This document shows positions 1 through 64,000 of a DNA stretch of 64,000 nucleotides, piece by piece. The notes under the pieces were generated by a model. It made no database searches. It saw only the letters and a program-made list of their open reading frames with translations, and had not been told where the DNA came from. Every line of letters begins with the position of its first letter. The first letter of the stretch is position 1. Source of the stretch: Cellulomonas alba. GTDB lineage: Bacteria > Actinomycetota > Actinomycetes > Actinomycetales > Cellulomonadaceae. A program made the translations under genes and the position numbers. The stretch spans positions 1,281,461 to 1,345,460 of the forward strand of contig NZ_JAUCGQ010000001.1 in assembly GCF_030362835.1 (NCBI RefSeq), given 5' to 3'.

Positions 1-772
1 CCGCGCCGGCGCGCAGCGTGCCGCTGGGGTCGAGCAGCCGCGCGCCCTCGTCGGTGAGCCGACCCGCGTCCTGGCCGGCCCGGAGGACCTCGGGGAGCAG
101 GTCGCCGAGGCGCAGCGCCGTGCCGCGGGCCGCGAGCAGCGCGTCGGTCGTGGCCAGCATCGCGGCGTCGTACGTGCCGGTCGCCGGGTCGATCGGGAAC
201 ATGCCGGACGCGTCGCCGACGCCGAGCACCTGGCGACCGGTGAGCCGCTCGTGGACGTAGCCCGCGAGCGTCGTCAGGTGCGCGATGCGTGCGACGTGCG
301 GCTCGTCGTCGATCACGGCCTGGTACAGGTGCGCGATCGACCAGCGCAGCGGGACGTTGAAGCCGAGCCGGTCGGTGAGCTCCTGCGCCGCGGGGCCGGT
401 CGACGTGTTGCGCCACGTCCGGAACGGCACGAGCAGCTCGCCGGCGGCGTCGAACGCGAGGTAGCCGTGCATCATCGCCGAGACGCCGAGCGCCCGGACC
501 GCGGTCAGCCGCACGCCGTGCCGGCGCTCGACGTCCGCGCGCAGGTCGGCGACGGCCGCCTGCAGGCCGCTCCACACCTCGTCGAGGCCGTACGTCCAGC
601 GGCCGTCGACGAGGCGGTTCTCCCACGCGTGGCCGCCCGTCGCGAGCACCTGGGCGTCCGGGTCGATCAGACAGGCCTTGATGCGCGTCGAGCCGAGCTC
701 GATGCCGAGCACCGCGCGGCCGGCGGCGACGGCGTCGCGGCCGCTGCTCTCGCTGCGAGCCTGGTCCGCCAT
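1..772 (-). CDS. FGGY-family carbohydrate kinase, L-ribulokinase-like (3' end outside window)
   Basis: The gene reads leftwards from ATG at 772 and runs off the left edge, so about 257 N-terminal residues are visible. The phosphate-1 loop of the ASKHA fold is seen as [10 protein letters not shown] (about residues 23-32). It is followed by [24 protein letters not shown] and [10 protein letters not shown], words typical of the alternative FGGY kinases that often sit with L-arabinose genes. FGGY kinases phosphorylate a pentose, pentulose or hexulose in the cytoplasm. A LacI-type regulator gene lies just upstream on the same strand, and a perfect LacI-type operator lies 78 bp before the start, so this is a sugar-inducible catabolic gene. 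The family is clear. L-ribulose as substrate is inference; xylulose or another ketose is possible. Confidence 0.82.
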
Positions 773-849
773 CAGGTCCTCCTCGACCGTCCGCCGCCAC
801 GCACCGAGGTGCGGGCGCGCCGCGTCGACGTGCCGGCGCGGTGCTGCGA

Positions 850-863
850 TGTTAGCGCTAACA
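850..863. promoter_or_regulatory. LacI-family operator palindrome
   Basis: TGTTAGCGCTAACA is a perfect 14-bp palindrome with the central CG step typical of LacI-family operators. It is one of the few AT-containing stretches in this region. It lies between the LacI-type gene (3' end at 909) and the sugar kinase (start 772), about 78 bp before the kinase start, where bound repressor would block transcription of the kinase. Which regulator binds is inferred from proximity. Confidence 0.75.
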
Positions 864-908
864 AATGCAGAGGTGTCAATCGCGGGGCGGACCGCGGCCG
901 GCACCCCG

Positions 909-1958
909 TCACGCCCGTGGCCCCGCCGTGCTCGCGCGGACGACGAGCGTCGGCTCGATGAGACGCGCGCCCACCGCCGCGCCCCCGATCGCCTCGGTGA
1001 GCGCCGTCAGCGCCTGCCGGCCGACCGCCGCGAACGGCTGGCTCACGGTGGTCAGGGACGGGACGAAGAACGCCGCACCCGCGATGTCGTCGAAGCCCGC
1101 GACCGAGACGTCGTCGGGGACGCGCACGCCCCGCTCCCACAGCGCGCGCAGCACGCCGAGCGCGAGCTGGTCGTTGGCCGCGAAGACCGCAGTCGGCCCG
1201 TCCCCCGCGCGCACCGCGTCGGCGATCCGCTGCCCCGCGTCGTAGCCCGCCTGCGCCGACCAGTCGCAGCGCACGACGTGCCCGGGCTCGACGCCGCGGT
1301 CGCGCAGCGCCTCGCTCCAGCCCCGCTCCCGCTCGCGCGCGTCGAACCAGTCGGCCGGGCCGGCCAGGTGCAGCACGTCACGATGGCCGAGGTCGAGCAG
1401 GTGGTCGGTGACGAGCCGGCCGCCGAGCCGCTGGTCGACCGCGACCGAGACGGTGCCGGGCCGCAGGTGGTCGTCGTCCAGCGCGGCGATCATGACGACC
1501 GGCAGGTCGGTGCGCACGCCTTCGACGGCCGTCGCGACGTCGTCCTGCGGCGCGATCACCACGATGCCGTCGACGCCCTGCACCATGAAGTGGTCGAGCG
1601 CGTCGAGCAGCCGCTCGGCCTCGAACGTGTGCACCGACGCGAGCGAGACGAAGTACCCGCGCTCGCGCGCCGCCTCCTCGAGCGCCACGACCGTGCTGGT
1701 CGGGCCGTACAGCGCCGAGCTCGTGGTCAGCACGCCGATGGTCGCCGAGCGTCGCGTCACGAGGGCGCGGGCCGCGCTGTTGCGCCGGTACCCGAGGCGG
1801 GAGATCGCGTCGCGCACGCGCTCGGCCGTCTCCGGCCGCACGTTCGGGTGGTCGTTCAGCACGCGGGACACCGTCTGGTGCGACACCCCCGCGAGCTCCG
1901 CGACGTCGGCCATGGAGGGCGCGCGGCGCCGCTCGGCGGCGTGGGCCTCGACGCTCAC
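909..1958 (-). CDS. LacI-family transcriptional regulator
   Basis: This 349-residue protein is the usual length for a LacI/GalR repressor. Residues 15-60 form the helix-turn-helix and hinge, with [19 protein letters not shown], then [14 protein letters not shown] and the minor-groove hinge helix around [12 protein letters not shown]. The rest is a periplasmic-binding-protein-like effector domain ([66 protein letters not shown]). It probably represses the kinase gene downstream through the palindrome at 850-863 and responds to a sugar or sugar phosphate. No second copy of the palindrome is visible before its own start. The effector is unknown; an arabinose-type regulator would fit the kinase. 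Confidence 0.93.
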
Positions 1959-2065
1959 GGCTGTGCTCCCGTCGGGGGTATCGGTGACGCACCGGGCGGC
2001 GCGGACCGGCGCAGGCGCCGGAAACGTATCACCGCAGCCTAGGGCGCTCCTCGCGTCAGCCGGGG

Positions 2066-2896
2066 TCAGGACGAGTACGCCGCGCCGAGCTCCCGCGAGC
2101 GGTCGCGCGCCGCCTGCGCCGCGGCGACCACGCCCGCGCGGACGCCGTGGGCGTCGAGCTCACGGACCGCGGCGACCGTCGTGCCGCCCGGCGACGAGAC
2201 GCGCTCCCGGAGCACCACCGGGTGGTCGCCCGACTCGGCTGCCAGCGCCGCCGAGCCCTCGACCGTCGCGACCGCGAGCCGCGTGGCGAGGTCGCGGCTG
2301 AGCCCGAGCAGCACGCCCGCCTCGGCCATCGCGTCGATCAGGTAGAACGCGTACGCGGGGCCGGAGCCCGAGATCGCGGTGACGGCGTCGAGGTCCTTCT
2401 CGTCCACCCGCACGACGAGGCCGGTGCTGTCCAGGATGCGCTCGACGAGCACCAGGTGGCCGGGCTCGGTGGCGGTGCCGCGCGCGATCGCGCTCGCGCC
2501 CTTGCCGATCACGGCGGGGGTGTTGGGCATGACGCGCACGACGGGCGTGCCCGCGGCGAGGCGGGACTCGTAGAACGAGAGCGGCAGGCCGGCGGCGACG
2601 CTGACGACGAGCGCGCCCGTGCGCAGCCGGTCGCGGACGTCGGCGAGCACCGACCCGACGACGTTGGGCTTCACCGCGATGAGCACGACGTCGGCGCGCG
2701 CGGCCGCCTCGGCGTTCGACGCGCCCGTGCGCACGCCGTACCGGCTCGCGAGCTCGTTCGCCCGGACCGCGGCGCTCTCGGTGACCTCCACCCGCTCGGG
2801 CGTCCAGCCGCCGCCGAGCAGCGCGGACAGCAGCGTCTCGCCCATCACGCCGCCACCGAGCACGGCGACGTACGGGGCGGTCGTGTCGTCGGTCAT
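2066..2896 (-). CDS. proC: Pyrroline-5-carboxylate reductase
   Basis: This enzyme reduces 1-pyrroline-5-carboxylate to L-proline with NAD(P)H, the last step of proline synthesis. The 276-residue length is standard. A Rossmann fingerprint GGGVMGE lies at residues 14-20, followed by VKPNVV, VSVAAGLPL, VRVMPNTPAVIGKGASA, the active-site region ISGSGPAYAF and the C-terminal RVSSPGGTTVAAV substrate and dimer motif. An AGAGG-like ribosome site precedes the ATG at 2896. It sits 72 bp downstream of the export operon's last gene and 107 bp upstream of the LacI gene, with no evident functional link to either. Confidence 0.95.
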   Translation of the reverse strand: MTDDTTAPYVAVLGGGVMGETLLSALLGGGWTPERVEVTESAAVRANELASRYGVRTGASNAEAAARADVVLIAVKPNVVGSVLADVRDRLRTGALVVSVAAGLPLSFYESRLAAGTPVVRVMPNTPAVIGKGASAIARGTATEPGHLVLVERILDSTGLVVRVDEKDLDAVTAISGSGPAYAFYLIDAMAEAGVLLGLSRDLATRLAVATVEGSAALAAESGDHPVVLRERVSSPGGTTVAAVRELDAHGVRAGVVAAAQAARDRSRELGAAYSS

Positions 2897-2968
2897 GGCG
2901 GTCCTCTCGCGCGGCGTGCGGTGCGCCGGAAGCCTACCGACGGACGGTGACGGCGAGGCACGGGTGGG

Positions 2969-5026
2969 TCAGCGGTTGCCGCCGCCGGAGAACCCGCCCG
3001 GGAAGCTGCCGCCACTGAAGCCCCCCGCGGGGAAGCTCCCGCCGGGGAAGCTGCCGCCGAACGTCGGGCCGCCGGTGCCGCCGAGCCCCGAGAGCCCGGT
3101 GCGCGACGACGAGCTCGAGCTCGACGCGATCTGCGCCCGGAGGTCCGCGAGCACCACCTCGTCGCCCGCCTTCAGGCCCGAGGTGATCTCGGTGCGGTCG
3201 GTGCCGACGGCGCCGCGTTCGACGGTGACCGTCGTCGGCGTGCCGTCGCGCAGCACCTCGACCGTGGCCGTGCTGCCGTCGACGTGCACCGCCGAGGTCG
3301 GCACCGTGAGCACCTGGGAGGCGCCCGCGACCGCGATCTCCACCTGGGCCGAGGCGCCGTCGTAGAGGGCCCGGCCGGTCGGGTCGAGCGCGATCTCGAC
3401 GGTGTACGCCGGGTCGGAGGTGCTCGAGACGTCGAGCACGCCGATGCTCGTGACCGTGCCGGTCAGCGTGCCCTGGGTGCTCGCCGTCGTCGCGGTCACC
3501 GCCTGGCCGACCTTCACGATGTCGATCTTGGTGAGCGGCACCTGCGTGCTGACCGTGTAGCCGTCCGCGCCGATGATCGTGACGACCGCCGACGTGGACG
3601 ACGCGCTCACCGACTGGTCGGGCTTCAGACCGACCGACGCCACCCGGCCCGGCACGGGACTCGTCAGCGTGGCGAGGTCGAGCCTGCTCGCCGCGACGGT
3701 GACCTTCGCCTCGGCCGTCCTGATCGCCGCACGGTCGGCCAGGATCGTCGCCGCCGACGCCACGGACGAGCCGCCGGTCGGGTTCGAGCCGCCCGCGCCG
3801 CCGGTCGGGTTCGAGCCGGTGGACGTCGTGGCCGCGGCGAGCACGATCGTCGGCGACCCGGTCGACGAGGCCGCGGTGGTCGTCGCTCCGGTCGAGGGCC
3901 TCGTGCCCGTCGAGGAGCCCGTGCCCGTCGAGGGCTTCGTGCCCGTCGAGGAGCCCTGCGACGCCCGCTGGAGCGCCTGCTCGTACGCCGAGACCGCCTT
4001 GTCGAGCGCCGTCGCCAGGTCGGAGACCTTCGACTGCGCGTCGTTCGTCGCCTGCTGCGCGGTCTGCGTCGCCGAGACCGCCTTCTGGCACGCGGCCAGC
4101 GCCATCGCGACGCCGTCCGTCGTCGAGCTCCCGGACGACGTGTCGCCGGACCCGTCGGAGTCATCCGCGGTCGGTGAGACGCTCGGCGCGGGGTCGGACG
4201 AGTCGCCCGAGCCCGAGCCGGGCGACACGTCGTCGCCCGTCACGGCCAGCAGGTCGGTGCACGCCGTCTGCGCGTCGGCCACCGCCTGCGTGCTCGCGGC
4301 CAGCGCCTTGTCGGCCGCGTCGGCCTGAGCGAGCAGCGCGCTCTGCGCCGCCTTGACCGCCGCGAGCGCCTTGGCGACCGCCGGGCTCGTGGTGGTCGAG
4401 CCGGAGCCCGACGGGGTCGAGCCGGTGCCGTTCGAGCCCGAGCCGTTCGAGCCGGTGGAGCCCGAGGGGCCCGCCCCCGCGCCGTTCGAGCGCGAGCCCG
4501 TCGACCCGTTCGAGCCCGACGGGAAGGAGCCGTTCGACGAGCCCGACCGGTCCGTGCCGGTGGAGTCGGTGCTCGACGAGCTCGAGCTGGTCTGCGACGC
4601 GAGGTCGTCACTGAGCTGCTGCTGGGCCGTCGCGAGGGCGGACTTCGCAGCGTCGACCGCGTCGTCGAGGTCGCTCGTGTCGAGCGTCGCGAGCACCTGG
4701 CCGGCCGTGACGATCTGGCCGACGGTGACCTTGACGCTCCTGACCGTGCCGCCGACCGAGAACGCCATGTCGCGCCGGGTCGCCGACGCGATCGTGCCGA
4801 CCGTGTCGACCTTCTGCTCGACCGACGCGCGCTCGACCGTCGCGGTGCGGTACCGGTCGGCGTCGTCGTGCGACGCCGCGAGCGCGACGCCGCTGCCCGC
4901 GGCGACGAGCACGACGGCACCCACTGTGGTCAGCGCGACGACGCGACGGCGGCGCGCCCGGCGACGAGCCGACGCCGAGCCCGGCTTGCCCTGGCCCTGG
5001 GCCTTGCGGGTGCGGGGCTCAGGCAT
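2969..5026 (-). CDS. HlyD/MacA-type membrane-fusion adaptor with large Ser/Gly-rich insertions
   Basis: This 685-residue protein has a basic N-terminus, one membrane helix (about residues 28-50), then a lipoyl/barrel-sandwich half (FSVGGTVRSVKVTVGQIVTAGQVLA), a helical part, the second barrel half (LTSPVPGRVASVGLKPDQSV) and a beta-barrel domain. Families of this type are usually 370-450 residues. The excess is two long Ser/Thr/Gly/Asn-rich stretches inside the helical hairpin region (about residues 145-240 and 350-420). The tail is Gly-rich with repeated FPGG words. Its ATG overlaps the lipoprotein stop codon by 8 nt (5019-5026), so it is the last gene of the 9235-2969 operon. It probably links the ABC permease to the thick Gram-positive wall. 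The low-complexity arms could be glycosylated or spacer regions. Confidence 0.85.
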   Translation of the reverse strand: MPEPRTRKAQGQGKPGSASARRRARRRRVVALTTVGAVVLVAAGSGVALAASHDDADRYRTATVERASVEQKVDTVGTIASATRRDMAFSVGGTVRSVKVTVGQIVTAGQVLATLDTSDLDDAVDAAKSALATAQQQLSDDLASQTSSSSSSTDSTGTDRSGSSNGSFPSGSNGSTGSRSNGAGAGPSGSTGSNGSGSNGTGSTPSGSGSTTTSPAVAKALAAVKAAQSALLAQADAADKALAASTQAVADAQTACTDLLAVTGDDVSPGSGSGDSSDPAPSVSPTADDSDGSGDTSSGSSTTDGVAMALAACQKAVSATQTAQQATNDAQSKVSDLATALDKAVSAYEQALQRASQGSSTGTKPSTGTGSSTGTRPSTGATTTAASSTGSPTIVLAAATTSTGSNPTGGAGGSNPTGGSSVASAATILADRAAIRTAEAKVTVAASRLDLATLTSPVPGRVASVGLKPDQSVSASSTSAVVTIIGADGYTVSTQVPLTKIDIVKVGQAVTATTASTQGTLTGTVTSIGVLDVSSTSDPAYTVEIALDPTGRALYDGASAQVEIAVAGASQVLTVPTSAVHVDGSTATVEVLRDGTPTTVTVERGAVGTDRTEITSGLKAGDEVVLADLRAQIASSSSSSSRTGLSGLGGTGGPTFGGSFPGGSFPAGGFSGGSFPGGFSGGGNR

Positions 5027-5966
5027 TCGTCGATCCCTCGCCCGTGCCCTGGCCCGGGCGCCCGAAGCCGCGGCCGCCGAAGCCCGTGCTGCAGCTGCCG
5101 TCGACCTTGTCGGACAGGGTGATGGACGTCGCGGTCACCGCGCCGCTGTCGTCCGCCTTGCCGCGCGCGACCGCGCACAGCCCGACCTTGACGGCCGACG
5201 CGTCGGACCTCGCGGTCGTCGTGTAGGTCGTCGAGGCGTCGACCGCGACCTGCTTCGGTGCGGTCGTCGGCGTCGAGCCGCCCGTGCCGAGCTGCAGCGC
5301 GTCGACCGTGATGGTCGAGCCGCTGACGGCCGTCACCTTGCCGCTCGTGAAGCCGCCGAAGCCGCCCGGGAACCTGCCCGCGCCGGGGCCGCCGGTCGGT
5401 CGCTCACCGTTGGCACCCCGCTGGCCGCCGCCCGGGAGGTCCGTCGGCGCGCCCGACGGGCGCTGGCCGTCGCGGCCGCCGGGGAAGCCGCCGCGCCCGC
5501 CGCCGAAGCCGCCGGTGCACGTGCCGTCCGACCCGGCCGGCGTGATCGTCACGCGCGTCACCGCGCCGGACGACGAGGACGACGCGTCCGCGCCCTGGCC
5601 GACGGCGACGGCCGTGACGCACGCGCCGACCTTGACGTCGGCGAGCGTGCCCGTCGTGGTCCGCTCGAACGTGGTCGAGCCGGTCCAGGTGACCGAGGTC
5701 TGGCCGTCGGTGCCGCGGACCTGCGCGACCGTGCCGGTGACGGCCGCGATCTCGCCGGTCACCGCGCCGCCGCCGGGCGCGAGGCCCGGGCCGTCGCCCG
5801 CGGCGCCCTCCGACCCGTTGCCCGGGCCACCGGCCTGGGCGCTCGGCGCGGCCGAGGGCTGGTCGCCGCCCGACCCGGACGACGACCCCTGGCAGCCGGC
5901 GAGCAGGACGACAGCCGCGGTGGCGAGGATCGCCGGGGCCGCGGCGAGGCGCAGACGGGTGTTCAC
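5019..5966 (-). CDS. Lipoprotein with two DUF5666-like beta-barrel repeats
   Basis: I start this gene at GTG 5966, preceded by GAGGAG; the open frame runs further upstream but overlaps the permease. The N-terminus is a lipoprotein signal with lipobox LLAGC (Cys25). Two related segments follow. Each carries a GxVxxVxGxxxxV strand pattern, then VKVGxC, then SGAVTxxxIT, and ends in a GxCxxGFGG tail, as in tandem DUF5666-like OB-type barrels. A Gly/Pro-rich linker with FPGG words separates them. The gene sits between the permease and the second adaptor, with an 8-nt overlap to the latter, so it likely works outside the membrane with the exporter. The function of such proteins is not established. 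Confidence 0.78.
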
Positions 5967-5998
5967 AGGTGTTCTCCTCGGGGATGCGCGCACGCGGA

Positions 5999-7227
<1,229 letters not shown>

Positions 7228-7231
<4 letters not shown>

Positions 7232-7959
7232 CGGATCACCTCGTCGGACTGGATGAGGCCGTCCATGACGCGCACCACCCGCTCGGCGCGCCGCGCGACG
7301 TCGGCCTCGTGCGTGATCAGGACGATCGTGCTGCCCGCGGTGTGCAGGTCGTCCAGGAGCGACAGCACGTCGGCCGTCGACACCGAGTCGAGGTTGCCGG
7401 TGGGCTCGTCGGCCAGCACGAGCGCCGGCTCCCCGACGAGCGCGCGGGCCACGGCGACGCGCTGCTGCTGGCCTCCCGACAGCTCGCCGGGGCGGTTCCG
7501 CGCCCGGTCCGCGAGGCCGACCCGGTCGAGCGCCTCGAGAGCCCGGCGGCGGCGCTCGGCCGCCGGCACGTGCCCGTAGACGAGCGGCAGCTCGACGTTG
7601 CGCCACGCGGGCAGCGACGGCAGCAGGTTGAACTGCTGGAACACGAAGCCGATGCGGCGGTTCCGGATCTCCGCGAGGTCGATCTCGTCGAGCTCGCCGA
7701 CGTCCTCGCCCGCCAGCCGGTACGTGCCCGTCGTCAGCGTGTCCAGGCAGCCGAGGAGGTTCATCAGCGTCGACTTGCCCGACCCCGAGGGGCCCATGAT
7801 CGCGACGTACTCGCCGACGCCGATGCGGAGGTCGACGCCGCGCAGGGCCTGGAACTCGACGGTGCCGGTGCGGTACGTCTTCGTCACGCCCTCGAGCTCG
7901 ATCACGGGCTCGGCCGGGGCCGACGCCCAGCGATCGGGCGCGTAGGTCAGCTCAGCCAC
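7228..7959 (-). CDS. MacB/LolD-type ABC transporter ATP-binding protein
   Basis: I choose GTG 7959 as start. It overlaps the adaptor's stop by 8 nt and gives 243 residues; upstream in-frame codons lie inside the adaptor gene. Walker A is GPSGSGKST, the Q-loop is [10 protein letters not shown], the signature is [15 protein letters not shown], Walker B is [12 protein letters not shown] and the switch His is in LITHEADVA. These match the LolD/MacB/FtsE class that pairs with FtsX-like permeases. It powers the permease encoded next, coupled by a 4-nt GTGA overlap. Confidence 0.95.
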
Positions 7960-9235
7960 GACCGCCGCCCTGGGTGCCGCCGGGCAGGTTGCCGCCGAAG
8001 CCGCCCTCGGGCAGGCGCCCGCCGCCCGGGCGTTCGCCGCCGGGGAACGTCCCCCCGAAGCCTCCCTCACCGCGCTGGCCGCGCTGGCTGCCGGACCCCG
8101 ACCCGCCGCCCGGGGTGAACGTCACGAGGACGACCGAGTCGCCCTCGGTCAGGCCCGACGTGATCTCGGTCATCTGGTTCGCGGTCTCGCCGGTCTTCAC
8201 GGCGACCTTGGTCTGCTTGCCCTCCGCGTCGACCTTCGTCACGTAGCTGACGCCGTCCGTGCCGGTGCTCACCGCGAGGCTCGGCACCGCGAGGACGCCC
8301 GTGCGCTTGGAGTAGATGACCTTCACGTCCGCGGACTCGCCGTCGTGCAGGGTGCTCTGGCCCGGCGTCACCGCGATCGTCACGGGGTACGAGGCGACGC
8401 CCGACGAGCTCGTCGAGAGCAGGCCGATCGCGCTCACCGTGCCGTACACCGTGCCCGCGACGTCGTCGATCGCGATCTCGGCCTGGTCGCCGACCTTGAC
8501 GTTCGCGACCTCCGAGTCGGACACCGTGGCGTCGACGTCCCACGAGTCGGTGCCGACGATCACGAACTGCGCGCTCGACGAGCTCGAGCTGGACGAGCTG
8601 GACGACGAGCTCGGGAAGCTCGAGCTCCCGTTGCTGCTGCCGTTGCTGCCGTTGCTCCCGTTGCCGCTCGAGCCGGTCACGGCGTCGCCGACCGCCAGGT
8701 TGACGGACGTCAGCAGCCCCGACACCGGCGCCGTCAGCGTGGCCGCGCGGTAGTCGTCCTCGGCGGTGTCGACCGCGGCCTGCGCCACGTCGACCTGCGA
8801 CCGCGCCGCCGCGACTCGCGAGACGGACGCGTCGCTCCCGTCGCTCGCGTCCCGCGCGTCCGACCACGTCGCCTCCGCGCTCGCGAGGTCAGCCTTGGCG
8901 GAGAGCAGGTCGGCCTTGAGCTGCAGCGTGTCGACCTTGGCCAGCACGTCGCCCTTCGTGACCTGCGTGCCCTGCGTCACGGGCACCGACGTGACCGTGC
9001 CACTGACCGCGAAGCTCACGTCCTCCTCGACGCTGGGCGAGACCGTGCCCGTCGAGCTGACGGTCTTCTGCATGGTCGTCGTGCTGGCCTGGACGGTGCG
9101 CGTGACGGGCGCCGCGGCGCTCGCCTCGTCCCCCCGGAAGCCGAACCACCAGACCCCGACCCCGGCCAGCGCGAGGACGACGACGGCCGTGGCCACCTTC
9201 GCCCAGGGGTTGGTCCGTCTCCAGACGCGACGCAT
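7952..9235 (-). CDS. HlyD/MacA-type membrane-fusion adaptor, first gene of the export operon
   Basis: A 427-residue adaptor with an N-terminal membrane helix (about residues 12-32), a lipoyl half (FAVSGTVTSVPVTQGTQVTKGDVLAKV), a short coiled hairpin, a Ser-rich insertion of about 45 residues with a run of 13 serines, the second lipoyl half and a beta-barrel domain. The C-terminus is Gly-rich with GGFGGTFPGG-type words. It heads five overlapping genes (9235 to 2969) that together form an actinobacterial MacAB-like exporter. A pair of 11-bp direct repeats lies about 100 bp upstream (9334-9355). The polyserine tract is encoded by mixed serine codons, so it is less likely to be a simple slippage tract. 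Confidence 0.88.
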   Translation of the reverse strand: MRRVWRRTNPWAKVATAVVVLALAGVGVWWFGFRGDEASAAAPVTRTVQASTTTMQKTVSSTGTVSPSVEEDVSFAVSGTVTSVPVTQGTQVTKGDVLAKVDTLQLKADLLSAKADLASAEATWSDARDASDGSDASVSRVAAARSQVDVAQAAVDTAEDDYRAATLTAPVSGLLTSVNLAVGDAVTGSSGNGSNGSNGSSNGSSSFPSSSSSSSSSSSSSAQFVIVGTDSWDVDATVSDSEVANVKVGDQAEIAIDDVAGTVYGTVSAIGLLSTSSSGVASYPVTIAVTPGQSTLHDGESADVKVIYSKRTGVLAVPSLAVSTGTDGVSYVTKVDAEGKQTKVAVKTGETANQMTEITSGLTEGDSVVLVTFTPGGGSGSGSQRGQRGEGGFGGTFPGGERPGGGRLPEGGFGGNLPGGTQGGGRG

Positions 9236-9333
9236 GGTCTCCCTCGTTCACCTCAGCGGGGGCGACGTGCCCCGGGGCGGCCAGTGCGACCGACGGACGC
9301 GAAGGTAGGGAGACGGGCTGGGGCGATCGTCAG

Positions 9334-9355
9334 CCGAGACTGTGGCGAGGCTGTG
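9334..9355 (-). promoter_or_regulatory. Candidate OmpR-type response-regulator box (tandem 11-bp repeats)
   Basis: CCGAGACTGTG (9334-9344) is followed directly by GCGAGGCTGTG (9345-9355); 9 of 11 positions agree. Tandem 11-bp direct repeats are the usual target layout of OmpR/PhoB-family regulators. The site lies about 100 bp upstream of the exporter operon, and related exporters are often controlled by two-component systems. No regulator gene is visible here, so this is a candidate only. Confidence 0.4.
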
Positions 9356-9363
9356 AGGGCAGG

Positions 9364-10998
9364 TCAGACGGTGAGCAGGCCGTCGACGACGAGCCCCTCG
9401 ACCGCAGGCAGGACCTCGGCGGCGACCTCGTGCGCGGGTCGCTCGAGCAGCGCGCCGAGCGCCGCGACGATCTGCCCGACGGTCAGCTCGCCGTCGCACG
9501 CGCCGACGAGCGCGGCGAGCGCCGTGCCCGCCTGGACCGTCCGGCCGAACCCGCCGCCCTGCCGCAGCAGGATGATCTGCGGGTCGACGTCGCCCGGCGT
9601 CAGGTACCGCTCCTCGGTGACGTCCGGCGCGACCACGAGCCGCAGGTCGGCGAGGTCTCGCGTGGCCAGCGCGGCCCGCGCGCGCACCGACGCCTCGATC
9701 GACGGACCGAGCGGCTGCTGCACCGTGCCCGTCACCTCCTCGAGCCGCGCCCAGCCGAGGCCGTCGTCGACGAGCGTCACGATGCCGAACCCGATCGCCT
9801 CGACGTCGCGCGACGCGAAGTCGTCGAGCCACGCGTCGTAGCTCGTCCGCCAGGCCTCGCGGTCGCGGTCAGGCGTCGTGCCGCCGTCCCGGATCCACGT
9901 CTCGGCGTACTGCGCGGGGTCCTGCAGCTCGCGCTGGACCACCCAGCCGGACAGCCCCGACTCGGCGAGCCACTCCCCGACGCGCTCGTCCCAGCGCTCG
10001 CCGCGGCGGACCTCCCAGTTGCCGAGCAGCTGCGCGACGCCCCCCGGTGCCAGGACCGCGCGGACGCCGGTGACCAGCTCGCGCACGATCGCGTCGCCCG
10101 TGCGGCCCGCGTCGCGGTACTCGTACGTCGGGACGTCCGGGTCGCGCGGCGTGATGACGAACGGCGGGTTGCTGACGACGAGGTCGAACCGCTCGCCCGC
10201 GACGGGGTCGAGCATCGAGCCGAGCCGGAGGTCGAGGCGCGCGGGGGCGGTGGGTGCGGCCGGGCCGGCCGGCGGGTGCGCGGCGCCGTCGGTGCGGTCG
10301 GACGCAGCGAGGTGCGTCGGGCTCTCGGTCCCCTGGCCCTCGGCGCGGACACCGGCGAGCGCGGCGTTGAACCGCGCGAACGCGAGCGCGCGGTGCGAGA
10401 TGTCGGTGGCCGTCACGCGCCCGGCGTGGAGCAGCGCGTGCAGCGACTGGATGCCGCACCCCGTGCCGAGGTCGAGGGCGCGCGCGACGGGCCGGCGCAC
10501 CGTCACCTGGGCGAGCGTCGTCGACGCGCCGCCGACGCCGAGCACGTGGTCGGTGCGCAGCGCGCGGCCGGTGGCCAGCTCGCCGAGGTCCGACGCGATC
10601 CACCAGTCGACCTCGCGCGTCTCTCCGCCGGGGTCGACGGCGTCCAGCGCGGTGTACGGACGCAGGTCGACGAGCGCGTGCACCTCGTCGTCCGCCGCCG
10701 TCCCGGAGCTCGCGACGAGCCCGAGTCGCGCGGCGCCGGCGACGCCGACCGTCGGCAGCGCGCGCTCGAGAGCCCGACGGCGCACCGGCGCGCCCAGCAC
10801 GAACGCCCGGATCAGCGCCGCGGCGGGCTCGTCGCTCGACGCCGTCGCGCGCAGCGCGGGCACCTGCTCCTCCCGGTGCAGCGCGTCGGACGCGACGGGA
10901 CCGAGCAGCTCGTCCACGCCGGTGACGGTGAAGCCGGCGGCCGCGAGGTCGGCCCGCAGCGCGTCGACGAGGGCGGGCTCGGTGCGAGGCGTGTCCAC
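9364..10998 (-). CDS. Class I SAM-dependent methyltransferase, RlmG/HemK-like
   Basis: A 544-residue protein. The central part is a Rossmann methyltransferase: motif I is LDLGTGCGIQSL (residues 175-186), a second acidic strand carries TATDIS, and NPPF occurs at 277-280. The NPPF word is typical of enzymes methylating exocyclic or amide nitrogens, such as rRNA guanine or release-factor glutamine. The N-terminal about 130 residues look like the extra domain of large RlmG-type proteins, and the C-terminal about 180 residues form a winged-helix-like extension. A Pro/Ala-rich spacer (about 238-252) interrupts the fold between motif I and NPPF. The gene stands alone, with its stop close to the exporter promoter. 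The substrate is uncertain. Confidence 0.8.
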   Translation of the reverse strand: MDTPRTEPALVDALRADLAAAGFTVTGVDELLGPVASDALHREEQVPALRATASSDEPAAALIRAFVLGAPVRRRALERALPTVGVAGAARLGLVASSGTAADDEVHALVDLRPYTALDAVDPGGETREVDWWIASDLGELATGRALRTDHVLGVGGASTTLAQVTVRRPVARALDLGTGCGIQSLHALLHAGRVTATDISHRALAFARFNAALAGVRAEGQGTESPTHLAASDRTDGAAHPPAGPAAPTAPARLDLRLGSMLDPVAGERFDLVVSNPPFVITPRDPDVPTYEYRDAGRTGDAIVRELVTGVRAVLAPGGVAQLLGNWEVRRGERWDERVGEWLAESGLSGWVVQRELQDPAQYAETWIRDGGTTPDRDREAWRTSYDAWLDDFASRDVEAIGFGIVTLVDDGLGWARLEEVTGTVQQPLGPSIEASVRARAALATRDLADLRLVVAPDVTEERYLTPGDVDPQIILLRQGGGFGRTVQAGTALAALVGACDGELTVGQIVAALGALLERPAHEVAAEVLPAVEGLVVDGLLTV

Positions 10999-11060
10999 CG
11001 GGCCATCCTCGCGGACTGCACAGGTCGCGCGCCGCCCGGGGTCGCGTCCACGAGGCCCCC

Positions 11061-11147
11061 GAACCGTCCGTGCGGAGGAACGGCCGACACGCCGTCCGCA
11101 GGCGCCTGCCCTCCGGCGTGTCGCCGCGTGGTCCGCACCGACGGTTC
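11061..11147. repeat. Hairpin-forming intergenic repeat (copy A)
   Basis: The outer arms GAACCGTCCGTGCGGA (11061-11076) and TCCGCACCGACGGTTC (11132-11147) are inverted with one mismatch. Inside are a second inverted pair around CGACACGCCG and CGGCGTGTCG and a central palindrome GCAGGCGCCTGC. The words recur at 12937-12984 and 23019-23101. It lies between the methyltransferase and the ThuA-domain gene. Confidence 0.6.
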
Positions 11148-11191
11148 CGCACCCGCAGTGGCCGCTGCTGATGCCCCCGTCACAGGTCGGG

Positions 11192-11899
11192 TCAGAGCGC
11201 CAGCAGCCAGCCGATCGCCGCCGTCAGCAGCGCTCGGTGGTCGGGGGACTCGAAGGAGCGGACGTCGTGGCCGAGCGCGTCGTACAGCACGCGGCCCGGC
11301 CCCGGCGCGACCCAGACGACCGGGTGCGCGCCCGCGGACACCGGCCGGTCGGACGCCTCGTCGGCGGTGACGTCGGCGAGCACGAGCGGCCGGACGCCGG
11401 GGTCGACCTCGAGGTCCGCGTACCGCTCGTCGACGACCGCGAGCGGACCGAGGCCCGCGGTGACCGGGTGCGGGTCGCCGGCGACGCGGAGCACGGCCGG
11501 TCCGAGCGGCGGGTGCCACGAGCGATCCTCGACCCACCGGCCGCCGACCTCGCGCGCCCACCGCGGGTCGTCCCGGAAGGCCATCGCCGACTGGTGCACG
11601 GCGAGCACCGGGACGCCCTCGGCGACCCAGTCCGCGCGCCGGTCGTGGAACCCGCGCCACGCGTCGTCGTCGCCGTCGAACTCCGCGTCCCGGCGGCCGT
11701 CGCCCGCGACGACGACCAGCAGACCCGGCGCGTCGAGCCCGCCGAGCGCGTCGGGCCGTGTGCCCCGGACGTCGACCGGCAGCCCGACGTCCGCGAGCAG
11801 GGCCGCGAGCGCGTGCGACGTCGCGGCGACGTCGTGCCACGGGTCGGCGTACCGGCCCTGGCCGACGAGGACGAGGGCGGCATCGGTGACGGGCGCCAT
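11192..11899 (-). CDS. ThuA-domain (trehalose utilisation-like) protein
   Basis: I choose ATG 11899 (235 residues); the frame is open further upstream but runs into the divergently oriented kinase gene. The fold is of the class I glutamine amidotransferase-like ThuA type: an early LVLVGQGRYADPWHD strand-loop, LLVVVAGDG, a GVPVLAVHQSAMAF nucleophile-elbow-like region, HPVTAGLGPLAVVDERYADLE, and the C-terminal GRVLYDALGHDVRSFE and HRALLTAAIGWLL words typical of ThuA proteins. Known relatives act in sugar utilisation, but their exact reaction is unclear. The gene is divergent from the APH-like kinase, with 76 bp between the two starts. Confidence 0.8.
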   Translation of the reverse strand: MAPVTDAALVLVGQGRYADPWHDVAATSHALAALLADVGLPVDVRGTRPDALGGLDAPGLLVVVAGDGRRDAEFDGDDDAWRGFHDRRADWVAEGVPVLAVHQSAMAFRDDPRWAREVGGRWVEDRSWHPPLGPAVLRVAGDPHPVTAGLGPLAVVDERYADLEVDPGVRPLVLADVTADEASDRPVSAGAHPVVWVAPGPGRVLYDALGHDVRSFESPDHRALLTAAIGWLLAL

Positions 11900-11975
11900 C
11901 GCGCCAGCGTGCCACGCGGCCGGCGCAATCCCCTGGCGTCCCGGTCGCGCACCCTGCTCGACTGCCCGCGTGAGG

Positions 11976-12851
11976 ATGCACGCCGACGAGCTCGACCTCC
12001 CGACGGACCTCGTGGCGCGCCTGGTCGCCGAGCAGCTGCCGCGGTGGGCCGGGCTGCCGGTGCGGCGGGTGGCGTCGAGCGGCACCGACAACGCGATGTT
12101 CCGGCTCGGCGACCGCATGGTCGTCCGGCTGCCGCGCATCCACTGGGCGGCCGGCACCGTGGACCACGAGGTGCGGTGGCTGCCGCTCGTCGCGGGTCGC
12201 CTGCCGGTCGAGACGCCGCGAGTCCTCGCGACGGGCAACCCGTCCGACGACTACCCGTGGTCGTGGTCCGTGCTGACGTGGCTCGACGGGGTGAACCCGC
12301 GGATCGACGCGCTCGACGACCCCGACGCGCTGGCCCGCGAGCTGGTCACGCTCGTCCGCGCGATCCGCGCGCTCGAGCTCCCGGACGGCGAGCCGAAGGA
12401 CCAGCCGCTGAGCGGTCGGGACGACCAGGTCCGCCGCGACCTGGCGGCGCTGGCCGACGACGTCGACATCGCGACCCTCGCGGCCATCTGGGACGAGGCC
12501 CTCGCGCACGCCGAGTGGGACGGCACCCGCACGTGGGTGCACCACGACCTCGCGCCCGGGAACCTGCTGCTGCGCGACGGCCGGCTCAGCGGGCTGATCG
12601 ACTTCGCCGGCATCGGCCTCGGCGACGCGGCCTCCGACCTCGGGGTGGCGTGGAACCTGCTGCCGGCGGGCGCGCGGGCCACGCTGCGCGACGGGCTCGG
12701 CGTCGACGACGCCACCTGGGTGCGCGGCCGCGCGCGGGCGCTCGCGCAGGCGCTCGTCCAGCTGCCGTACTACCGGGACACGAACCCGGTGCTCGCCGCG
12801 AACGCGTGGCGCGTGCTGCGCGAGGTCCTGGCGGACGCGCGACACGCCTGA
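11976..12851 (+). CDS. Aminoglycoside phosphotransferase-family kinase (APH fold)
   Basis: A 291-residue protein starting at ATG 11976 (GTG 11970 is also possible). The APH fold is marked by the N-lobe VASSGTDNAMFRLGDRMVVR, the catalytic loop HHDLAPGNLLL (in place of HGD) and the metal-binding IDFAGIGLGD. Length and motifs match the large, mostly uncharacterised group of environmental APH/choline-kinase-like enzymes, not a known resistance gene. These phosphorylate small alcohols, such as antibiotics, sugars or homoserine, with ATP. It faces the pyrophosphatase gene, with a strong hairpin between them at 13037-13076. Confidence 0.85.
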   Translation: MHADELDLPTDLVARLVAEQLPRWAGLPVRRVASSGTDNAMFRLGDRMVVRLPRIHWAAGTVDHEVRWLPLVAGRLPVETPRVLATGNPSDDYPWSWSVLTWLDGVNPRIDALDDPDALARELVTLVRAIRALELPDGEPKDQPLSGRDDQVRRDLAALADDVDIATLAAIWDEALAHAEWDGTRTWVHHDLAPGNLLLRDGRLSGLIDFAGIGLGDAASDLGVAWNLLPAGARATLRDGLGVDDATWVRGRARALAQALVQLPYYRDTNPVLAANAWRVLREVLADARHA

Positions 12852-12936
12852 CGGCCCCGCGCGGCCGGGCGCGGGCGGCGATCGGTCTGCTGGACGCCGC
12901 GCGATCCGGGTGCGCCGTACCGAACGTGCGGCCGGC

Positions 12937-12984
12937 GCGGCGACACGCCGATCTCGCGGCCTCCGCACGCGGCGTGTCGGCCGC
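12937..12984. repeat. Hairpin-forming intergenic repeat (copy B)
   Basis: GCGGCGACACGCCG (12937-12950) pairs with CGGCGTGTCGGCCGC (12970-12984) with one bulged base. The loop contains CCTCCGCACG, resembling the outer-arm word of copies A and C. It lies downstream of the APH kinase. Confidence 0.5.
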
Positions 12985-13036
12985 TCGCCCGCACACCTGG
13001 CACGGCTCGCGGTCGGCACCGCCCCGTCCCGGACAG

Positions 13037-13076
13037 GACGAGGCCCCGGTCCTCCGCGGAGAACCGGGGCCTCGTC
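13037..13076. terminator. Bidirectional terminator hairpin
   Basis: A perfect 14-bp stem, GACGAGGCCCCGGT with its complement, around a 12-nt loop. It sits between the convergent APH kinase (stop 12851) and pyrophosphatase (stop 13087), only about 10 bp beyond the latter, so it probably ends both transcripts. Confidence 0.8.
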
Positions 13077-13086
13077 GTCCGAGCGC

Positions 13087-15387
13087 TCAGTGCGTGAGCG
13101 CGGGAGCCGCCTCGGGCTCGTCGACGCCGTCGCGGTCGACGCGCGCCGCCCGCAGGCGGGACGCCACCACCGCGCCGAACGCGATGAGCGCCGCGACGAT
13201 CGCGATCGCCAGGCGCGCCGGCTGGTTGGCGCCCGAGCCCACCGAGATCGCCACCACGGCCGGCGCGATGAGCACCGACACGAGGTTCATGACCTTGATG
13301 AGCGGGTTGATCGCCGGGCCGGCGGTGTCCTTGAACGGGTCGCCGACGGTGTCGCCGATGACCGCCGCGTCGTGCGCCGCGGAGCCCTTCCCGCCGAAGT
13401 TGCCGTCCTCGACGATCTTCTTCGCGTTGTCCCACGCGCCGCCCGAGTTCGCAAGGAACACGGCCATGAGCACGCCCGCGGCGATGGCGCCCGCGAGGAA
13501 CCCGGCGAGCGGGCCGACGCCGAGGCCGAAGCCGACCGCGATCGGGGCGAACGCCGCGAGCAGACCCGGCGTCGCGAGCTCGCGCAGCGAGTCACGCGTG
13601 CAGATGTCGACGACCTTGCCGTACTCAGGGCGGACCTCGCCGGTCATGATGCCCGGGAAGTCGCGGAACTGGCGGCGCACCTCGAACACGATGGCGCCGG
13701 CCGCCCGGGTCACCGCGTCGATCGCGAGGCCCGAGAACAGGAACACGACCGCCGCGCCGAGGATCACGCCGACGAGGGTCACCGGCGAGATGACCTCGTA
13801 CCGCGTCATGGCGGCGACGATGTCGCTGCCGACGTGCACGCCGGGCTTGGCGAGCGCGATCGACACCGCGTCGGCGTACGAGCCGAACAGCGCGGTCGCG
13901 GCGAGCACGGCCGTCGCGATCGCGATGCCCTTCGTCACGGCCTTCGTGGTGTTGCCGACGGCGTCGAGGTCCGTGAGGATCTGCGCGCCCTCGGGCGTCA
14001 CGTCGCCGGACATCTCGGCGATGCCCTGCGCGTTGTCGCTGACGGGCCCGAACGTGTCCATCGCGACGATGACGCCGACGGTCGTGAGCAGGCCGCAGCC
14101 CGCGAGCGCGACCAGGAACAGCGACAGCGCGATCGACCCGCCGGCGATGAGGAACAGCGCGCAGATCGCCGCGGCGATGATGCCCGCGGTGTAGACGGCC
14201 GACTCGAAGCCGACGCCGATGCCCGACAGGACGACCGTCGCGGCACCGGTGCGGGTCGTCGCGGCGACGTGCAGCGTCGGCTTGCTCGTCGTCCCCGTGA
14301 AGTAGCCGGTGACCCAGAGGATGACGCCCGCGAGGACGACGCCGATCGCGACGGCCGCCGACGCGATGAGCCGCGGGTCGCCGGCGTGCTCCGTGAGCTT
14401 CGCGGTGCCGTCGGTGAACGCCGCGAACGTGTCGGGCAGGTACACGAACGCCACGACCGCGGCGAGCACGACGCCGATGACGGCCGCGACGTAGAACCCG
14501 CGGTTGATCGCCGCGAGACCGCTCTCCTGGCCGCGCACGCGCGTGGTGAACACGCCGATGACCGCGACGAGCGCGCCGATCGACGTCACGAGGAGCGGGA
14601 ACACGAGGCCCTTCTCGCCGAACGCCGCACGGCCGAGGATCAGCGCCGCGACGAGCGTCACGGCGTACGACTCGAACAGGTCGGCGGCCATGCCGGCGCA
14701 GTCGCCGACGTTGTCGCCCACGTTGTCCGCGATGGTCGCCGCGTTGCGCGGGTCGTCCTCGGGGATGTGCTGCTCGACCTTGCCGACGAGGTCGGCGCCC
14801 ACGTCGGCCGCCTTGGTGAAGATGCCGCCGCCGACGCGCATGAACATCGCGAGCAGCGCCGCGCCGAAGCCGAAGCCCTCGAGCACGGAGGGCGCGTCAC
14901 CCTTGTAGATCAGGACGACCGCCGCCGCGCCGAGCAGGCCCAGCCCGACCACGGACATGCCGACGACGCCGCCGGTGCGGAACGCGATGCGCGCGCCCTC
15001 GGCGCGGCCGTTCTCCTGCGACGCGGCCGCGGCCACGCGCAGGTTGGCCCGCGTCGCGAGCCACATGCCCAGGAAGCCGATCGACGCCGAGAACACGGCG
15101 CCGACCAGGAAGAAGATGGACCGTCCCACCTTGATGCCCGCATCACCGGGCAGCAGGAACAGCAGCGCGCAGACGACGACCGCGAACAGCGCGAGCGTCC
15201 GGAACTGCCGGTTGAGGTACGCGCTCGCGCCCTCCTGGACGGCCTGCGCGATGTCGCGCATGGACTGGGTGCCTTCACCGGCTGCGAGCACCTGACGGCG
15301 CAGCACGGCTGCCACGAGCAGGGCGGCGATTGCCACGGCCGCGATGACACCGACGATCGTGAGGCTCGTGGAACCGAGCTCGACCAT
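13087..15387 (-). CDS. hppA: Membrane proton-pumping pyrophosphatase, K+-independent
   Basis: This enzyme hydrolyses cytoplasmic pyrophosphate and pumps protons across the membrane. I choose ATG 15387 (766 residues), with GAGGAGGA just before it. The long multi-helix protein has the substrate loop GADLVGKVEQHIPEDDPRN and the IADNVGDNVGD catalytic run, then GNTTKA. The Lys in GNTTKA (Lys482) replaces the Ala of K+-dependent enzymes, so this should be the K+-insensitive proton pump. The gene stands alone, with a terminator just downstream and a 490-bp structured intergenic region upstream. It recovers energy from biosynthetic pyrophosphate. Confidence 0.97.
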   Translation of the reverse strand: MVELGSTSLTIVGVIAAVAIAALLVAAVLRRQVLAAGEGTQSMRDIAQAVQEGASAYLNRQFRTLALFAVVVCALLFLLPGDAGIKVGRSIFFLVGAVFSASIGFLGMWLATRANLRVAAAASQENGRAEGARIAFRTGGVVGMSVVGLGLLGAAAVVLIYKGDAPSVLEGFGFGAALLAMFMRVGGGIFTKAADVGADLVGKVEQHIPEDDPRNAATIADNVGDNVGDCAGMAADLFESYAVTLVAALILGRAAFGEKGLVFPLLVTSIGALVAVIGVFTTRVRGQESGLAAINRGFYVAAVIGVVLAAVVAFVYLPDTFAAFTDGTAKLTEHAGDPRLIASAAVAIGVVLAGVILWVTGYFTGTTSKPTLHVAATTRTGAATVVLSGIGVGFESAVYTAGIIAAAICALFLIAGGSIALSLFLVALAGCGLLTTVGVIVAMDTFGPVSDNAQGIAEMSGDVTPEGAQILTDLDAVGNTTKAVTKGIAIATAVLAATALFGSYADAVSIALAKPGVHVGSDIVAAMTRYEVISPVTLVGVILGAAVVFLFSGLAIDAVTRAAGAIVFEVRRQFRDFPGIMTGEVRPEYGKVVDICTRDSLRELATPGLLAAFAPIAVGFGLGVGPLAGFLAGAIAAGVLMAVFLANSGGAWDNAKKIVEDGNFGGKGSAAHDAAVIGDTVGDPFKDTAGPAINPLIKVMNLVSVLIAPAVVAISVGSGANQPARLAIAIVAALIAFGAVVASRLRAARVDRDGVDEPEAAPALTH

Positions 15388-15537
15388 GCATTCCTCCTCG
15401 GAGTGCGGCGCGCTCTCCCCTGATCGCGCCCGGATCCGGTTGGCCCCGTTGCCCGCCGGACCCGCAGAGTCTAGCCAGGCGCTGTGACGCATCTGACACC
15501 GGCCGACCAACGTCTGCCGACCGCCGTACGTCTTCAT

Positions 15538-15831
15538 GTCAGGGGGCGCGCAGGGGGCGCCCCCTGCGACGACGACGAGGGTGCCCCAGCCCGGCTGGGG
15601 CAGATGCTCGCGGACGGTGCCCACGCGTGACGCGCCACGCTCGCGGAGGGCACCGCCGGCGCGTCCTGACGACCGCGTCGGGCGGCGGTATCCACGCGGG
15701 CGGGACCGGCTCCTGACCGACGAACGGCCCGCGAGGGGTGGGTGGGAGGGACCCTCTCCTCGCGGTTCGGACGCCGGGCTCGCGCCGGTGGCCGGACGGC
15801 GAGGGCGAACCGATGCAACGGTTCGCCCTCG
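15538..15831. other. Structured intergenic region with several strong hairpins
   Basis: The 490 bp between hppA and the first sigma gene hold no convincing gene. They contain a perfect 18-bp palindrome (15550-15567), a hairpin at 15583-15601, a long nested hairpin at 15721-15769 (arms CCGCGAGG and CCTCGCGG extended by CGAA/TTCG) and a 13-bp stem with a 6-nt loop at 15800-15831. The last looks like an intrinsic terminator or attenuator just before the sigma gene. Confidence 0.5.
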
Positions 15832-15840
15832 TCGCGCGTC
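15817..15840 (+). promoter_or_regulatory. Candidate ECF-type promoter of the first SigE-family gene
   Basis: AACG at 15817-15820 and CGTC at 15837-15840 are separated by 16 bp, the layout of ECF promoters (AAC at -35, CGTC at -10). It lies 39 bp before the GTG start. The same words with the same spacing occur before the second sigma gene (20327-20350). Autoregulation is inferred; the -35 word overlaps the 15800-15831 hairpin. Confidence 0.35.
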
Positions 15841-15878
15841 TGGGCTCGTAGGGAGCCCTGTGACGAGACGATGGAGCC

Positions 15879-16457
15879 GTGCCGCCGAACCAGCCCGACA
15901 CCCTCGAGGTGCTCGCCCGCGAGCGCGGGCGCGCGCTGTTCGGCTACGCGCTCCTGCTGAGCGGGGACCCGCGGCAGGCCGAGGACCTGGTGCAGGACGC
16001 GTTCGTGCGGGTGTTCGCGCGCACGCGCACCGGCTTCGCGCCGGACGCGGCCGAGGCGTACGTCCGGCGCGCCATCCTGACCATCCACCTCGACGTGCTG
16101 CGCCGACGCCAGCGCTGGAGCGGGCTGCGGCACCTGGTGCAGCACGACGAGCGGTCCCGCGAGGCGACGCCCGATCCCGCGGCGGCGGTGACGGCCGGCG
16201 TCGACGTGCGCGCGGCGCTCGACCGGCTCGCGCCGCAGGAGCGGGTCGCGATCGTGCTGCGCCACGTCGAGGACCTCACCGTGCCCGAGGTCGCGGACCG
16301 CATGGGCCTCGCGACGGGCACCGTCAAGCGGTACCTGTCCACGGCCACGCACAAGCTCGAGTCCCTGCTCGGACCACTGCCCGACGACGCCGGGCCCGCC
16401 GTCACGTTCGGCACCCACCCCGCCACGAAGCCGCTCGACACCCGGAGGTCGTCATGA
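15879..16457 (+). CDS. SigE-family (ECF) RNA polymerase sigma factor
   Basis: A 192-residue sigma factor with GTG start at 15879. Region 2 is seen in LFGYALLLSGDPRQAEDLVQ and AEAYVRRAILTIHLDVLRRR. Region 4 is ALDRLAPQERVAIVLRHVED followed by the helix-turn-helix VPEVADRMGLATGTVKRYLS. This is the actinobacterial SigE family (sigma-70 ECF, SCO1263-like). The stop codon overlaps the next gene's ATG (ATGA, 16454-16457), so sigma factor and membrane protein are made together. The downstream protein probably acts as its anti-sigma or sensor partner, although it lacks a recognisable zinc anti-sigma motif. Confidence 0.92.
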   Translation: MPPNQPDTLEVLARERGRALFGYALLLSGDPRQAEDLVQDAFVRVFARTRTGFAPDAAEAYVRRAILTIHLDVLRRRQRWSGLRHLVQHDERSREATPDPAAAVTAGVDVRAALDRLAPQERVAIVLRHVEDLTVPEVADRMGLATGTVKRYLSTATHKLESLLGPLPDDAGPAVTFGTHPATKPLDTRRSS

Positions 16458-17269
16458 ACCACCCGACGCCCGACCCGCACGGCAACCCGCTGAGCCACGC
16501 GCTCGACGACGCCGCCGGCTGGCCCGAGTCGCTCGGCTACGACGTGCCGGTGACGACGATCCGGCGTCGCGTGCGCCGGCGTCGGACCGCGCGGCGGGCC
16601 GCCCTCAGCGGCGGAGCCTGCGTGCTCGCGGCCGGGGTCGTGGTCGCGGCGCCGGCCGTGTGGGGCGCCGTCACGACCGGCCACGGCGGTCGGGTCGCGG
16701 CCGGCTCGACGTCCGGCGGGTCGACGGCGTCCGACTCGCTCGGCGGCGGCGTGGCTCCGCTGCCGAACGGGTCCGAGGCGCAGGGCGACGACGGCGCGGG
16801 CGGCGACTGGCCGGCCCAGTTCGACCGGTGCGGCAAGCCCCTCGCCGACCCGCCGGACCCGACCGAGCTCACGCTGCGGGGCGCGACGGTCGCCGCGGAC
16901 GGCACCTGGCAGGCGACGACCGTCGCGCGCCGGGACGACGGGATGCACGCCGAGGTCGTCGGCACCGACGTCTCGCTCGTGCGTGACGGCGTCGTCGTCG
17001 CGGTCCAGGAGGGTGCGCAGGTCCAGCAGCCCGAGGGCCCGACGACCGCCTCTCCGCACCGGCCGGGCATCTACGGCACGATCTCCACGCCGGTGACCGC
17101 GCACCTCGCCTCGTGCGCGCAGTACCCGGTCGGCCACGGGTCGCCCGTCGTCGAGCCGGGCACGTACGAGCTGGTCGTCGTGCAGACGCTCGCGATGACG
17201 GGCGACGGGGGCGACTGGACGCAGCACGCCGTGGCGCGCTCGACCGTCACCGTGCCGGCCGCGGGCTGA
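16454..17269 (+). CDS. Membrane-anchored extracellular protein coupled to SigE-family sigma factor
   Basis: I do not recognise the family. The 271-residue protein has about 35 cytoplasmic residues, an Arg-rich stop (RRRVRRRRTARR), one membrane helix (about residues 49-75), a Gly/Ser-rich spacer and an extracellular domain. That domain begins FDRCGKPL, continues with GTDVSLVRDGVVVAV, a second Cys (HLASCAQYP) and PGTYELVVVQT. The same order of words occurs twice in the 540-residue neighbour and once in the 304-residue protein at 21019. ATG 16454 overlaps the sigma stop codon. A single-pass protein coupled to an ECF sigma gene suggests an anti-sigma or surface-sensor role; this is inference. Confidence 0.8.
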   Translation: MNHPTPDPHGNPLSHALDDAAGWPESLGYDVPVTTIRRRVRRRRTARRAALSGGACVLAAGVVVAAPAVWGAVTTGHGGRVAAGSTSGGSTASDSLGGGVAPLPNGSEAQGDDGAGGDWPAQFDRCGKPLADPPDPTELTLRGATVAADGTWQATTVARRDDGMHAEVVGTDVSLVRDGVVVAVQEGAQVQQPEGPTTASPHRPGIYGTISTPVTAHLASCAQYPVGHGSPVVEPGTYELVVVQTLAMTGDGGDWTQHAVARSTVTVPAAG

Positions 17270-17283
17270 GGGGGCGAGCCATC

Positions 17284-18906
17284 GTGCGCGGGGTCTGGGA
17301 CGCCGCCGGCTCACGGGACGGGCGGGCCGGGCGGCACGCGCCCGCGGCGGGGGCCGGCTCGCCCGGCACGACCGTGACGCGGGGCGGTCGCGCCGGGGTC
17401 GCCGTCGCCGCGGTCCTCGTGCTCGCCGCCACGAGCGCGTGCGCGGGAGCCCGAGGCTCGTCCGGCGGCGCGTTCCCCGACCTGCCGAGCGCGTACCACC
17501 GGTGGTGCGGGCGCGCGATCGACGAGCTGATCCCCCACTGGGCGCCCGAGCTGCTCCCCGGACGCGGGGCGCCGACGCTCACGATCGACGCGCCCGCCGA
17601 CCTGCCGGCCGACGCGCCGTGGCGCCTGCGGACCACGCTCGACGTCCCGGTCGCGCCGTCGGGCACGGACTCGCGGACCAGCACGGCAGACGGCGACGGG
17701 ACCGGGTCGACCGCCGGACCCGGCGACACCCCGGGCGGCGGCACCTCCAGCCCGGTCCCGGGTCCGGCGCCCGACCCGCTGACCGCGATCGTCTACGGGA
17801 CCGACGTCTCGCTGCTGCGGGACGGGCGCGTGGTCGCGGTGCGTGCCGGTCGCGCGGCGCCCACCGTCGCGGAGGCCACCTCGCCGGAGAACCGCGGCGA
17901 CTACGCCGCCGTCGCCCTGCCCTTCTCGGAGGACGTCGAGGGCCGGTTCGTGGCGTGCGACGGTCACACGCTCGGTGGGGCGTACGACCTCGTCGTCACC
18001 GACACGATCGCGCTCGAGCCGTGGGCGACCAGCGACGTCGGCGTCGCGGTGCCGACCGGGGGGACGCCCACCGAACCCGCGCCCGACGCCTGGCCGACGG
18101 ACGGCCAGGCGCTCGTCACCGTCGTCGGGGCGAGCGTGCCGGTGCAGGTGGCGACGGGTCCCGGCGGCTCACCCAGGCCGCTCGGCACGGCCACGGCGGA
18201 GCCGGCGCCGGCGCCCACGGGCACCGACCCGGCCGCGTGCGGCGCACCGGTCGCGGGTCTCCGCGCGCTCGCCGCCGCCCCCGCGCCGATCGCGGTCGAC
18301 CTGACCACCCGCGCCCTCCCCGATGCGCGCCGCGGCGAGCCGTACTCGTTCGGCCAGCGCCTCACGAACGACGGGACCACGCACCTCGACGAGCTGACGG
18401 GCCACCCGCTGGTGCTCGTCACGCGGGACGGGCGCGTGGTGGGCGGGCCCGGCGAGGCGAGCGACGCCATCGGCCTCGGCGTCCAGCTCGACCCCGGCAC
18501 GTCGACGCAGTCCCCCGGCCTCGCTGCCTCGACGCTGCTGCGCGCGTGCGTCCCGGACCAGGCGGCGACGGTCGGCGACCCGCTGCCACCGGGCACGTAC
18601 GACGTCTGGACGGTGTGGACGTTCACGCCCGCGGCGATCGGACCGCCGATGCGCGTCCCGGAGACACCCGCCGCCCACGCCGCGGCCGAGGGCGCAGGGA
18701 CGTCCCGCGGGTCGACCGGCGCGGGGACCGTGGCGGGCAGCTCCGGGGCGTCGAGCTCGTCGGGCGGGGGGAGCAGCGGCGGCGCCTCCGACCTGCCCCG
18801 CGGGACGGCGCCGGGATCCGTCGACCCCACGGGGCCGGACGCACCCGTCAGCTCGCCCGCCTCGTTCGTCGCGGTCGGCGGTCCGTGGCCGCTGACGATC
18901 GGCTGA
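17284..18906 (+). CDS. Exported protein with two copies of the Cys/GTD/RDG domain
   Basis: Unrecognised family, 540 residues from GTG 17284, 14 bp after the previous stop. The N-terminus is basic, then has a hydrophobic signal segment (VAVAAVLVLAATSACAG) with a weak lipobox-like Cys. The first half carries a Cys (YHRWCGRAI), a Thr/Gly/Pro-rich loop, GTDVSLLRDGRVVAV, Cys and GGAYDLVVTDT. The second half carries PAACGAPV, HPLVLVTRDGRVVGG, LLRACVPD and PPGTYDVWTVWTFT. So it looks like a tandem duplication of the domain in the preceding 271-residue protein. A Ser/Gly-rich tail follows. It is probably the secreted partner of the sigma-coupled membrane protein. Confidence 0.72.
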   Translation: MRGVWDAAGSRDGRAGRHAPAAGAGSPGTTVTRGGRAGVAVAAVLVLAATSACAGARGSSGGAFPDLPSAYHRWCGRAIDELIPHWAPELLPGRGAPTLTIDAPADLPADAPWRLRTTLDVPVAPSGTDSRTSTADGDGTGSTAGPGDTPGGGTSSPVPGPAPDPLTAIVYGTDVSLLRDGRVVAVRAGRAAPTVAEATSPENRGDYAAVALPFSEDVEGRFVACDGHTLGGAYDLVVTDTIALEPWATSDVGVAVPTGGTPTEPAPDAWPTDGQALVTVVGASVPVQVATGPGGSPRPLGTATAEPAPAPTGTDPAACGAPVAGLRALAAAPAPIAVDLTTRALPDARRGEPYSFGQRLTNDGTTHLDELTGHPLVLVTRDGRVVGGPGEASDAIGLGVQLDPGTSTQSPGLAASTLLRACVPDQAATVGDPLPPGTYDVWTVWTFTPAAIGPPMRVPETPAAHAAAEGAGTSRGSTGAGTVAGSSGASSSSGGGSSGGASDLPRGTAPGSVDPTGPDAPVSSPASFVAVGGPWPLTIG

Positions 18907-18960
18907 CGCACCGCGACCCGGCCGGGTCGCCACGCCGACCGCCGCGGGTCCGCAGCGCGG

Positions 18961-20277
18961 TCAGCCGTGCCGGCGTCGCCGGATGACGTCACGGATCGGC
19001 GGCACGAGCACGCCCGTCGCGGCCAGGTCGGCGCGCGTGCGGACGCGGTTGCGCCACACGCCGAGCACGCCGACCACCCACGGCACCAGCAGCACCGAGA
19101 ACGCGACGCGGAAGGCGTCGAGCGAGTACGTCGTCGTGCCGGGCGGCGACACCACCTGCAGCACCACGCCGATCGCGAGCACCGAGAGGATCGTCGACGC
19201 GAACCCGCCGACGTTGACGAACCCGCTGGCCGTGCCGATCCGGTGCGCGTCGGAGAACGTGCGCGCGTAGTCCATCCCGACGAGCGACACCGGGCCGCCG
19301 ACGCCCAGCACGATGACGACGAGCACGAGCTGCCACAGGGGCCGCGGCGTGTCGAACGCGAGCACGCTGACCCACGCGAGCAGCGACGCAGTGGCCGAGC
19401 CGAGCACGATCCAGCTGCGTCGCAGCGGGTGCCGCGCCGTGAGCCGGCCGATGATCGGGCCGGTCGTCATCGCGGTCAGCGTGAGGGCGGTGAGCAGCAG
19501 GCTCGCCTCGGCGGTGCTGCGCCGCTGGGCCGTCACGAAGAACGGCACGCCCCACAGCATCGTGACGACGTTGGCCGAGAAGGGCGTCAGGAAGTGGCTC
19601 CAGAACCCGAGCCGCACGCCCGACGGCGTCGTCGCGAGCCGCACGTCGTGCCAGAACGGCTCGCGCCGCCCGAGGTCGGCCGAGCGTGCGGGCGAGCGGA
19701 GCAGCACGCCACCGACGACGGCCGTCGCGAGGCCGACGCCCGCGAGCGTCGCGAACGTCGCCGTCCAGCCGTGGTGGTGCAGCAGCCAGGCGACCGGGAT
19801 CGCGGACGCGAGCTGGCCGCTCTGCCCGATCAGGCCGGTGACCTGCACCATCACGGGGACGCTGCGCGGCGGGAACCACTCGGCGACGAGGCGGCAGGCG
19901 CCGATGAAGACGGGCGCGTCACCCGCGCCGATCAGCACGCGCGCCACGAGGGCCACCGGGACGCTGTGCGCCGTCGCGAGCACGAGCTGGCCGGTCGCCA
20001 TCAGCACCGCACCGCCCGTGAGCATCGCGCGCGGGCCGAGGCGGTCGATCAGCTGACCCGCCGGGATCTGCATCGCCGCGTACGCGGTCAGCTGCACGAC
20101 CGAGAACAGCGCGAGGCCCGTGGCCGCGAGGTCGAACCGGGCGACGGCCTCGACGCCCGCGACGCCGAGCGCGGTCCGGTGCGTCACCGCGACGAAGTAG
20201 ACGAGGACCGCCGCTGACCACACCACCCAGGCGGCGCGGGTCGGCCGGGGCTCGGTCGCGGATCGCATCGGTGCCAT
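18961..20277 (-). CDS. Major facilitator superfamily transporter
   Basis: A 438-residue MFS protein (start ATG 20277; ATG 20268 is also possible) with about 12 hydrophobic helices. MFS signatures are seen: a DRLGPRAM loop after helix 2 and GRLTARHPLRRSW in the second half. It resembles the nitrate/sugar-phosphate and anion:cation symporter branches (IPAGQLIDRLGPRAMLTGG; IGACRLVAEWFPPRSVPV). It lies on the opposite strand, between the two SigE-coupled loci and convergent with the 540-residue gene. The substrate cannot be told from sequence alone. Confidence 0.87.
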   Translation of the reverse strand: MAPMRSATEPRPTRAAWVVWSAAVLVYFVAVTHRTALGVAGVEAVARFDLAATGLALFSVVQLTAYAAMQIPAGQLIDRLGPRAMLTGGAVLMATGQLVLATAHSVPVALVARVLIGAGDAPVFIGACRLVAEWFPPRSVPVMVQVTGLIGQSGQLASAIPVAWLLHHHGWTATFATLAGVGLATAVVGGVLLRSPARSADLGRREPFWHDVRLATTPSGVRLGFWSHFLTPFSANVVTMLWGVPFFVTAQRRSTAEASLLLTALTLTAMTTGPIIGRLTARHPLRRSWIVLGSATASLLAWVSVLAFDTPRPLWQLVLVVIVLGVGGPVSLVGMDYARTFSDAHRIGTASGFVNVGGFASTILSVLAIGVVLQVVSPPGTTTYSLDAFRVAFSVLLVPWVVGVLGVWRNRVRTRADLAATGVLVPPIRDVIRRRRHG

Positions 20278-20326
20278 TCTCCCGCGCCGCGGGGTGGGCT
20301 CCGACCACCCGGCGCGGTCGTGCCCC

Positions 20327-20350
20327 AACCTGGGGGCGGCGTCGTTCGTC
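20327..20350 (+). promoter_or_regulatory. Candidate ECF-type promoter of the second SigE-family gene
   Basis: AACC (20327-20330), 16 bp, then CGTC (20347-20350) followed by ATA: a good match to ECF promoters, 43 bp before the ATG at 20393. The words and spacing match those before the first sigma gene, which suggests self- or cross-regulation. Confidence 0.45.
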
Positions 20351-20392
20351 ATAGAGGTAGCGGCCACCGGGCCGGCGAGGAAGCGGGGACCG

Positions 20393-21022
20393 ATGGGCTG
20401 GGAGCAGGCGCTCGACGCGCTCGTGCGCGACCGCGGCGCGGCGCTCGTCGGGCACGCCTACCTGCTCACCGGTGACGTCCGCGAGGCCGAGGACCTGGTG
20501 CAGGACGCGCTGGTCCGGGTGTTCTCGCGCGGGAGGCCCGTCACCGAGATCCGGTCGGCCGAGGCGTACGTGCGCCGCGCGATCCACACGATCTACCTCG
20601 ACGGCTTCCGCCGCCGCCGGCACTGGGCCACCATCCGGCACCTCGCGGCGGTCGACGAGCGCGCGCACGTGCTGCCGCCCGAGCTCGCCGTGGGCGACCG
20701 GCTGGTGCTCGCCGAGGCCCTCGCGACGCTGTCGCCACGCCAGCGCGCGTGCGTCGTGCTGCACCACGTCGAGGACCTGCCGGTCGACGAGATCGCGCTG
20801 CTGCTCGACCTCAGCGCAGGGGCGGTCAAGCGGTACCTGTCGGACGGGCGGGCCGCGCTGCGGGCCGCGCTCGTCGGCACGGACGTGGGCCCGCCGCAGC
20901 AGCGCACCCGCTCCGCCCTGGCGGACCGCGACGCGCCCGGCCGTCGCCGGATCGACCCCGACGACGAGGCCGACGCCGTCCACGAAGAGACCATCGAGCT
21001 GATCCCCCGGAGGACACGATGA
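20393..21022 (+). CDS. SigE-family (ECF) RNA polymerase sigma factor, second copy
   Basis: A 209-residue sigma factor from ATG 20393. Region 2 contains LVGHAYLLTGDVREAEDLVQ and SAEAYVRRAIHTIYLDGFRR. Region 4 contains ALATLSPRQRACVVLHHVED and VDEIALLLDLSAGAVKRYLS. It is clearly paralogous to the 15879 gene, with an extra charged tail of about 30 residues. Its stop overlaps the ATG of the next gene (ATGA, 21019-21022), repeating the sigma-plus-membrane-protein arrangement 4.5 kb away. Confidence 0.92.
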   Translation: MGWEQALDALVRDRGAALVGHAYLLTGDVREAEDLVQDALVRVFSRGRPVTEIRSAEAYVRRAIHTIYLDGFRRRRHWATIRHLAAVDERAHVLPPELAVGDRLVLAEALATLSPRQRACVVLHHVEDLPVDEIALLLDLSAGAVKRYLSDGRAALRAALVGTDVGPPQQRTRSALADRDAPGRRRIDPDDEADAVHEETIELIPRRTR

Positions 21023-21933
21023 CCGACGACCTCGACGACCTGCTCGCCGACCTCGCCGCGGCAGCGACGCGCGCCGCCGCGCACGGGACGCTCGGCGGCG
21101 AGGCTCCCGCGGCCGTGCACCGCATCACGGCGCGGGTGCGCCGCCGCCGCGCCGTGCGCCACACGGGCCAGGGCGTCGCCGTCGCGTGCGCCGCCGGCGC
21201 CCTCGTCGCGGGCGGCGCGCAGGTGCGCGGCGCGATGCACGCGCCCCCGACCGCCGGGCCCGCGCAGACCGGCAGCGACGTGGACGACCTGCGGATCGAC
21301 ACGTTCGCGCCGGCGCCGTCGGACCCGGGGACGGCGGCCGACGACGGGCCCCGGACGGACGGCCCGGCGACGACGGTCCCGCCGGGGGCGCTCGCCTCCG
21401 CGGTCGCCTCGGCGAAGGCCGACGCGGAGGCGCAGGACAGGGCGGCCGCCGAGGAGCGGGCGCGGGTCGAGCGCGAGCTGCGTCTCGGGCTGGGCGACCC
21501 CGCCGCCGCGATCTTCCGCTGCGGCGAGCCGGTGCACACGACGATCCACTCACGCCCGGACGCGAACGGCCTGCTGCTGGCGGCGGACGACGACCTCACC
21601 GCGCAGGTGACGGGCATCGCGCAGCTGACGTGGCACGCCGAGCTTCCCACCGCGGCGCGCTACGCGATCGTCGGCACGGACGGCACGGTCGTCGCGCGGC
21701 TCGTCGAGGACGACGCGACCCGCACGCGCGTCGACGGCACGCGACCCGAGCAGACCTACCGGCTCGCCGGCGGTGTGCACGTCGTGGGGTGCGAGGGCAA
21801 ACCCGACGTGACGCCGGGCGAGAAGGTCGTCGCGTGGCCGTACGTGAGCGCCGACGTCTACAAGGACGCGTCCAGCACGACCGGCACCCCGGTGGTCGCC
21901 ATCGCCGAGCCGCGCGAGATCACGGTCCCGTAG
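21019..21933 (+). CDS. Membrane-anchored extracellular protein coupled to second SigE-family sigma factor
   Basis: Unrecognised family, 304 residues. A cytoplasmic segment of about 40 residues ends in RVRRRRAVRH, followed by a short hydrophobic helix (GVAVACAAGALVAGGAQV), a Pro/Asp-rich spacer and an Ala/Glu-rich helical segment (about residues 118-155). The extracellular domain begins IFRCGEPV, then has YAIVGTDGTVVARLVEDD, a second Cys (VVGCEGKP) and PGEKVVAW. Word order and the Cys pair match the 271-residue protein, although overall identity looks low. ATG 21019 overlaps the sigma stop. It is probably the anti-sigma or sensor partner of this second sigma factor. Confidence 0.78.
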   Translation: MTDDLDDLLADLAAAATRAAAHGTLGGEAPAAVHRITARVRRRRAVRHTGQGVAVACAAGALVAGGAQVRGAMHAPPTAGPAQTGSDVDDLRIDTFAPAPSDPGTAADDGPRTDGPATTVPPGALASAVASAKADAEAQDRAAAEERARVERELRLGLGDPAAAIFRCGEPVHTTIHSRPDANGLLLAADDDLTAQVTGIAQLTWHAELPTAARYAIVGTDGTVVARLVEDDATRTRVDGTRPEQTYRLAGGVHVVGCEGKPDVTPGEKVVAWPYVSADVYKDASSTTGTPVVAIAEPREITVP

Positions 21934-21948
21934 CGCGGGCTCCGGTCC

Positions 21949-22048
21949 GGACCGCGAGTTTCCGTCAGGACCGCGAGTTCCACCGTGATCCGTGAGTCCT
22001 GTCTCACGGGCTCGTGCTCGATCTCACGGACTCGGCGCGGTCTCACGG
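21949..22048. repeat. Mirrored array of about 19-20-bp units
   Basis: GGACCGCGAGTT at 21949 and 21968 and GATCCGTGAGTC at 21988 form three direct copies. TCTCACGG at 22002, 22022 and 22041 gives three copies of the reverse complement. The two groups meet at a perfect stem, CCGTGAG (21990-21996) with CTCACGG (22003-22009), with a 6-nt loop. It lies between convergent genes, next to a terminator. Confidence 0.55.
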
Positions 22049-22064
22049 AGTCGACGTCGGCGGA

Positions 22065-22086
22065 CCTCCCGGCACCGACCGGGAGG
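22065..22086. terminator. Terminator hairpin between the convergent 21019 gene and nrdG
   Basis: CCTCCCGG (22065-22072) and CCGGGAGG (22079-22086) form a perfect 8-bp stem around the loop CACCGA, followed by CTTGT. It lies about 130 bp after the 304-residue protein gene. Confidence 0.6.
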
Positions 22087-22100
22087 CTTGTGCTCGAGCC

Positions 22101-22290
22101 CACCGGATCGGCTCGTGCCTACCCGGTCGCCGCACGCTCACCGGAGCGGCCCGCGCCTACCCGGTCGCCGCACGCTCACCGGATCGGCTCGTGCCTGCCC
22201 GGTCGCCGCACGCTCACCGGAGCGGCCCGCGCCTACCCGGTCGGCGCACGCTCACCGGATCGGCCCGTGCCTACCCGGTCGCCGCACGCT
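22101..22290. repeat. Five 38-bp tandem repeats abutting the nrdG stop codon
   Basis: Exactly five 38-bp units (22101, 22139, 22177, 22215, 22253), with a sixth partial unit entering nrdG. Units alternate between two variants: CACCGGATCGG followed by C[TC]CGTG, and CACCGGAGCGGCCCGCG. This suggests duplication of a 76-bp dimer. The last boundary falls on the nrdG TGA (22290-22292). Confidence 0.9.
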
Positions 22291-23129
22291 CACCGAGCCG
22301 CCTCCCGCGCCCGCACCGCCGCGAGCGCGTGCCGGTACTCGGTCGTGGTGCCGTCCGGGCGAGCCTCCTGCAGCACGTGGTCCTCGACGCCGATCCCGGC
22401 GAGCACGGCGGTCAGGTCCGCGACGTCGGCCGGCGTCAGCACGGTCGGGTCGACCGTCGTGCGCACCTGCACGTCGAGCGGCGGCCCGTCGAGCGGCCGC
22501 GCGGCCGCGGTGTCGAGCAGCAGCCGCAGCGAGGTGAACGCGGCGTCGGCGGTGGTCGTCGCACCGCCGACGCGCGTGATCTCGCGGTAGAGCCGCGCCG
22601 GTGCCTTGACGTCGAACCCGACCCAGTCGACGTACGGCAGCACGGCCGCGAGCCGGTTCGGGTAGGCACCCGACGTGTGCAGCCCGACGAGGAACCCGGC
22701 GTCGCGCACCGCGCGGCACGCGTCGGCCAGCGCCGCCTGACGGGTCGGCTCGCCGCCCGAGAACACGACGCCGTCGAGCAGCCCGTGCCGGCGCGCGAGC
22801 AGCGCCGTCACGTCCGACCACGGCAGGACGCCCGGCGTGCGCGGGTCGAGGATCGCCTGGTTGTGGCAGTACGTGCACCGCCACGGGCACCCCTGCAGGA
22901 ACACCGTCGCCACGAGGCGGCCGGGCCAGTCGCACGTCGACATCGGCGTCAGGCCCGCGATCTCGAGCGTGTCCGGCGACCGGTCCGCCCAGCCGAGGTC
23001 GACCGGCGCCGGGCCCCGCCGTCGGTGCGGAGGATGCGACCCGACGAGCACGCTCCGAGCGTCCGCCGCGTCGGCCGACACAGCGTCCTCCGCACCGACG
23101 GTCGCCGCCGCGCAGCCCGGCGCGCTCAT
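22290..23129 (-). CDS. nrdG: Anaerobic ribonucleotide reductase activating protein (radical SAM)
   Basis: NrdG uses S-adenosylmethionine and a [4Fe-4S] cluster to put the glycyl radical on NrdD. The radical-SAM motif CPWRCTYC (Cys81, Cys85, Cys88) is present, followed by GGEPTRQAAL, the SAM-binding word in VGLHTSGAYP, and DVKAP. The 279-residue length is longer than usual because of an N-terminal extension of about 55 residues before LEIAGL. Part of that extension is encoded by a hairpin repeat (23019-23101), so its origin may be insertion of the repeat or a wrongly early start. ATG 23129 overlaps the nrdD stop by ATGA, which favours this start. Tandem repeats begin at its stop codon. Confidence 0.92.
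   Translation of the reverse strand: MSAPGCAAATVGAEDAVSADAADARSVLVGSHPPHRRRGPAPVDLGWADRSPDTLEIAGLTPMSTCDWPGRLVATVFLQGCPWRCTYCHNQAILDPRTPGVLPWSDVTALLARRHGLLDGVVFSGGEPTRQAALADACRAVRDAGFLVGLHTSGAYPNRLAAVLPYVDWVGFDVKAPARLYREITRVGGATTTADAAFTSLRLLLDTAAARPLDGPPLDVQVRTTVDPTVLTPADVADLTAVLAGIGVEDHVLQEARPDGTTTEYRHALAAVRAREAAR
23019..23101. repeat. Hairpin repeat (copy C) inside the nrdG 5' coding region
   Basis: CCGTCGGTGCGGAGGA (23019-23034) and TCCTCCGCACCGACGG (23086-23101) are perfect 16-bp inverted arms. The interior carries GGCCGACACAGCG, close to GGCCGACACGCCG of copy A. It encodes about residues 10-37 of NrdG in the assigned frame. Confidence 0.65.
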
Positions 23130-24937
23130 GCGCCGACCCCCGCGCCGGCCAGTGCGGCGGGTTCCTGGAAGTGCACCCGCTCGGCGTGCTCGCCCTTCTT
23201 CCCGATGTTGAACGAGCTCACCGGCCGGTGGTAGCCCATGACGCGCGTCCACACCTCGCACGGCGAGCCGCAGTCGGGGCACGTCGGGTGCTCGCCCGCG
23301 AGGTAGCCGTGCCGCTGGCAGATCGAGAACGTCGGCGTCACGGTCAGGTACGGCAGGCGGAACCGCGTCAGCGCGCGGCGCACCAGCTCGCGGCACGCGT
23401 CGGGCGACGACAGCCGCTCCGACATGTACAGGTGCAGGACCGTGCCGCCCGTGTACCGCGTCTGCAGCTCGTCCTGCCGCTCGAGCGCCTCGAACGGGTC
23501 GTCGGTGAACCCGACCGGCAGCTGCGAGGAGTTCGTGTAGTACGGCTGGTCGTCGGTGCCGGCCTGCAGGATGCCGGGGAACCGCACGCGGTCCTCCTTG
23601 GCGAACCGGTACGTCGTGCCCTCGGCGGGCGTGGCCTCCAGGTTGTAGAGGTGGCCGGTCGCCTCCTGGAACTCGACCATCCGTCCGCGCACATGGTCGA
23701 GCAGGCGGACCGACAGTGCGTGCCCACGCGGGTGCGTCAGGTCGTACGCGTTTCCGCTGAAGTTGCGGACCATCTCGTTGAGGCCGTTGACGCCGATGGT
23801 CGAGAAGTGGTTCTCGAGCGTGCCGAGGTAGCGGCGGGTGTACGGGAACAGCCCCTCGTCGATGTACCGCTGGATGACGGTCCGCTTGAGCTCGAGCGAC
23901 GTCCGCGCGAGCGTCAGCAGCCGGTCGAGCGCCGCGTACAGGCCCGCCTCGTCGCCCGCGTAGAGGTAGCCGAGGCGCGCGCAGTTGACGGTCACGACGC
24001 CGAGCGAGCCCGTCTGCTCGGCCGAGCCGAACAGGCCGTTGCCGCGCTTGAGGAGCTCGCGGAGGTCGAGCTGCAGCCGGCAGCACATGCTGCGGACGTC
24101 GCCGGGGTTCATGTCCGAGTTCAGGAAGTTCTGGAAGTACGGCAGGCCGTACTTGGCGGTCATCGCGAACAGCGCGTCGGCGTTCGGGCTGTGCCAGTCG
24201 AAGTCGCGCGTGATGTTGTACGTCGGGATCGGGAACGTGAACACGCGGCCGCTCGCGTCGCCGGTCGTCATGATCTCGATGTACGCGCGGTTGATGAGGT
24301 CCATCTCCGGCTGCAGGTCGCCGTAGGTGAAGCCGCACGGCTCGTCGGCCACGACCGGGACCTCGTCCTTGAGGTCGTCCGGGCACGTCCAGTCGAACGT
24401 GAGGTTCGTGAACGGCGTCTGCGTGCCCCACCGGCTCGGCACGTTGAGGTTGTAGACGAGCTCCTGGATGCCCTGGCGGACCTGCTCGTACGTGAGCTCG
24501 TCGAGGCGGACGAACGGCGCCATGTACGTGTCGAAGCTGCTGAACGCCTGCGCGCCCGCCCACTCGTTCTGCATCGTGCCGAGGAAGTTGACGATCTGGC
24601 CGATCGCCGAGCCGAAGTGCTTCGGCGGGCACGCGTCCACCTTGCCCGGCACGCCGTTGAGCCCCTCGGCGAGGAACCGCCGCAGCGACCAGCCCGCGCA
24701 GTAGCCCGACAGCATGTCGAGGTCGTGGATGTGCAGGTCGCCTTCGCGGTGCGCGCGCCCGACCTCGGGCGGGTACACGTGGCTCAGCCAGTAGTTCGCG
24801 ACGACCTTGCCCGCCGTGTTGAGGATGAGCCCGCCGAGCGAGTACCCCTGGTTCGCGTTCGCGTTGACGCGCCAGTCGCGGCGGTCGAGGTACTCGTCGA
24901 TCGACGAACCGACGTCGACGACAACAGGCTCGGGCAT
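23126..24937 (-). CDS. nrdD: Anaerobic ribonucleoside-triphosphate reductase (class III)
   Basis: NrdD reduces ribonucleoside triphosphates to deoxynucleotides without oxygen, using a glycyl radical. I start at ATG 24937, which has GAGGAG seven bases upstream, rather than GTG 24955; this gives 603 residues. Conserved words include YSLGGLILNTAGK, HIHDLDMLSGYC and FTNLTFDW. The C-terminal zinc site holds four cysteines (FSICQRHG, CPDCGSPC), followed by the radical loop RVMGYHRPVSSFN with the radical Gly at about 568. No N-terminal ATP-cone is present, so allosteric overall-activity control by dATP may be missing. It forms an operon with nrdG (ATGA overlap), preceded by two NrdR-like boxes. It implies DNA synthesis under anoxia. 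Confidence 0.96.
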   Translation of the reverse strand: MPEPVVVDVGSSIDEYLDRRDWRVNANANQGYSLGGLILNTAGKVVANYWLSHVYPPEVGRAHREGDLHIHDLDMLSGYCAGWSLRRFLAEGLNGVPGKVDACPPKHFGSAIGQIVNFLGTMQNEWAGAQAFSSFDTYMAPFVRLDELTYEQVRQGIQELVYNLNVPSRWGTQTPFTNLTFDWTCPDDLKDEVPVVADEPCGFTYGDLQPEMDLINRAYIEIMTTGDASGRVFTFPIPTYNITRDFDWHSPNADALFAMTAKYGLPYFQNFLNSDMNPGDVRSMCCRLQLDLRELLKRGNGLFGSAEQTGSLGVVTVNCARLGYLYAGDEAGLYAALDRLLTLARTSLELKRTVIQRYIDEGLFPYTRRYLGTLENHFSTIGVNGLNEMVRNFSGNAYDLTHPRGHALSVRLLDHVRGRMVEFQEATGHLYNLEATPAEGTTYRFAKEDRVRFPGILQAGTDDQPYYTNSSQLPVGFTDDPFEALERQDELQTRYTGGTVLHLYMSERLSSPDACRELVRRALTRFRLPYLTVTPTFSICQRHGYLAGEHPTCPDCGSPCEVWTRVMGYHRPVSSFNIGKKGEHAERVHFQEPAALAGAGVGA

Positions 24938-24971
24938 GGGGTTGCTCCTCGTCACGCTCGCTCGGCCCCGA

Positions 24972-25019
24972 CCACCAGATGTTGTGGTCGGCCGGCCGTT
25001 GGTGGGCCAGATGTGGCAG
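24972..25019 (-). promoter_or_regulatory. Tandem NrdR-like boxes upstream of nrdDG
   Basis: CCACCAGATGTTGTGG (24972-24987) lies within a near-palindrome, CCGACCAC...GTGGTCGG. A weaker second copy around GGCCAGATGTGGCAG repeats the core CAGATGT exactly 32 bp away (24976 and 25008). NrdR boxes come as 16-bp pairs about three helical turns apart, overlapping promoters of reductase genes. The first box is 35 bp before the nrdD ATG. No nrdR gene is in the window. Confidence 0.65.
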
Positions 25020-25156
25020 TTCTATGCCCTGGTCCGACCGGCGAGCGGGACGTTCGTCCCGGCGGTCGTGGCGGTGGTCGGCCAGCCCTCGGGGCGCGGG
25101 CGACTCGGTGGGGGAAGTCCGCGGCGTGTCGCTGCGCGGCGCCCGTCGGCACCGTC

Positions 25157-26776
25157 TCAGCGGACGACGAACCGCACCCGCTCCCCGGGCCGCAGCTGCG
25201 CGAGCCAGTGCAGGTCCGGCCGGCGCACGACGGCGAGCACGGGGTACCCGCCCGTCACCGGGTGGTCGATGCCGAACACGATCGGCCGCCCGTCCGGCGG
25301 CACCTGCACGGCACCCGGCACGAGGCCCGCCGGGGGCAGCTCCGCGTGCTCGCGCTCCGGCACGCGACGCAGGGGCGTGCCGTCGAGCCGCAGCGCGACG
25401 CGGTTCGTCGCAGGCGTGACGAGCCACGGCCCGGACCGGTCGAGCGCCTCGAGGCCCCCCTCGACCCACGCGGCGTGCGGACCGGGCGCGAGGTGCAGGA
25501 CCACCTCGGAGGCCCAGTCGCGTACGGGCGCGACGTCGACCGGCGGGAGGTCGGCGGGCGCCGGGCCGACCGGCAGCGCGTCACCCGCGGCCAGCGGCGC
25601 CGGCCCGATGCCCGCGAGCTGGTCAGCCGACCGCGAGCCCAGCACCGGCACCACGTCGAGGCCGCCCCGCACCGCCAGGTACACCCGCAGCCCGCGCGAC
25701 GCGGTGCCGACGTGGAGCACCTGCCCGGCCGCGAGCTCGATGGGCGCGTGCCGGCCGACCGGGTGCCCGTCCACGTCGGCCGCGCCGGGTGCGCCGGCCA
25801 GCGCGACGGTGACCGGCCGATCGGCGCGCACGCGCAGTCCGCCGAGGAGCACCTCGAGGCCGGCTGCGCCCTCCGCGTTGCCGACGAGCCGGTTCGCGAG
25901 CGCGAGCGCCTCGGCGTCTGCCGCACCCGCCCGGCCGACGCCGACGTGCGCCCAGCCCGCGCGGCCGAGGTCCTCGACGAGCGTGAGCGTGCCCGGGTCG
26001 AGGACGGTGAGGGCGCGGGTGCGGCCGAGGGCCGGCGGCGCTGCGCGCTCGGGCGCGTCGGGGTCGGGGTCGGGGTCCAGGTCCGCGTCCCGCGGCCCGG
26101 CAGGGTCCGCGGCCGGCACCCCTCGGAACCGGACGCGCGTGCCGGGCGTCAGCAGCGCGGGCGGGTCGCGGTCCACGTCGAACAGCGCGACGTCGCAGGT
26201 ACCGAGCAGCCGCCAACCGCCCGGCGTGGCCGCGGAGTACACGGCGCTGAAGCGGTCGGCGATCGCGACCGCTCCCGCCGGTACCCGCTCGCGCGGGCTC
26301 TCCCGCCTGGGGACGTGCAGCGCGGGGTCGAGCCCGACGAGGTACGCGAACCCCGGCATGAACCCGCCGAACGCGACGGTGTACTCCGCGGCCGCGTGCC
26401 GGCGGACGACCTCGTCGCGCGTGAGCCCGGTCAGCCCCGCCACCTCGTCGAGGTCGGGCCCGTCGTACCGGACCGGCAGCGTGACGAGCTCGGACGCGGC
26501 GGGCTCACCCGCGGACCGCGTGCCGACGGTGGCACCCGCGAGCGCCGCCACCTCGCCTTCGACGTCCCGCACGAGCGTCTCGAGATCGGCGCCGGCCGCG
26601 ACGCGGAGCAGCACGGACGCCGCGGCGGGCACCTGGTCGACGACCCCCGCGAGGGCGCCCGCGCGGCGCGCGGACCGGAGCGCGGCGTCGACGTCGCGGA
26701 CGGCGGTCAGGTCGGGCAGCGTGACGAGGACGGCGTCGTCCCCGAACGCCGCGACCGACCACGCGTCAGCGGTCAT
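25157..26776 (-). CDS. pxpBC: 5-oxoprolinase subunits B and C fused (PxpB-PxpC)
   Basis: A 539-residue fusion. Residues 1-215 are the KipI/PxpB part (FGDDAVLVTL; VRYDGPDLDEVA; EYTVAFGGFMPGFAYL; RVPAGAVAIADRFSAVYS; TPGGWRLLG). After a Pro/Asp-rich linker, residues 250-539 are the KipA/PxpC part (GTLTLVEDLGRAGWAHVGVG; GAADAEALALANRLVGN; RGLRVYLAVRGG; FGIDHPVTGGYPVLAVV). With PxpA it cleaves 5-oxoproline to glutamate using ATP, removing a damage product of glutamate and glutamine. In many bacteria B and C are separate. ATG 26776 overlaps the pxpA stop (ATGA). Confidence 0.92.
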   Translation of the reverse strand: MTADAWSVAAFGDDAVLVTLPDLTAVRDVDAALRSARRAGALAGVVDQVPAAASVLLRVAAGADLETLVRDVEGEVAALAGATVGTRSAGEPAASELVTLPVRYDGPDLDEVAGLTGLTRDEVVRRHAAAEYTVAFGGFMPGFAYLVGLDPALHVPRRESPRERVPAGAVAIADRFSAVYSAATPGGWRLLGTCDVALFDVDRDPPALLTPGTRVRFRGVPAADPAGPRDADLDPDPDPDAPERAAPPALGRTRALTVLDPGTLTLVEDLGRAGWAHVGVGRAGAADAEALALANRLVGNAEGAAGLEVLLGGLRVRADRPVTVALAGAPGAADVDGHPVGRHAPIELAAGQVLHVGTASRGLRVYLAVRGGLDVVPVLGSRSADQLAGIGPAPLAAGDALPVGPAPADLPPVDVAPVRDWASEVVLHLAPGPHAAWVEGGLEALDRSGPWLVTPATNRVALRLDGTPLRRVPEREHAELPPAGLVPGAVQVPPDGRPIVFGIDHPVTGGYPVLAVVRRPDLHWLAQLRPGERVRFVVR

Positions 26777-27540
26777 GCGAAGGCGCCCACCTCGAGCCCT
26801 GCGGCGGTCAGCGCCTGCCGGACGCCCTGGGCGAGCGCCACGGCGCCTGGCGTGTCCGAGTGGACGCACAGCGTGTCGACGTCGAGCGCGACGCGAGACC
26901 CGTCGACAGCCGTCACCTCGCCGCGCGCTGCCATCGCGACGACCCGTGCCGCGACCTCGTCGGGGTCGGTGACGAGCGCGCCGGGATCGCTCCGTGCGCT
27001 GAGCGCGCCGTCCGGCCGGTAGCCGCGGTCGGCGAACCCCTCGGCCACTGCTCGCCAACCACGCTCGTGCGCGAGCCGCAGCACGGCCGAGCCCGGCAGC
27101 CCGACGACGGGCAGCGCGCCGACGTCCGCGACACCGTCGAGAACGGCGACGGCCTGCTCCTCGTCACGCGCGACGACGTTGTAGAGCGCGCCGTGCGGCT
27201 TCATGTAGGCGACCCGGCCACCGGCCTCCCGGGCGATCCCGACCAGCGCGGCGACCTGCTCGGCCACCTGCGCGCGCAGCACGTGAGGGGCGACGGCGAG
27301 CGACCGGCGCCCGAAGTGCTCGCGGTCCACATACGACGGGTGCGCCCCGATCGCGACACCGCGCTCGACGGCGGCACGGCACACCGCGGCCATCGTCCGC
27401 TCGTCGCCGGCGTGTCCGCCGCACGCGACGTTCGCGCTCGTCACGACGTCCAGCAACCGGGCGTCGAGCCCGGGCTCGCCCGGCCGCCACGGGTCGAGGC
27501 CCTCGCCGAGGTCGCAGTTCAGGTCGATGCGGGTGCGCAC
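26773..27540 (-). CDS. pxpA: 5-oxoprolinase subunit A (LamB/YcsF family)
   Basis: A 255-residue protein from GTG 27540, just after an AGGATGCGAGG ribosome-site-like run; an earlier in-frame start would add a poorly conserved tail. Family words: IDLNCDLGEG, TSANVACGGHAGD, GAHPSYVD, YMKPHGALYN, EGFADRGYRPDGALSAR and LCVHSDTPGA. PxpA is the catalytic partner of PxpBC in ATP-dependent 5-oxoproline cleavage. It is first in the two-gene operon and divergent from the helicase gene, with 107 bp between starts. Confidence 0.95.
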   Translation of the reverse strand: MRTRIDLNCDLGEGLDPWRPGEPGLDARLLDVVTSANVACGGHAGDERTMAAVCRAAVERGVAIGAHPSYVDREHFGRRSLAVAPHVLRAQVAEQVAALVGIAREAGGRVAYMKPHGALYNVVARDEEQAVAVLDGVADVGALPVVGLPGSAVLRLAHERGWRAVAEGFADRGYRPDGALSARSDPGALVTDPDEVAARVVAMAARGEVTAVDGSRVALDVDTLCVHSDTPGAVALAQGVRQALTAAGLEVGAFA

Positions 27541-27647
27541 CCTCGCATCCTGCCGGACGGCACGTCGGGGGACGCTGCCGGTCGCACGCTCGCATCCTCG
27601 GAGGCGCGCGTTCCGGGACGCCACGCACCAGGTGCGACCATGGGCCG

Positions 27648-30179
27648 GTGGCGGGGACCGGGGAGCTGCTCGACGTGCTCCTGGCGGGCGGTCGCCGCGC
27701 GGACCGCGCCACGCACGTGCGCGTCCTGCCCGAGCGTGCGGGCGAGCACGCGGACTGGCCCACCTGGGCCGACACCGACCTCGTCCACGGCTACCGCGAG
27801 CTCGGCGTCGAGCGCCCGTGGCGCCACCAGGTCGAGGCCGCCGACGCGGCGTGGGCCGGCCGGCACGCGGTGCTGGCGACGTCGACCGGTTCGGGCAAGT
27901 CGCTCGCGTTCTGGCTGCCTGCGCTCACGGCGGTGCGGGCGGCGAGCGCGTCGGGCGTGCTCGCACCCGGCCGCGTCGAGACCGTCGCGCGCCGCGCCTC
28001 GACCCTGTACCTGTGCCCGACCAAGGCGCTGGCCGCCGACCAGCTGGCCGCTCTCGACCGGCTCGTCGGCGCCGCGCGGACGCGCGACGTGCGAGTGGCC
28101 ACCTGCGACGGCGACACGTCGCTGGACGAGCGGCGGTGGGTCCAGGAGCACGCACAGGTGGTGCTGACGAACCCCGACTTCGTCCACTTCGCGCTCCTGC
28201 CGCAGCACCGCCGGTGGTCGCGGCTGCTCGGGTCGCTGCGGTACGTCGTCGTCGACGAGTGCCACGCGTTCCGTGGCGTGTTCGGGGCGCACGTCGGTCT
28301 CGTGCTGCGGCGACTGCGGCGGATCGCCGAGTCGTACGGCTCGTCGCCGGTCTTCCTGCTGGCGTCGGCGACGACGTCGGACCCGGCCGAGAGCGCCGCG
28401 CGGCTGGTCGGCGTCGACCCCGACGACGTCGTCGCAGTGACCGCCGACGCGTCGCCCGCGGGCCGGAAGACGTTCGTGCTGTGGCAGCCGCCCGAGCTGC
28501 CGGGTCGCGAGGCGCCGTGGTCGGCGCTCGTGGACGACGACCCGTGGGCGACCCCCGTGCCGGTCCCCGCGGCGGCGACGACGGCCGGTGACGCCGAGCG
28601 CACCGCACCGCCGTCGCCGGACGACGTGTGGCGGGTCGACACCGATCCTGCTCCTGCTGCACCCGAGGGGCGGATCGTCGCCGAACCCGACGAGCTGCCG
28701 CGCCGCACCGCCACCGCCGAGGTCGCCGACCTGCTGGCCGATCTCGCCGCGGCGGGGGCCCGGACGCTCGCGTTCACGCGCTCGCGGCGCGGCGCGGAGT
28801 CGGTCGCCGCCTCTGCCCAACGAGCGCTCGACGAGGTCGACCCGGAGCTCGCCCGGACCGTCCGCGCCTACCGCGGGGGCTACCTGCCCGAGGAGCGCCG
28901 GGAGCTGGAGCGCGCGATCCGTTCCGGCGACCTGCGCGGCCTCGCGACGACCAACGCGCTCGAGCTCGGTGTCGACATCTCCGGGCTCGACGCCGTGCTG
29001 ATCGCCGGCTGGCCCGGGACGCGAGTGTCGCTGTGGCAGCAGGCGGGACGCGCCGGGCGCGCGGGTGCCGAGGGGCTGGTCGCGCTCGTCGCCCGGGAGG
29101 ACCCCCTCGACACGTTCCTCGTGCACCACCCCGAGGCGATCCTCGACGCGCCCGTCGAGGCGACGGTGTTCGACGCGACCAACCCGTACGTGCTCGCCCC
29201 GCACCTGTGCGCGGCCGCTGCCGAGCTGCCGCTGCGCGCCGAGGAGCTCGCGACGTTCGGCCCGCAGACGGGCGAGCTCCTCGCGGAGCTCGTCGAGCGC
29301 GGGGCCCTGCGCCGCCGCCCGTCGGGCTGGTACTGGACCCACGCCGAGCCCGCGACGCGCCTCACCGACCTGCGCGGCACCGGCGGCGACCCCGTGCGCG
29401 TCGTCGAGTCCGCCACTGGCCGGCTGCTCGGCACCGTCGACGCCGGGTCCGCCGACTCGACCGTGCACGACGGTGCGGTCTACGTGCACCAGGGCCTCGC
29501 CTTCGTGGTCGACGACCTGCGACTCGCAGACGGGGTCGCGCTCGTGACCCGCCGCGACGTGGACTACGGCACGTGGGCCCGGTGGGTGACGTCGACCGAC
29601 ATCGTCTCGGTCGACGAGCAGGTCGCCTGGGGTCCGCTCACGTGGGGCTTCGGCCACGTGGACGTGACGACCCAGGTGCTCTCCTACCAGCGGCGCCGCC
29701 TGCCCGACCTCCAGGTGCTCGGCTCGACCGACCTCGACCTCCCCGCCCGGACCTTGCGCACGACCGCCGTCTGGTGGACCGCTCCGGCCGAGGTCCTCGC
29801 CGCGGCGGGCGTCACCGTCGAGGCGGTCCCGGGCGCACTGCACGCCGCGGAGCACGCCTCCATCGGCCTCCTCCCGCTGCTCGCGACCTGCGACCGGTGG
29901 GACCTCGGCGGCCTGTCCACCGCGATGCACGCCGACACCGAGCAGCCGACCGTGTTCGTGCACGACGCGTTCCCCGGCGGCGCCGGCTTCGCCGAGCGGG
30001 GCTTCCGCCTCGGCGCGACGTGGCTGCGCGCGACCCGCGACGCGATCGCTGCGTGCCGCTGCTCGACCGGCTGCCCGGCGTGCGTGCAGTCGCCGAAGTG
30101 CGGCAACGGCAACGACCCGCTCGACAAGGCGGCCGCGATCCGACTGCTCGACGTGGTCCTGACGCACGCGGACGGCTGA
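27648..30179 (+). CDS. DECH-box helicase with C-terminal DUF1998 (Tad-neighbourhood type)
   Basis: An 843-residue superfamily 2 helicase, GTG start at 27648. Q-like HGYRELGVERPWRHQVEA, motif I STGSGKSLAFWLP, motif II VVDECHAF, motif III LLASATTSDP, motif V TNALELGVDISGLDAVLIA and motif VI QQAGRAGRAG are all visible. An Asp/Pro-rich insertion separates the RecA domains. The C-terminus holds four cysteines (CRCSTGCPACVQSPKC) followed by GNGNDPLDK, as in DUF1998/Hrq1-like proteins. Helicases of this type (Rv3649 in M. tuberculosis) sit next to the Tad-like locus in many actinobacteria, as here. A role in DNA repair is likely, and any link to the pilus genes is unknown. Confidence 0.93.
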   Translation: MAGTGELLDVLLAGGRRADRATHVRVLPERAGEHADWPTWADTDLVHGYRELGVERPWRHQVEAADAAWAGRHAVLATSTGSGKSLAFWLPALTAVRAASASGVLAPGRVETVARRASTLYLCPTKALAADQLAALDRLVGAARTRDVRVATCDGDTSLDERRWVQEHAQVVLTNPDFVHFALLPQHRRWSRLLGSLRYVVVDECHAFRGVFGAHVGLVLRRLRRIAESYGSSPVFLLASATTSDPAESAARLVGVDPDDVVAVTADASPAGRKTFVLWQPPELPGREAPWSALVDDDPWATPVPVPAAATTAGDAERTAPPSPDDVWRVDTDPAPAAPEGRIVAEPDELPRRTATAEVADLLADLAAAGARTLAFTRSRRGAESVAASAQRALDEVDPELARTVRAYRGGYLPEERRELERAIRSGDLRGLATTNALELGVDISGLDAVLIAGWPGTRVSLWQQAGRAGRAGAEGLVALVAREDPLDTFLVHHPEAILDAPVEATVFDATNPYVLAPHLCAAAAELPLRAEELATFGPQTGELLAELVERGALRRRPSGWYWTHAEPATRLTDLRGTGGDPVRVVESATGRLLGTVDAGSADSTVHDGAVYVHQGLAFVVDDLRLADGVALVTRRDVDYGTWARWVTSTDIVSVDEQVAWGPLTWGFGHVDVTTQVLSYQRRRLPDLQVLGSTDLDLPARTLRTTAVWWTAPAEVLAAAGVTVEAVPGALHAAEHASIGLLPLLATCDRWDLGGLSTAMHADTEQPTVFVHDAFPGGAGFAERGFRLGATWLRATRDAIAACRCSTGCPACVQSPKCGNGNDPLDKAAAIRLLDVVLTHADG

Positions 30180-30244
30180 CGCGCGGCCGGCTCGGCCTCC
30201 GCGCACCCTGGGCGCGCGCGACGCCGGCCCGTGGCCACGGCCTA

Positions 30245-30395
30245 CCGGTTCAGCCGCCGCTCGCCGGCGGGGGTGCGACGCGGCCCGCCGGTGCAGCCGC
30301 CGTTCGCCGGGGGGCGACGCGGCCGACCGGTTCAGCCGCCGTTCGCCGGGGGGCGACGCGGCCGACCGGTTCAGCCGCCGCTCGCGGCGCGCGGG
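30245..30395. repeat. Tandem repeats of about 39 bp spanning the TadE-like gene's stop codon
   Basis: Units starting CCGGTTCAGCCGCCG occur at 30245 (43 bp), 30288 (39 bp, with GTGC for GTTC), 30327 (39 bp) and 30366, the last running into the gene. The TCA of 30371-30373 is the complement of the TadE-like gene's TGA, so each unit repeats the gene's last codons and stop. Confidence 0.85.
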
Positions 30396-30781
30396 CCGGC
30401 GCGCGCCTCCGCGGTCGCGTCGCCGGCAACCGCGTGCACGACGGCCCTCACGCGCAGCGACCCGCCCGGTCCGGGCAGGCAGCCGGACACCGACGCGCGG
30501 TTCGCGGCCGCCGACCGGCGTGCGATCGCACACGCCGGGCCCAGCGCACCGTCCGACGCGCGCAGCTCGGCCGCGCCGGCGAGCGCCGCCAGGTCCGCGG
30601 CACCCTGTGCCCGCTCGTGCGCACGTTGGGCGCCCAGGAGCAGCCCCGTCGCGGCCGCGACGACCAGCACGGCGGCCACCAGCGCCAGGACGAGCACGGT
30701 CCCGGACCCGCGTTCGCCGTCGCGCGCGGCCGCGTCTCGCACCCCCGGGACCCGTCCCGCGCTCGGGGGCGCCGCGATCAC
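30371..30781 (-). CDS. Rv3654c-family TadE-like protein
   Basis: A 136-residue protein from GTG 30781, overlapping the stop of the upstream TadE-like gene (GTGA). The N-terminal part carries the pilin-like signal GERGSGTVLVLALVAAVLVVAAATG, followed by AHERAQGAADLAALAGA, a typical pattern of TadE/TadG pseudopilin-like proteins in the helicase/secretion neighbourhood. Two Cys residues (GPACAIARR, VSGCLPGPG) may form a disulphide outside the membrane. It is the last gene of the Tad operon and ends in tandem repeats. Confidence 0.85.
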   Translation of the reverse strand: MIAAPPSAGRVPGVRDAAARDGERGSGTVLVLALVAAVLVVAAATGLLLGAQRAHERAQGAADLAALAGAAELRASDGALGPACAIARRSAAANRASVSGCLPGPGGSLRVRAVVHAVAGDATAEARAGPRAASGG

Positions 30782-31149
30782 GGCTCCTCCTTCCCGACGG
30801 CGGTCCCCCCGACGCGCAGGGGCGCCACCCACGGACCGAGCGACACCCCGGCCGACACCCGCACCGTCGTCCACTCGCCGGCCCGCGCGATCTCGACCGC
30901 AGCGCCGGCGCCCGCGACCCTCGCGGCGGTCGACCGCACGGTTCCGTCGTCCGAGCCGAGCGCGGCCTCCCGGGCGCCGGCGCGCGCGGCCGCCTCGCAG
31001 CGCAGCTCGGTGACGCCCGCCGCGGCGAGCGACGCCAGCAGCGCGATCAGCAGCACGACGACGGGCAGGCCGACCGCGAGCTCGGCGGTGACGCTGCCCT
31101 GCTCGACGCTGCCGTGCTCGACGTCGGCACCGTCGCGCGCGGAGCTCAT
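30778..31149 (-). CDS. TadE-like pseudopilin (Rv3655c type)
   Basis: A 123-residue protein from ATG 31149, which overlaps the preceding gene's TGA (ATGA). It has the TadE pattern: a short leader, then GSVTAELAVGLPVVVLLIAL with Glu at position +5-like, a single hydrophobic helix (about residues 22-45) and a small beta-rich domain (WTTVRVSAGVSLGPW). TadE proteins are minor pseudopilins processed by the prepilin peptidase. No such peptidase gene is in this window. Confidence 0.85.
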   Translation of the reverse strand: MSSARDGADVEHGSVEQGSVTAELAVGLPVVVLLIALLASLAAAGVTELRCEAAARAGAREAALGSDDGTVRSTAARVAGAGAAVEIARAGEWTTVRVSAGVSLGPWVAPLRVGGTAVGKEEP

Positions 31150-31592
31150 CCCTGCAGCGCCTTGCGAATGATCGCGGTGAGCAGCCCACGCACGAGGTCG
31201 CTCTTCAGCAGCACGACGAGCAGACCGGCGAACCCCACCGCGGCGAGCGTCGCGATGGCGTACTCGGCCGTCGCCATGCCCGCGTCGCGCGAGGCGGCGG
31301 CCACGCGTCGCCCCTCGCGGGCGACCACGGCCGCGGTCCGCGGCCGGACGGCGCGCCATCCCCGCGAGCGTCTCGTCCCCGCGCCGGACCCGGGCACCGC
31401 GCGGCCGAGCACCTGCCCGGGCCGGCCCAGCAGGACAGGCGCGAGTTCCGTGCTCGGACGCGAGTTCGGCGTGCGACACCGCAGAGCTCGCCAGTGCACA
31501 CCGAACAGTTCCGCAGGCAGTCCCTTCCTCGGTTCGCCCGCCTCGTGCTGGACCTGCTCCGCACCGAGCGGTGCGACGACGATCGACGACAT
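31146..31592 (-). CDS. DUF4244 Flp-pilin-like protein with a long N-terminal extension
   Basis: The last about 50 residues (RDAGMATAEYAIATLAAVGF, then a membrane helix and KALQG) are the Flp-pilin-like DUF4244 core, the probable major pilin, with the GMATAEYAI prepilin-type junction. I use ATG 31592, which has AGGAGG five bases upstream, giving 148 residues. DUF4244 proteins are normally about half this long, so the about 98-residue Arg-rich leader is odd. Either the leader is real or translation starts later. Overlap ATGA with the next gene supports co-translation. Confidence 0.75.
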   Translation of the reverse strand: MSSIVVAPLGAEQVQHEAGEPRKGLPAELFGVHWRALRCRTPNSRPSTELAPVLLGRPGQVLGRAVPGSGAGTRRSRGWRAVRPRTAAVVAREGRRVAAASRDAGMATAEYAIATLAAVGFAGLLVVLLKSDLVRGLLTAIIRKALQG

Positions 31593-31725
31593 CACGGCCT
31601 CCTGTCCGCCCGACGGTCGGGCGCCGCTCCCAGGCTCGTGACCGCGCAGCGTCGCGAGGTCGCACGTGCACCGATCCGTGGACGGCCACCTGCGCGACCG
31701 GGCTGTGGGCGGCTCGCGGCGACCC

Positions 31726-31770
31726 GTGGCGCGCGGCGCGGGGCGCGCGGCGCGCGGCGCGTGGCGCGCA
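31726..31770. repeat. Pure GC/T low-complexity tract before the pilin gene
   Basis: GCGCGCGGCGCG-type units follow one another, broken only by single T bases, in the 213-bp gap between the TadC-like and DUF4244 genes. Apart from this and the strong ribosome site, I see no gene or clear promoter there. Confidence 0.5.
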
Positions 31771-31805
31771 GAGCTCGTCGCCGCAACGCGCGGCGCGTGC
31801 TCGGG

Positions 31806-32336
31806 TCATCCGAACAACCCGCGGGCAAGTCCGACCATCATCGGCACGAGCCCGACCAGCAGGAACGCCGGCAGGAAGCACAGCCCCAGCGGGAGCACGA
31901 GCCGGACGCCGAGCGCCCCCGCCGCGCTCCGCAGCTGCGCGCGTCGACCGCGGCGACGTTGCTCGGCGCACGCCCGCAGCGCGGGTCCTGGCGCGGCGCC
32001 CGCCGTCCAGCTGGGCGCGAGCGTCTCGGCGACGGCTGCCAGCTCGGCGGGCGCCCCGGCCCAGGCCGTACGCCACGACGCGCCGACGAGCAGCGCGCCG
32101 CCCGCGGCAGCCAGAGCCCGCCCGTGACGCCCGCCGATCGCGGCGCCCACCACCGTGAGCGCTCGCGGCAACGCGACGCCGGACGCGACGGCGACGTCGA
32201 GCAGGTCGAGGACGAGGACGACGTCGGTCTCGGCGACCGGCTCGGTGACCGGATCGCGGCGTCGCCCCCCGCGGCCGCGCCGCCCGGTCCAGGGGACCAC
32301 GGCCCCGACGGCCGCCGCGACCAGCAGCAGCCTCAC
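31806..32336 (-). CDS. tadC: Type II secretion F-family protein (TadC-like)
   Basis: A 176-residue membrane protein from GTG 32336, overlapping the TadB-like stop (GTGA). The word ETDVVLVLDLLDVAVASGVA is typical of the T2SF domain core (about residues 35-55), and the C-terminus has the paired helices VRLVLPLGLCFLPAFLLVGLVP. It is shorter than usual TadC, as is common in the actinobacterial locus. With TadB it forms the inner-membrane platform of the pilus machine. Confidence 0.88.
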   Translation of the reverse strand: MRLLLVAAAVGAVVPWTGRRGRGGRRRDPVTEPVAETDVVLVLDLLDVAVASGVALPRALTVVGAAIGGRHGRALAAAGGALLVGASWRTAWAGAPAELAAVAETLAPSWTAGAAPGPALRACAEQRRRGRRAQLRSAAGALGVRLVLPLGLCFLPAFLLVGLVPMMVGLARGLFG

Positions 32337-33103
32337 CGCCCCGCCCCCGCCGCCGCGGCCCGCACCAGCCGACGCGTCCAGCGTCGTCCCGCGACGGTCA
32401 GCGCCAGGCCCGCCGCGCCAGCCCACGTGCCGAGGCCACCGCCGAGCAGCACGCGGACGGGATCGACGCCCAGCGCGACGCCGAGCACGAGGCCGAGCGC
32501 CGGGAGCCACGCCAGCAGCCGGGCGGTCGCCTGCGGCCCCGCGAGCGCGGCGTGCAGGTCAGCGGCCGCTTCTTCGTCGAGCGCGACGGAACCCGCGATG
32601 CGCTCGAGCACCGGCGCCAACGGCGCGCCGAGCTCTGCAGCCACCTCGACCGCCGCGACGGCGGCGCGCACGCGGGCCGCCGTCGCAGTGTCAGCGCGGA
32701 CCACCGCGGCGGTAGGGGTGCGGACCACCGCGGCGGTGTGCGCGCGGCCGACGCCTGCCGTCGGCCCGCCGGCCGCGCGGGCGGTGGACGCAGCTACACG
32801 CCACCGTCGAGCGCGTCGAGCGCCGCCGCACCGCTCGAGCAGCAGTCGCTCGAGCGCCGCACGTCCGTCAGGACGCGCGCCGAGCACCTGCTCCCACGCC
32901 GCGGGCGGGTCCGCGCCCGCCCGCAGCTGCGCGGCCGCCGCGTGCAAGGCGCCCGCGAGGTCGCGCGACACGACAGGCGCCGGAGCGTCGCCATCGCCGG
33001 CGCCGCCGGGCGGCAGCCGGGCGCGCGGACTCGTCGCGGCGAGCGCGGCCATTCCCGAGCTGAGCCCGACGATCCAGGCGGCGCCGGAGCTCGGAGCCGG
33101 CAT
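32333..33103 (-). CDS. tadB: Type II secretion F-family protein (TadB-like)
   Basis: A 256-residue membrane protein from ATG 33103 (GTG 33106 is equally close). It has an N-terminal helix, a T2SF domain with RDLAGALHAAAAQLRAGADP early and EVAAELGAPLAPVLERIA later, and C-terminal helices (LLAWLPALGLVLGVALGVDP). A short inserted array of AAVV.T.TAAVVRA.TA words (about residues 148-168) looks like a small internal duplication. The gene sits between tadA and tadC with stop-start overlaps on both sides. Confidence 0.88.
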   Translation of the reverse strand: MPAPSSGAAWIVGLSSGMAALAATSPRARLPPGGAGDGDAPAPVVSRDLAGALHAAAAQLRAGADPPAAWEQVLGARPDGRAALERLLLERCGGARRARRWRVAASTARAAGGPTAGVGRAHTAAVVRTPTAAVVRADTATAARVRAAVAAVEVAAELGAPLAPVLERIAGSVALDEEAAADLHAALAGPQATARLLAWLPALGLVLGVALGVDPVRVLLGGGLGTWAGAAGLALTVAGRRWTRRLVRAAAAGAGR

Positions 33104-34281
33104 CACGACCCCGCGGGCCGCTCGGCGAGCCGCACCAGCGCGTCGTAGGCGTCGTGGCGCACTGTCGTGCCGCGCGCGTCGCACACGAGCGCCGTCGCCA
33201 CCTCGAGGCGACCGCCCGCAGCCCGCCGCACGACGCCCGCCTCGGCGACGTACCGGCGTCCGCCCTCGCGCCGTACGTGCAGCACCACGTCCAACGCGCT
33301 CGCGGCCTGGGCGGCGAGCGCGTCCTGCGTCAGGCCAGCCAGCGCACCGAGGGCCTCGAGGCGTGCCGGCACGTCCGCGGCGGTGTTGGCGTGCAACGTC
33401 GCGAAGCCGCCGTCGTGGCCCGTGTTGAGCGCCCCGAGCACGTCACGTACCTCAGGACCGCGGCACTCGCCGAGCACGATCCGGTCGGGCCGCATCCGCA
33501 GCGCCTGCCGCACCAGATCGGTGAGGTCCACCCGGCCGGCGCCCTCGACGTTCGCGCTGCGCGCGAGCAATCGCACCACGTGCGGGTGCTCGGGCCGGAG
33601 CTCCTCGGACTCCTCGATCACGACGACCCGCTCGTCCCGCGGCACCACGCCCACGAGCGCGGCGAGCAGCGTGGTCTTCCCCGCACCCGTGGAGCCGGAC
33701 ACGAGGATCGTGGCGCGCGCTCGCACGAGCGCCGTGAGCAGGACCTCGAGCCCGGGCGCGAGCGTGCCCGACGCGGTGAGCGCCGCGAGGGCGAAGGCTC
33801 GACGACGCACCGTCCGCAGGCTGAGCAGCGTGCACACGCCGGCCAGCGGCGGGAGCACGGCGTGCAGTCGGGTGCCGTCCGCGAGCCGAGCGTCGACGAC
33901 CGGCGCGGCATCGTCGAGCCGCTGGCCGGCGGAGGCCGCCAGCCGCACGGCGAGCGCGCGCACGTCGGCGCCCGTGCCGAGCCGCACCGGCGCGTGCGTC
34001 AGCCGGCCCGCCCGGTCCACCCAGACGTCGTCCGGGCCGTTGACCAGCACGTCGGTCACGTCGGGGTCGTCCAGGAACGGCTGCAGCGGCCCCGCCCCCC
34101 ACACGTCGTCGCGCACCCGGCCGACGAGCAGCGCCAGGCCTTGCGCGCCGAGCACCAGACCGGCCTCGCGCGCGGTCTCGGCCACCGTGACGGCGAGGGC
34201 CTCGTCCGGAGGCGCGGGTCTGCCGGCGACGCGGTGCCGCACCAGCTCGACGACGGCGGCCGCGGCCTCCTCGCCGGTCAC
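33103..34281 (-). CDS. tadA: Secretion ATPase TadA/CpaF family
   Basis: A 392-residue hexameric ATPase that powers Flp/Tad pilus assembly. GTG 34281 overlaps the CpaE-like gene's stop (GTGA). Motifs: VNGPDDVWVDRAGRL in the N-domain, Walker A SGSTGAGKTTLLAAL, Asp box VVVIEESEEL, Walker B region MRPDRIVLGECRGPEVRDVL and the His box GHDGGFATLHAN. This is the TadA/Rv3659c type. Its place between CpaE-like and TadB/TadC genes defines the locus. Confidence 0.95.
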   Translation of the reverse strand: MTGEEAAAAVVELVRHRVAGRPAPPDEALAVTVAETAREAGLVLGAQGLALLVGRVRDDVWGAGPLQPFLDDPDVTDVLVNGPDDVWVDRAGRLTHAPVRLGTGADVRALAVRLAASAGQRLDDAAPVVDARLADGTRLHAVLPPLAGVCTLLSLRTVRRRAFALAALTASGTLAPGLEVLLTALVRARATILVSGSTGAGKTTLLAALVGVVPRDERVVVIEESEELRPEHPHVVRLLARSANVEGAGRVDLTDLVRQALRMRPDRIVLGECRGPEVRDVLGALNTGHDGGFATLHANTAADVPARLEALGALAGLTQDALAAQAASALDVVLHVRREGGRRYVAEAGVVRRAAGGRLEVATALVCDARGTTVRHDAYDALVRLAERPAGS

Positions 34282-35057
34282 GCCGTCACGCCCACGTGGC
34301 GCAGCAGCCGATCGGCGACGCGTGCGAGCGGCCGTCGGACCACCAGACCGACCCGTTCGACGTCGGCCGCGGTTCCCCGGACCTCCGGCAGCGAGGCCGA
34401 GACGCGCACGCCCATCGCCTGCGCCAGCTCGCCGGCACTCATCCCACCCGGCGCCGGACCACGTGCCACGACCACCACCTCCCGGCCTCGCGCCTCCCAC
34501 TCGTCGCGGGCCGCGATACCGCACGCGACCCCGCGGACGTCCCGCGGTACGACGAGCACGACGACATCCGGATCGACCCGCGCGGCGGCGCCGCGCCCGA
34601 GATCGGCCACGACGGACCCCGCCACCGCACCGAGCGCGCGCAGGACGTCCGTGACGACGTCGGGATCCTGCTCTCGCGCGGAGCGCCCGGCGGCGAGCAC
34701 GGCGCAGCGCCCCCACCGGGGCAGCGCCGCGACCAGGTCGTCACCGGGCACGTCCCCCCGCGCTCCCGCGAGATCGGGCCAGCGCACGCCGGGCACGTCC
34801 TCGAGCCCGAGCAGCAGGTCGATGCCCCCCGCGCCGTGGTCGAGGTCCACCAGGACCGTCGCGTCGTCCCGGGCGAGCCGGGCGGCGAGCACCGCCGCCA
34901 ACGTCGACGCGCCGGCTCCCCCGCGAGCCCCGGCCACCCCGACGAGCGGCGCTCGCTCTGCAGGTGGCGACCCGGCTCCGACGCCTCGCGCGTTCCACGC
35001 CGCCGAACCGCGCGGCCTCGTGGTCTCCAGGTCGAGCAGGCTCACGGTCCCCCGCAT
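34278..35057 (-). CDS. CpaE/SsD-like P-loop ATPase of the Tad locus
   Basis: A 259-residue MinD/CpaE-like protein (Rv3660c type). I use ATG 35057 because further upstream frames approach the divergent HAD gene; GTG 35045 is also possible. The deviant Walker A is GARGGAGASTLAAVLAARLA, without the usual Lys, as in many CpaE homologues. It is followed by VLVDLDHGAGGIDLLLGLED and VVLVVPRDVRG. Rv3660c-type proteins are about 350 residues with an N-terminal receiver-like domain; that domain is missing here. The protein probably positions the pilus machine or links it to cell division. First gene of the Tad operon. Confidence 0.85.
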   Translation of the reverse strand: MRGTVSLLDLETTRPRGSAAWNARGVGAGSPPAERAPLVGVAGARGGAGASTLAAVLAARLARDDATVLVDLDHGAGGIDLLLGLEDVPGVRWPDLAGARGDVPGDDLVAALPRWGRCAVLAAGRSAREQDPDVVTDVLRALGAVAGSVVADLGRGAAARVDPDVVVLVVPRDVRGVACGIAARDEWEARGREVVVVARGPAPGGMSAGELAQAMGVRVSASLPEVRGTAADVERVGLVVRRPLARVADRLLRHVGVTA

Positions 35058-35280
35058 CCGCGCCGGACGCCCGGCGGCAGGCGCCGCCCGCTGCGACACC
35101 CGAGACGACCGTGACCCGCGGTCGCCGGTCGGCGCCGCCGCAGGCCGAGAACCGTGGATGCCCCGGACGCTCGCGGGGCTGTGGGCGGCTCGGCGGCGGT
35201 CGCCGGACCGCCGGCCACCCGCGCCCGCCCTCCGCCTGCCCGAGCCGTCGCTGTCGGACCGCCGCGCTAGGGTCGCGGCC

Positions 35281-36126
35281 ATGTCCTCGTCCACGTCGTC
35301 GGGTGCCGCCGACGCCGCTGCCACGCCTGCGCAGGGCGCGCGCACGGCCGCGTTCTTCGACCTGGACAAGACGATCATCGCCACCTCGTCGGCGGCGGCC
35401 TTCTCGCGGCCGTTCCTCGCCGAGGGCCTGCTCACGCGACGGGCGATGCTCCGCACCGCCTATGCCCAGGCGCTCTATCTCGCCGGCTCCGCCGACGCGG
35501 ATCGCACCGAGCGCCTGCGCGTCCAGCTGTCGCGCATGGTCGCCGGCTGGGACGTGGGCGTGGTCAGCCAGGTGGTGGCCCAGACCCTGCACGAGTCCAT
35601 CGACCCGACCGTGTACGCCGAGGCCGTCGCGCTGATCGAGGAGCATCACGCGGCGGGGCGCGACGTCGTGGTGGTGTCGGCGTCAGCGAGCGAGATCGTC
35701 GAGCCGATCGCCGCGGTGCTCGGCGCCGACCACGTGATCGCGACGCGCATGACGGTCGAGGCCGGTCGGTACACGGGCGAGATCGAGTTCTACGCGTACG
35801 GCGAGAACAAGGCGCGCGCGATCCGGGAGCTCGCGGCCGAGCGCGGGTACGACCTCCACGCGAGCTACGCCTACTCGGACTCGATCACGGACGCGCCGAT
35901 GCTGATGGCGGTCGGGCACGCGTTCGCCGTCAACGCCGACCGGACCCTGCGTCAGCTCGCCGCCGAGCGCGGATGGGGAGCGCTCCGGTTCGAGCGGCCC
36001 GTGTCGCTCTTCGGCTTCGCGCCTGTCCCCGCGAGAGCCGTGACGGTGGGCCTGGTCGTCGCCGGCGCCGCGGCGATCGTCCTCGCCTGGTACGTGCGGC
36101 ATCGCCGTCGGACCGGCCCCCGGTGA
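35281..36126 (+). CDS. HAD-IB family phosphatase, membrane-anchored
   Basis: A 281-residue haloacid-dehalogenase phosphatase. Motif I is FFDLDKTII, motif II is VVVSASASEIV, the motif III Lys lies in YGENKARAIRELA, and the motif IV aspartate is in YSDSITDAPML. HAD-IB enzymes of this type (Rv3661/SerB1 group) are thought to act on serine phosphate or lipid phosphates. A C-terminal membrane helix (about residues 250-270) and a basic tail anchor it. A TAGGGT -10-like box ends 6 bp before the ATG at 35281, so the transcript may be leaderless. Placement next to the Tad locus is conserved in M. tuberculosis. Confidence 0.9.
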   Translation: MSSSTSSGAADAAATPAQGARTAAFFDLDKTIIATSSAAAFSRPFLAEGLLTRRAMLRTAYAQALYLAGSADADRTERLRVQLSRMVAGWDVGVVSQVVAQTLHESIDPTVYAEAVALIEEHHAAGRDVVVVSASASEIVEPIAAVLGADHVIATRMTVEAGRYTGEIEFYAYGENKARAIRELAAERGYDLHASYAYSDSITDAPMLMAVGHAFAVNADRTLRQLAAERGWGALRFERPVSLFGFAPVPARAVTVGLVVAGAAAIVLAWYVRHRRRTGPR

Positions 36127-36219
36127 GCCCTGCCGGACCGTTGCCCCGCACACCGACCTCGCTCAGATGACGGACGGTCGTCCCGCGATGCGAACGGCCC
36201 GCTGCGCCCACCTGGAGCG

Positions 36220-36363
36220 TCACTGGCCGCCCTTGGCCGACTCCGCGGCGGCGGGGTACGAAAGGGAGCACAACAGCATGACCGCGAGGGCACCCACGCG
36301 CAGGAGAGCCCACCTATGGGCGGGTCGACCGGGCTTGTCCCGGAGCGTACCGAGACGTTGCAC
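36220..36363 (-). CDS. Small 47-residue secreted or membrane peptide
   Basis: This short gene is easy to miss. From GTG 36363 it reads VQRLGTLRDKPGRPAHRW, then the hydrophobic ALLRVGALAVMLLCSLSY, then PAAAESAKGGQ and TGA at 36222-36220. A GAGGG ribosome site lies nine bases before the GTG. The layout of charged N-terminus, hydrophobic core and AAA junction is that of a signal peptide or a single-pass small membrane protein. The codons are less GC-rich (TTG, CTT, TCG) than in neighbouring genes. It lies between the HAD gene and the Fic-like gene. I do not recognise a family; chance cannot be excluded in such GC-rich DNA. Confidence 0.5.
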   Translation of the reverse strand: MQRLGTLRDKPGRPAHRWALLRVGALAVMLLCSLSYPAAAESAKGGQ

Positions 36364-36393
36364 GCCTGATCACCCTCGCAGGTCGGCGTTCGG

Positions 36394-36419
36394 CGACGGC
36401 GTCCCCCGGGGCGCCGTCG
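36394..36419. terminator. Hairpin upstream of the small peptide gene
   Basis: CGACGGCG (36394-36401) pairs with CGCCGTCG (36412-36419) around TCCCCCGGGG. It could end rightward transcription or act in the leader of the leftward small gene. The direction is unclear. Confidence 0.4.
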
Positions 36420-36442
36420 TTCGTGTGGGCGGAGTCCGCCCG

Positions 36443-36550
36443 GGCGGCGACGCTCGTGTCGGCAGCGTCGCGCGGGGCGGCAGCGTCGCGCGGGGCGGCA
36501 GTGTTGCGCGGAGCGGCAGCGTCGCGCGGGGCGGCAGCACTCGTGTCGGC
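36443..36550. repeat. Six 18-bp tandem repeats
   Basis: Units of 18 bp based on GGCAGCGTCGCGCGGGGC. The middle four are near-identical (36461-36532), with one carrying TGTT and GAGC changes. The outer two end in CTCGTGTCGGC. They lie 50 bp before the Fic-like gene. Being in multiples of three, they leave both frames open, but neither reading looks like a gene. Confidence 0.8.
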
Positions 36551-36597
36551 AGCACGCCCCGGTCAGCCGTCGACCCCGCACGCGCTGGCAGCGCGGC

Positions 36598-37539
36598 ATG
36601 ACGGCGGGGTCGCCGCAGCCAGACCCGCTCGCTCCGGTCACCGAGCTGCCCGGAGTCCGCGACGCCGTCGAGCGCGCGCGCTCCGCGTGCGAGGAGCTCC
36701 GGTGGCACGAGGCCTTCCGCCGGCGTGCCCGCGAGGTGCGCGCCGAGGCCGGGCTGCAGACCGCACGGCACAGCGCCGCCGTCGACGGTGCGCGCCTCAC
36801 GTCCGCGCGGGTCCGCGCGCTCGCGACCACGCCGCCGAACGCGCCCGACGCGCGGACCGACGCCCACCCGGGTGGGCGCCACGAGCAGCGCGACGACGCC
36901 GGTCACCGCACCGAACAGACCACCGCCCCCGCAGACGAGCTCGTCGCGCACGGAGCCGTCCGGGCGGCCGCCCTCGTCGACTCGCTCGCCCCCGAGCTCG
37001 GCGCGCGGTCCGCGCCGCAGCTCCCGCCGTTCGGCCAGCTCCTGGCCCGCCTGCACGCCGCCGTCGGCGCCGACTGGCTCCCGCCCGCGGAGCTCGGCCG
37101 TCCGCGCACCGCCGACGGGCCGCTCGACCTCCGCGGCCTCGGGCCGGCGCCGACGCCCGACGAGGTCGGCGCGCGGCTCGCGCTGCTCGCTGATGTCGTC
37201 GCGCGGACGGACGCACCGGCCCTCGTCGTCGCGGCGGTCGTGCACGGCGAGCTCCTCGCGCTCCGGCCGTTCCGGGCCGGCAACGGCATCGTCGCGCGGG
37301 CCGCTGCCCGCCTGCTCGTCACGTCCCGGGGCCTCGACCCGACCGGCAGCGTCGTCCCCGAGGCGGCGTGGTCGCCGAACCCGCACGTCTACGTCGCGGC
37401 CGCCGCGCGCTTCGCGACCGGCGAGCCCGAGGGCGTCGCCGGCTGGGTTGCGGGCTGCGCCGACGCCCTCGTCACCGGCGCGGCCCGCGCCCGCGTGATC
37501 GCGGACGCCGTGCTGGCCGGTCGCCTCCCCGCGGACTAG
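36598..37539 (+). CDS. Fic-fold protein with degenerate active site
   Basis: A 313-residue protein whose C-terminal half contains HGELLALRPFRAGNGIVARA. This aligns with the Fic motif HPFxxGNGRxxR but has Arg for the catalytic His, Ala for the acidic residue and Ile for the first Arg. Upstream, TARHSAAVDGARLT resembles the inhibitory helix motif [ST]xxxE[GN] with Asp for Glu. An Asp/Gly/His-rich insertion (about residues 83-105) is present. AMPylation activity is therefore unlikely. It may keep a binding or regulatory role. ATG at 36598 follows the 18-bp repeats. Confidence 0.75.
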   Translation: MTAGSPQPDPLAPVTELPGVRDAVERARSACEELRWHEAFRRRAREVRAEAGLQTARHSAAVDGARLTSARVRALATTPPNAPDARTDAHPGGRHEQRDDAGHRTEQTTAPADELVAHGAVRAAALVDSLAPELGARSAPQLPPFGQLLARLHAAVGADWLPPAELGRPRTADGPLDLRGLGPAPTPDEVGARLALLADVVARTDAPALVVAAVVHGELLALRPFRAGNGIVARAAARLLVTSRGLDPTGSVVPEAAWSPNPHVYVAAAARFATGEPEGVAGWVAGCADALVTGAARARVIADAVLAGRLPAD

Positions 37540-37561
37540 AGGCCGACGGCGAGACCCTGCG

Positions 37562-38680
37562 TCAGCCCCACGAGCCGCGCTCGTACTGCGGCTGCCACCC
37601 GGTCACGGCGGCCGGCGCCACGTCCGATCCCGGCTCCAGGACGTCCAGCGCGCCGAGGGCGACCCCCAGCTCGTGCGCCGCGCGCAGCGGCCAGAACGGG
37701 TCGCGCAGCGCCACGCGTCCGACGAGCACCGCGTCGGCGGACCCGTCGTCGAGCACGCCCTGCGCCTGCTGCGGGTCGGTGACGAGCCCGACCGCCGCGA
37801 CAGGCAGCCCGGACGCAGCGCGCACCGTCCGCGCGAGCGGCACCTGGTACGACGGCCCGGTCGGCACGTGCGCGGGCAGCAGGCCGCCGCTCGACACGTC
37901 GACCAGGTCGACGCCGAGCGCGCCGAGCTGCTTCGCCACGGCCCCGACGGCCTCGGCGTCGAGCCCGCCCTCGAGCCAGTCGGTCGCGGAGACGCGCACG
38001 AACAGCGGGCGGTCGGCAGGCCACGCCTCGCGCACCGCCGCGGTGACCTCGAGCAGCAGCCGCGCGCGGTTCTCGGGCGACCCCCCGTAGCGGTCGTCGC
38101 GCTGGTTGGAGAGCGGCGAGAGGAACTGGTGCAGCAGGTAGCCGTGCGCGGCGTGCAGCTCGACGACGTCGAACCCGGCCTCCACCGCCCGGCGCGCGGC
38201 CGCGGCGAACGCGGCGGGCAGCGCCTCGACCTCGTCCGTCGTGAGCGCGACCGGCTCGGCGTACCCCGGGAACGCCAGCGCGGACGGGGCTACGGTGCTC
38301 CACCCGCCCGCGCCGACCGGCACGGTGCCATGGCCCGCCGAGAAGGGCCGGTAGGTCGACGCCTTGCGCCCGGCGTGAGCGAGCTGCACGCCGACGTGCG
38401 TGCCACGCGCGTGGACGAAGTCCGTGATCCGGCGCCACGCCGCGACCTGCTCGTCGTTCCACAGCCCGGTGTCCTGCGGCGAGATCCGGCCCTCCGGCAC
38501 GACGGCCGTGGCCTCGGCGAGCAGCAGCCCGAAACCGCCGGAGGCGCGCGCCCCGAGGTGCACCAGGTGCCAGTCGGTGGGCACGCCGTCGACGGCGGAG
38601 TACTGGCACATCGGCGCGAGCCAGGCGCGGTTCGCGAAAGTCGTGCCACGGAGGGTCAGGGGATCGAAGAGCGACGTCAC
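37562..38680 (-). CDS. Old yellow enzyme (YqjM/NamA-type NADH:flavin oxidoreductase)
   Basis: A 372-residue FMN-dependent ene-reductase of the TIM-barrel family. Words: NRAWLAPMCQYSA (Cys that tunes FMN in YqjM-type enzymes), HLVHLGARASGG, GVQLAHAGRKAST, the substrate-binding pair in ELHAAHGYLLHQFLSPLSN, DDRYGGSPENRARLLLEV and AVGLVTDPQQA. It reduces activated C=C bonds with NAD(P)H, usually in stress or xenobiotic handling. The stop lies 22 bp from the Fic gene's stop (convergent). Confidence 0.93.
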   Translation of the reverse strand: MTSLFDPLTLRGTTFANRAWLAPMCQYSAVDGVPTDWHLVHLGARASGGFGLLLAEATAVVPEGRISPQDTGLWNDEQVAAWRRITDFVHARGTHVGVQLAHAGRKASTYRPFSAGHGTVPVGAGGWSTVAPSALAFPGYAEPVALTTDEVEALPAAFAAAARRAVEAGFDVVELHAAHGYLLHQFLSPLSNQRDDRYGGSPENRARLLLEVTAAVREAWPADRPLFVRVSATDWLEGGLDAEAVGAVAKQLGALGVDLVDVSSGGLLPAHVPTGPSYQVPLARTVRAASGLPVAAVGLVTDPQQAQGVLDDGSADAVLVGRVALRDPFWPLRAAHELGVALGALDVLEPGSDVAPAAVTGWQPQYERGSWG

Positions 38681-38769
38681 CTCCGGCCCAACCGGGCGGT
38701 GCCGCCGGCTGTTCCGGTTCGGCCTTTCGTCCCACTCTGGGCCCGCGCCGACCCGGGACCCTGTTCCTC

Positions 38770-39729
38770 GTGCTGAGCATCCCCGAGGCCGTCGACACGC
38801 ACGCCGACGCGGCCGCGCACAAGGTCGACCTGCTGCGCAACCCCGCGCTCTTCCTGGTCCGGACCATGCTGGCCGGCGCCTTCATCGGCATCGGCGTGCT
38901 CGTCATGGTCGAGGTCGGCGGCCCGCTCGCCGCCGCGGGCTCCCCGTTCACGCCGCTGGCACAGGGTCTCGTGTTCGGCATCGCGCTGACGATCGTCGTC
39001 GTCGCCGGGGCGGAGCTCGCGACCTCCGCGATGATGATCCTGACGCAGGGCGCGATCCGCGGCGCGATCGGCTGGGCGCGTGCCGCGGTGACGCTGCTCG
39101 CGTGCATGGCGGGCAACCTGCTCGGCGCGGTCGTCTTCGCGGCGCTCGTGCACGCGTCGGGCGTCGTGGCGCCGGGCACCCCGGCCGGCACCCAGCTCGC
39201 CGCGATGATCGAGCACAAGGCGCACGCGACGACGGGCCAGCTGTTCGTGCGCGGCATCCTGTGCAACCTGCTGGTCTGCCTCGCGATCTGGTGCGGCGCG
39301 CGGCTGCGGAGCGAGTCGGCGCGGATCATCCTCGTGTTCTCGTGCGTGCTCGTGTTCATCGCGTCGGGGTTCGAGCACTCGATCGCGAACATGACGACGT
39401 TCTCGCTGGGGCTGATGGACGGCCTCCCCGGCGCGACCATCGGCGAGTTCGCGCGCAACGTGGCGGCCGTCGGGCTCGGCAACATCGTCGGCGGCGGCCT
39501 GCTGGTCGGCGCCGCGTACGCCTACCGCGGGCGCGTGACGAACGACGACGCGCCCGCCCCTGGCACCCAGGCCGACGACGCGCAGATCGCGGCGTTGCAG
39601 GCCGCCGCGCGCCGTGCCACGGCCTCGCGCACCCCGGACGTCCCGGCCCTGGCGCCGGCGGACCTCGCGCCGCAGACCCCGTCGTCGTGGGCGACGACCT
39701 CCGCGGCACCCGCGACCACCGCGCACTGA
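38770..39729 (+). CDS. Formate/nitrite transporter (FNT) family channel
   Basis: A 319-residue membrane protein from GTG 38770, with six hydrophobic helices within about residues 27-255. FNT words include PALFLVRTMLAGAFIGIG, GAELATSAMMILTQGAI, GNLLGAVVFAAL, LFVRGILCNLLVCLAIW and GFEHSIANMTTFSLGL. The family passes formate, nitrite, hydrosulphide or lactate as pentameric channels. The C-terminal about 60 residues are a hydrophilic Ala/Thr/Pro-rich tail. No pyruvate formate-lyase or nitrite reductase gene is nearby, so the substrate is open. Confidence 0.9.
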   Translation: MLSIPEAVDTHADAAAHKVDLLRNPALFLVRTMLAGAFIGIGVLVMVEVGGPLAAAGSPFTPLAQGLVFGIALTIVVVAGAELATSAMMILTQGAIRGAIGWARAAVTLLACMAGNLLGAVVFAALVHASGVVAPGTPAGTQLAAMIEHKAHATTGQLFVRGILCNLLVCLAIWCGARLRSESARIILVFSCVLVFIASGFEHSIANMTTFSLGLMDGLPGATIGEFARNVAAVGLGNIVGGGLLVGAAYAYRGRVTNDDAPAPGTQADDAQIAALQAAARRATASRTPDVPALAPADLAPQTPSSWATTSAAPATTAH

Positions 39730-39837
39730 CCGCGCCGTCGACGAGCCGCCCCCGGCGCGCTCGCGCACTGACAGCCCGCCGACGCACCCCCACCACGCGG
39801 TCCGTACCGCAACCACGCGCGCCCGCGGCGCACTGAC
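39721..39837. repeat. Degenerate repeats of the FNT gene's stop region
   Basis: GCGCACTGAC, which contains the FNT stop (39727-39729), recurs at 39763-39772 and 39828-39837 with partly similar flanks. The rest of the 230-bp gap holds a TACGGT -10-like box near 39924 and no gene. Confidence 0.5.
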
Positions 39838-39959
39838 TCGGGCAGACGGGCCCGGGCGGCCGTGGTCACCCGACCGGGCCTGCCACGCGCGCGCCGCCCG
39901 GCGGTGCCGGACGCCCGGCAATACGGTGGCGGGCAACCCCCGAGCACCGAGGAGACGCG

Positions 39960-41090
39960 ATGAGCACCTCCGACCCGAGCGGCGACCGACGCACGCCGGG
40001 CGCGACGCCCGACGACGCCGCCCCCACCGAGACCAGCCCCACCGAGACGACGCCCACCGAGGCGCCCCCCACGGAGACGATCTCCGCCGACGCGGCCCCG
40101 GACGCGACACCCGCGGACACCACGCCCGCTGACCCGACCCCCGCGGGAACGACGTCCCCGCAGACCGCCGCCGCGGCGGACAGCCCGGCGGCGGACCCGG
40201 CCGCCGTCGAGGGCGCCACGACCGACGCTGCCCGGACGGCGTCCGCGGACGCACCGAGCACCCGCCCGTTCGGCAGCCCCACCCCCGCGGCCCAGGCGCG
40301 CGCCGCGGCCCCCCGGGTCGCGGCGGACCCCGGCCGGCACGCCACCGCGCGCCCCACGCCGGTGCCCCCCGAGCCGGCGGCCGGCGCCGCGGCCGGAGCG
40401 TTCGGCGCCCACCAGCGATTCGCCGCCTCCGCGCCGGACGCGAGCCCGGACCCGGTCGGCGGCCCCGCCACCGCGCCGCTGCCGCCGACGCACGGCGGCC
40501 CCCCGGTCGCACCACCGCCGCCCGAGCCGGGCCGCCCGTTCGACACCGCGGCGGCACCGATCACACCGGAGCCGCCGGTGGAGGACCCGAGCCTGTTCCC
40601 CGCGCCGAACGCACCGCGCTCGCCGAGTGCGGGCTCGCACATCCTCGGCGTCATCGTCGGCCTGATCCTCGGCCCGGTCGCCGTCGCGGGCGTTCTGCTC
40701 GGGCAGTCGCGCATCCTGGTCGTCCAGGCCGACCACTGGGACGCGAGCCTCGACGTGCTCGGCATCGTGCTGGTCAGCGTCGGGCTGCTGCTCCTGGCCT
40801 GCGTGCTGCTGCTCGGCGCGTGGACCGCGGCGGTGCCGATCACGGCGGGCATCGTGCTGAGCGCGCTCGGCGGCTTCTACCTCTACGCGCCGGGGATCGC
40901 GCGCCGCGAGACGCTCCGCGTCCTGACGAGCGAGGGCTGGCACACGCAGGTCACGCAGGTGACGGTGGTCGGGACGTCGGGCACGCTGCTCGTCGCCGGC
41001 TTCATGCTGCTCGTCGGCGGCCTCGTGATCGCGGGCGCCCGTCGGCACGGCATCCACCTCGGCGAGTTCCGCGAGCGCAACCGCGCCTGA
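39960..41090 (+). CDS. Thr/Pro/Ala-rich membrane protein with four C-terminal helices
   Basis: A 376-residue protein from ATG 39960 with a GAGGAG-like ribosome site. The first about 215 residues are low-complexity (TETSPTETTPTEAPPTET-type repeats, then Pro/Ala runs), probably disordered and cytoplasmic or surface exposed. Residues 222-360 contain four membrane helices (ILGVIVGLILGPVAVAGVLL; LGIVLVSVGLLLLACVLLLG; AAVPITAGIVLSALGGFYLY; GTLLVAGFMLLVGGLVIAGA). The family is unknown to me but typical of actinobacterial envelope proteins of this layout. A strong terminator follows at 41103-41139. Confidence 0.72.
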   Translation: MSTSDPSGDRRTPGATPDDAAPTETSPTETTPTEAPPTETISADAAPDATPADTTPADPTPAGTTSPQTAAAADSPAADPAAVEGATTDAARTASADAPSTRPFGSPTPAAQARAAAPRVAADPGRHATARPTPVPPEPAAGAAAGAFGAHQRFAASAPDASPDPVGGPATAPLPPTHGGPPVAPPPPEPGRPFDTAAAPITPEPPVEDPSLFPAPNAPRSPSAGSHILGVIVGLILGPVAVAGVLLGQSRILVVQADHWDASLDVLGIVLVSVGLLLLACVLLLGAWTAAVPITAGIVLSALGGFYLYAPGIARRETLRVLTSEGWHTQVTQVTVVGTSGTLLVAGFMLLVGGLVIAGARRHGIHLGEFRERNRA

Positions 41091-41102
41091 CGCCGCACGC
41101 CT

Positions 41103-41139
41103 GTCGGGGCCCGGTCGCCGCTCGGCACCGGGCCCCGAC
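41103..41139. terminator. Intrinsic terminator after the Thr/Pro-rich membrane protein
   Basis: GTCGGGGCCCGGT (41103-41115) pairs perfectly with ACCGGGCCCCGAC (41127-41139) around an 11-nt loop, 12 bp after the stop codon. Confidence 0.8.
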
Positions 41140-41267
41140 GCCGTCCGCGGGACGGTCGGGGCGGTCGACGCGGTCGCCGTCACCCTCGAACCTCCGCCGG
41201 CGGCTAGAGTTCCGACGCCGGTCCTCCAGCCCGGCCTGCATCGACGTCGCTGCACAGGAGGTCGTTC

Positions 41268-43271
41268 GTGACCGACGCTGTTCCCGCCGAGACCGCCGCC
41301 GGCGGGCTCGAGAACCTCCTCTCGGAGGACCGCCGCTTCCCCCCGACGCTCGAGTTCGCCGAGCAGGCGAACGCGCACGGCGACCTGTACGCGTGGGCCG
41401 CGGCCGACCGCCCCGACTTCTGGGCCGACCAGGCCCGCGAGCTGCTCACGTGGAGCACGCCGTTCACGCAGGTGCTCGACTGGTCGAACGCACCGTTCGC
41501 GCGCTGGTTCGCCGACGGCACGCTCAACGCGGCGTACAACGCGGTCGACCGCCATGTCGAGGCGGGCCGCGGCGACCGCGTCGCGCTGCACTTCGAGGGC
41601 GAGGGCGGCGACACCCGCACCCTCACGTACGCGGACCTGCAGCGCGAGGTGGCCAAGGCCGCGAACGCGCTCGTCGCGCTCGGCGTGGGCACGGGCGACC
41701 GGGTCGCCATCTACCTGCCGATGATCCCCGAGGCCGTCGTCGCGATGCTCGCGTGCGCCCGGATCGGCGCGCCGCACTCCGTCGTCTTCGGCGGTTTCTC
41801 CGCCGAGGCGCTGCACGCGCGGATCCTCGACGCCGAGGCGAAGCTCGTCGTCACGGCCGACGGCGGCTTCCGCCGCGGGGCGCCGAGCGCGCTGAAGCCG
41901 GCGGTCGACGAGGCGCTCGGCAAGAGCGAGACGACCGTCGAGCACGTGCTCGTCGTCAAGCGCACGGGCCAGGACGTCGCGTGGACCGAGGGCCGCGACG
42001 TGTGGTGGTCCGACGCCGTCGACGGCGCGTCCGACCAGCACGAGCCGGTCGCGCTCGAGGCCGAGCACCCGCTGTTCATCCTGTACACGTCGGGCACGAC
42101 CGGGAAGCCGAAGGGCATCTTCCACACCACGGGCGGCTACCTGACGCAGGCGGCGTACACCCACCTCAACGTCTTCGACCTCAAGCCGGAGACCGACGTG
42201 TACTGGTGCACGGCGGACATCGGCTGGGTGACGGGCCACTCGTACGTCGTGTACGGCCCGCTGGTGAACGGCGCGACCCAGGTGATCTACGAGGGCACGC
42301 CGGACACGCCGCACCGTGGCCGCTGGTGGGAGATCGTCCAGAAGTACAAGGTCTCGATCCTGTACACCGCGCCGACCGCGATCCGCACCTGCATGAAGTG
42401 GGGCGAGGAGATCCCGGCGCAGTTCGACCTCTCGTCGCTGCGCGTCCTGGGCAGCGTCGGCGAGCCCATCAACCCCGAGGCGTGGATGTGGTACCGCCGC
42501 GTCATCGGTGGCGACAAGGCGCCCATCGTCGACACGTGGTGGCAGACCGAGACCGGCGCGATCATGATCAGCCCGCTGCCCGGCGTCACCGAGACGAAGC
42601 CGGGCTCGGCGCAGGTGCCGCTGCCCGGCATCGCCGCCGACGTGGTCGACGACGACGCGCACCCCGTCCCGAACGGCTCGGGCGGCTACCTGGTCCTGAC
42701 CGAGCCGTGGCCGTCGATGCTGCGCGGCATCTGGGGCGACCCGGACCGGTACGTCGACACGTACTGGTCGCGCTTCAAGGGCCTCTACTTCGCGGGCGAC
42801 GGCGCCAAGAAGGACGCGGACGGCGACATCTGGCTGCTCGGGCGCGTGGACGACGTGATGAACGTGTCGGGCCACCGCCTGTCGACCACCGAGATCGAGT
42901 CGGCCCTCGTCTCGCACCCGTGGGTCGCCGAGGCGGCCGTCGTGGGCGCGTCCGACGACACGACGGGCCAGGCGGTCGTCGCGTTCGTCATCCTGCGCGG
43001 CGACGCCGCCGGCGGCGACAAGTCGGCCGACGAGGTGCAGACCGAGCTGCGCAACCACGTGGCGAAGGAGATCGGCCCGATCGCCAAGCCGCGCCAGATC
43101 CTCGTGGTTCCGGAGCTGCCCAAGACGCGGTCCGGCAAGATCATGCGCCGCCTGCTGCGCGATGTGGCCGAGCACCGCCAGGTGGGGGACGCGACGACGC
43201 TCGCGGACTCATCGGTCATGGACCTGATCGCCCAGGGGCTGGCGGCGCCGGCCGCTTCCGCGGAGGACTGA
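41268..43271 (+). CDS. acs: Acetyl-CoA synthetase
   Basis: This enzyme activates acetate to acetyl-CoA via acetyl-AMP. It is 667 residues, the full family length, from GTG 41268 preceded by AGGAGGT. Motifs: the P-loop YTSGTTGKPKGIFHTTGGYL, ADIGWVTGHSY, WWQTETGAIM, the hinge region DGDIWLLGRVDDVMNVSGHR, and the C-terminal catalytic and regulatory Lys in PKTRSGKIMRR (Lys624), which is the acetylation site in related enzymes. A TAGAGT -10-like box lies at 41205-41210. It stands alone and ends in a 40-bp perfect palindrome. It serves acetate assimilation, suited to a sugar fermenter that excretes acetate. Confidence 0.97.
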   Translation: MTDAVPAETAAGGLENLLSEDRRFPPTLEFAEQANAHGDLYAWAAADRPDFWADQARELLTWSTPFTQVLDWSNAPFARWFADGTLNAAYNAVDRHVEAGRGDRVALHFEGEGGDTRTLTYADLQREVAKAANALVALGVGTGDRVAIYLPMIPEAVVAMLACARIGAPHSVVFGGFSAEALHARILDAEAKLVVTADGGFRRGAPSALKPAVDEALGKSETTVEHVLVVKRTGQDVAWTEGRDVWWSDAVDGASDQHEPVALEAEHPLFILYTSGTTGKPKGIFHTTGGYLTQAAYTHLNVFDLKPETDVYWCTADIGWVTGHSYVVYGPLVNGATQVIYEGTPDTPHRGRWWEIVQKYKVSILYTAPTAIRTCMKWGEEIPAQFDLSSLRVLGSVGEPINPEAWMWYRRVIGGDKAPIVDTWWQTETGAIMISPLPGVTETKPGSAQVPLPGIAADVVDDDAHPVPNGSGGYLVLTEPWPSMLRGIWGDPDRYVDTYWSRFKGLYFAGDGAKKDADGDIWLLGRVDDVMNVSGHRLSTTEIESALVSHPWVAEAAVVGASDDTTGQAVVAFVILRGDAAGGDKSADEVQTELRNHVAKEIGPIAKPRQILVVPELPKTRSGKIMRRLLRDVAEHRQVGDATTLADSSVMDLIAQGLAAPAASAED

Positions 43272-43281
43272 GCTCCACCTT

Positions 43282-43321
43282 CGAAGGCCGGGCCCGACGT
43301 CGACGTCGGGCCCGGCCTTCG
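43282..43321. terminator. 40-bp perfect palindrome, terminator of acs
   Basis: The 40 bases 43282-43321 equal their own reverse complement (start CGAAGGCCGGGCCCGACGT). They begin 11 bp after the acs stop codon and would form a very stable hairpin or cruciform. Confidence 0.85.
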
Positions 43322-43475
43322 TCGTCGGGGCGAACCGTTTCGCCGCCTGCTGGCCCCGCCACCCTCCTGTTTGGCTCGGGGTCGCACCCGCCCCTCGCCC
43401 GGCCGGCGGCGCGGGGGGTGGGTGCATCCATCGGGCTCGAACTTTCTTTATTCAACTCAGGAACGAGGGCGTCCC

Positions 43476-44885
43476 ATGAGATCCCGCAAGCTCCTCATCC
43501 CCGCGGCGGCGGTCGCCGCGGGCGCTCTGGCGGCGGCGGGCGCCGCGCTGTCGACCGCCGCGCAGGCGGCGGCCGCGCCGGTCGGCCTGCACGTCTCGGG
43601 GACGCAGCTGCTCGAGCGCAACGGCACGCCGTTCGTCGAGCGCGGCGTCAGCCATGCCCACACCTGGTACACGTCCCAGACGCCGACCGCCATCCCCGCG
43701 ATCCGCGCCGCGGGCGCCAACGCGCTGCGCGTGGTGCTGTCCGACGGCCACCGCTGGACGAAGAACGACGCAGCCGACGTGGCGAACGTCGTGAGCCTCT
43801 GCAAGGCCAACCACCTGATCTGCGTGCTGGAGGACCACGACACGACGGGCTACGGCGAGGAGAGCGCCGCCTCGAGCCTCGACACGGCCGCGGACTACTG
43901 GATCTCGCTCGCCTCGGTGCTCAAGGGCCAGGAGGACTACGTCCAGATCAACATCGGCAACGAGCCGTTCGGCAACAACGACACGGCGAACGCGAGCTGG
44001 GCGTCGTCGACCATCGCCGCGATCAAGAAGCTGCGTGCGGCCGGGTTCCACCACAACCTCGTGGTGGACGGGCCCGCGTGGGGCCAGGACTGGAAGAACC
44101 TCATGCGCGACCAGGCCGCGAGCGTCGAGGCCGCCGACCCCGACGCCAACGTGCTGTTCTCGATCCACATGTACGACGTGTACTCGTCGGCGTCGACCAT
44201 CACCGGCTACCTCGACGCGTTCAAGGCGGCGGGGCTGCCGCTGATGATCGGCGAGCTCGGCTGGCGCGCGACCTCGTCGAACGTCGACACGGACACCGCC
44301 ATGGCGGAGGCCGTCAAGCGCGGGATCGGCTACCTCGGGTGGTCCTGGTCCGGCAACACCGACCCGATCCTCGACATGACGACGAGCTTCGACCCCGCGA
44401 GGTTGACCGCCTGGGGCACGCGCATCTTCTCGGGCGCGAACGGGATCGTCGCGACGGCCAGGACGGCGACGATCTACGGCGGCTCGACCCCGCCGCCCAC
44501 GACACCGCCTCCGACGACCCCGCCGCCGACCACCCCGCCCGTCACGCCCACACCCACGCCCACCCTCACGACGCCGCCCTCGACGGGCGCGTGCACCAGC
44601 ACCTTCACGGTCGCGGGCAGCTGGCCCGGCGGCTTCCAGGCGACCGTCACGGTCACGGCCGGCAGCAAGCCGGTGAGCGGTTGGAGGACGACGTTCGCGC
44701 TCCCGTCCGGCACGACCGTGCAGAACGGGTGGTCGGGCACGTTCTCGTCGTCGGGGCGGGACGTCACCGTGTCGAACGCCGCGTGGAACGGCTCGCTCGG
44801 CGCGAGCGCGAGCACCGACTACGGGTTCATCGGCACGGGCACCGCGCCCACCGGCACGACCGCCGTGGCCTGCTCCGCGAGCTGA
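43476..44885 (+). CDS. Secreted GH5 (subfamily 8-like) endo-beta-mannanase with CBM2
   Basis: A 469-residue secreted glycoside hydrolase. Residues 1-33 are a signal peptide (MRSRKLLIPAAAVAAG, Ala-rich, AQA junction). The GH5 domain (about 35-330) has HAHTWY, ALRVVLSDGHRW, the acid/base Glu163 in NIGNEPFGNN and the nucleophile Glu260 in MIGELGW; the overall wording is that of subfamily 8 mannanases. A PPPTT-repeat linker (about 336-370) leads to a CBM2 domain (371-469) with a terminal Cys pair and surface tryptophans (SWPGG, GWRTTF, NGWSG). It would cut beta-mannan in plant cell walls. An AT-rich stretch (43440-43457) before the ribosome site probably holds the promoter; no CebR-type operator is visible. 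Confidence 0.93.
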   Translation: MRSRKLLIPAAAVAAGALAAAGAALSTAAQAAAAPVGLHVSGTQLLERNGTPFVERGVSHAHTWYTSQTPTAIPAIRAAGANALRVVLSDGHRWTKNDAADVANVVSLCKANHLICVLEDHDTTGYGEESAASSLDTAADYWISLASVLKGQEDYVQINIGNEPFGNNDTANASWASSTIAAIKKLRAAGFHHNLVVDGPAWGQDWKNLMRDQAASVEAADPDANVLFSIHMYDVYSSASTITGYLDAFKAAGLPLMIGELGWRATSSNVDTDTAMAEAVKRGIGYLGWSWSGNTDPILDMTTSFDPARLTAWGTRIFSGANGIVATARTATIYGGSTPPPTTPPPTTPPPTTPPVTPTPTPTLTTPPSTGACTSTFTVAGSWPGGFQATVTVTAGSKPVSGWRTTFALPSGTTVQNGWSGTFSSSGRDVTVSNAAWNGSLGASASTDYGFIGTGTAPTGTTAVACSAS

Positions 44886-44961
44886 CGCGGCAGCGGCGCG
44901 GCACGTCGGCCCGGTTCGGCGACTCCCCCGAGCCGGGCCGGCGGGTCGTCCGGCGCGCGCC

Positions 44962-46269
44962 TCAGAGCCCCAGCGCGCGCCGGAGGTTGCGCACGGCCTC
45001 CCGGCCCGCGCGGTTCGCGCCGATGGTCGACGCGCTCGGCCCGTAGCCGACGAGCTGGATGCGCGGGTCCGCGACCACCCGCGTGCCGTCCATGACGATC
45101 CCGCCGCCGGTCCCCCGCAGGTGCAGCGGCGCGAGGTGGTCGAGCGACGCGCGGAAGCCGGTGCACCACAGGATCGTGCGCGCCTCGACGAACCCCGGGC
45201 CGTCGACCCACCCGCCGAGCCGCGCCGTGCCGACCGCGGTGGCGCCCTGCTCGGACGAGCCCACCGCCGCAGCGACGTCGCCGGCCGCGACGGGCGCCGG
45301 GACGGGGACGGGCGCCGGGTCGTCCCACACCACGCCCTCCGCGACGATCCGCGTGAACATCGGCCGCGCGCGGAGCACGCCCGCCTCGATCGCCTCGCGG
45401 TACGCGTCCGTGAGCGGCAGCCCGGTCACGGAGACGACGCTCTCCGGCGCGAGCCCGGCCCGCGTCCGCTCGTCGACGCGCGCGACCGCCTCGCGGCCGA
45501 TCTCCGGCGAGAACTCCTCGTCGCGCCACGTCGGCGGACGCCGCGTCACCCAGGTCGTCGTCGTCACCCGGGCGAGCTGCATCGTCAGCTGGACGGCCGA
45601 CGTGCCCCCGCCCACGACCACCACGTGCCCGTCCGCCAGCTCCTCGGCGGACCGGAAGTCGTGCGTGTGCAGCTGCCGGCCGCGGAAGGCCGACCGGCCG
45701 GGGTACGCGGGCCAGAACGGCTTCTGCCAGGTGCCGGACGCGTTGACCAGGCCCCGCGCGCGCCACGTCACGGGCGCGTCGGCCCGGCCGACGAGCTCCG
45801 ACCGGAGGAGCAGCCGACCCGCCGAGTCGTCCGTCACCCGCGCGACGCGCACCGGCCGCTGGACGCGCAGGCCGAACGCCTCCTCGTACTGGGCGTAGTA
45901 GTACGGGACGGCGCGGTTCGCCGGCTCGGCCGGGTCCGGCGTCAGCAGCGGCATGCCCGGCAGGTCGTGCACCGCGTGCGCGTCGGCCATCGTCAGGCTG
46001 TCCCACCGGTGCTGCCACGCGCCGCCGGCCTGCGGGTTGTCGTCCAGCACGACGAACGTCGCGCGCGCGTCCTGCCACCCGCGGTCTCCGACCGCGACGA
46101 GACCCGAGCGGACCAGGTGGTACGCCGCCGAGAGCCCCGCCTGCCCCGCGCCGATCACCACGACGTCGACGTCGACCGGCTCGTCCGCGGTCGACGCGGC
46201 CCGCGCGGCGGCACGTCGCTCACGACGCGTCCCCGCACCCTCGTCCGGGGTCTGCGCGCGGGTCTCCAT
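44962..46269 (-). CDS. Flavin-dependent monooxygenase / NAD(P)-binding protein
   Basis: A 435-residue flavoprotein from ATG 46269. The FAD Rossmann motif VVIGAGQAGLSAAYHL starts near residue 38, after a 30-residue basic leader. A GTWQKPFWPAYPG region and the NADP motif VVVGGGTSAVQLTMQLA (about residue 215) follow. FATGY-type ending is replaced by ILWCTGFRASLDHLAPL. This is the class B monooxygenase/YpdA/CzcO-like group, which oxidises N or S atoms or acts as a pyridine nucleotide-disulphide reductase. An acidic/Val/Pro linker near residues 345-375 is unusual. It is divergent from mshD. Confidence 0.85.
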   Translation of the reverse strand: METRAQTPDEGAGTRRERRAAARAASTADEPVDVDVVVIGAGQAGLSAAYHLVRSGLVAVGDRGWQDARATFVVLDDNPQAGGAWQHRWDSLTMADAHAVHDLPGMPLLTPDPAEPANRAVPYYYAQYEEAFGLRVQRPVRVARVTDDSAGRLLLRSELVGRADAPVTWRARGLVNASGTWQKPFWPAYPGRSAFRGRQLHTHDFRSAEELADGHVVVVGGGTSAVQLTMQLARVTTTTWVTRRPPTWRDEEFSPEIGREAVARVDERTRAGLAPESVVSVTGLPLTDAYREAIEAGVLRARPMFTRIVAEGVVWDDPAPVPVPAPVAAGDVAAAVGSSEQGATAVGTARLGGWVDGPGFVEARTILWCTGFRASLDHLAPLHLRGTGGGIVMDGTRVVADPRIQLVGYGPSASTIGANRAGREAVRNLRRALGL

Positions 46270-46463
46270 GACCCGGCCACGGTACCCGCGGGCCACGACG
46301 CGCACCCCGGGGCGATCAGCCGTCGGAGCGCCCGGTGCTCACCAGGCGGGCACCCGCGGGCTCGACGCGCGCCGGGTGGCTCGCCCGCCGGGCCGCAACC
46401 CTCGCAGGCAGCCACCCGGTCGCCGCTCACGCACCGCGGGTCGCAGGTGGTAAGGATGAGCCC

Positions 46464-47419
46464 ATGCCGGTGCAGGTCAGCGCGGTGCGCGGTCCCCTCC
46501 CCACCGCGGTCGCCGACGAGGTGCGCGCCGTCGCCGCCCGCGCGGCCGTCGCCGACGGGGTCGCCCCGCTCTCCGAGCAGCCGCTGCTCTGGCTCAGCGA
46601 CCCCGACGCGGTCGTCGTCCACCTGCTCGCACGCGACGACGACGGCGCCCTCGTCGGCTACGCGCAGGTCGACGTCGCGCTCGACGCGCAGGCCACCGCG
46701 GAGCTCCTCGTCGCGCCGGACGCGCGCCGCCACGGCACGGGCGGCCGGCTGCTGGCGGAGGCGCGCTCGTTCGCCGCGGCGGTCCACGGCCGGCCGCTGC
46801 ACGTCTGGGCGCACGGCGACCTCGAGCCGGCACGCGCCATGACGACGGCGGCCGGCGGCGTCGTCACGCGCGAGCTCTGGCGCATGCGGCTGTCCGGTGC
46901 GCACACCGATGCGCCACCGCGCCGCCCGTTCCCTGCGGGCGTCACCGTCCGCACGTTCGTCCCCGGCCAGGACGAGGACGCGTGGCGCCGCGTCAACGCG
47001 CGCGCGTTCGCCCGCCACCCCGAGCAGGGCCGCATCTCCGACGCCGACCTGCGCGCGCGCGAGCGCGAGCCGTGGTTCGACCCGGCGGGCTTCCTGCTCG
47101 CGGAGCGCGACCGCGTGCTGCTCGGGTTCGTCTGGACCAAGGTGCACCCCGCGGGCGAGCACGGGCCGGAGCCGGTCGGCGAGCTGTACGTCGTCGGGGT
47201 CGATCCGGACGCCCAGGGGCTCGGGCTCGGAGGTGCGCTGACCGCCGCGGGCATCGACCACCTGCGCTCCCGCGGGCCGGCCGACGTGATCCTCTACACC
47301 GACGCCGACAACGCCGTCGCGGTGCACACGTACGAGCGGCACGGGTTCGCCGTCGAGGCGGTGGACCGGATGTTCACGTTCGATACCGCCGGTTCACGAT
47401 CCGATGACACCATGGGCGG

Positions 47420-47423
<4 letters not shown>
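46464..47423 (+). CDS. mshD: Mycothiol synthase (tandem GNAT acetyltransferase)
   Basis: MshD acetylates Cys-GlcN-inositol with acetyl-CoA, the last step of mycothiol synthesis. It is 319 residues from ATG 46464. Two GNAT domains are visible: the N-terminal one with [20 protein letters not shown] and the C-terminal one with [20 protein letters not shown] and [16 protein letters not shown]. Order and length match actinobacterial MshD. The stop overlaps the ppk ATG (ATGA, 47420-47423), a neighbour pairing common in actinobacteria. Confidence 0.93.
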
Positions 47424-49659
<2,236 letters not shown>

Positions 49660-49663
<4 letters not shown>

Positions 49664-50631
49664 GCCCTGCTCGTCCGCGGTCGGTCGTCGAGGCCGCCGG
49701 CGCGCTCGTGTGGCGCGTGCGTCTGGGCCGGCTCCAGGTCGCCCTCGTGCACCGGCCGCGGTACCGCGACTGGTCCTGGCCGAAGGGGAAGCTCGACCCC
49801 GGCGAGACGACGCTCGCGGCCGCGACGCGCGAGGTGGCCGAGGAGACGGGCCACGACGTGGTGCTCGGCATCCCGCTGCCCGGCCTCGAGTACCCGCTGT
49901 CCGACGGTCGGCTCAAGCGCGTGCACTACTGGGCCGCGCAGGTGGCGGGACGACCCGACGCCGCGGCGCTCCGGGCCCGCCCGCCCGTGCCGCGCGCGTC
50001 CCGCGCCGAGATCGACGCGGTGCGCTGGTTCGACGTCGACGCCGCCGCGCACAAGCTGAGCCGGAGCGCGGACCGCGCGCCGCTCGACGCGCTCGTCCAC
50101 GCGCACGCCAAGCAGCGCCTCGACACCCGCGCCGTCGTGGTCCTCCGCCACGGCACCGCGCGTCGGCGCGCCACCTGGCGGGGCGCCGAGCCCGACCGGC
50201 CGCTCGTCGCGGCGGGCCTGCGGCAGTCGCAGGCGGTCGTGCCCGTGCTCTCGGCGTTCGGCGTCACGAACGTGGTGACGAGCCCGTGGCAGCGCTGCGT
50301 CGAGACCGTGGCGCCGTACGCGGAGGTCGCCCAGGTCGACCCCGTGATGTCGGACGCGCTGACCGAAGAGACCCACGCGGACTCGCCGGAGAAGGTGACG
50401 TTCGAGGTGATGCGGCTGCTCGCCGAGCCCGCGGACTCCGTGCTCTCGACGCACCGGCCGGTGCTGCCGACGGTGCTCGACGTGCTCGCGCGGCACGCGC
50501 GCAAGTCGGTCACGGCGGCGCTGCCGACCGAGGACCCGTACCTGCACCCCGGGGCCGTGCTCGTGGCGCACGTCGCGCAGCGGCAGACCGGTCCCCGGGT
50601 GGTCGCGGTCGAGCGGCACCTGGACGACTGA
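49660..50631 (+). CDS. NUDIX hydrolase fused to histidine phosphatase (MutT1-like)
   Basis: A 323-residue two-domain protein from GTG 49660, overlapping the ppk1 stop. The N-terminal NUDIX box is [20 protein letters not shown] followed by TG, after SWPKGK. The C-terminal domain (from about residue 160) is a histidine phosphatase with [27 protein letters not shown] and, late, [12 protein letters not shown]. Mycobacterial MutT1 has the same layout and removes 8-oxo-(d)GTP and Np4N signals. Its position behind ppk1 is conserved. It is the last gene of the mshD-ppk1 operon. Confidence 0.93.
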
Positions 50632-50678
50632 CCCGGGTCGGGCCACGGGCGACGGCGGCTCTGCGGGTGCCGCACCGC

Positions 50679-50723
50679 GGCGTCAGCCGCGCTCGGGCGG
50701 GGTGAGCCTCGGGCGGGGTGAGC
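50679..50723. repeat. Tandem 16-bp repeat and stop-region echo downstream of pit
   Basis: CTCGGGCGGGGTGAGC occurs twice in direct succession (50692-50707, 50708-50723). Next to it, GGCGTCAGCC (from about 50679) repeats the complement of the pit stop region (GCGTCAGCCC at 50737). The 108-bp gap separates the convergent NUDIX and pit genes. Confidence 0.55.
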
Positions 50724-50739
50724 CGACGACCGGCCCGCG

Positions 50740-51744
50740 TCAGCCCAGGATCGGGTGCAGCAGCAGGTAGGCGAGGCCGGCGACGAGCGCCGCGGCCGGG
50801 ATCGTCAGCACCCACGCGGTGGCGATGTTCTTGGCGACGCCCCACCGCACGGCCGAGGCACGCTTCGTGGCGCCGACGCCCATGATGGCCGAGCTCACGA
50901 CGTGCGTGGTCGACACCGGTGCGTGGACGGCGAACGCGCTGACGTACAGCACGGTGGCCGACACCGACTCGGCGATGAACCCGCGCGCGGGGTCGACCTC
51001 GATGATGCGCCGGCCGAGCGTGCGCATGATGCGCCAGCCGCCGGAGTACGTGCCGAGCGAGATCGCCGTCGCCGCGGCGACCTTGACCCACAGCGGGATC
51101 TGCCCGTTCTTCTCCGCCCAGCCGACCGACACGAGCGCCAGGTAGATGACGCCCATCGTCTTCTGCGCATCCTGCAGGCCGTGGCCCAGCGCCATCGCCG
51201 AGGCCGACACCGTCTGCGCGAGCCGGAACCGGCGGAAGGTGCGCGCGGGGTTCGTGTTCCGCACCAGCCACAGCACGCCGACCATGATGAAGAAGGCCAG
51301 CGTGAAGCCGACGGCAGGTGAGACCACCATCGGGATGACGACCTTCTCCCACACCGACTTCCAGTAGACGGCGAGACCGCCGACCAGGCCCGCGCCCACG
51401 AGCCCGCCGATCAGCGAGTGCGTCGACGACGAGGGCAGCCCGAACCACCAGGTGATGAGGTTCCAGCAGATCGCTCCCAGGAGCGCCGCGAGGATCACGA
51501 CGAGCGCCGTGCGGTTGTTCGCGTCGGTCAGGTCGATGATCGAGTTCGCGATCGTCTGCGCGACGCTCGTGCCGAGCAGGGCGCCGACGAAGTTCATGAC
51601 CGCGGCGATGACGAGCGCGACACGCGGCGTCAGGGCGCGGGTGGAGACAGAGGTCGCGATCGCGTTGGCCGCGTCGTGAAACCCGTTGGTGTAGTCGAAG
51701 CCGAGGGCAAGGGCCACCACGGCGACGACGAGCGCGGCTTCCAC
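50740..51744 (-). CDS. pit: Low-affinity inorganic phosphate transporter
   Basis: A 334-residue Pit-family membrane protein with about ten helices. The two signature halves are visible: FDYTNGFHDAANAIATSVST at the N-terminus and VSTTHVVSSAIMGVGATKR near the C-terminus. GLPSSSTHSLIGGLVGAGL lies in between. It imports metal-phosphate with protons. The DUF47 gene ends 6 bp upstream, so the two are one transcript. In Streptomyces the equivalent pair is under PhoP control. Confidence 0.94.
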   Translation of the reverse strand: MEAALVVAVVALALGFDYTNGFHDAANAIATSVSTRALTPRVALVIAAVMNFVGALLGTSVAQTIANSIIDLTDANNRTALVVILAALLGAICWNLITWWFGLPSSSTHSLIGGLVGAGLVGGLAVYWKSVWEKVVIPMVVSPAVGFTLAFFIMVGVLWLVRNTNPARTFRRFRLAQTVSASAMALGHGLQDAQKTMGVIYLALVSVGWAEKNGQIPLWVKVAAATAISLGTYSGGWRIMRTLGRRIIEVDPARGFIAESVSATVLYVSAFAVHAPVSTTHVVSSAIMGVGATKRASAVRWGVAKNIATAWVLTIPAAALVAGLAYLLLHPILG

Positions 51745-51750
51745 GAGTGC

Positions 51751-52371
51751 TCAGGACTCCTTGAGCGCGATCGTCTCGACGGTGTTGGCCACCTTCTCGA
51801 AGGCGTCGGCCGCCTCCTCGAGCTTCTCGACGATCTCCTTGAGCTTCATGAGCAGGATCGGGTCGGCGACCTCGTCGAACAGCTGCGCGAGGAGCTTGCG
51901 GTAGGACTTGTCGGCCTGGTTCTCGAGGCGGTTGACCTCGACCCAGTACTCCTTGAGCGAGTCCATCGAGCGCAGGCGCGGCATGGCCTCGGCGGTGAGC
52001 TCGGCCGCGCGCTGGAGCACCTGCACCTGGTCGGAGATCCGCGTGGGCAGCTCGTCGACCTTGTAGAGGACGATCAGGTCGGCGGCCTCGTCCATGAAGT
52101 CCATGCAGTCGTCGAGGCTCGACGCGAGGTTGTAGATGTCGTCGCGGTCGAACGGCGTGATGAACGTCTGGTTCAGCCGGCGCATGATCTCGTGCGTCGC
52201 GTCGTCGGCGAGGTGCTCGGCGTCGGCGATGCGCTTGCCGATCTCCTTGCGCTCGGGACGGGCGGCGCCGAGCATCTCGCCCAGCAGGTTCGCTCCGGTG
52301 ACCAGGTGCTGCGCCGATGCGGCGAGAAGGTCGAAGAAGGTGGTGTCGCGCGGTGTCAGGCGCAGGCGCAC
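51751..52371 (-). CDS. DUF47/PhoU-like partner of the Pit transporter
   Basis: A 206-residue helical protein of the DUF47 family, starting MRLRLTPRDTTFFDLLAASA. The words RIADAEHLADDATHEIMRRL, FITPFDRDDIYNLASSLDDC and LVLYKV are typical. Such proteins form PhoU-like helical bundles and modulate the adjacent Pit transporter. It is first in the operon with pit, 6 bp apart. A candidate PHO box lies 93-110 bp upstream. Confidence 0.92.
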   Translation of the reverse strand: MRLRLTPRDTTFFDLLAASAQHLVTGANLLGEMLGAARPERKEIGKRIADAEHLADDATHEIMRRLNQTFITPFDRDDIYNLASSLDDCMDFMDEAADLIVLYKVDELPTRISDQVQVLQRAAELTAEAMPRLRSMDSLKEYWVEVNRLENQADKSYRKLLAQLFDEVADPILLMKLKEIVEKLEEAADAFEKVANTVETIALKES

Positions 52372-52463
52372 GGCAGGCTCCGGTACGAGGTCGGGGGGAC
52401 GGACTCAGGCTAGGCGACGGGGCGGCGATTGCCTAACGGCCGTCGACGCCCACATGGCCCCAT

Positions 52464-52481
52464 GGTGACAGCCTCGTGACC
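52464..52481 (-). promoter_or_regulatory. Candidate PHO box of the DUF47-pit operon
   Basis: On the minus strand the sequence is GGTCACGAGGCTGTCACC, two GTCAC repeats 11 bp apart. This is the spacing and wording of PhoP direct repeats (GTTCACC-N4). It lies about 100 bp before the DUF47 start. The rest of the 450-bp region 52372-52820 shows no gene that I can support. Confidence 0.5.
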
Positions 52482-52820
52482 GGCATGGACCAGGACCGAA
52501 GGACGTGTCCGCGGCGCGGCGTGGCGCGAAGCTGGACGAACGACCAGCAAACCTCGCGCGCCGAGCGGCCGAGCCGCCGGCCCGTGTGACGCGGTGCGCC
52601 GACCGGGTGAGGCGACGCCGGGCCGGGAGCGCCTCTCGGCGCGTGGCCGCTCTGGGCGGCTGAAGTTGGAGCCCGGGGCTACCGCGGCCCGGCGTCGCGA
52701 CCACTGTAACCCGCGACCCCCGCGCGCGATTCCGCCGGACGGGTCGATCGGCAGGATCGGCACACGGCCGGCCGACCGGTGGCGCGCAGGCACCCGCCGG
52801 CCGCCCGGACGGGCGACGCG

Positions 52821-53459
52821 TCAGTCGAGGCGGTCGGCCCGCCAGAGGGTCGCGGCGTGCTCCAGCTCCTCGGCGGTGCGCAGCAGCGACGCGGCGCCGC
52901 GCGTGAGCCGGCTCGCGCCCGACGGGTCGACGACGTCGAGGTGGTCGGCGTCGAACGCCGCCCCCGCGGCGAGCACGCGGCAGAACGCGGCCGCACGCTC
53001 GAGCGCGACCGCGAGGTCGCCCGTGTAGACGCCGGAGAGCACCGCGTCCGCGACCTCGCGCACCTCGGTCGGGCCGGGCGCGTCGGCGACGCCCGCCACG
53101 ACGTCGTGCACCGGGACGGCGCCGCGGCCGAGCCGGTAGCGGTCGGCGACCGTCGCGGGGTCGCGGCGCACCCACTCGCGCAGCACGTAGAGCCGCCACA
53201 GCGCGCCCGGCAGCGTGTTCGGCGGGCTGTCCGACCAGAGCCCGGCGACGACGTCGAGGCCCTCGGTCTCCACGAGCGCGACGAGGCGCTCCACGACCGC
53301 GGGGTCCTCGGTCGCGCGGCCTCGGCGCACGAGCGCACCCGCCGTGGTGTGCGCGACCTCACCGCGCAGCGCGGGGTCGAGCGCGCCGGGGATCTGCTCG
53401 GCCTCCTGCGGGTCGAGCATCGCGGGCCGGCGGGGGCGGCGCGGTTCGGGGCTGGTCAT
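52821..53459 (-). CDS. Conserved-looking hypothetical helical protein
   Basis: I do not recognise the family. It is a 212-residue, mostly helical, charged protein without signal or membrane segments, so it is probably cytoplasmic. Visible stretches are EVAHTTAGALVRRG, VERLVALVETEGLDVVAGLW, DSPPNTLPGALWRLYVLREW and VDPSGASRLTRGAASLLRTA. The DSPPNTLPGALWRLYVL stretch is seen in actinobacterial proteins of unknown role. ATG 53459 has GGAGGG directly abutting it, which is too close for good initiation, so ATG 53420 may be the real start. It is divergent from the sugar porter gene. Confidence 0.7.
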   Translation of the reverse strand: MTSPEPRRPRRPAMLDPQEAEQIPGALDPALRGEVAHTTAGALVRRGRATEDPAVVERLVALVETEGLDVVAGLWSDSPPNTLPGALWRLYVLREWVRRDPATVADRYRLGRGAVPVHDVVAGVADAPGPTEVREVADAVLSGVYTGDLAVALERAAAFCRVLAAGAAFDADHLDVVDPSGASRLTRGAASLLRTAEELEHAATLWRADRLD

Positions 53460-53616
53460 CCCTCCGATCGTGCCACCCCGGTCCGACGCCCGGCCCGAGG
53501 CACCGGCGATCGGGCCTGCGCGCGTCGCGCACGCTCCGAAATGCGACGGCGCCGCAGCCGGGCCACAGTGAGGAACGTCTCCCCCGTGCACGCCGGGGCA
53601 ACTGGAGGTGTCGACC

Positions 53617-55092
53617 ATGTCGGACGTGTCAGCAGCGCGCGGACCAGCCGTCACGCACGGTGGGCGGTCCGCCAACCATCGCAAGGCGATCGCGCTGTCC
53701 ATCGCCGCCGCGGTCGGCGGCTTCCTGTTCGGGTTCGACAGCTCCGTGATCAACGGCGCCGTCGGCGCGATCACGGACCACTTCAGCCTCAGCTCGGCAC
53801 TGTCGGGCTTCGTGGTGGCCGTCGCCCTCCTCGGCTCGGCGCTCGGCGCGTGGCTGGCCGGCAAGGTCGCCGACCGCTGGGGCCGCACGCGCACCATGCT
53901 GCTCGGCGCGATCATGTTCTTCGCGTCGTCGATCCTGACGGGCCTCTCGTGGAGCGTCGCCGACATGATCCTGTGGCGGATCATGTCCGGCATCGGCATC
54001 GGCATCGCGTCGGTGATGGCGCCGGCGTACATCGCCGAGATCTCGCCCGCCTCGATCCGCGGCCGCCTCGGCTCGGTCCAGCAGCTCGCGATCACGATCG
54101 GCATCTTCGTCGCCCTGCTGTCCGACCAGCTGCTGCAGAACGCCGCGGGCGACCCCGCCAACGACCTCTGGTGGGGCATGGAGGCGTGGCGCTGGATGTT
54201 CTTCGTCGGCGCCGTCCCGGCCGCCGTCTACGGGATCATCGCGCTCTCCATCCCGGAGACGCCGCGCTACCTGGCCAGCGTCGGCAAGGACGAGGACGCG
54301 CTCGTCGTGCTCAACGAGACGCTGAGCGCCGAGGAGAACCCCGACACCCACCTGGCCCAGATCAAGAAGCGCATCGCCGACGACCGCGAGAACGCGAAGC
54401 ACGCGAGCCTGCGCGGGCCACGGTTCGGGCTGCTGCCGGTGGTGTGGGTCGGCATCCTGCTGTCGGTCTTCCAGCAGTTCGTCGGGATCAACGTGATCTT
54501 CTACTACTCCACGACGCTGTGGCAGGCGGTCGGCTTCAGCAAGGACGACTCGTTCACCTACTCGACGATCACGTCGGTGACGAACGTGCTGGTCACCTTC
54601 ATCGCGATCGCGCTGGTGGACAAGGTCGGGCGACGCCCGCTGCTGCTGATCGGCTCCGTCGGGATGGCGCTCTCGCTGGGCACGGTCGCGCTGGCGTTCA
54701 CCCAGTCGACGGGCTCCGGCGACAACGTCACGCTGCCGGACCCGTGGGGCGTCATCGCCCTGGTGGCCGCGAACCTGTTCGTCGTCTTCTTCGGCGCGAC
54801 GTGGGGCCCGCTGGTCTGGGTGCTGCTCGGCGAGATGTTCCCGAACCGCATCCGCGCGGCGGCCCTCGGCGTCGCGGCGTCGGCGCAGTGGATCGCGAAC
54901 TTCGTCATCTCGGAGACGTTCCCGCCGCTGCTCGACCACTTCGGCGCCGCCATCCCGTACCTGATGTACACGATCTTCGCGGTGCTCTCGTTCTTCTTCA
55001 CGCTGTGGAAGGTCCCCGAGACGCGCGGCGTGGAGCTCGAGGACATGGAGGAGGTCAAGGCGCCCGAGCGGCGGACGCCGACGCGCACTTGA
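53617..55092 (+). CDS. MFS sugar porter (XylE/GlcP-like sugar:proton symporter)
   Basis: A 491-residue transporter from ATG 53617, seven bases after GGAGGT. It has the sugar-porter fingerprints: GFLFGFDSSVINGAVGAI in helix 1, DRWGRTRTMLLG after helix 2, RIMSGIGIGIASVMAPAYIA (helix 4), IPETPRYLASVGKDEDAL in the central loop, QQFVGINVIFYYSTTLW (helix 7), DKVGRRPLLLIG and the final VPETRGVELEDME. Proteins like this take up glucose, xylose or galactose with protons. A terminator hairpin follows at 55139-55177. Confidence 0.95.
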   Translation: MSDVSAARGPAVTHGGRSANHRKAIALSIAAAVGGFLFGFDSSVINGAVGAITDHFSLSSALSGFVVAVALLGSALGAWLAGKVADRWGRTRTMLLGAIMFFASSILTGLSWSVADMILWRIMSGIGIGIASVMAPAYIAEISPASIRGRLGSVQQLAITIGIFVALLSDQLLQNAAGDPANDLWWGMEAWRWMFFVGAVPAAVYGIIALSIPETPRYLASVGKDEDALVVLNETLSAEENPDTHLAQIKKRIADDRENAKHASLRGPRFGLLPVVWVGILLSVFQQFVGINVIFYYSTTLWQAVGFSKDDSFTYSTITSVTNVLVTFIAIALVDKVGRRPLLLIGSVGMALSLGTVALAFTQSTGSGDNVTLPDPWGVIALVAANLFVVFFGATWGPLVWVLLGEMFPNRIRAAALGVAASAQWIANFVISETFPPLLDHFGAAIPYLMYTIFAVLSFFFTLWKVPETRGVELEDMEEVKAPERRTPTRT

Positions 55093-55138
55093 GCTCGTGA
55101 GACCTGCCGGAGGGGATCAGACTCCCGACCCGCCGGCC

Positions 55139-55177
55139 GACGACGCCCGCTCCCGCCACCCGGGGGCGGGCGTCGTC
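55139..55177. terminator. Terminator hairpin after the sugar porter
   Basis: GACGACGCCCGC (55139-55150) and GCGGGCGTCGTC (55166-55177) form a perfect 12-bp stem, 47 bp after the stop codon. Confidence 0.75.
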
Positions 55178-55215
55178 GTGCGCGCCGACAGTCCTGCAAG
55201 TTGCCTCGCACAGCA

Positions 55216-55262
55216 GTTGCGTGCGGCAACAGATGTGTCGTACAGTCGTTGCATCAGGCAAC
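55216..55262 (+). promoter_or_regulatory. MarR-type double operator overlapping a promoter
   Basis: Two sites of the form GTTGC-N5-GCAAC occur at 55216-55230 and 55248-55262, with centres 32 bp apart. TTGCGT (55217-55222), 18 bp, then TACAGT (55241-55246) form a good vegetative promoter between and under them. A partial site (GCAAGTTGC) lies at 55196-55204. Binding of the MarR protein encoded at 55277 would block this promoter. The regulator assignment is inference from position. Confidence 0.7.
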
Positions 55263-55276
55263 AACTAGGAGCGGCG

Positions 55277-55744
55277 ATGTTCACCACCGGCACGTCCAGC
55301 GAGCAGGCCGTGCTGCGCTCGCTCGAGGCGATCGTCCGGGCGATGCGCGAGGCCGCGTTCCTCGTCTCGCGCGACCTCCCGTGCTCGCGGGGGTCGATCC
55401 CTGCGGTGCGGCTGCTCTCGCTGAACGGCCCGCTCCAGGTCGGCGAGCTCGCCGACCTGCTGCACGTCGACACGTCGGTCGCGTCGCGCCAGGTCGGGCA
55501 GCTCGTCGACGACGGCTACGCCGAGCGGGTCGAGGACCCGCACGACCGTCGGGTCCGGCGGCTGCGGCTCACGCCGGCCGGCGAGGTCCTCGCCGCGCAC
55601 CTGCACGAGGTCGTCGAGCTCCGCATGCAGGAGCTGTTCGCCGACTGGACGCCCGACGAGGTCGACGAGGCCGCGCGCTCGCTCGACCGCGTGGCGCGCT
55701 CGGTCCAGGCGCTCACCCGCGCCGGCGCCCGCCACCCCGCCTGA
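55277..55744 (+). CDS. MarR-family transcriptional regulator
   Basis: A 155-residue winged-helix regulator from ATG 55277. The recognition region reads LQVGELADLLHVDTSVASRQVGQLV and the wing is DDGYAERVEDPHDRRVRRLRLT, the classic DPxDRR wing. It sits 72 bp upstream of an EmrB/QacA-type efflux gene on the same strand. Two inverted-repeat operators overlap its promoter. It probably represses itself and the pump until a toxic ligand binds. Confidence 0.93.
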   Translation: MFTTGTSSEQAVLRSLEAIVRAMREAAFLVSRDLPCSRGSIPAVRLLSLNGPLQVGELADLLHVDTSVASRQVGQLVDDGYAERVEDPHDRRVRRLRLTPAGEVLAAHLHEVVELRMQELFADWTPDEVDEAARSLDRVARSVQALTRAGARHPA

Positions 55745-55816
55745 CCACCCCGCACCACTGCCCGCCGACGCTGCCGGGCCGCACCCACGAGTCCGCACGA
55801 GTCAAGAAGGCACCCC

Positions 55817-57448
55817 ATGACCAGCACCTCCGAGGCCGTCGACCCGGCCACCGTCGCCCCCGTGCCCGAGCCGGCCACCCCGGACCGGCCGGGGGCCGCC
55901 ATGACGCACCGCGAGGTGCTCGAGGCCCTGTCCGGGATCCTCCTCGGCATGTTCGTCTCGATGCTCGCCACGAGCGTCGTCTCGAGCTCGCTGCCGAAGA
56001 TCATCGCCGACCTGCACGGCAAGCAGTCCGCGTTCACCTGGGTGGTCACCGCGACGCTGCTGACCACGACGATCTCGACGCCCGTCTGGGGCAAGCTCGC
56101 CGACCTCGTCAACCGCAAGCTGCTCGTCCAGCTCGCGCTCGTCATCACCGTCGTGTCCTCGGCGCTCGCCGGGCTCTCGCACACGACCGGCATGCTCATC
56201 GGCATGCGCGCCCTGCAGGGCATCGGCGCGGGCGGCCTCACCGCGCTCGGCACGATCCTGCTGGCGGACATCATCAGCCCGCGCGAGCGCGGCCGGTACA
56301 TGGGCTACATGGGCGCCGTCATGGGCATCTCGATGGTCGGCGGACCGCTGCTCGGCGGCTTCCTCACGGACTCCGCGCTCGGCTGGCGCTGGAACTTCTT
56401 CGTCGGCCTGCCGTTCGCGATCGCCGCGATCGTGGTGCTGCAGCGCACGCTGCACCTGCCGCCGCTCACGCGCCGCGTCGTCAAGATCGACTACCTCGGT
56501 GCCGCGCTGATCTCGGTGGGCGTCGCGCTCCTGCTGCTCTGGGTCACGTTCGCCGGCGACAAGTTCGCGTGGGGCTCGTGGCAGACGGCCGCGATGGTCG
56601 GCGGCGCGCTCGTCGTGCTCGCCGTCGCGGTGTGGGTCGAGCACCGCGCGGCCGAGCCGATCATCCCGATGCACCTGTTCAAGAACCGCACGCTCGTCCT
56701 CGCGGTGATCGCGTCGGTCGCGGTCGGCATCGCGATGTTCGGCACCTCGGTGTTCATCGGCCAGTACATGCAGCTCGCGCGAGGCAAGACCCCGACCCAG
56801 TCGGGCCTGCTGACGATCCCGATGATCGCCGGACTGCTCATCGCGTCGACCGTCTCGGGCCGGATCATCACCCGCACCGGGCGCTACAAGACGTTCATGA
56901 TCGCCGGCGCGACGCTGCTGACGATCGGCCTCGGCCTGATGGGCACGATCCACGCGTCGACGAACTTCGTGCTCGTCGCGCTGTACATGGTGATCCTCGG
57001 CTCGGGCGTCGGCATGCTCATGCAGAACCTCGTGCTCGCCGTGCAGAACACGCTCGACGTCAAGGACATCGGCACGGGCTCGGCGACGGTCGCGTTCTTC
57101 CGGACGCTGGGCGGCGCGATCGGCGTCTCGGCGCTCGGAGCGGTGCTGTCCCACCGGTCGGTCCACTTCATCACCGAGGGCCTGACGAAGCTGCACGTGC
57201 AGGCGGCCGGGGTCTCGGGCGGCCAGCTGCCGGACCTCGCGACGCTTCCGGCGCCGATCCGCGGCGTCGTCGAGTGGGCGATGGGCGAGTCGATCGCGGA
57301 CCTGTTCCTGATCGCGACGCCGATCGCGCTCGTCTCGCTCGTGGCGGTGCTCTTCCTCCAGGAGGTGCCGCTCGGGCGCCGGTCCGGCATCCAGCAGGCT
57401 GCGGACGCCGCCAGCACGGTCGACGAGCGCGAGCTCGTCGACGCCTGA
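55817..57448 (+). CDS. Multidrug efflux transporter, DHA2 (EmrB/QacA) family
   Basis: A 543-residue MFS exporter with about 14 helices. Motif A is GKLADLVNRKLLVQLAL, motif C is MGISMVGGPLLGGFLTD, and helix 1 carries the DHA2 word LGMFVSMLATSVVSSSLPKI. ALQGIGAGGLTALGTILLAD lies in helix 4 and the late loop has VQNTLDVKDIGTGSATVAFF. Such pumps expel cationic dyes, antibiotics or detergents with protons. It is co-oriented with the MarR gene, and a second MarR gene converges on its 3' end with a 7-bp gap. Confidence 0.95.
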   Translation: MTSTSEAVDPATVAPVPEPATPDRPGAAMTHREVLEALSGILLGMFVSMLATSVVSSSLPKIIADLHGKQSAFTWVVTATLLTTTISTPVWGKLADLVNRKLLVQLALVITVVSSALAGLSHTTGMLIGMRALQGIGAGGLTALGTILLADIISPRERGRYMGYMGAVMGISMVGGPLLGGFLTDSALGWRWNFFVGLPFAIAAIVVLQRTLHLPPLTRRVVKIDYLGAALISVGVALLLLWVTFAGDKFAWGSWQTAAMVGGALVVLAVAVWVEHRAAEPIIPMHLFKNRTLVLAVIASVAVGIAMFGTSVFIGQYMQLARGKTPTQSGLLTIPMIAGLLIASTVSGRIITRTGRYKTFMIAGATLLTIGLGLMGTIHASTNFVLVALYMVILGSGVGMLMQNLVLAVQNTLDVKDIGTGSATVAFFRTLGGAIGVSALGAVLSHRSVHFITEGLTKLHVQAAGVSGGQLPDLATLPAPIRGVVEWAMGESIADLFLIATPIALVSLVAVLFLQEVPLGRRSGIQQAADAASTVDERELVDA

Positions 57449-57455
57449 CGCGAGG

Positions 57456-57923
57456 TCAGGGCTTCGCGTCGATGCGGTGGAGCTCGGCGACCAGGTCGGC
57501 GTTGAGCCGCGCGAGCTGGTCGGAGAGCTCCGCCACGTCGGCCGCGGGCCACTCGGCGAGCGCGCGGCGCACGAACTCGCGGCGAGCGTCGCGAGCCTCC
57601 TCGAGGCGGCGGTGCCCCTCGTCGGTCAGCTCGAGGAGCTGGCCGCGGTAGTCGTCGGGGTCGGGCCGGCGCGAGACGAGGCCCATCGTCCCGAGGCGGG
57701 CCAGCTGGCGGGACATCGTGCCGCGGCCGACGCCGATCGAGGCGGCCAGGTCGCTCGCGCGCAGCGCAGGACGTGCGGCGATCAGCGCGAGCAACGTGTA
57801 GGCCGACGGCTCGAGGTCGGGGTGGACGCGGCGCGCGAGCGCCGAGGACGAGGCGTGGGCGCGCCGGAGCAGCAGGCCCAGCTCGCGCTCCAGCGCGACG
57901 AACGTCTCATCCACCACGGGCAC
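57456..57923 (-). CDS. MarR-family transcriptional regulator, second
   Basis: A 155-residue winged-helix protein. I choose GTG 57923, although the frame is open upstream and GTG 57917 or 57914 are possible; no strong ribosome site decides. The HTH reads LRASDLAASIGVGRGTMSRQLARL and the wing is GLVSRRPDPDDYRGQLLELTDEG. It converges on the efflux gene, so it may share its control, but its target is not shown by the sequence. Confidence 0.88.
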   Translation of the reverse strand: MPVVDETFVALERELGLLLRRAHASSSALARRVHPDLEPSAYTLLALIAARPALRASDLAASIGVGRGTMSRQLARLGTMGLVSRRPDPDDYRGQLLELTDEGHRRLEEARDARREFVRRALAEWPAADVAELSDQLARLNADLVAELHRIDAKP

Positions 57924-58008
57924 ATCTTGACCGATCCGGAGACCCCCGGAATCACCCGTGGCGGGCACCCCCACACCCGGATGGGTGCCAGCACCCGGGA
58001 CAGATCGG

Positions 58009-58794
58009 TCAGAGGCCCCAAGTCGCCCGACGCCGCGCCACCTGCGCGATCGCCTTGGCGCGGTCACCCCCCAGCCGCGGCGGCAGCAGCCGGAACAGCG
58101 CGGGGACGTCGTGCCGCTGGACGACGAGCGCGTCCTCGGAGCGGACCGGCCCGCGGAGCTCCAGCTCGCCGTGCACGACGATCACCGCACGCACGCTCGC
58201 GCCCGCGCACGCCGCGGCCAGCAGCATGCCCTGGACGCGCTCGGCCTCGAGGCGCGCGTCGCGCAAGTACGTGGCGGGCAGGCCGTCGACGGACATCGCG
58301 CGGCCCTCGACGACGACGTGCTGGCCGGCGTGGAACCGCTCGGTGACGGTGTAGATGCCGGCCGGGCCGATGAGCAGGTGCGCGACCCGGTTGCCCTGAC
58401 GGCCGAGCGGCACGCCGTGCAGCACGTGCCAGTCCTCGTCCGTCAGCCGGTCGAGCCGCGCGCGGACCGTGCTGCCGCGCTCGCGGCGCAGCGCGAGCTC
58501 GTCCGGGCCCTCGTCGGGCGCCCCGAGCCAGCCGCGCAGCGCGGCCTCGTCCTCCTGGGACAGCGCGGCACCGGGCCCGGGCACCGGAAGCACGAGCTCG
58601 GTGACGTCGTTGCGGAGGAACTCCTGCGCGGCCTTGCGCAGGCTCCCCTCGAGCTCGGGGTCCTCGACGACGACCTCGCCGGACTGCAGGTCGACCGAGC
58701 CGACGCGCGCCCCGGTCCCTTGCGTGACGAAGAGGCGGTCGGCGCCGTAGCGCCGCCAGCGACGAACAGTCAGGACCTCCTCCACGTGAGGCAT
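58009..58794 (-). CDS. Protein with nuclease-related (NERD)-like domain
   Basis: A 261-residue cytoplasmic protein from ATG 58794 (GTG 58803 is the alternative; neither has a clear ribosome site). Residues about 110-240 resemble the NERD domain: DWHVLHGVPLGRQGNRVAHL, then LIGPAGIYTVTERFHAGQ, VEGRAMSVDGLPATYLRDA and AVIVVHGEL. NERD domains share the restriction-endonuclease-like core but usually lack proven activity. The N-terminal 100 residues have a beta-rich start (GADRLFVTQGTGARVGSVDL). The function is unknown. Confidence 0.75.
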   Translation of the reverse strand: MPHVEEVLTVRRWRRYGADRLFVTQGTGARVGSVDLQSGEVVVEDPELEGSLRKAAQEFLRNDVTELVLPVPGPGAALSQEDEAALRGWLGAPDEGPDELALRRERGSTVRARLDRLTDEDWHVLHGVPLGRQGNRVAHLLIGPAGIYTVTERFHAGQHVVVEGRAMSVDGLPATYLRDARLEAERVQGMLLAAACAGASVRAVIVVHGELELRGPVRSEDALVVQRHDVPALFRLLPPRLGGDRAKAIAQVARRRATWGL

Positions 58795-58886
58795 TATCGG
58801 CACCGCGGCGCGGTGACTTCAGCGGTGTCGACCATCCGGACGCGTCCCGCCGGGGCGGGTTCACCCCGGCGGGACCGAACTCCTGG

Positions 58887-59303
58887 TCAGGCGCCCGCAG
58901 ATCCCTCGTCAGGCTCGAACGACAGGCTGACCGAGTTCATGCAGTAGCGGTCGCCGGTCGGCGTCTGGGGCGCGTCGTCGAAGACGTGACCCAGGTGGGA
59001 CCCGCAGCGCGCGCACCGGACCTCGGTGCGCACCATGCCCAGGGTCCGGTCGGTCAGGAGCTCGACGCGGTCGCCCGCGAGCGGCGAGAAGAAGCTCGGC
59101 CACCCGCAGTGCGAGTCGAACTTGGTGTCCGAGCGGAACAGCTCGTTGCCGCACGCGCGACAGCGGTAGACGCCGACGCGCTTCTCGTCCAGCAGCGCAC
59201 CCGTCCACGGCCGCTCCGTGCCGGCCTTCCGGAGCACGGCGAACTCGCGCGGCTCCAGCTCGAGCGCCCACTGCTCGTCGGACTTCGTCACCTCGTAGGC
59301 CAT
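58887..59303 (-). CDS. msrB: Peptide-methionine (R)-S-oxide reductase
   Basis: MsrB repairs methionine-R-sulphoxide in proteins, using thioredoxin or mycoredoxin. I use ATG 59303 with GGAGGG four bases upstream, giving 138 residues. Two zinc CxxC pairs are present (YRCRACGNEL and VRCARCGSHLGHV). The catalytic Cys121 lies in DRYCMNSVSL, and GWPSFFSPL is conserved. It is divergent from the GGDEF-EAL gene. Confidence 0.96.
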   Translation of the reverse strand: MAYEVTKSDEQWALELEPREFAVLRKAGTERPWTGALLDEKRVGVYRCRACGNELFRSDTKFDSHCGWPSFFSPLAGDRVELLTDRTLGMVRTEVRCARCGSHLGHVFDDAPQTPTGDRYCMNSVSLSFEPDEGSAGA

Positions 59304-59519
59304 GAGGCCCTCCTTCGTCTCGATGCGTGCCGCGGGGACGGGCGACGGCCCGCGCGCCCGGGGCACGGCGACCGTTCCAACACTCGACACGTCCGACCCG
59401 TTCCCGACGCGCCGGGCGTCGCTCTGACCTGGAATGTCGCTTGCGCAGGGGTCGGCGTCCTACCCTCGATCCGCACGCGCCGCACGGCACGTCGCCTCGA
59501 CAGCACCGCCGAGCACCCC

Positions 59520-61811
59520 GTGAGGACCCGCGTGCCAGCAGCCCGCAGCCGCCGCCGGTGGTCCCCGACGCGCTACTTCGTCGTGGTCAGCGTCGTCGCG
59601 ATGCTCGCGCTCGGGGCCGCCCTCATCTGGGTCGCGTCGAGCGTCATGGGGCAGCAGTCGCTGCGCGACGGCACGTCGTCGGCGACGTCCGTGCAGTCGT
59701 TCGCGGTCGGCCCGCTGCCCGCCGAGGCGTTCGGCACCGAGGTCCTCACGCCCGAGCAGACCGACGCGGTGCGCGACTCGACGTCGCGGTTCTCGTCGCG
59801 CCTCGTCGACCTGCGCCTCTGGAACACCGACGGCCTGCTCATGTACTCGGGCAACGACGACGCGACGACGGGCTTCCCGGACGGAGCGCGGTTCGACGCG
59901 GTCAAGCGCACGGGCGAGCCCGAGGCGCGCGTGATCACCGACGTGCGCGGCGTGAAGAGCCCGCAGTCGGGGGCGCGCGGCACGCAGCGCGAGGTGCTCG
60001 ACGTCTACGTTCCGGTGCGGGTGCGCGACACCGCCGGTGCGCAGCCCGACAGCGGCCTCGGGCCCGACACGGTGATCGGCGTGGCCGAGGTGATGCTCGA
60101 CCACGAGGAGTCGGCGAACGCGCTGCAGCACGCGGTCCGCACGGTCGCGCTCGTCGTGGGCGGCGGGCTGCTGCTGCTCTGGCTCCTGCTGTTCCGCGCG
60201 GTGCGCACGACGTCGAACCGCCTGCAGGCCACCGCGATGGAGAACGCGCGGCTCGCGCTGCTCGACTCGCTGACGGGCCTGCCGAACCGCCGGCTGCTCA
60301 ACGACCGGATGCGGCACGCGATCGAGGAGGCCGAGGCCGACGGCACGAGCGTCGGTCTCGTGCTGCTCGACATCGACCGGTTCAAGGACATCAACGACTC
60401 GCTCGGCCACGACCGCGGCGACGAGCTGCTCGAGCAGGTCGCCGCACGGCTGCGGAGCGCGCTGCGCGAGGACGACATCGTGGCCCGCCTCGGCGGCGAC
60501 GAGTTCGCGATCCTGCTGCCCGACGTGCGGACGGTGCAGAACGCCGCGCGGCTCGCCGAGCGGGTGCGCACGCTGTTCGTGCCGCCGTTCACGCTCGGCG
60601 AGATGCCGCTGCACGTCGACACGTCGATCGGCGTCGCGTGCCTGCCGGACCACGCGTCCGACGCGTCGTCGCTCATGCGGATGGCCGACGTCGCCATGTA
60701 CGCCGCGAAGCACCACCGCACGGGCATCGCGGTGTACTCGGCCGACGAGGACGACTCGTCGCCGTCGCGCCTCGTGCTGCTCGGCGACCTGCACCGGGCG
60801 CTCGACCTCGGGCCCGACGAGCCGCCGCAGCTCGCGCTGCACTACCAGCCGAAGATCGACCTCGAGACGGGCCGGACCGTCGGCCACGAGGCGCTCATGC
60901 GCTGGAACCACCCCACGCGCGGCATGCTCATGCCCGGCACGTTCATCACGCTCGCCGAGCAGTCGGGTCTCATCCACGACGTCACGAAGTTCGCGCTGCG
61001 CGAGTGCGTCGGGCAGCTCGCGCGGTGGCGCGAGCAGGGCAGCGCGGCTCCCGTGGCCGTCAACCTCTCGGCGCACGACGTCGCGACCGCCACCGTGGTG
61101 GACGTGATCGAGGAGCTGCTCGCGCAGCACGGCGTCCCGGCGGAGCTGCTCGAGGTCGAGATCACCGAGACCGCGCTCGTGGCGGACCGCTCCCGCGTCG
61201 TGCCCGTGCTCGAGCGGCTCGGCGAGCTCGGCGTGCGCGTCGCGATCGACGACTTCGGCATCGGCAACACGTCGATCTCCCAGCTGCGTGACCTGCCGGT
61301 CGACGCGCTGAAGATCGACCGGCTGTTCGTCGCCGACCTCGCCGAGGGCGGCCGCGACAGCTCCGAGGTCGTCGTCCAGGCCATGGTCGACCTCGCGCAC
61401 TCGTTCGAGCTCCGCGTGATCGCCGAGGGCGTCGAGGACCGGCCGACGGCCGACATCCTGCGCCGGCTCGGCGTCGACGAGGCGCAGGGCTTCCTGTACG
61501 CCGCGGCGCTGCCGGCCGACGAGGTGCGGCCGACGCGCAACGTCCCGCAGCCGCGTCGCGGCTCCCCGGCCCGGCGCTCGACCGGCGCGACCGCGGTCGC
61601 CGTCGCCCCCGCGGTCGGCACCGATCTCGCCGTCGAGCTGGACGAACCGGACCACGGACCGGATTCACCCGCCGACCCGCTGCGCGCACCGGCGGACGGC
61701 CCGCCGGCCGCCACGAACGGGAAGCCGCAGGTCAGGCGGGCCGACGACCGCGGCCGCCGGTCTGCACCCGGCCCGGCGCGTCGCCGCCGGAGCGACCCAC
61801 CGCAAGGCTGA
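59520..61811 (+). CDS. Membrane GGDEF-EAL protein (c-di-GMP synthesis and breakdown)
   Basis: A 763-residue protein from GTG 59520. An N-terminal helix (about residues 19-42), an extracytoplasmic sensor region (to about 205) and a second helix (about 206-228) precede a GGDEF domain with intact GGDEF at 325-329. An inhibitory RxxD site (REDD) lies five residues earlier. The EAL domain starts near 430 with intact EAL at 457-459, VNLSAHDV, ITETAL, IDDFGIGNTSIS, KIDRLF and AEGVE. Both activities could therefore work. The C-terminal about 105 residues are a low-complexity basic/Pro tail. It is followed by the TasA/SipW-like genes, and c-di-GMP often controls surface structures. Confidence 0.95.
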   Translation: MRTRVPAARSRRRWSPTRYFVVVSVVAMLALGAALIWVASSVMGQQSLRDGTSSATSVQSFAVGPLPAEAFGTEVLTPEQTDAVRDSTSRFSSRLVDLRLWNTDGLLMYSGNDDATTGFPDGARFDAVKRTGEPEARVITDVRGVKSPQSGARGTQREVLDVYVPVRVRDTAGAQPDSGLGPDTVIGVAEVMLDHEESANALQHAVRTVALVVGGGLLLLWLLLFRAVRTTSNRLQATAMENARLALLDSLTGLPNRRLLNDRMRHAIEEAEADGTSVGLVLLDIDRFKDINDSLGHDRGDELLEQVAARLRSALREDDIVARLGGDEFAILLPDVRTVQNAARLAERVRTLFVPPFTLGEMPLHVDTSIGVACLPDHASDASSLMRMADVAMYAAKHHRTGIAVYSADEDDSSPSRLVLLGDLHRALDLGPDEPPQLALHYQPKIDLETGRTVGHEALMRWNHPTRGMLMPGTFITLAEQSGLIHDVTKFALRECVGQLARWREQGSAAPVAVNLSAHDVATATVVDVIEELLAQHGVPAELLEVEITETALVADRSRVVPVLERLGELGVRVAIDDFGIGNTSISQLRDLPVDALKIDRLFVADLAEGGRDSSEVVVQAMVDLAHSFELRVIAEGVEDRPTADILRRLGVDEAQGFLYAAALPADEVRPTRNVPQPRRGSPARRSTGATAVAVAPAVGTDLAVELDEPDHGPDSPADPLRAPADGPPAATNGKPQVRRADDRGRRSAPGPARRRRSDPPQG

Positions 61812-61907
61812 TCCGGTGCACACTCTTCAGGTCGCACCGCTTCGTGCCGATTCACGACGTCATGCCGGGGTCTCTCGGCTCGAGAGCCACCCGGAGGAGG
61901 CAGCACC

Positions 61908-62660
61908 GTGATGGACGACCTGCTGCAGGAGATGATCGACCCGACCCCCGAGCCGGGTGACCGGCCGCGGCGGCGCCGACTGATCGCGACCATCGCGATC
62001 GTGGGCCTGGCGATCGTCGGCATCACGTCGCTCACCACGGGCGCGCTCTTCACCGACCGCGAGCAGACCGACGACGGCTTCAAGACCGGCACGGTCGACC
62101 TGACGACTGGCCAGCTGAAATTCACGACCACGGCGGGCAACATGCTGCCGGGCGACACCACGTACTCGGCGATCGACGTGAAGAACGCGGGCAGCCTCAA
62201 CCTCCGCTACGCGGTCGAGTACAGCGCGTCCAACGACCCGGCGGCCGCGGGCATCGACACCGGCGTCGAGATGTCGGGCACGACCGGCCTGCCGGACGAC
62301 GCCGGCACGGGCACCGAGATCGGCGGCGACCTCACCGACGTGCTGCACCTGTCGGTGTACGCCGTGGGGAGCCAGAGCGACTGCGCCGCGCCCGCCGCCA
62401 GCGACCGCATCTACCCCGCCGACACCAGCGCGGCCCCGGCCCTCACGGCCGGCTCGGGCAACCCGCTGGTCGGCAACAAGTCCGAGGGCCAGGACGCCAA
62501 GGCCGGGGCGATCGCCGCCGACCGCGTGCTCGGTGCGGGCGACGCCGAGGTGCTGTGCTTCGTCACCACCATGGACATCGACGCCGGCAACAAGTACCAG
62601 GACAGCGGCGCCCACCTGACGCTCGACTTCTACGCCGAGCAGACGGCCAACAACAGCTGA
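61908..62660 (+). CDS. TasA/camelysin-like secreted protein with SipW-type signal
   Basis: A 250-residue protein. GTG 61908 and ATG 61911 both follow GGAGGAGG. A charged leader ends RPRRRRL, then a hydrophobic segment IATIAIVGLAIVGITSLTTGA, then ALFTDREQT, the SipW-dependent signal pattern of TasA/camelysin proteins. The mature part has GTVDLTTG, the beta-rich PGDTTYSAIDVKNAGSLNLR and a late C-terminal strand (AHLTLDFYAEQTANN), as in the TasA/CalY fold that makes extracellular fibres or protease-like surface protein in bacilli. The signal peptidase gene follows 4 bp later. A surface or matrix role is inferred. Confidence 0.85.
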   Translation: MMDDLLQEMIDPTPEPGDRPRRRRLIATIAIVGLAIVGITSLTTGALFTDREQTDDGFKTGTVDLTTGQLKFTTTAGNMLPGDTTYSAIDVKNAGSLNLRYAVEYSASNDPAAAGIDTGVEMSGTTGLPDDAGTGTEIGGDLTDVLHLSVYAVGSQSDCAAPAASDRIYPADTSAAPALTAGSGNPLVGNKSEGQDAKAGAIAADRVLGAGDAEVLCFVTTMDIDAGNKYQDSGAHLTLDFYAEQTANNS

Positions 62661-62664
62661 TCGG

Positions 62665-63417
62665 ATGACCACAGCCCCCGGCCACTCGGAGCCCTTCGTC
62701 GAACGACGAGCACCCCGGGCGACCGTCGACCCGCGTGCGCGCCGTGCCGGCAGGCCGGCGCGCACGCCCGTGCCGCCGCGGCCGTGGTGGCGGCGGGCCG
62801 TCTCGGCGGCGCTCTGGACCGTCGTCGCCGTGGGAGCGCTCGCGTACGGGATCTCGCTCGCCGTGCCGCTGTGGTTCCAGGTGCACGACGAGCGGCTGCT
62901 GGTCGTGACGTCGGGCTCGATGGCGCCGTACTTCGACGCGGGTGACGCGGTCGTCATGCACTCGGTCGACGACGCGTCCGACCTCAAGGAGGGGCAGGTC
63001 GTCTCGTTCTGGCCAGTGGGCTCGAGCCGGCTCGTGACGCACCGCATCGTGCACCTCGTGAAGCTGCCCGTCATGCACGCGGACGGCACCGGCAAGAGCG
63101 TGCCGACCCTCGACGCCGCGGGTCGGCCGAAGCTCAACCCGTACATCATCACCAAGGGCGACGCGAACTCGTCGACCGACCCGGACGCGACGCCCGTCAC
63201 GCGCGTGCGCGGCGTGGTGCTCGACGTGCACCACCGCTGGGGATTCGTGCTCGACTGGGCGAGCTCGCCGGGCGGACGTGCGGTGATGCTCGTGCCGCCG
63301 CTGGTCGCGCTCGCAGCGCTCGAGCTGATGGCGCTCGCGTCCGACCGTCGCCGGCGGCGCGCCAAGCCGACGGCGCGCCCGGAGGACCGGAGCATCGATG
63401 CGTACCTGCTCGGATGA
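62665..63417 (+). CDS. SipW-type (ER-type) signal peptidase I
   Basis: A 250-residue signal peptidase. It has one membrane helix (about residues 48-72), the nucleophile Ser85 in TSGSMAPYFDAGD and His126 in LVTHRIVHL replacing the usual Lys base, with Asp166 in TKGDANSS, as in SipW and archaeal/ER enzymes. A C-terminal membrane helix (about residues 210-230) follows. The N-terminal about 40 residues are Arg/Pro-rich. It lies 4 bp after the TasA-like gene and presumably cleaves it and the short relative downstream. Confidence 0.93.
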   Translation: MTTAPGHSEPFVERRAPRATVDPRARRAGRPARTPVPPRPWWRRAVSAALWTVVAVGALAYGISLAVPLWFQVHDERLLVVTSGSMAPYFDAGDAVVMHSVDDASDLKEGQVVSFWPVGSSRLVTHRIVHLVKLPVMHADGTGKSVPTLDAAGRPKLNPYIITKGDANSSTDPDATPVTRVRGVVLDVHHRWGFVLDWASSPGGRAVMLVPPLVALAALELMALASDRRRRRAKPTARPEDRSIDAYLLG

Positions 63418-63454
63418 GCAGTGGCCGAAGGACCGGCCCGCGTACGCTCGCGCC

Positions 63455-63889
63455 ATGACGTCGGGAGCCGGTGCGGCGCGCACCGAGCGGGCCACGTGGG
63501 TCCGGCTCGGCGCCGCCCTGCTGATCGGCGTCGCCGCGCTCGTCGTCCCGGCCGTCGTGCCGCACCCCGGGCACACCGGGGCGGTCTACACCGACCGCGA
63601 GCAGACCTCGGCCGACTTCCATGCCGGTCCGACCGACGCCCCGACGGACGCCGCCACCGACACCCCGACCGACGCGCCCTCGACCGCGCCGACGGACGGC
63701 GCGACGACCGCGCCGGCGAGCCTCGCGAACCTGGCCGGGCTCGCCGCCCAGGGTGACGCACGCGGCCAGGGGCACGGAGCCGGGCACGGAGCCGGGCACG
63801 GTGCCGCGCACGGGTCCGCCGGGCACGCGTCCGAGGGGCGCGTGCCCGGCGGGCAGCCGTCAGGCGCGCACGCCGCGAGCGACCAGTAG
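63455..63889 (+). CDS. Short secreted protein, truncated TasA-like start with Thr/Asp and Gly/His tail
   Basis: A 144-residue protein from ATG 63455 (GTG 63421 is possible). A hydrophobic helix ends AVVPHPGHTG, followed by AVYTDREQTSADFHAG. This repeats the signal-junction word of the TasA-like protein (ALFTDREQTDDGFKTG). The rest is low-complexity: PTDAATDTPTDAPSTAPTDG, then an Ala/Gly/His tail with GHGAGHGAGHGAAHG. So the SipW-type signal region is kept but the beta-sandwich domain is gone. It overlaps the convergent right-edge gene by 30 bp. It could be a second substrate of the adjacent SipW, a wall linker or a metal binder. Confidence 0.72.
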   Translation: MTSGAGAARTERATWVRLGAALLIGVAALVVPAVVPHPGHTGAVYTDREQTSADFHAGPTDAPTDAATDTPTDAPSTAPTDGATTAPASLANLAGLAAQGDARGQGHGAGHGAGHGAAHGSAGHASEGRVPGGQPSGAHAASDQ

Positions 63890-64000
63890 CGTCCCGTCCG
63901 GGTCGTACCGCAGCGACAGCTCGCGCAGCCGCCGCGCACCCTCCGGCGAGAACACGCGGTCGGCCCACTCGGGGCCTGCGCCCGCGGTGAAGTTCGGCAG
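63860..64000 (-). CDS. FAD-linked oxidoreductase, C-terminal BBE-type end (5' part outside window)
   Basis: The last 46 codons of a leftward gene are visible: LPNFTAGAGPEWADRVFSPE, then GARRLRELSLRYDPDGTLL and VARGVRA with TGA at 63862-63860. The end YDPDGTLLV resembles the berberine-bridge-enzyme C-terminal region of FAD-binding (PCMH) oxidoreductases. Its 3' end overlaps the 3' end of the convergent secreted-protein gene by 30 bp. The assignment rests on this short end only. Confidence 0.7.
   Translation of the reverse strand: MPNFTAGAGPEWADRVFSPEGARRLRELSLRYDPDGTLLVARGVRA

Follow-up and report, generated by a model that had tools for sequence, protein, structure and literature searches.

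Directly behind a gene for a GGDEF-EAL protein, the soil bacterium Cellulomonas alba carries three open reading frames that the original prediction had read, in succession, as a camelysin/TasA-like protein, a signal peptidase and a third ORF. This arrangement raises the question of whether these genes specify a TasA-type fibre, and whether the c-di-GMP enzyme beside them has a part in it. TasA fibres are a model for donor-strand assembly in Gram-positive bacteria. To our knowledge, it is chiefly bacilli in which their control and end subunits have been described, and little is known of c-di-GMP surface targets in the actinobacterial phylum. The stretch analysed here, referred to as the window, comprises 64,000 nucleotides, and both the predicted order of the ORFs and their coordinates were confirmed (Table 1). 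The four-gene set looks like a TasA-type surface-fibre kit. Related actinobacteria retain the set together with a c-di-GMP sensor enzyme, suggesting a tie between fibre building and the signal.

Table 1 Features of the putative fibre locus; gene coordinates are positions within the window.
Feature	Coordinates	Strand	Basis or description
Window	contig 1, 1281461-1345460		3.80 Mb genome
Cache-GGDEF-EAL protein (predicted)	59418..61811	+	extracytoplasmic sensor domain flanked by two TM helices, followed by diguanylate cyclase and phosphodiesterase domains; start position approximate
Sensor segment including both TM helices	59550..60200	+	query for searches and for model
TasA/camelysin-like fibre subunit (putative), 250 residues	61908..62660	+	PF12389, profile against PDB TasA, model
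Cytoplasmic leader MMDDLLQEMIDP...RRRR upstream of the signal TM helix	61908..61979	+	conservation
Putative donor strand of the TasA-like protein, L47 to F58, after the inferred cleavage site	62046..62081	+	
ER/SipW-type signal peptidase (predicted), 250 residues, Ser85-His126-Asp166	62665..63417	+	TIGR02228
Third protein, 163 residues (proposed initiator)	63398..63889	+	signal of SipW type, a single strand and a tail rich in PT and in Gly-His
Putative donor strand of the third protein, YTDREQTSADF	63587..63619	+	

The end of the GGDEF-EAL gene (61811) and the TasA-like ORF are separated by 96 nt, and the third ORF and the peptidase gene share 20 nt at the peptidase stop. Both flanking genes lie on the opposite strand. 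The upstream one is likely msrB and the downstream one likely encodes a FAD-type oxidoreductase, names read from the sequence rather than taken from a family search. An Rfam scan of positions 58500-64000 gave no match at E ≤ 1, indicating no known riboswitch in this region, and a riboswitch ahead of tasA was rejected on these grounds.

The TasA-like ORF scored 33.2 bits for the Pfam camelysin family PF12389, above its cut-off of 22.5, and 26.9 bits against NCBIfam NF046066, the equivalog model for the biofilm matrix protein TasA, which requires 450. A profile of 35 sequences searched against the PDB matched the TasA fibre (8aur, E 1.5e-8) and monomeric TasA (5of1, E 4.9e-8). The protein is accordingly described here as a predicted relative of TasA and not as the Bacillus TasA equivalog. 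An AlphaFold model of the mature protein, built from 14 sequences, consisted mostly of strands with a pLDDT of 76; in this monomer model the first 12 residues, the donor-strand segment, fell below 50. When the model was compared with the PDB by Foldseek, three TasA chains (5of2, 5of1 A and 5of1 B) were the sole matches at E ≤ 0.001, the best at 1.6e-5, with modest TM-scores of 0.42-0.46. TasA also headed the VIA-align list (Z 9.3 and 9.2), on which the next row, an unrelated protein, was close at 8.4. Structure prediction of the 250-residue protein had been proposed as a check on its identity, and with both search programs the predicted fold of the mature protein was best matched by TasA.

The proline box (F29, Q232, F200 and P62) is the most conserved part of the TasA subunit interface, according to PMC10151520. 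Three of these four residues were mapped by profile alignment: F29, P62 and Q232 correspond to F48, P81 and Q245, each of which was present in 43 of 43 aligned sequences, window included. Cys159 and Cys217 were likewise invariant across the 43 aligned sequences, suggesting a disulphide. Among confirmed TasA relatives in named genomes, all 13 loci were from Cellulomonas, with 35-45% identity to the window TasA. A camelysin-type secreted metalloprotease, as the name of the matched Pfam family (Peptidase_M73, above cut-off) would have it, was rejected as highly improbable because the zinc motif HExxH is absent from the sequence, and the predicted fold and the interface residues are those of TasA.

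A second reading holds that the protein is a monomeric surface beta-sandwich that is released by SipW and does not polymerise. The window genome encodes four further SipW-type peptidases, and these adjoin small secreted proteins for which we know of no fibre. Against such a monomer, the invariant residues include those of the TasA subunit interface described in PMC10151520, and the locus encodes a separate strand protein. We consider the monomer quite improbable and the assignment of the set to a TasA-type fibre very likely. In such a fibre, the TasA-like protein would be the repeating subunit, exported by the Sec pathway on its SipW-type signal and cleaved after about Ala46. Polymerisation would then proceed by donor-strand exchange, with the N-terminal strand of each subunit entering its neighbour.

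The predicted cleavage junction was compared between loci. The window TasA scored 15.2 bits against TIGR04088, the model for SipW-dependent signals, below its cut-off of 19; the model matched 22 of 35 aligned TasA-like sequences at E ≤ 0.1, the best at 1.5e-4. In 42 tabulated loci the TasA junction read F, then T, S or R, then D (41/42), followed mostly by N, Q or T and by D or E. A search for the TDREQT signal junction across actinobacteria had been proposed. The exact string proved peculiar to the window genome, relatives vary at it, and it was discarded as a family-wide junction.

The product of the adjoining gene scored 64.3 bits against TIGR02228 (cut-off 51.85), and its Ser85, His126 and Asp166, like the SGSM and THR motifs, are conserved in all 42 sequences aligned, window included. 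An alignment with SEC11A superposed the Ser and the His, although the match itself was weak (E 0.086). Against NF046067, the NCBIfam model of Bacillus SipW, the score was 48.1 bits where 190 are needed. The claim of a SipW-type Ser-His signal peptidase was thus borne out, and the enzyme is predicted to be of the ER/archaeal Ser-His type. It would serve as the dedicated enzyme for cleaving the subunit.

The GGDEF-EAL protein scored 166.5 bits for GGDEF and 219.4 bits for EAL in Pfam. Its GGDEF, EAL, DDFG and EGV motifs were intact in 43 of 43 aligned sequences, window included, in agreement with the prediction that both active sites of the c-di-GMP enzyme are preserved. A model of the outer sensor segment (pLDDT 82.8) gave as its best Foldseek match the extracellular domain of WalK (E 6.3e-7), followed by KinD (E 2.3e-5), and we take both matched domains to be Cache-type sensors. 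No Pfam Cache match was obtained at E ≤ 1, and the PAS-like fold between the two TM helices rests on Foldseek. The model thus points to a Cache-type, PAS-like extracytoplasmic sensor domain. Six GGDEF matches were found in the window genome in all.

To follow the row through relatives, a set of 43 loci from one family was assembled. They are counted as loci and not as independent species because the 13 named Cellulomonas loci may overlap other genomes of the same genus. Three of the 43 loci (L041-L043) are near-identical. Two genomes with divergent TasA and no sensor match, G022 (L075) and G124 (L076-L078), were left out. The GGDEF-EAL gene lay upstream of tasA in 43/43 loci; the gap between them measured -3 to 187 nt in 42 loci and at most 194 nt in L034. 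The peptidase gene lay downstream of tasA in 42/43; in the one exception, L044, the contig ends first. Linkage with the signal peptidase is therefore conserved among relatives. Within one family, this linkage is a single inheritance and not 43 independent events.

The surroundings of the row were less constant. Of the 29 home-genus (g1) loci, 26 had an msrB gene no more than 700 nt away and 17 had the downstream FAD gene. The msrB gene was likewise near in the single locus of a second genus (g2) and in 0/13 loci of three further genera, and the FAD gene was present in none of the 14 loci outside g1. The two tested flanking genes thus vary between genera while the GGDEF-EAL-tasA pair stays.

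Co-occurrence was then counted by genome. A TasA match was present in 32 of the 150 genomes of the family; 30 of these were of the leader type described below and all 30 had the sensor, whereas the other two (G022 and G124) carried the divergent TasA and lacked it. Five of the 118 family genomes without a TasA match had a sensor match, clear in G079 and G125 and weak in G013, G036 and G053. At the level of the order, 37 of 347 genomes had a TasA match, 11 of them of the leader type (E < 1e-70). The sensor occurred in these 11 genomes and no others, and the remaining 26, with weaker TasA matches, lacked it. At the level of the class, 24 of 394 genomes had a TasA match (E ≤ 1e-10), with seven of the leader type (E < 1e-40), six with the sensor and five shared (Fisher 1.6e-9, not corrected for descent). 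One class-level genome (G798) had the sensor and no TasA match at E ≤ 1e-10. The suggested co-occurrence of TasA-like genes with GGDEF-EAL genes is therefore real and conserved.

Gene order and physical linkage differed outside the family. In two genomes of another taxonomic order (G663 and G730) the row ran tasA, peptidase, LamG third gene and GGDEF-EAL, with the enzyme last and not first. The sensor enzyme was on a separate contig from the TasA set in G486 and G507, and zero sensor matches were obtained in G493, which had the TasA set, and in the 78%-complete G524, which had TasA. From the 26 sensor-less genomes of the order, 18 loci were read, and all 18 had a SipW-profile match within about 1 kb of TasA, some at just E 0.004. 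A GGDEF domain occurred in two of the 18, about 5 kb away in L115 and, in L121, in convergent orientation at about 330 bp from the match to the peptidase; the Cache sensor occurred in none. The notion that any GGDEF gene may be found beside any TasA gene was rejected on these counts.

These counts bear on a third reading, in which the TasA-like fibre system is real and the GGDEF-EAL enzyme is merely a co-inherited neighbour that does not act on the fibre. The single inherited event behind the linkage of one family would allow this, as would the 18 of 18 order-level loci in which TasA-SipW pairs do without the enzyme and the genomes whose sensor lacks a match (G493) or is on another contig (G486 and G507). 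However, the pair is kept while the two tested flanking genes change between genera, the same partner recurs, with the genes arranged differently, in another taxonomic order, and presence and absence agree in 11/11 genomes of the order and 30/30 leader-type genomes of the family. A mere neighbour is thus unlikely, and we regard a functional tie between the fibre set and the c-di-GMP enzyme as probable. The membrane-bound Cache-GGDEF-EAL protein would read an outside cue and set the level of c-di-GMP, which in turn would control the making or the export of the fibre.

The subunit carries a conserved cytoplasmic leader of the form MDDLLxEM..P...RRRR ahead of its signal helix. Residues D3, M9, P12, R21, R22 and R24 were invariant (43/43). 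In leader-type proteins of other orders, the acidic start and the Arg run were present in 6/6 and MDDLL or MDDDLL in 4/6. No such leader was seen in the TasA-like proteins from the 18 loci of the order that were read and lack the sensor enzyme; judged from these alignments, leader and GGDEF-EAL enzyme co-vary. It is a candidate contact point for c-di-GMP control, and we tentatively suggest that it may be the control point of the fibre system.

The third protein had been described as a shorter relative of TasA. This description was not upheld, as the resemblance between the two is confined to the signal junction and a single putative strand. A third-type ORF with a hydrophobic N-terminal stretch was found at the peptidase stop in 42 of 42 loci with sequence beyond the peptidase (the contig of L044 ends earlier). 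A start at 63455 was rejected in favour of 63398 because in 36 of the 42 relatives the start, as picked by script, falls 20 nt ahead of where the peptidase stop ends; in two others the distance is 17 and 23 nt, and four were placed later.

Junctions in the third proteins were counted in a pattern-free MAFFT alignment of all 42, in which gaps may slide toward matches. The residue two past the junction Ala was F, L or Y in 41/42 and hydrophobic in 42/42, an Asp followed two further on in 32/42, the column about ten further was hydrophobic in 42/42, and a Pro came soon after in 29/42. A pattern-based placement demands F, Y, L or M first and prefers Asp at +2, so its counts for those two positions are no evidence and the MAFFT counts are given instead; by eye, it misplaced the junction in L053 and L062. 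By this placement, the third protein of six Cellulomonas loci ends 18 residues past the first residue of the junction. In the window protein, the spacing of the aromatic residues in YTDREQTSADF equals the F48-F58 spacing in the window TasA. None of ten third proteins passed TIGR04088, the best reaching 12.2 bits against 19.

Beyond the strand, the third proteins diverge. Laminin_G_3 scored above cut-off in four of seven long family members scanned and in 6/6 from other orders; the long proteins of L052, L062 and L070 gave no Laminin_G_3 match above cut-off. The tail is of low complexity in Cellulomonas, the window genome included. In the window protein, no domain passed its cut-off, the central Ig domain of TapA is absent, and the tail is PT-rich and Gly-His-rich. 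The Gly-His-rich part, at window positions 63760-63830 (GHGAGHGAGHGAAHG), could bind metal.

These features could also describe a wall or membrane anchor or an adhesin, with a junction that is common to subunit and third protein only because they have a peptidase in common. Pro-rich, PT and Gly-His tails resemble wall-spanning linkers, LamG is of the adhesin or lectin type, and a preference of the peptidase for certain residues at its cleavage site could explain the likeness at the start. Yet the alternating hydrophobic pattern persists beyond the cleavage site, and in the six short Cellulomonas proteins there is little beyond the strand. The precedent of TapA also speaks against an anchor: according to PMC10151520, B. 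subtilis secreting only TapA residues 44-57 (14 residues) forms a proper biofilm, and TapA is proposed to provide the first donor strand. From this sufficiency and this proposed role we infer that the third protein works like TapA, although, having no Ig domain, it is not filed as TapA. An anchor or adhesin is rather unlikely, and we somewhat favour the third protein as the initiator of the fibre. It would be cleaved like the subunit, supply the first donor strand and remain at one end of the fibre, bearing a LamG lectin-like domain in other orders and some genera of the family and a low-complexity tail in Cellulomonas.

Taken as a whole, a four-part surface fibre system of TasA subunit, peptidase, initiator and c-di-GMP enzyme is a reasonably likely explanation of the locus. 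A more specific and speculative proposal is a c-di-GMP-gated, lectin-ended donor-strand pilus of actinobacteria. In this proposal the enzyme and the MDDLL..RRRR leader might gate export or assembly and not only transcription, and the LamG initiator might be the adhesive end, with Cellulomonas retaining only one secreted beta strand and a tail. Biofilm formation and attachment to plant material, as originally envisaged, would be further possible roles.

The genes of B. subtilis are ordered tapA-sipW-tasA, unlike the order tasA-sipW-third of the window. The two systems are alike in the TasA fold, in the SipW-type Ser-His peptidase and in a second secreted protein with a subunit-like N-terminal strand. 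The accessory gene overlaps the peptidase gene in both, as PMC10151520 reports for the stop and start codons of the B. subtilis pair. The third protein here has LamG or no recognised domain in place of the Ig domain of TapA, and the long conserved cytoplasmic leader, the c-di-GMP enzyme in the row and the invariant Cys159 and Cys217 also set the locus apart from B. subtilis. With the SipW-dependent proteins of NCBIfam (TIGR04088, TIGR04089 and TIGR04090) it has the signal type and the neighbouring peptidase in common; the window TasA falls below the cut-offs of TIGR04088 and TIGR04090, and TIGR04089 was absent among the matches listed. Chaperone-usher pili, which are built with a donor strand and carry a tip lectin, are comparable in working only, by the donor strand and an end subunit with a sugar-binding-type domain; unlike in those pili, no chaperone or usher gene is present in the row, and the proteins are unrelated. 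Archaeal bundling pili and thread filaments are donor-strand fibres too, a likeness by description only, and we know of no c-di-GMP partner for either. The bundling pili are called TasA-like in PMC9674648.

Finding TasA and SipW in an actinobacterium is in itself nothing new, given the 18 enzyme-less loci in the order and the four other SipW-type peptidases of the genome. Since TasA-SipW pairs exist without the enzyme, what is new lies in the c-di-GMP enzyme, the conserved MDDLL..RRRR leader and the lectin or single-strand initiator, and the locus represents a TasA-type fibre system of new make-up. In the literature searched, mostly open-access, no report was found of a Cellulomonas TasA, of SipW with LamG or of a TasA row with a c-di-GMP enzyme. 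If the reading is correct, an actinobacterial TasA relative with a fixed c-di-GMP sensor enzyme ties fibre building to the messenger. A natural initiator of just some 18-20 residues after cleavage would also make it easy to test whether a single strand suffices to start a fibre.

Other SipW and TasA loci were encountered in the course of this work. In the window genome, a second SipW cluster (L137, G000:C1:2355500-2373500, positions 3988-14115) holds three SipW-type peptidase genes in about 9 kb, near small secreted proteins of which several have SipW-like junctions, and the six GGDEF matches of the genome all lie elsewhere. A fifth SipW-type peptidase (L138, G000:C1:1230000-1241000, positions 5200-7221) is accompanied by two adjoining small proteins with SipW-like junctions. 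A sensor-type GGDEF-EAL gene in L124 (G079, positions 4900-11702) stands in tandem with two other GGDEF-EAL genes, with no TasA match in the 13 kb read. The TasA and SipW pair of L121 (G236, positions 3311-5054), with its convergent GGDEF gene and no Cache sensor match, possibly represents an independent c-di-GMP neighbour. On contig 9 of G124 (L076-L078, about 8.3-41.9 kb), a stretch of about 34 kb contains six or more TasA-like ORFs, some with TDRE-like junctions, together with one SipW-like peptidase, in what looks like an expanded subunit family. In L152 (G709, positions 2934-5801), TasA-like ORFs in a row are followed by a SipW-like peptidase, and similar matches were found in G758, of the same genus.
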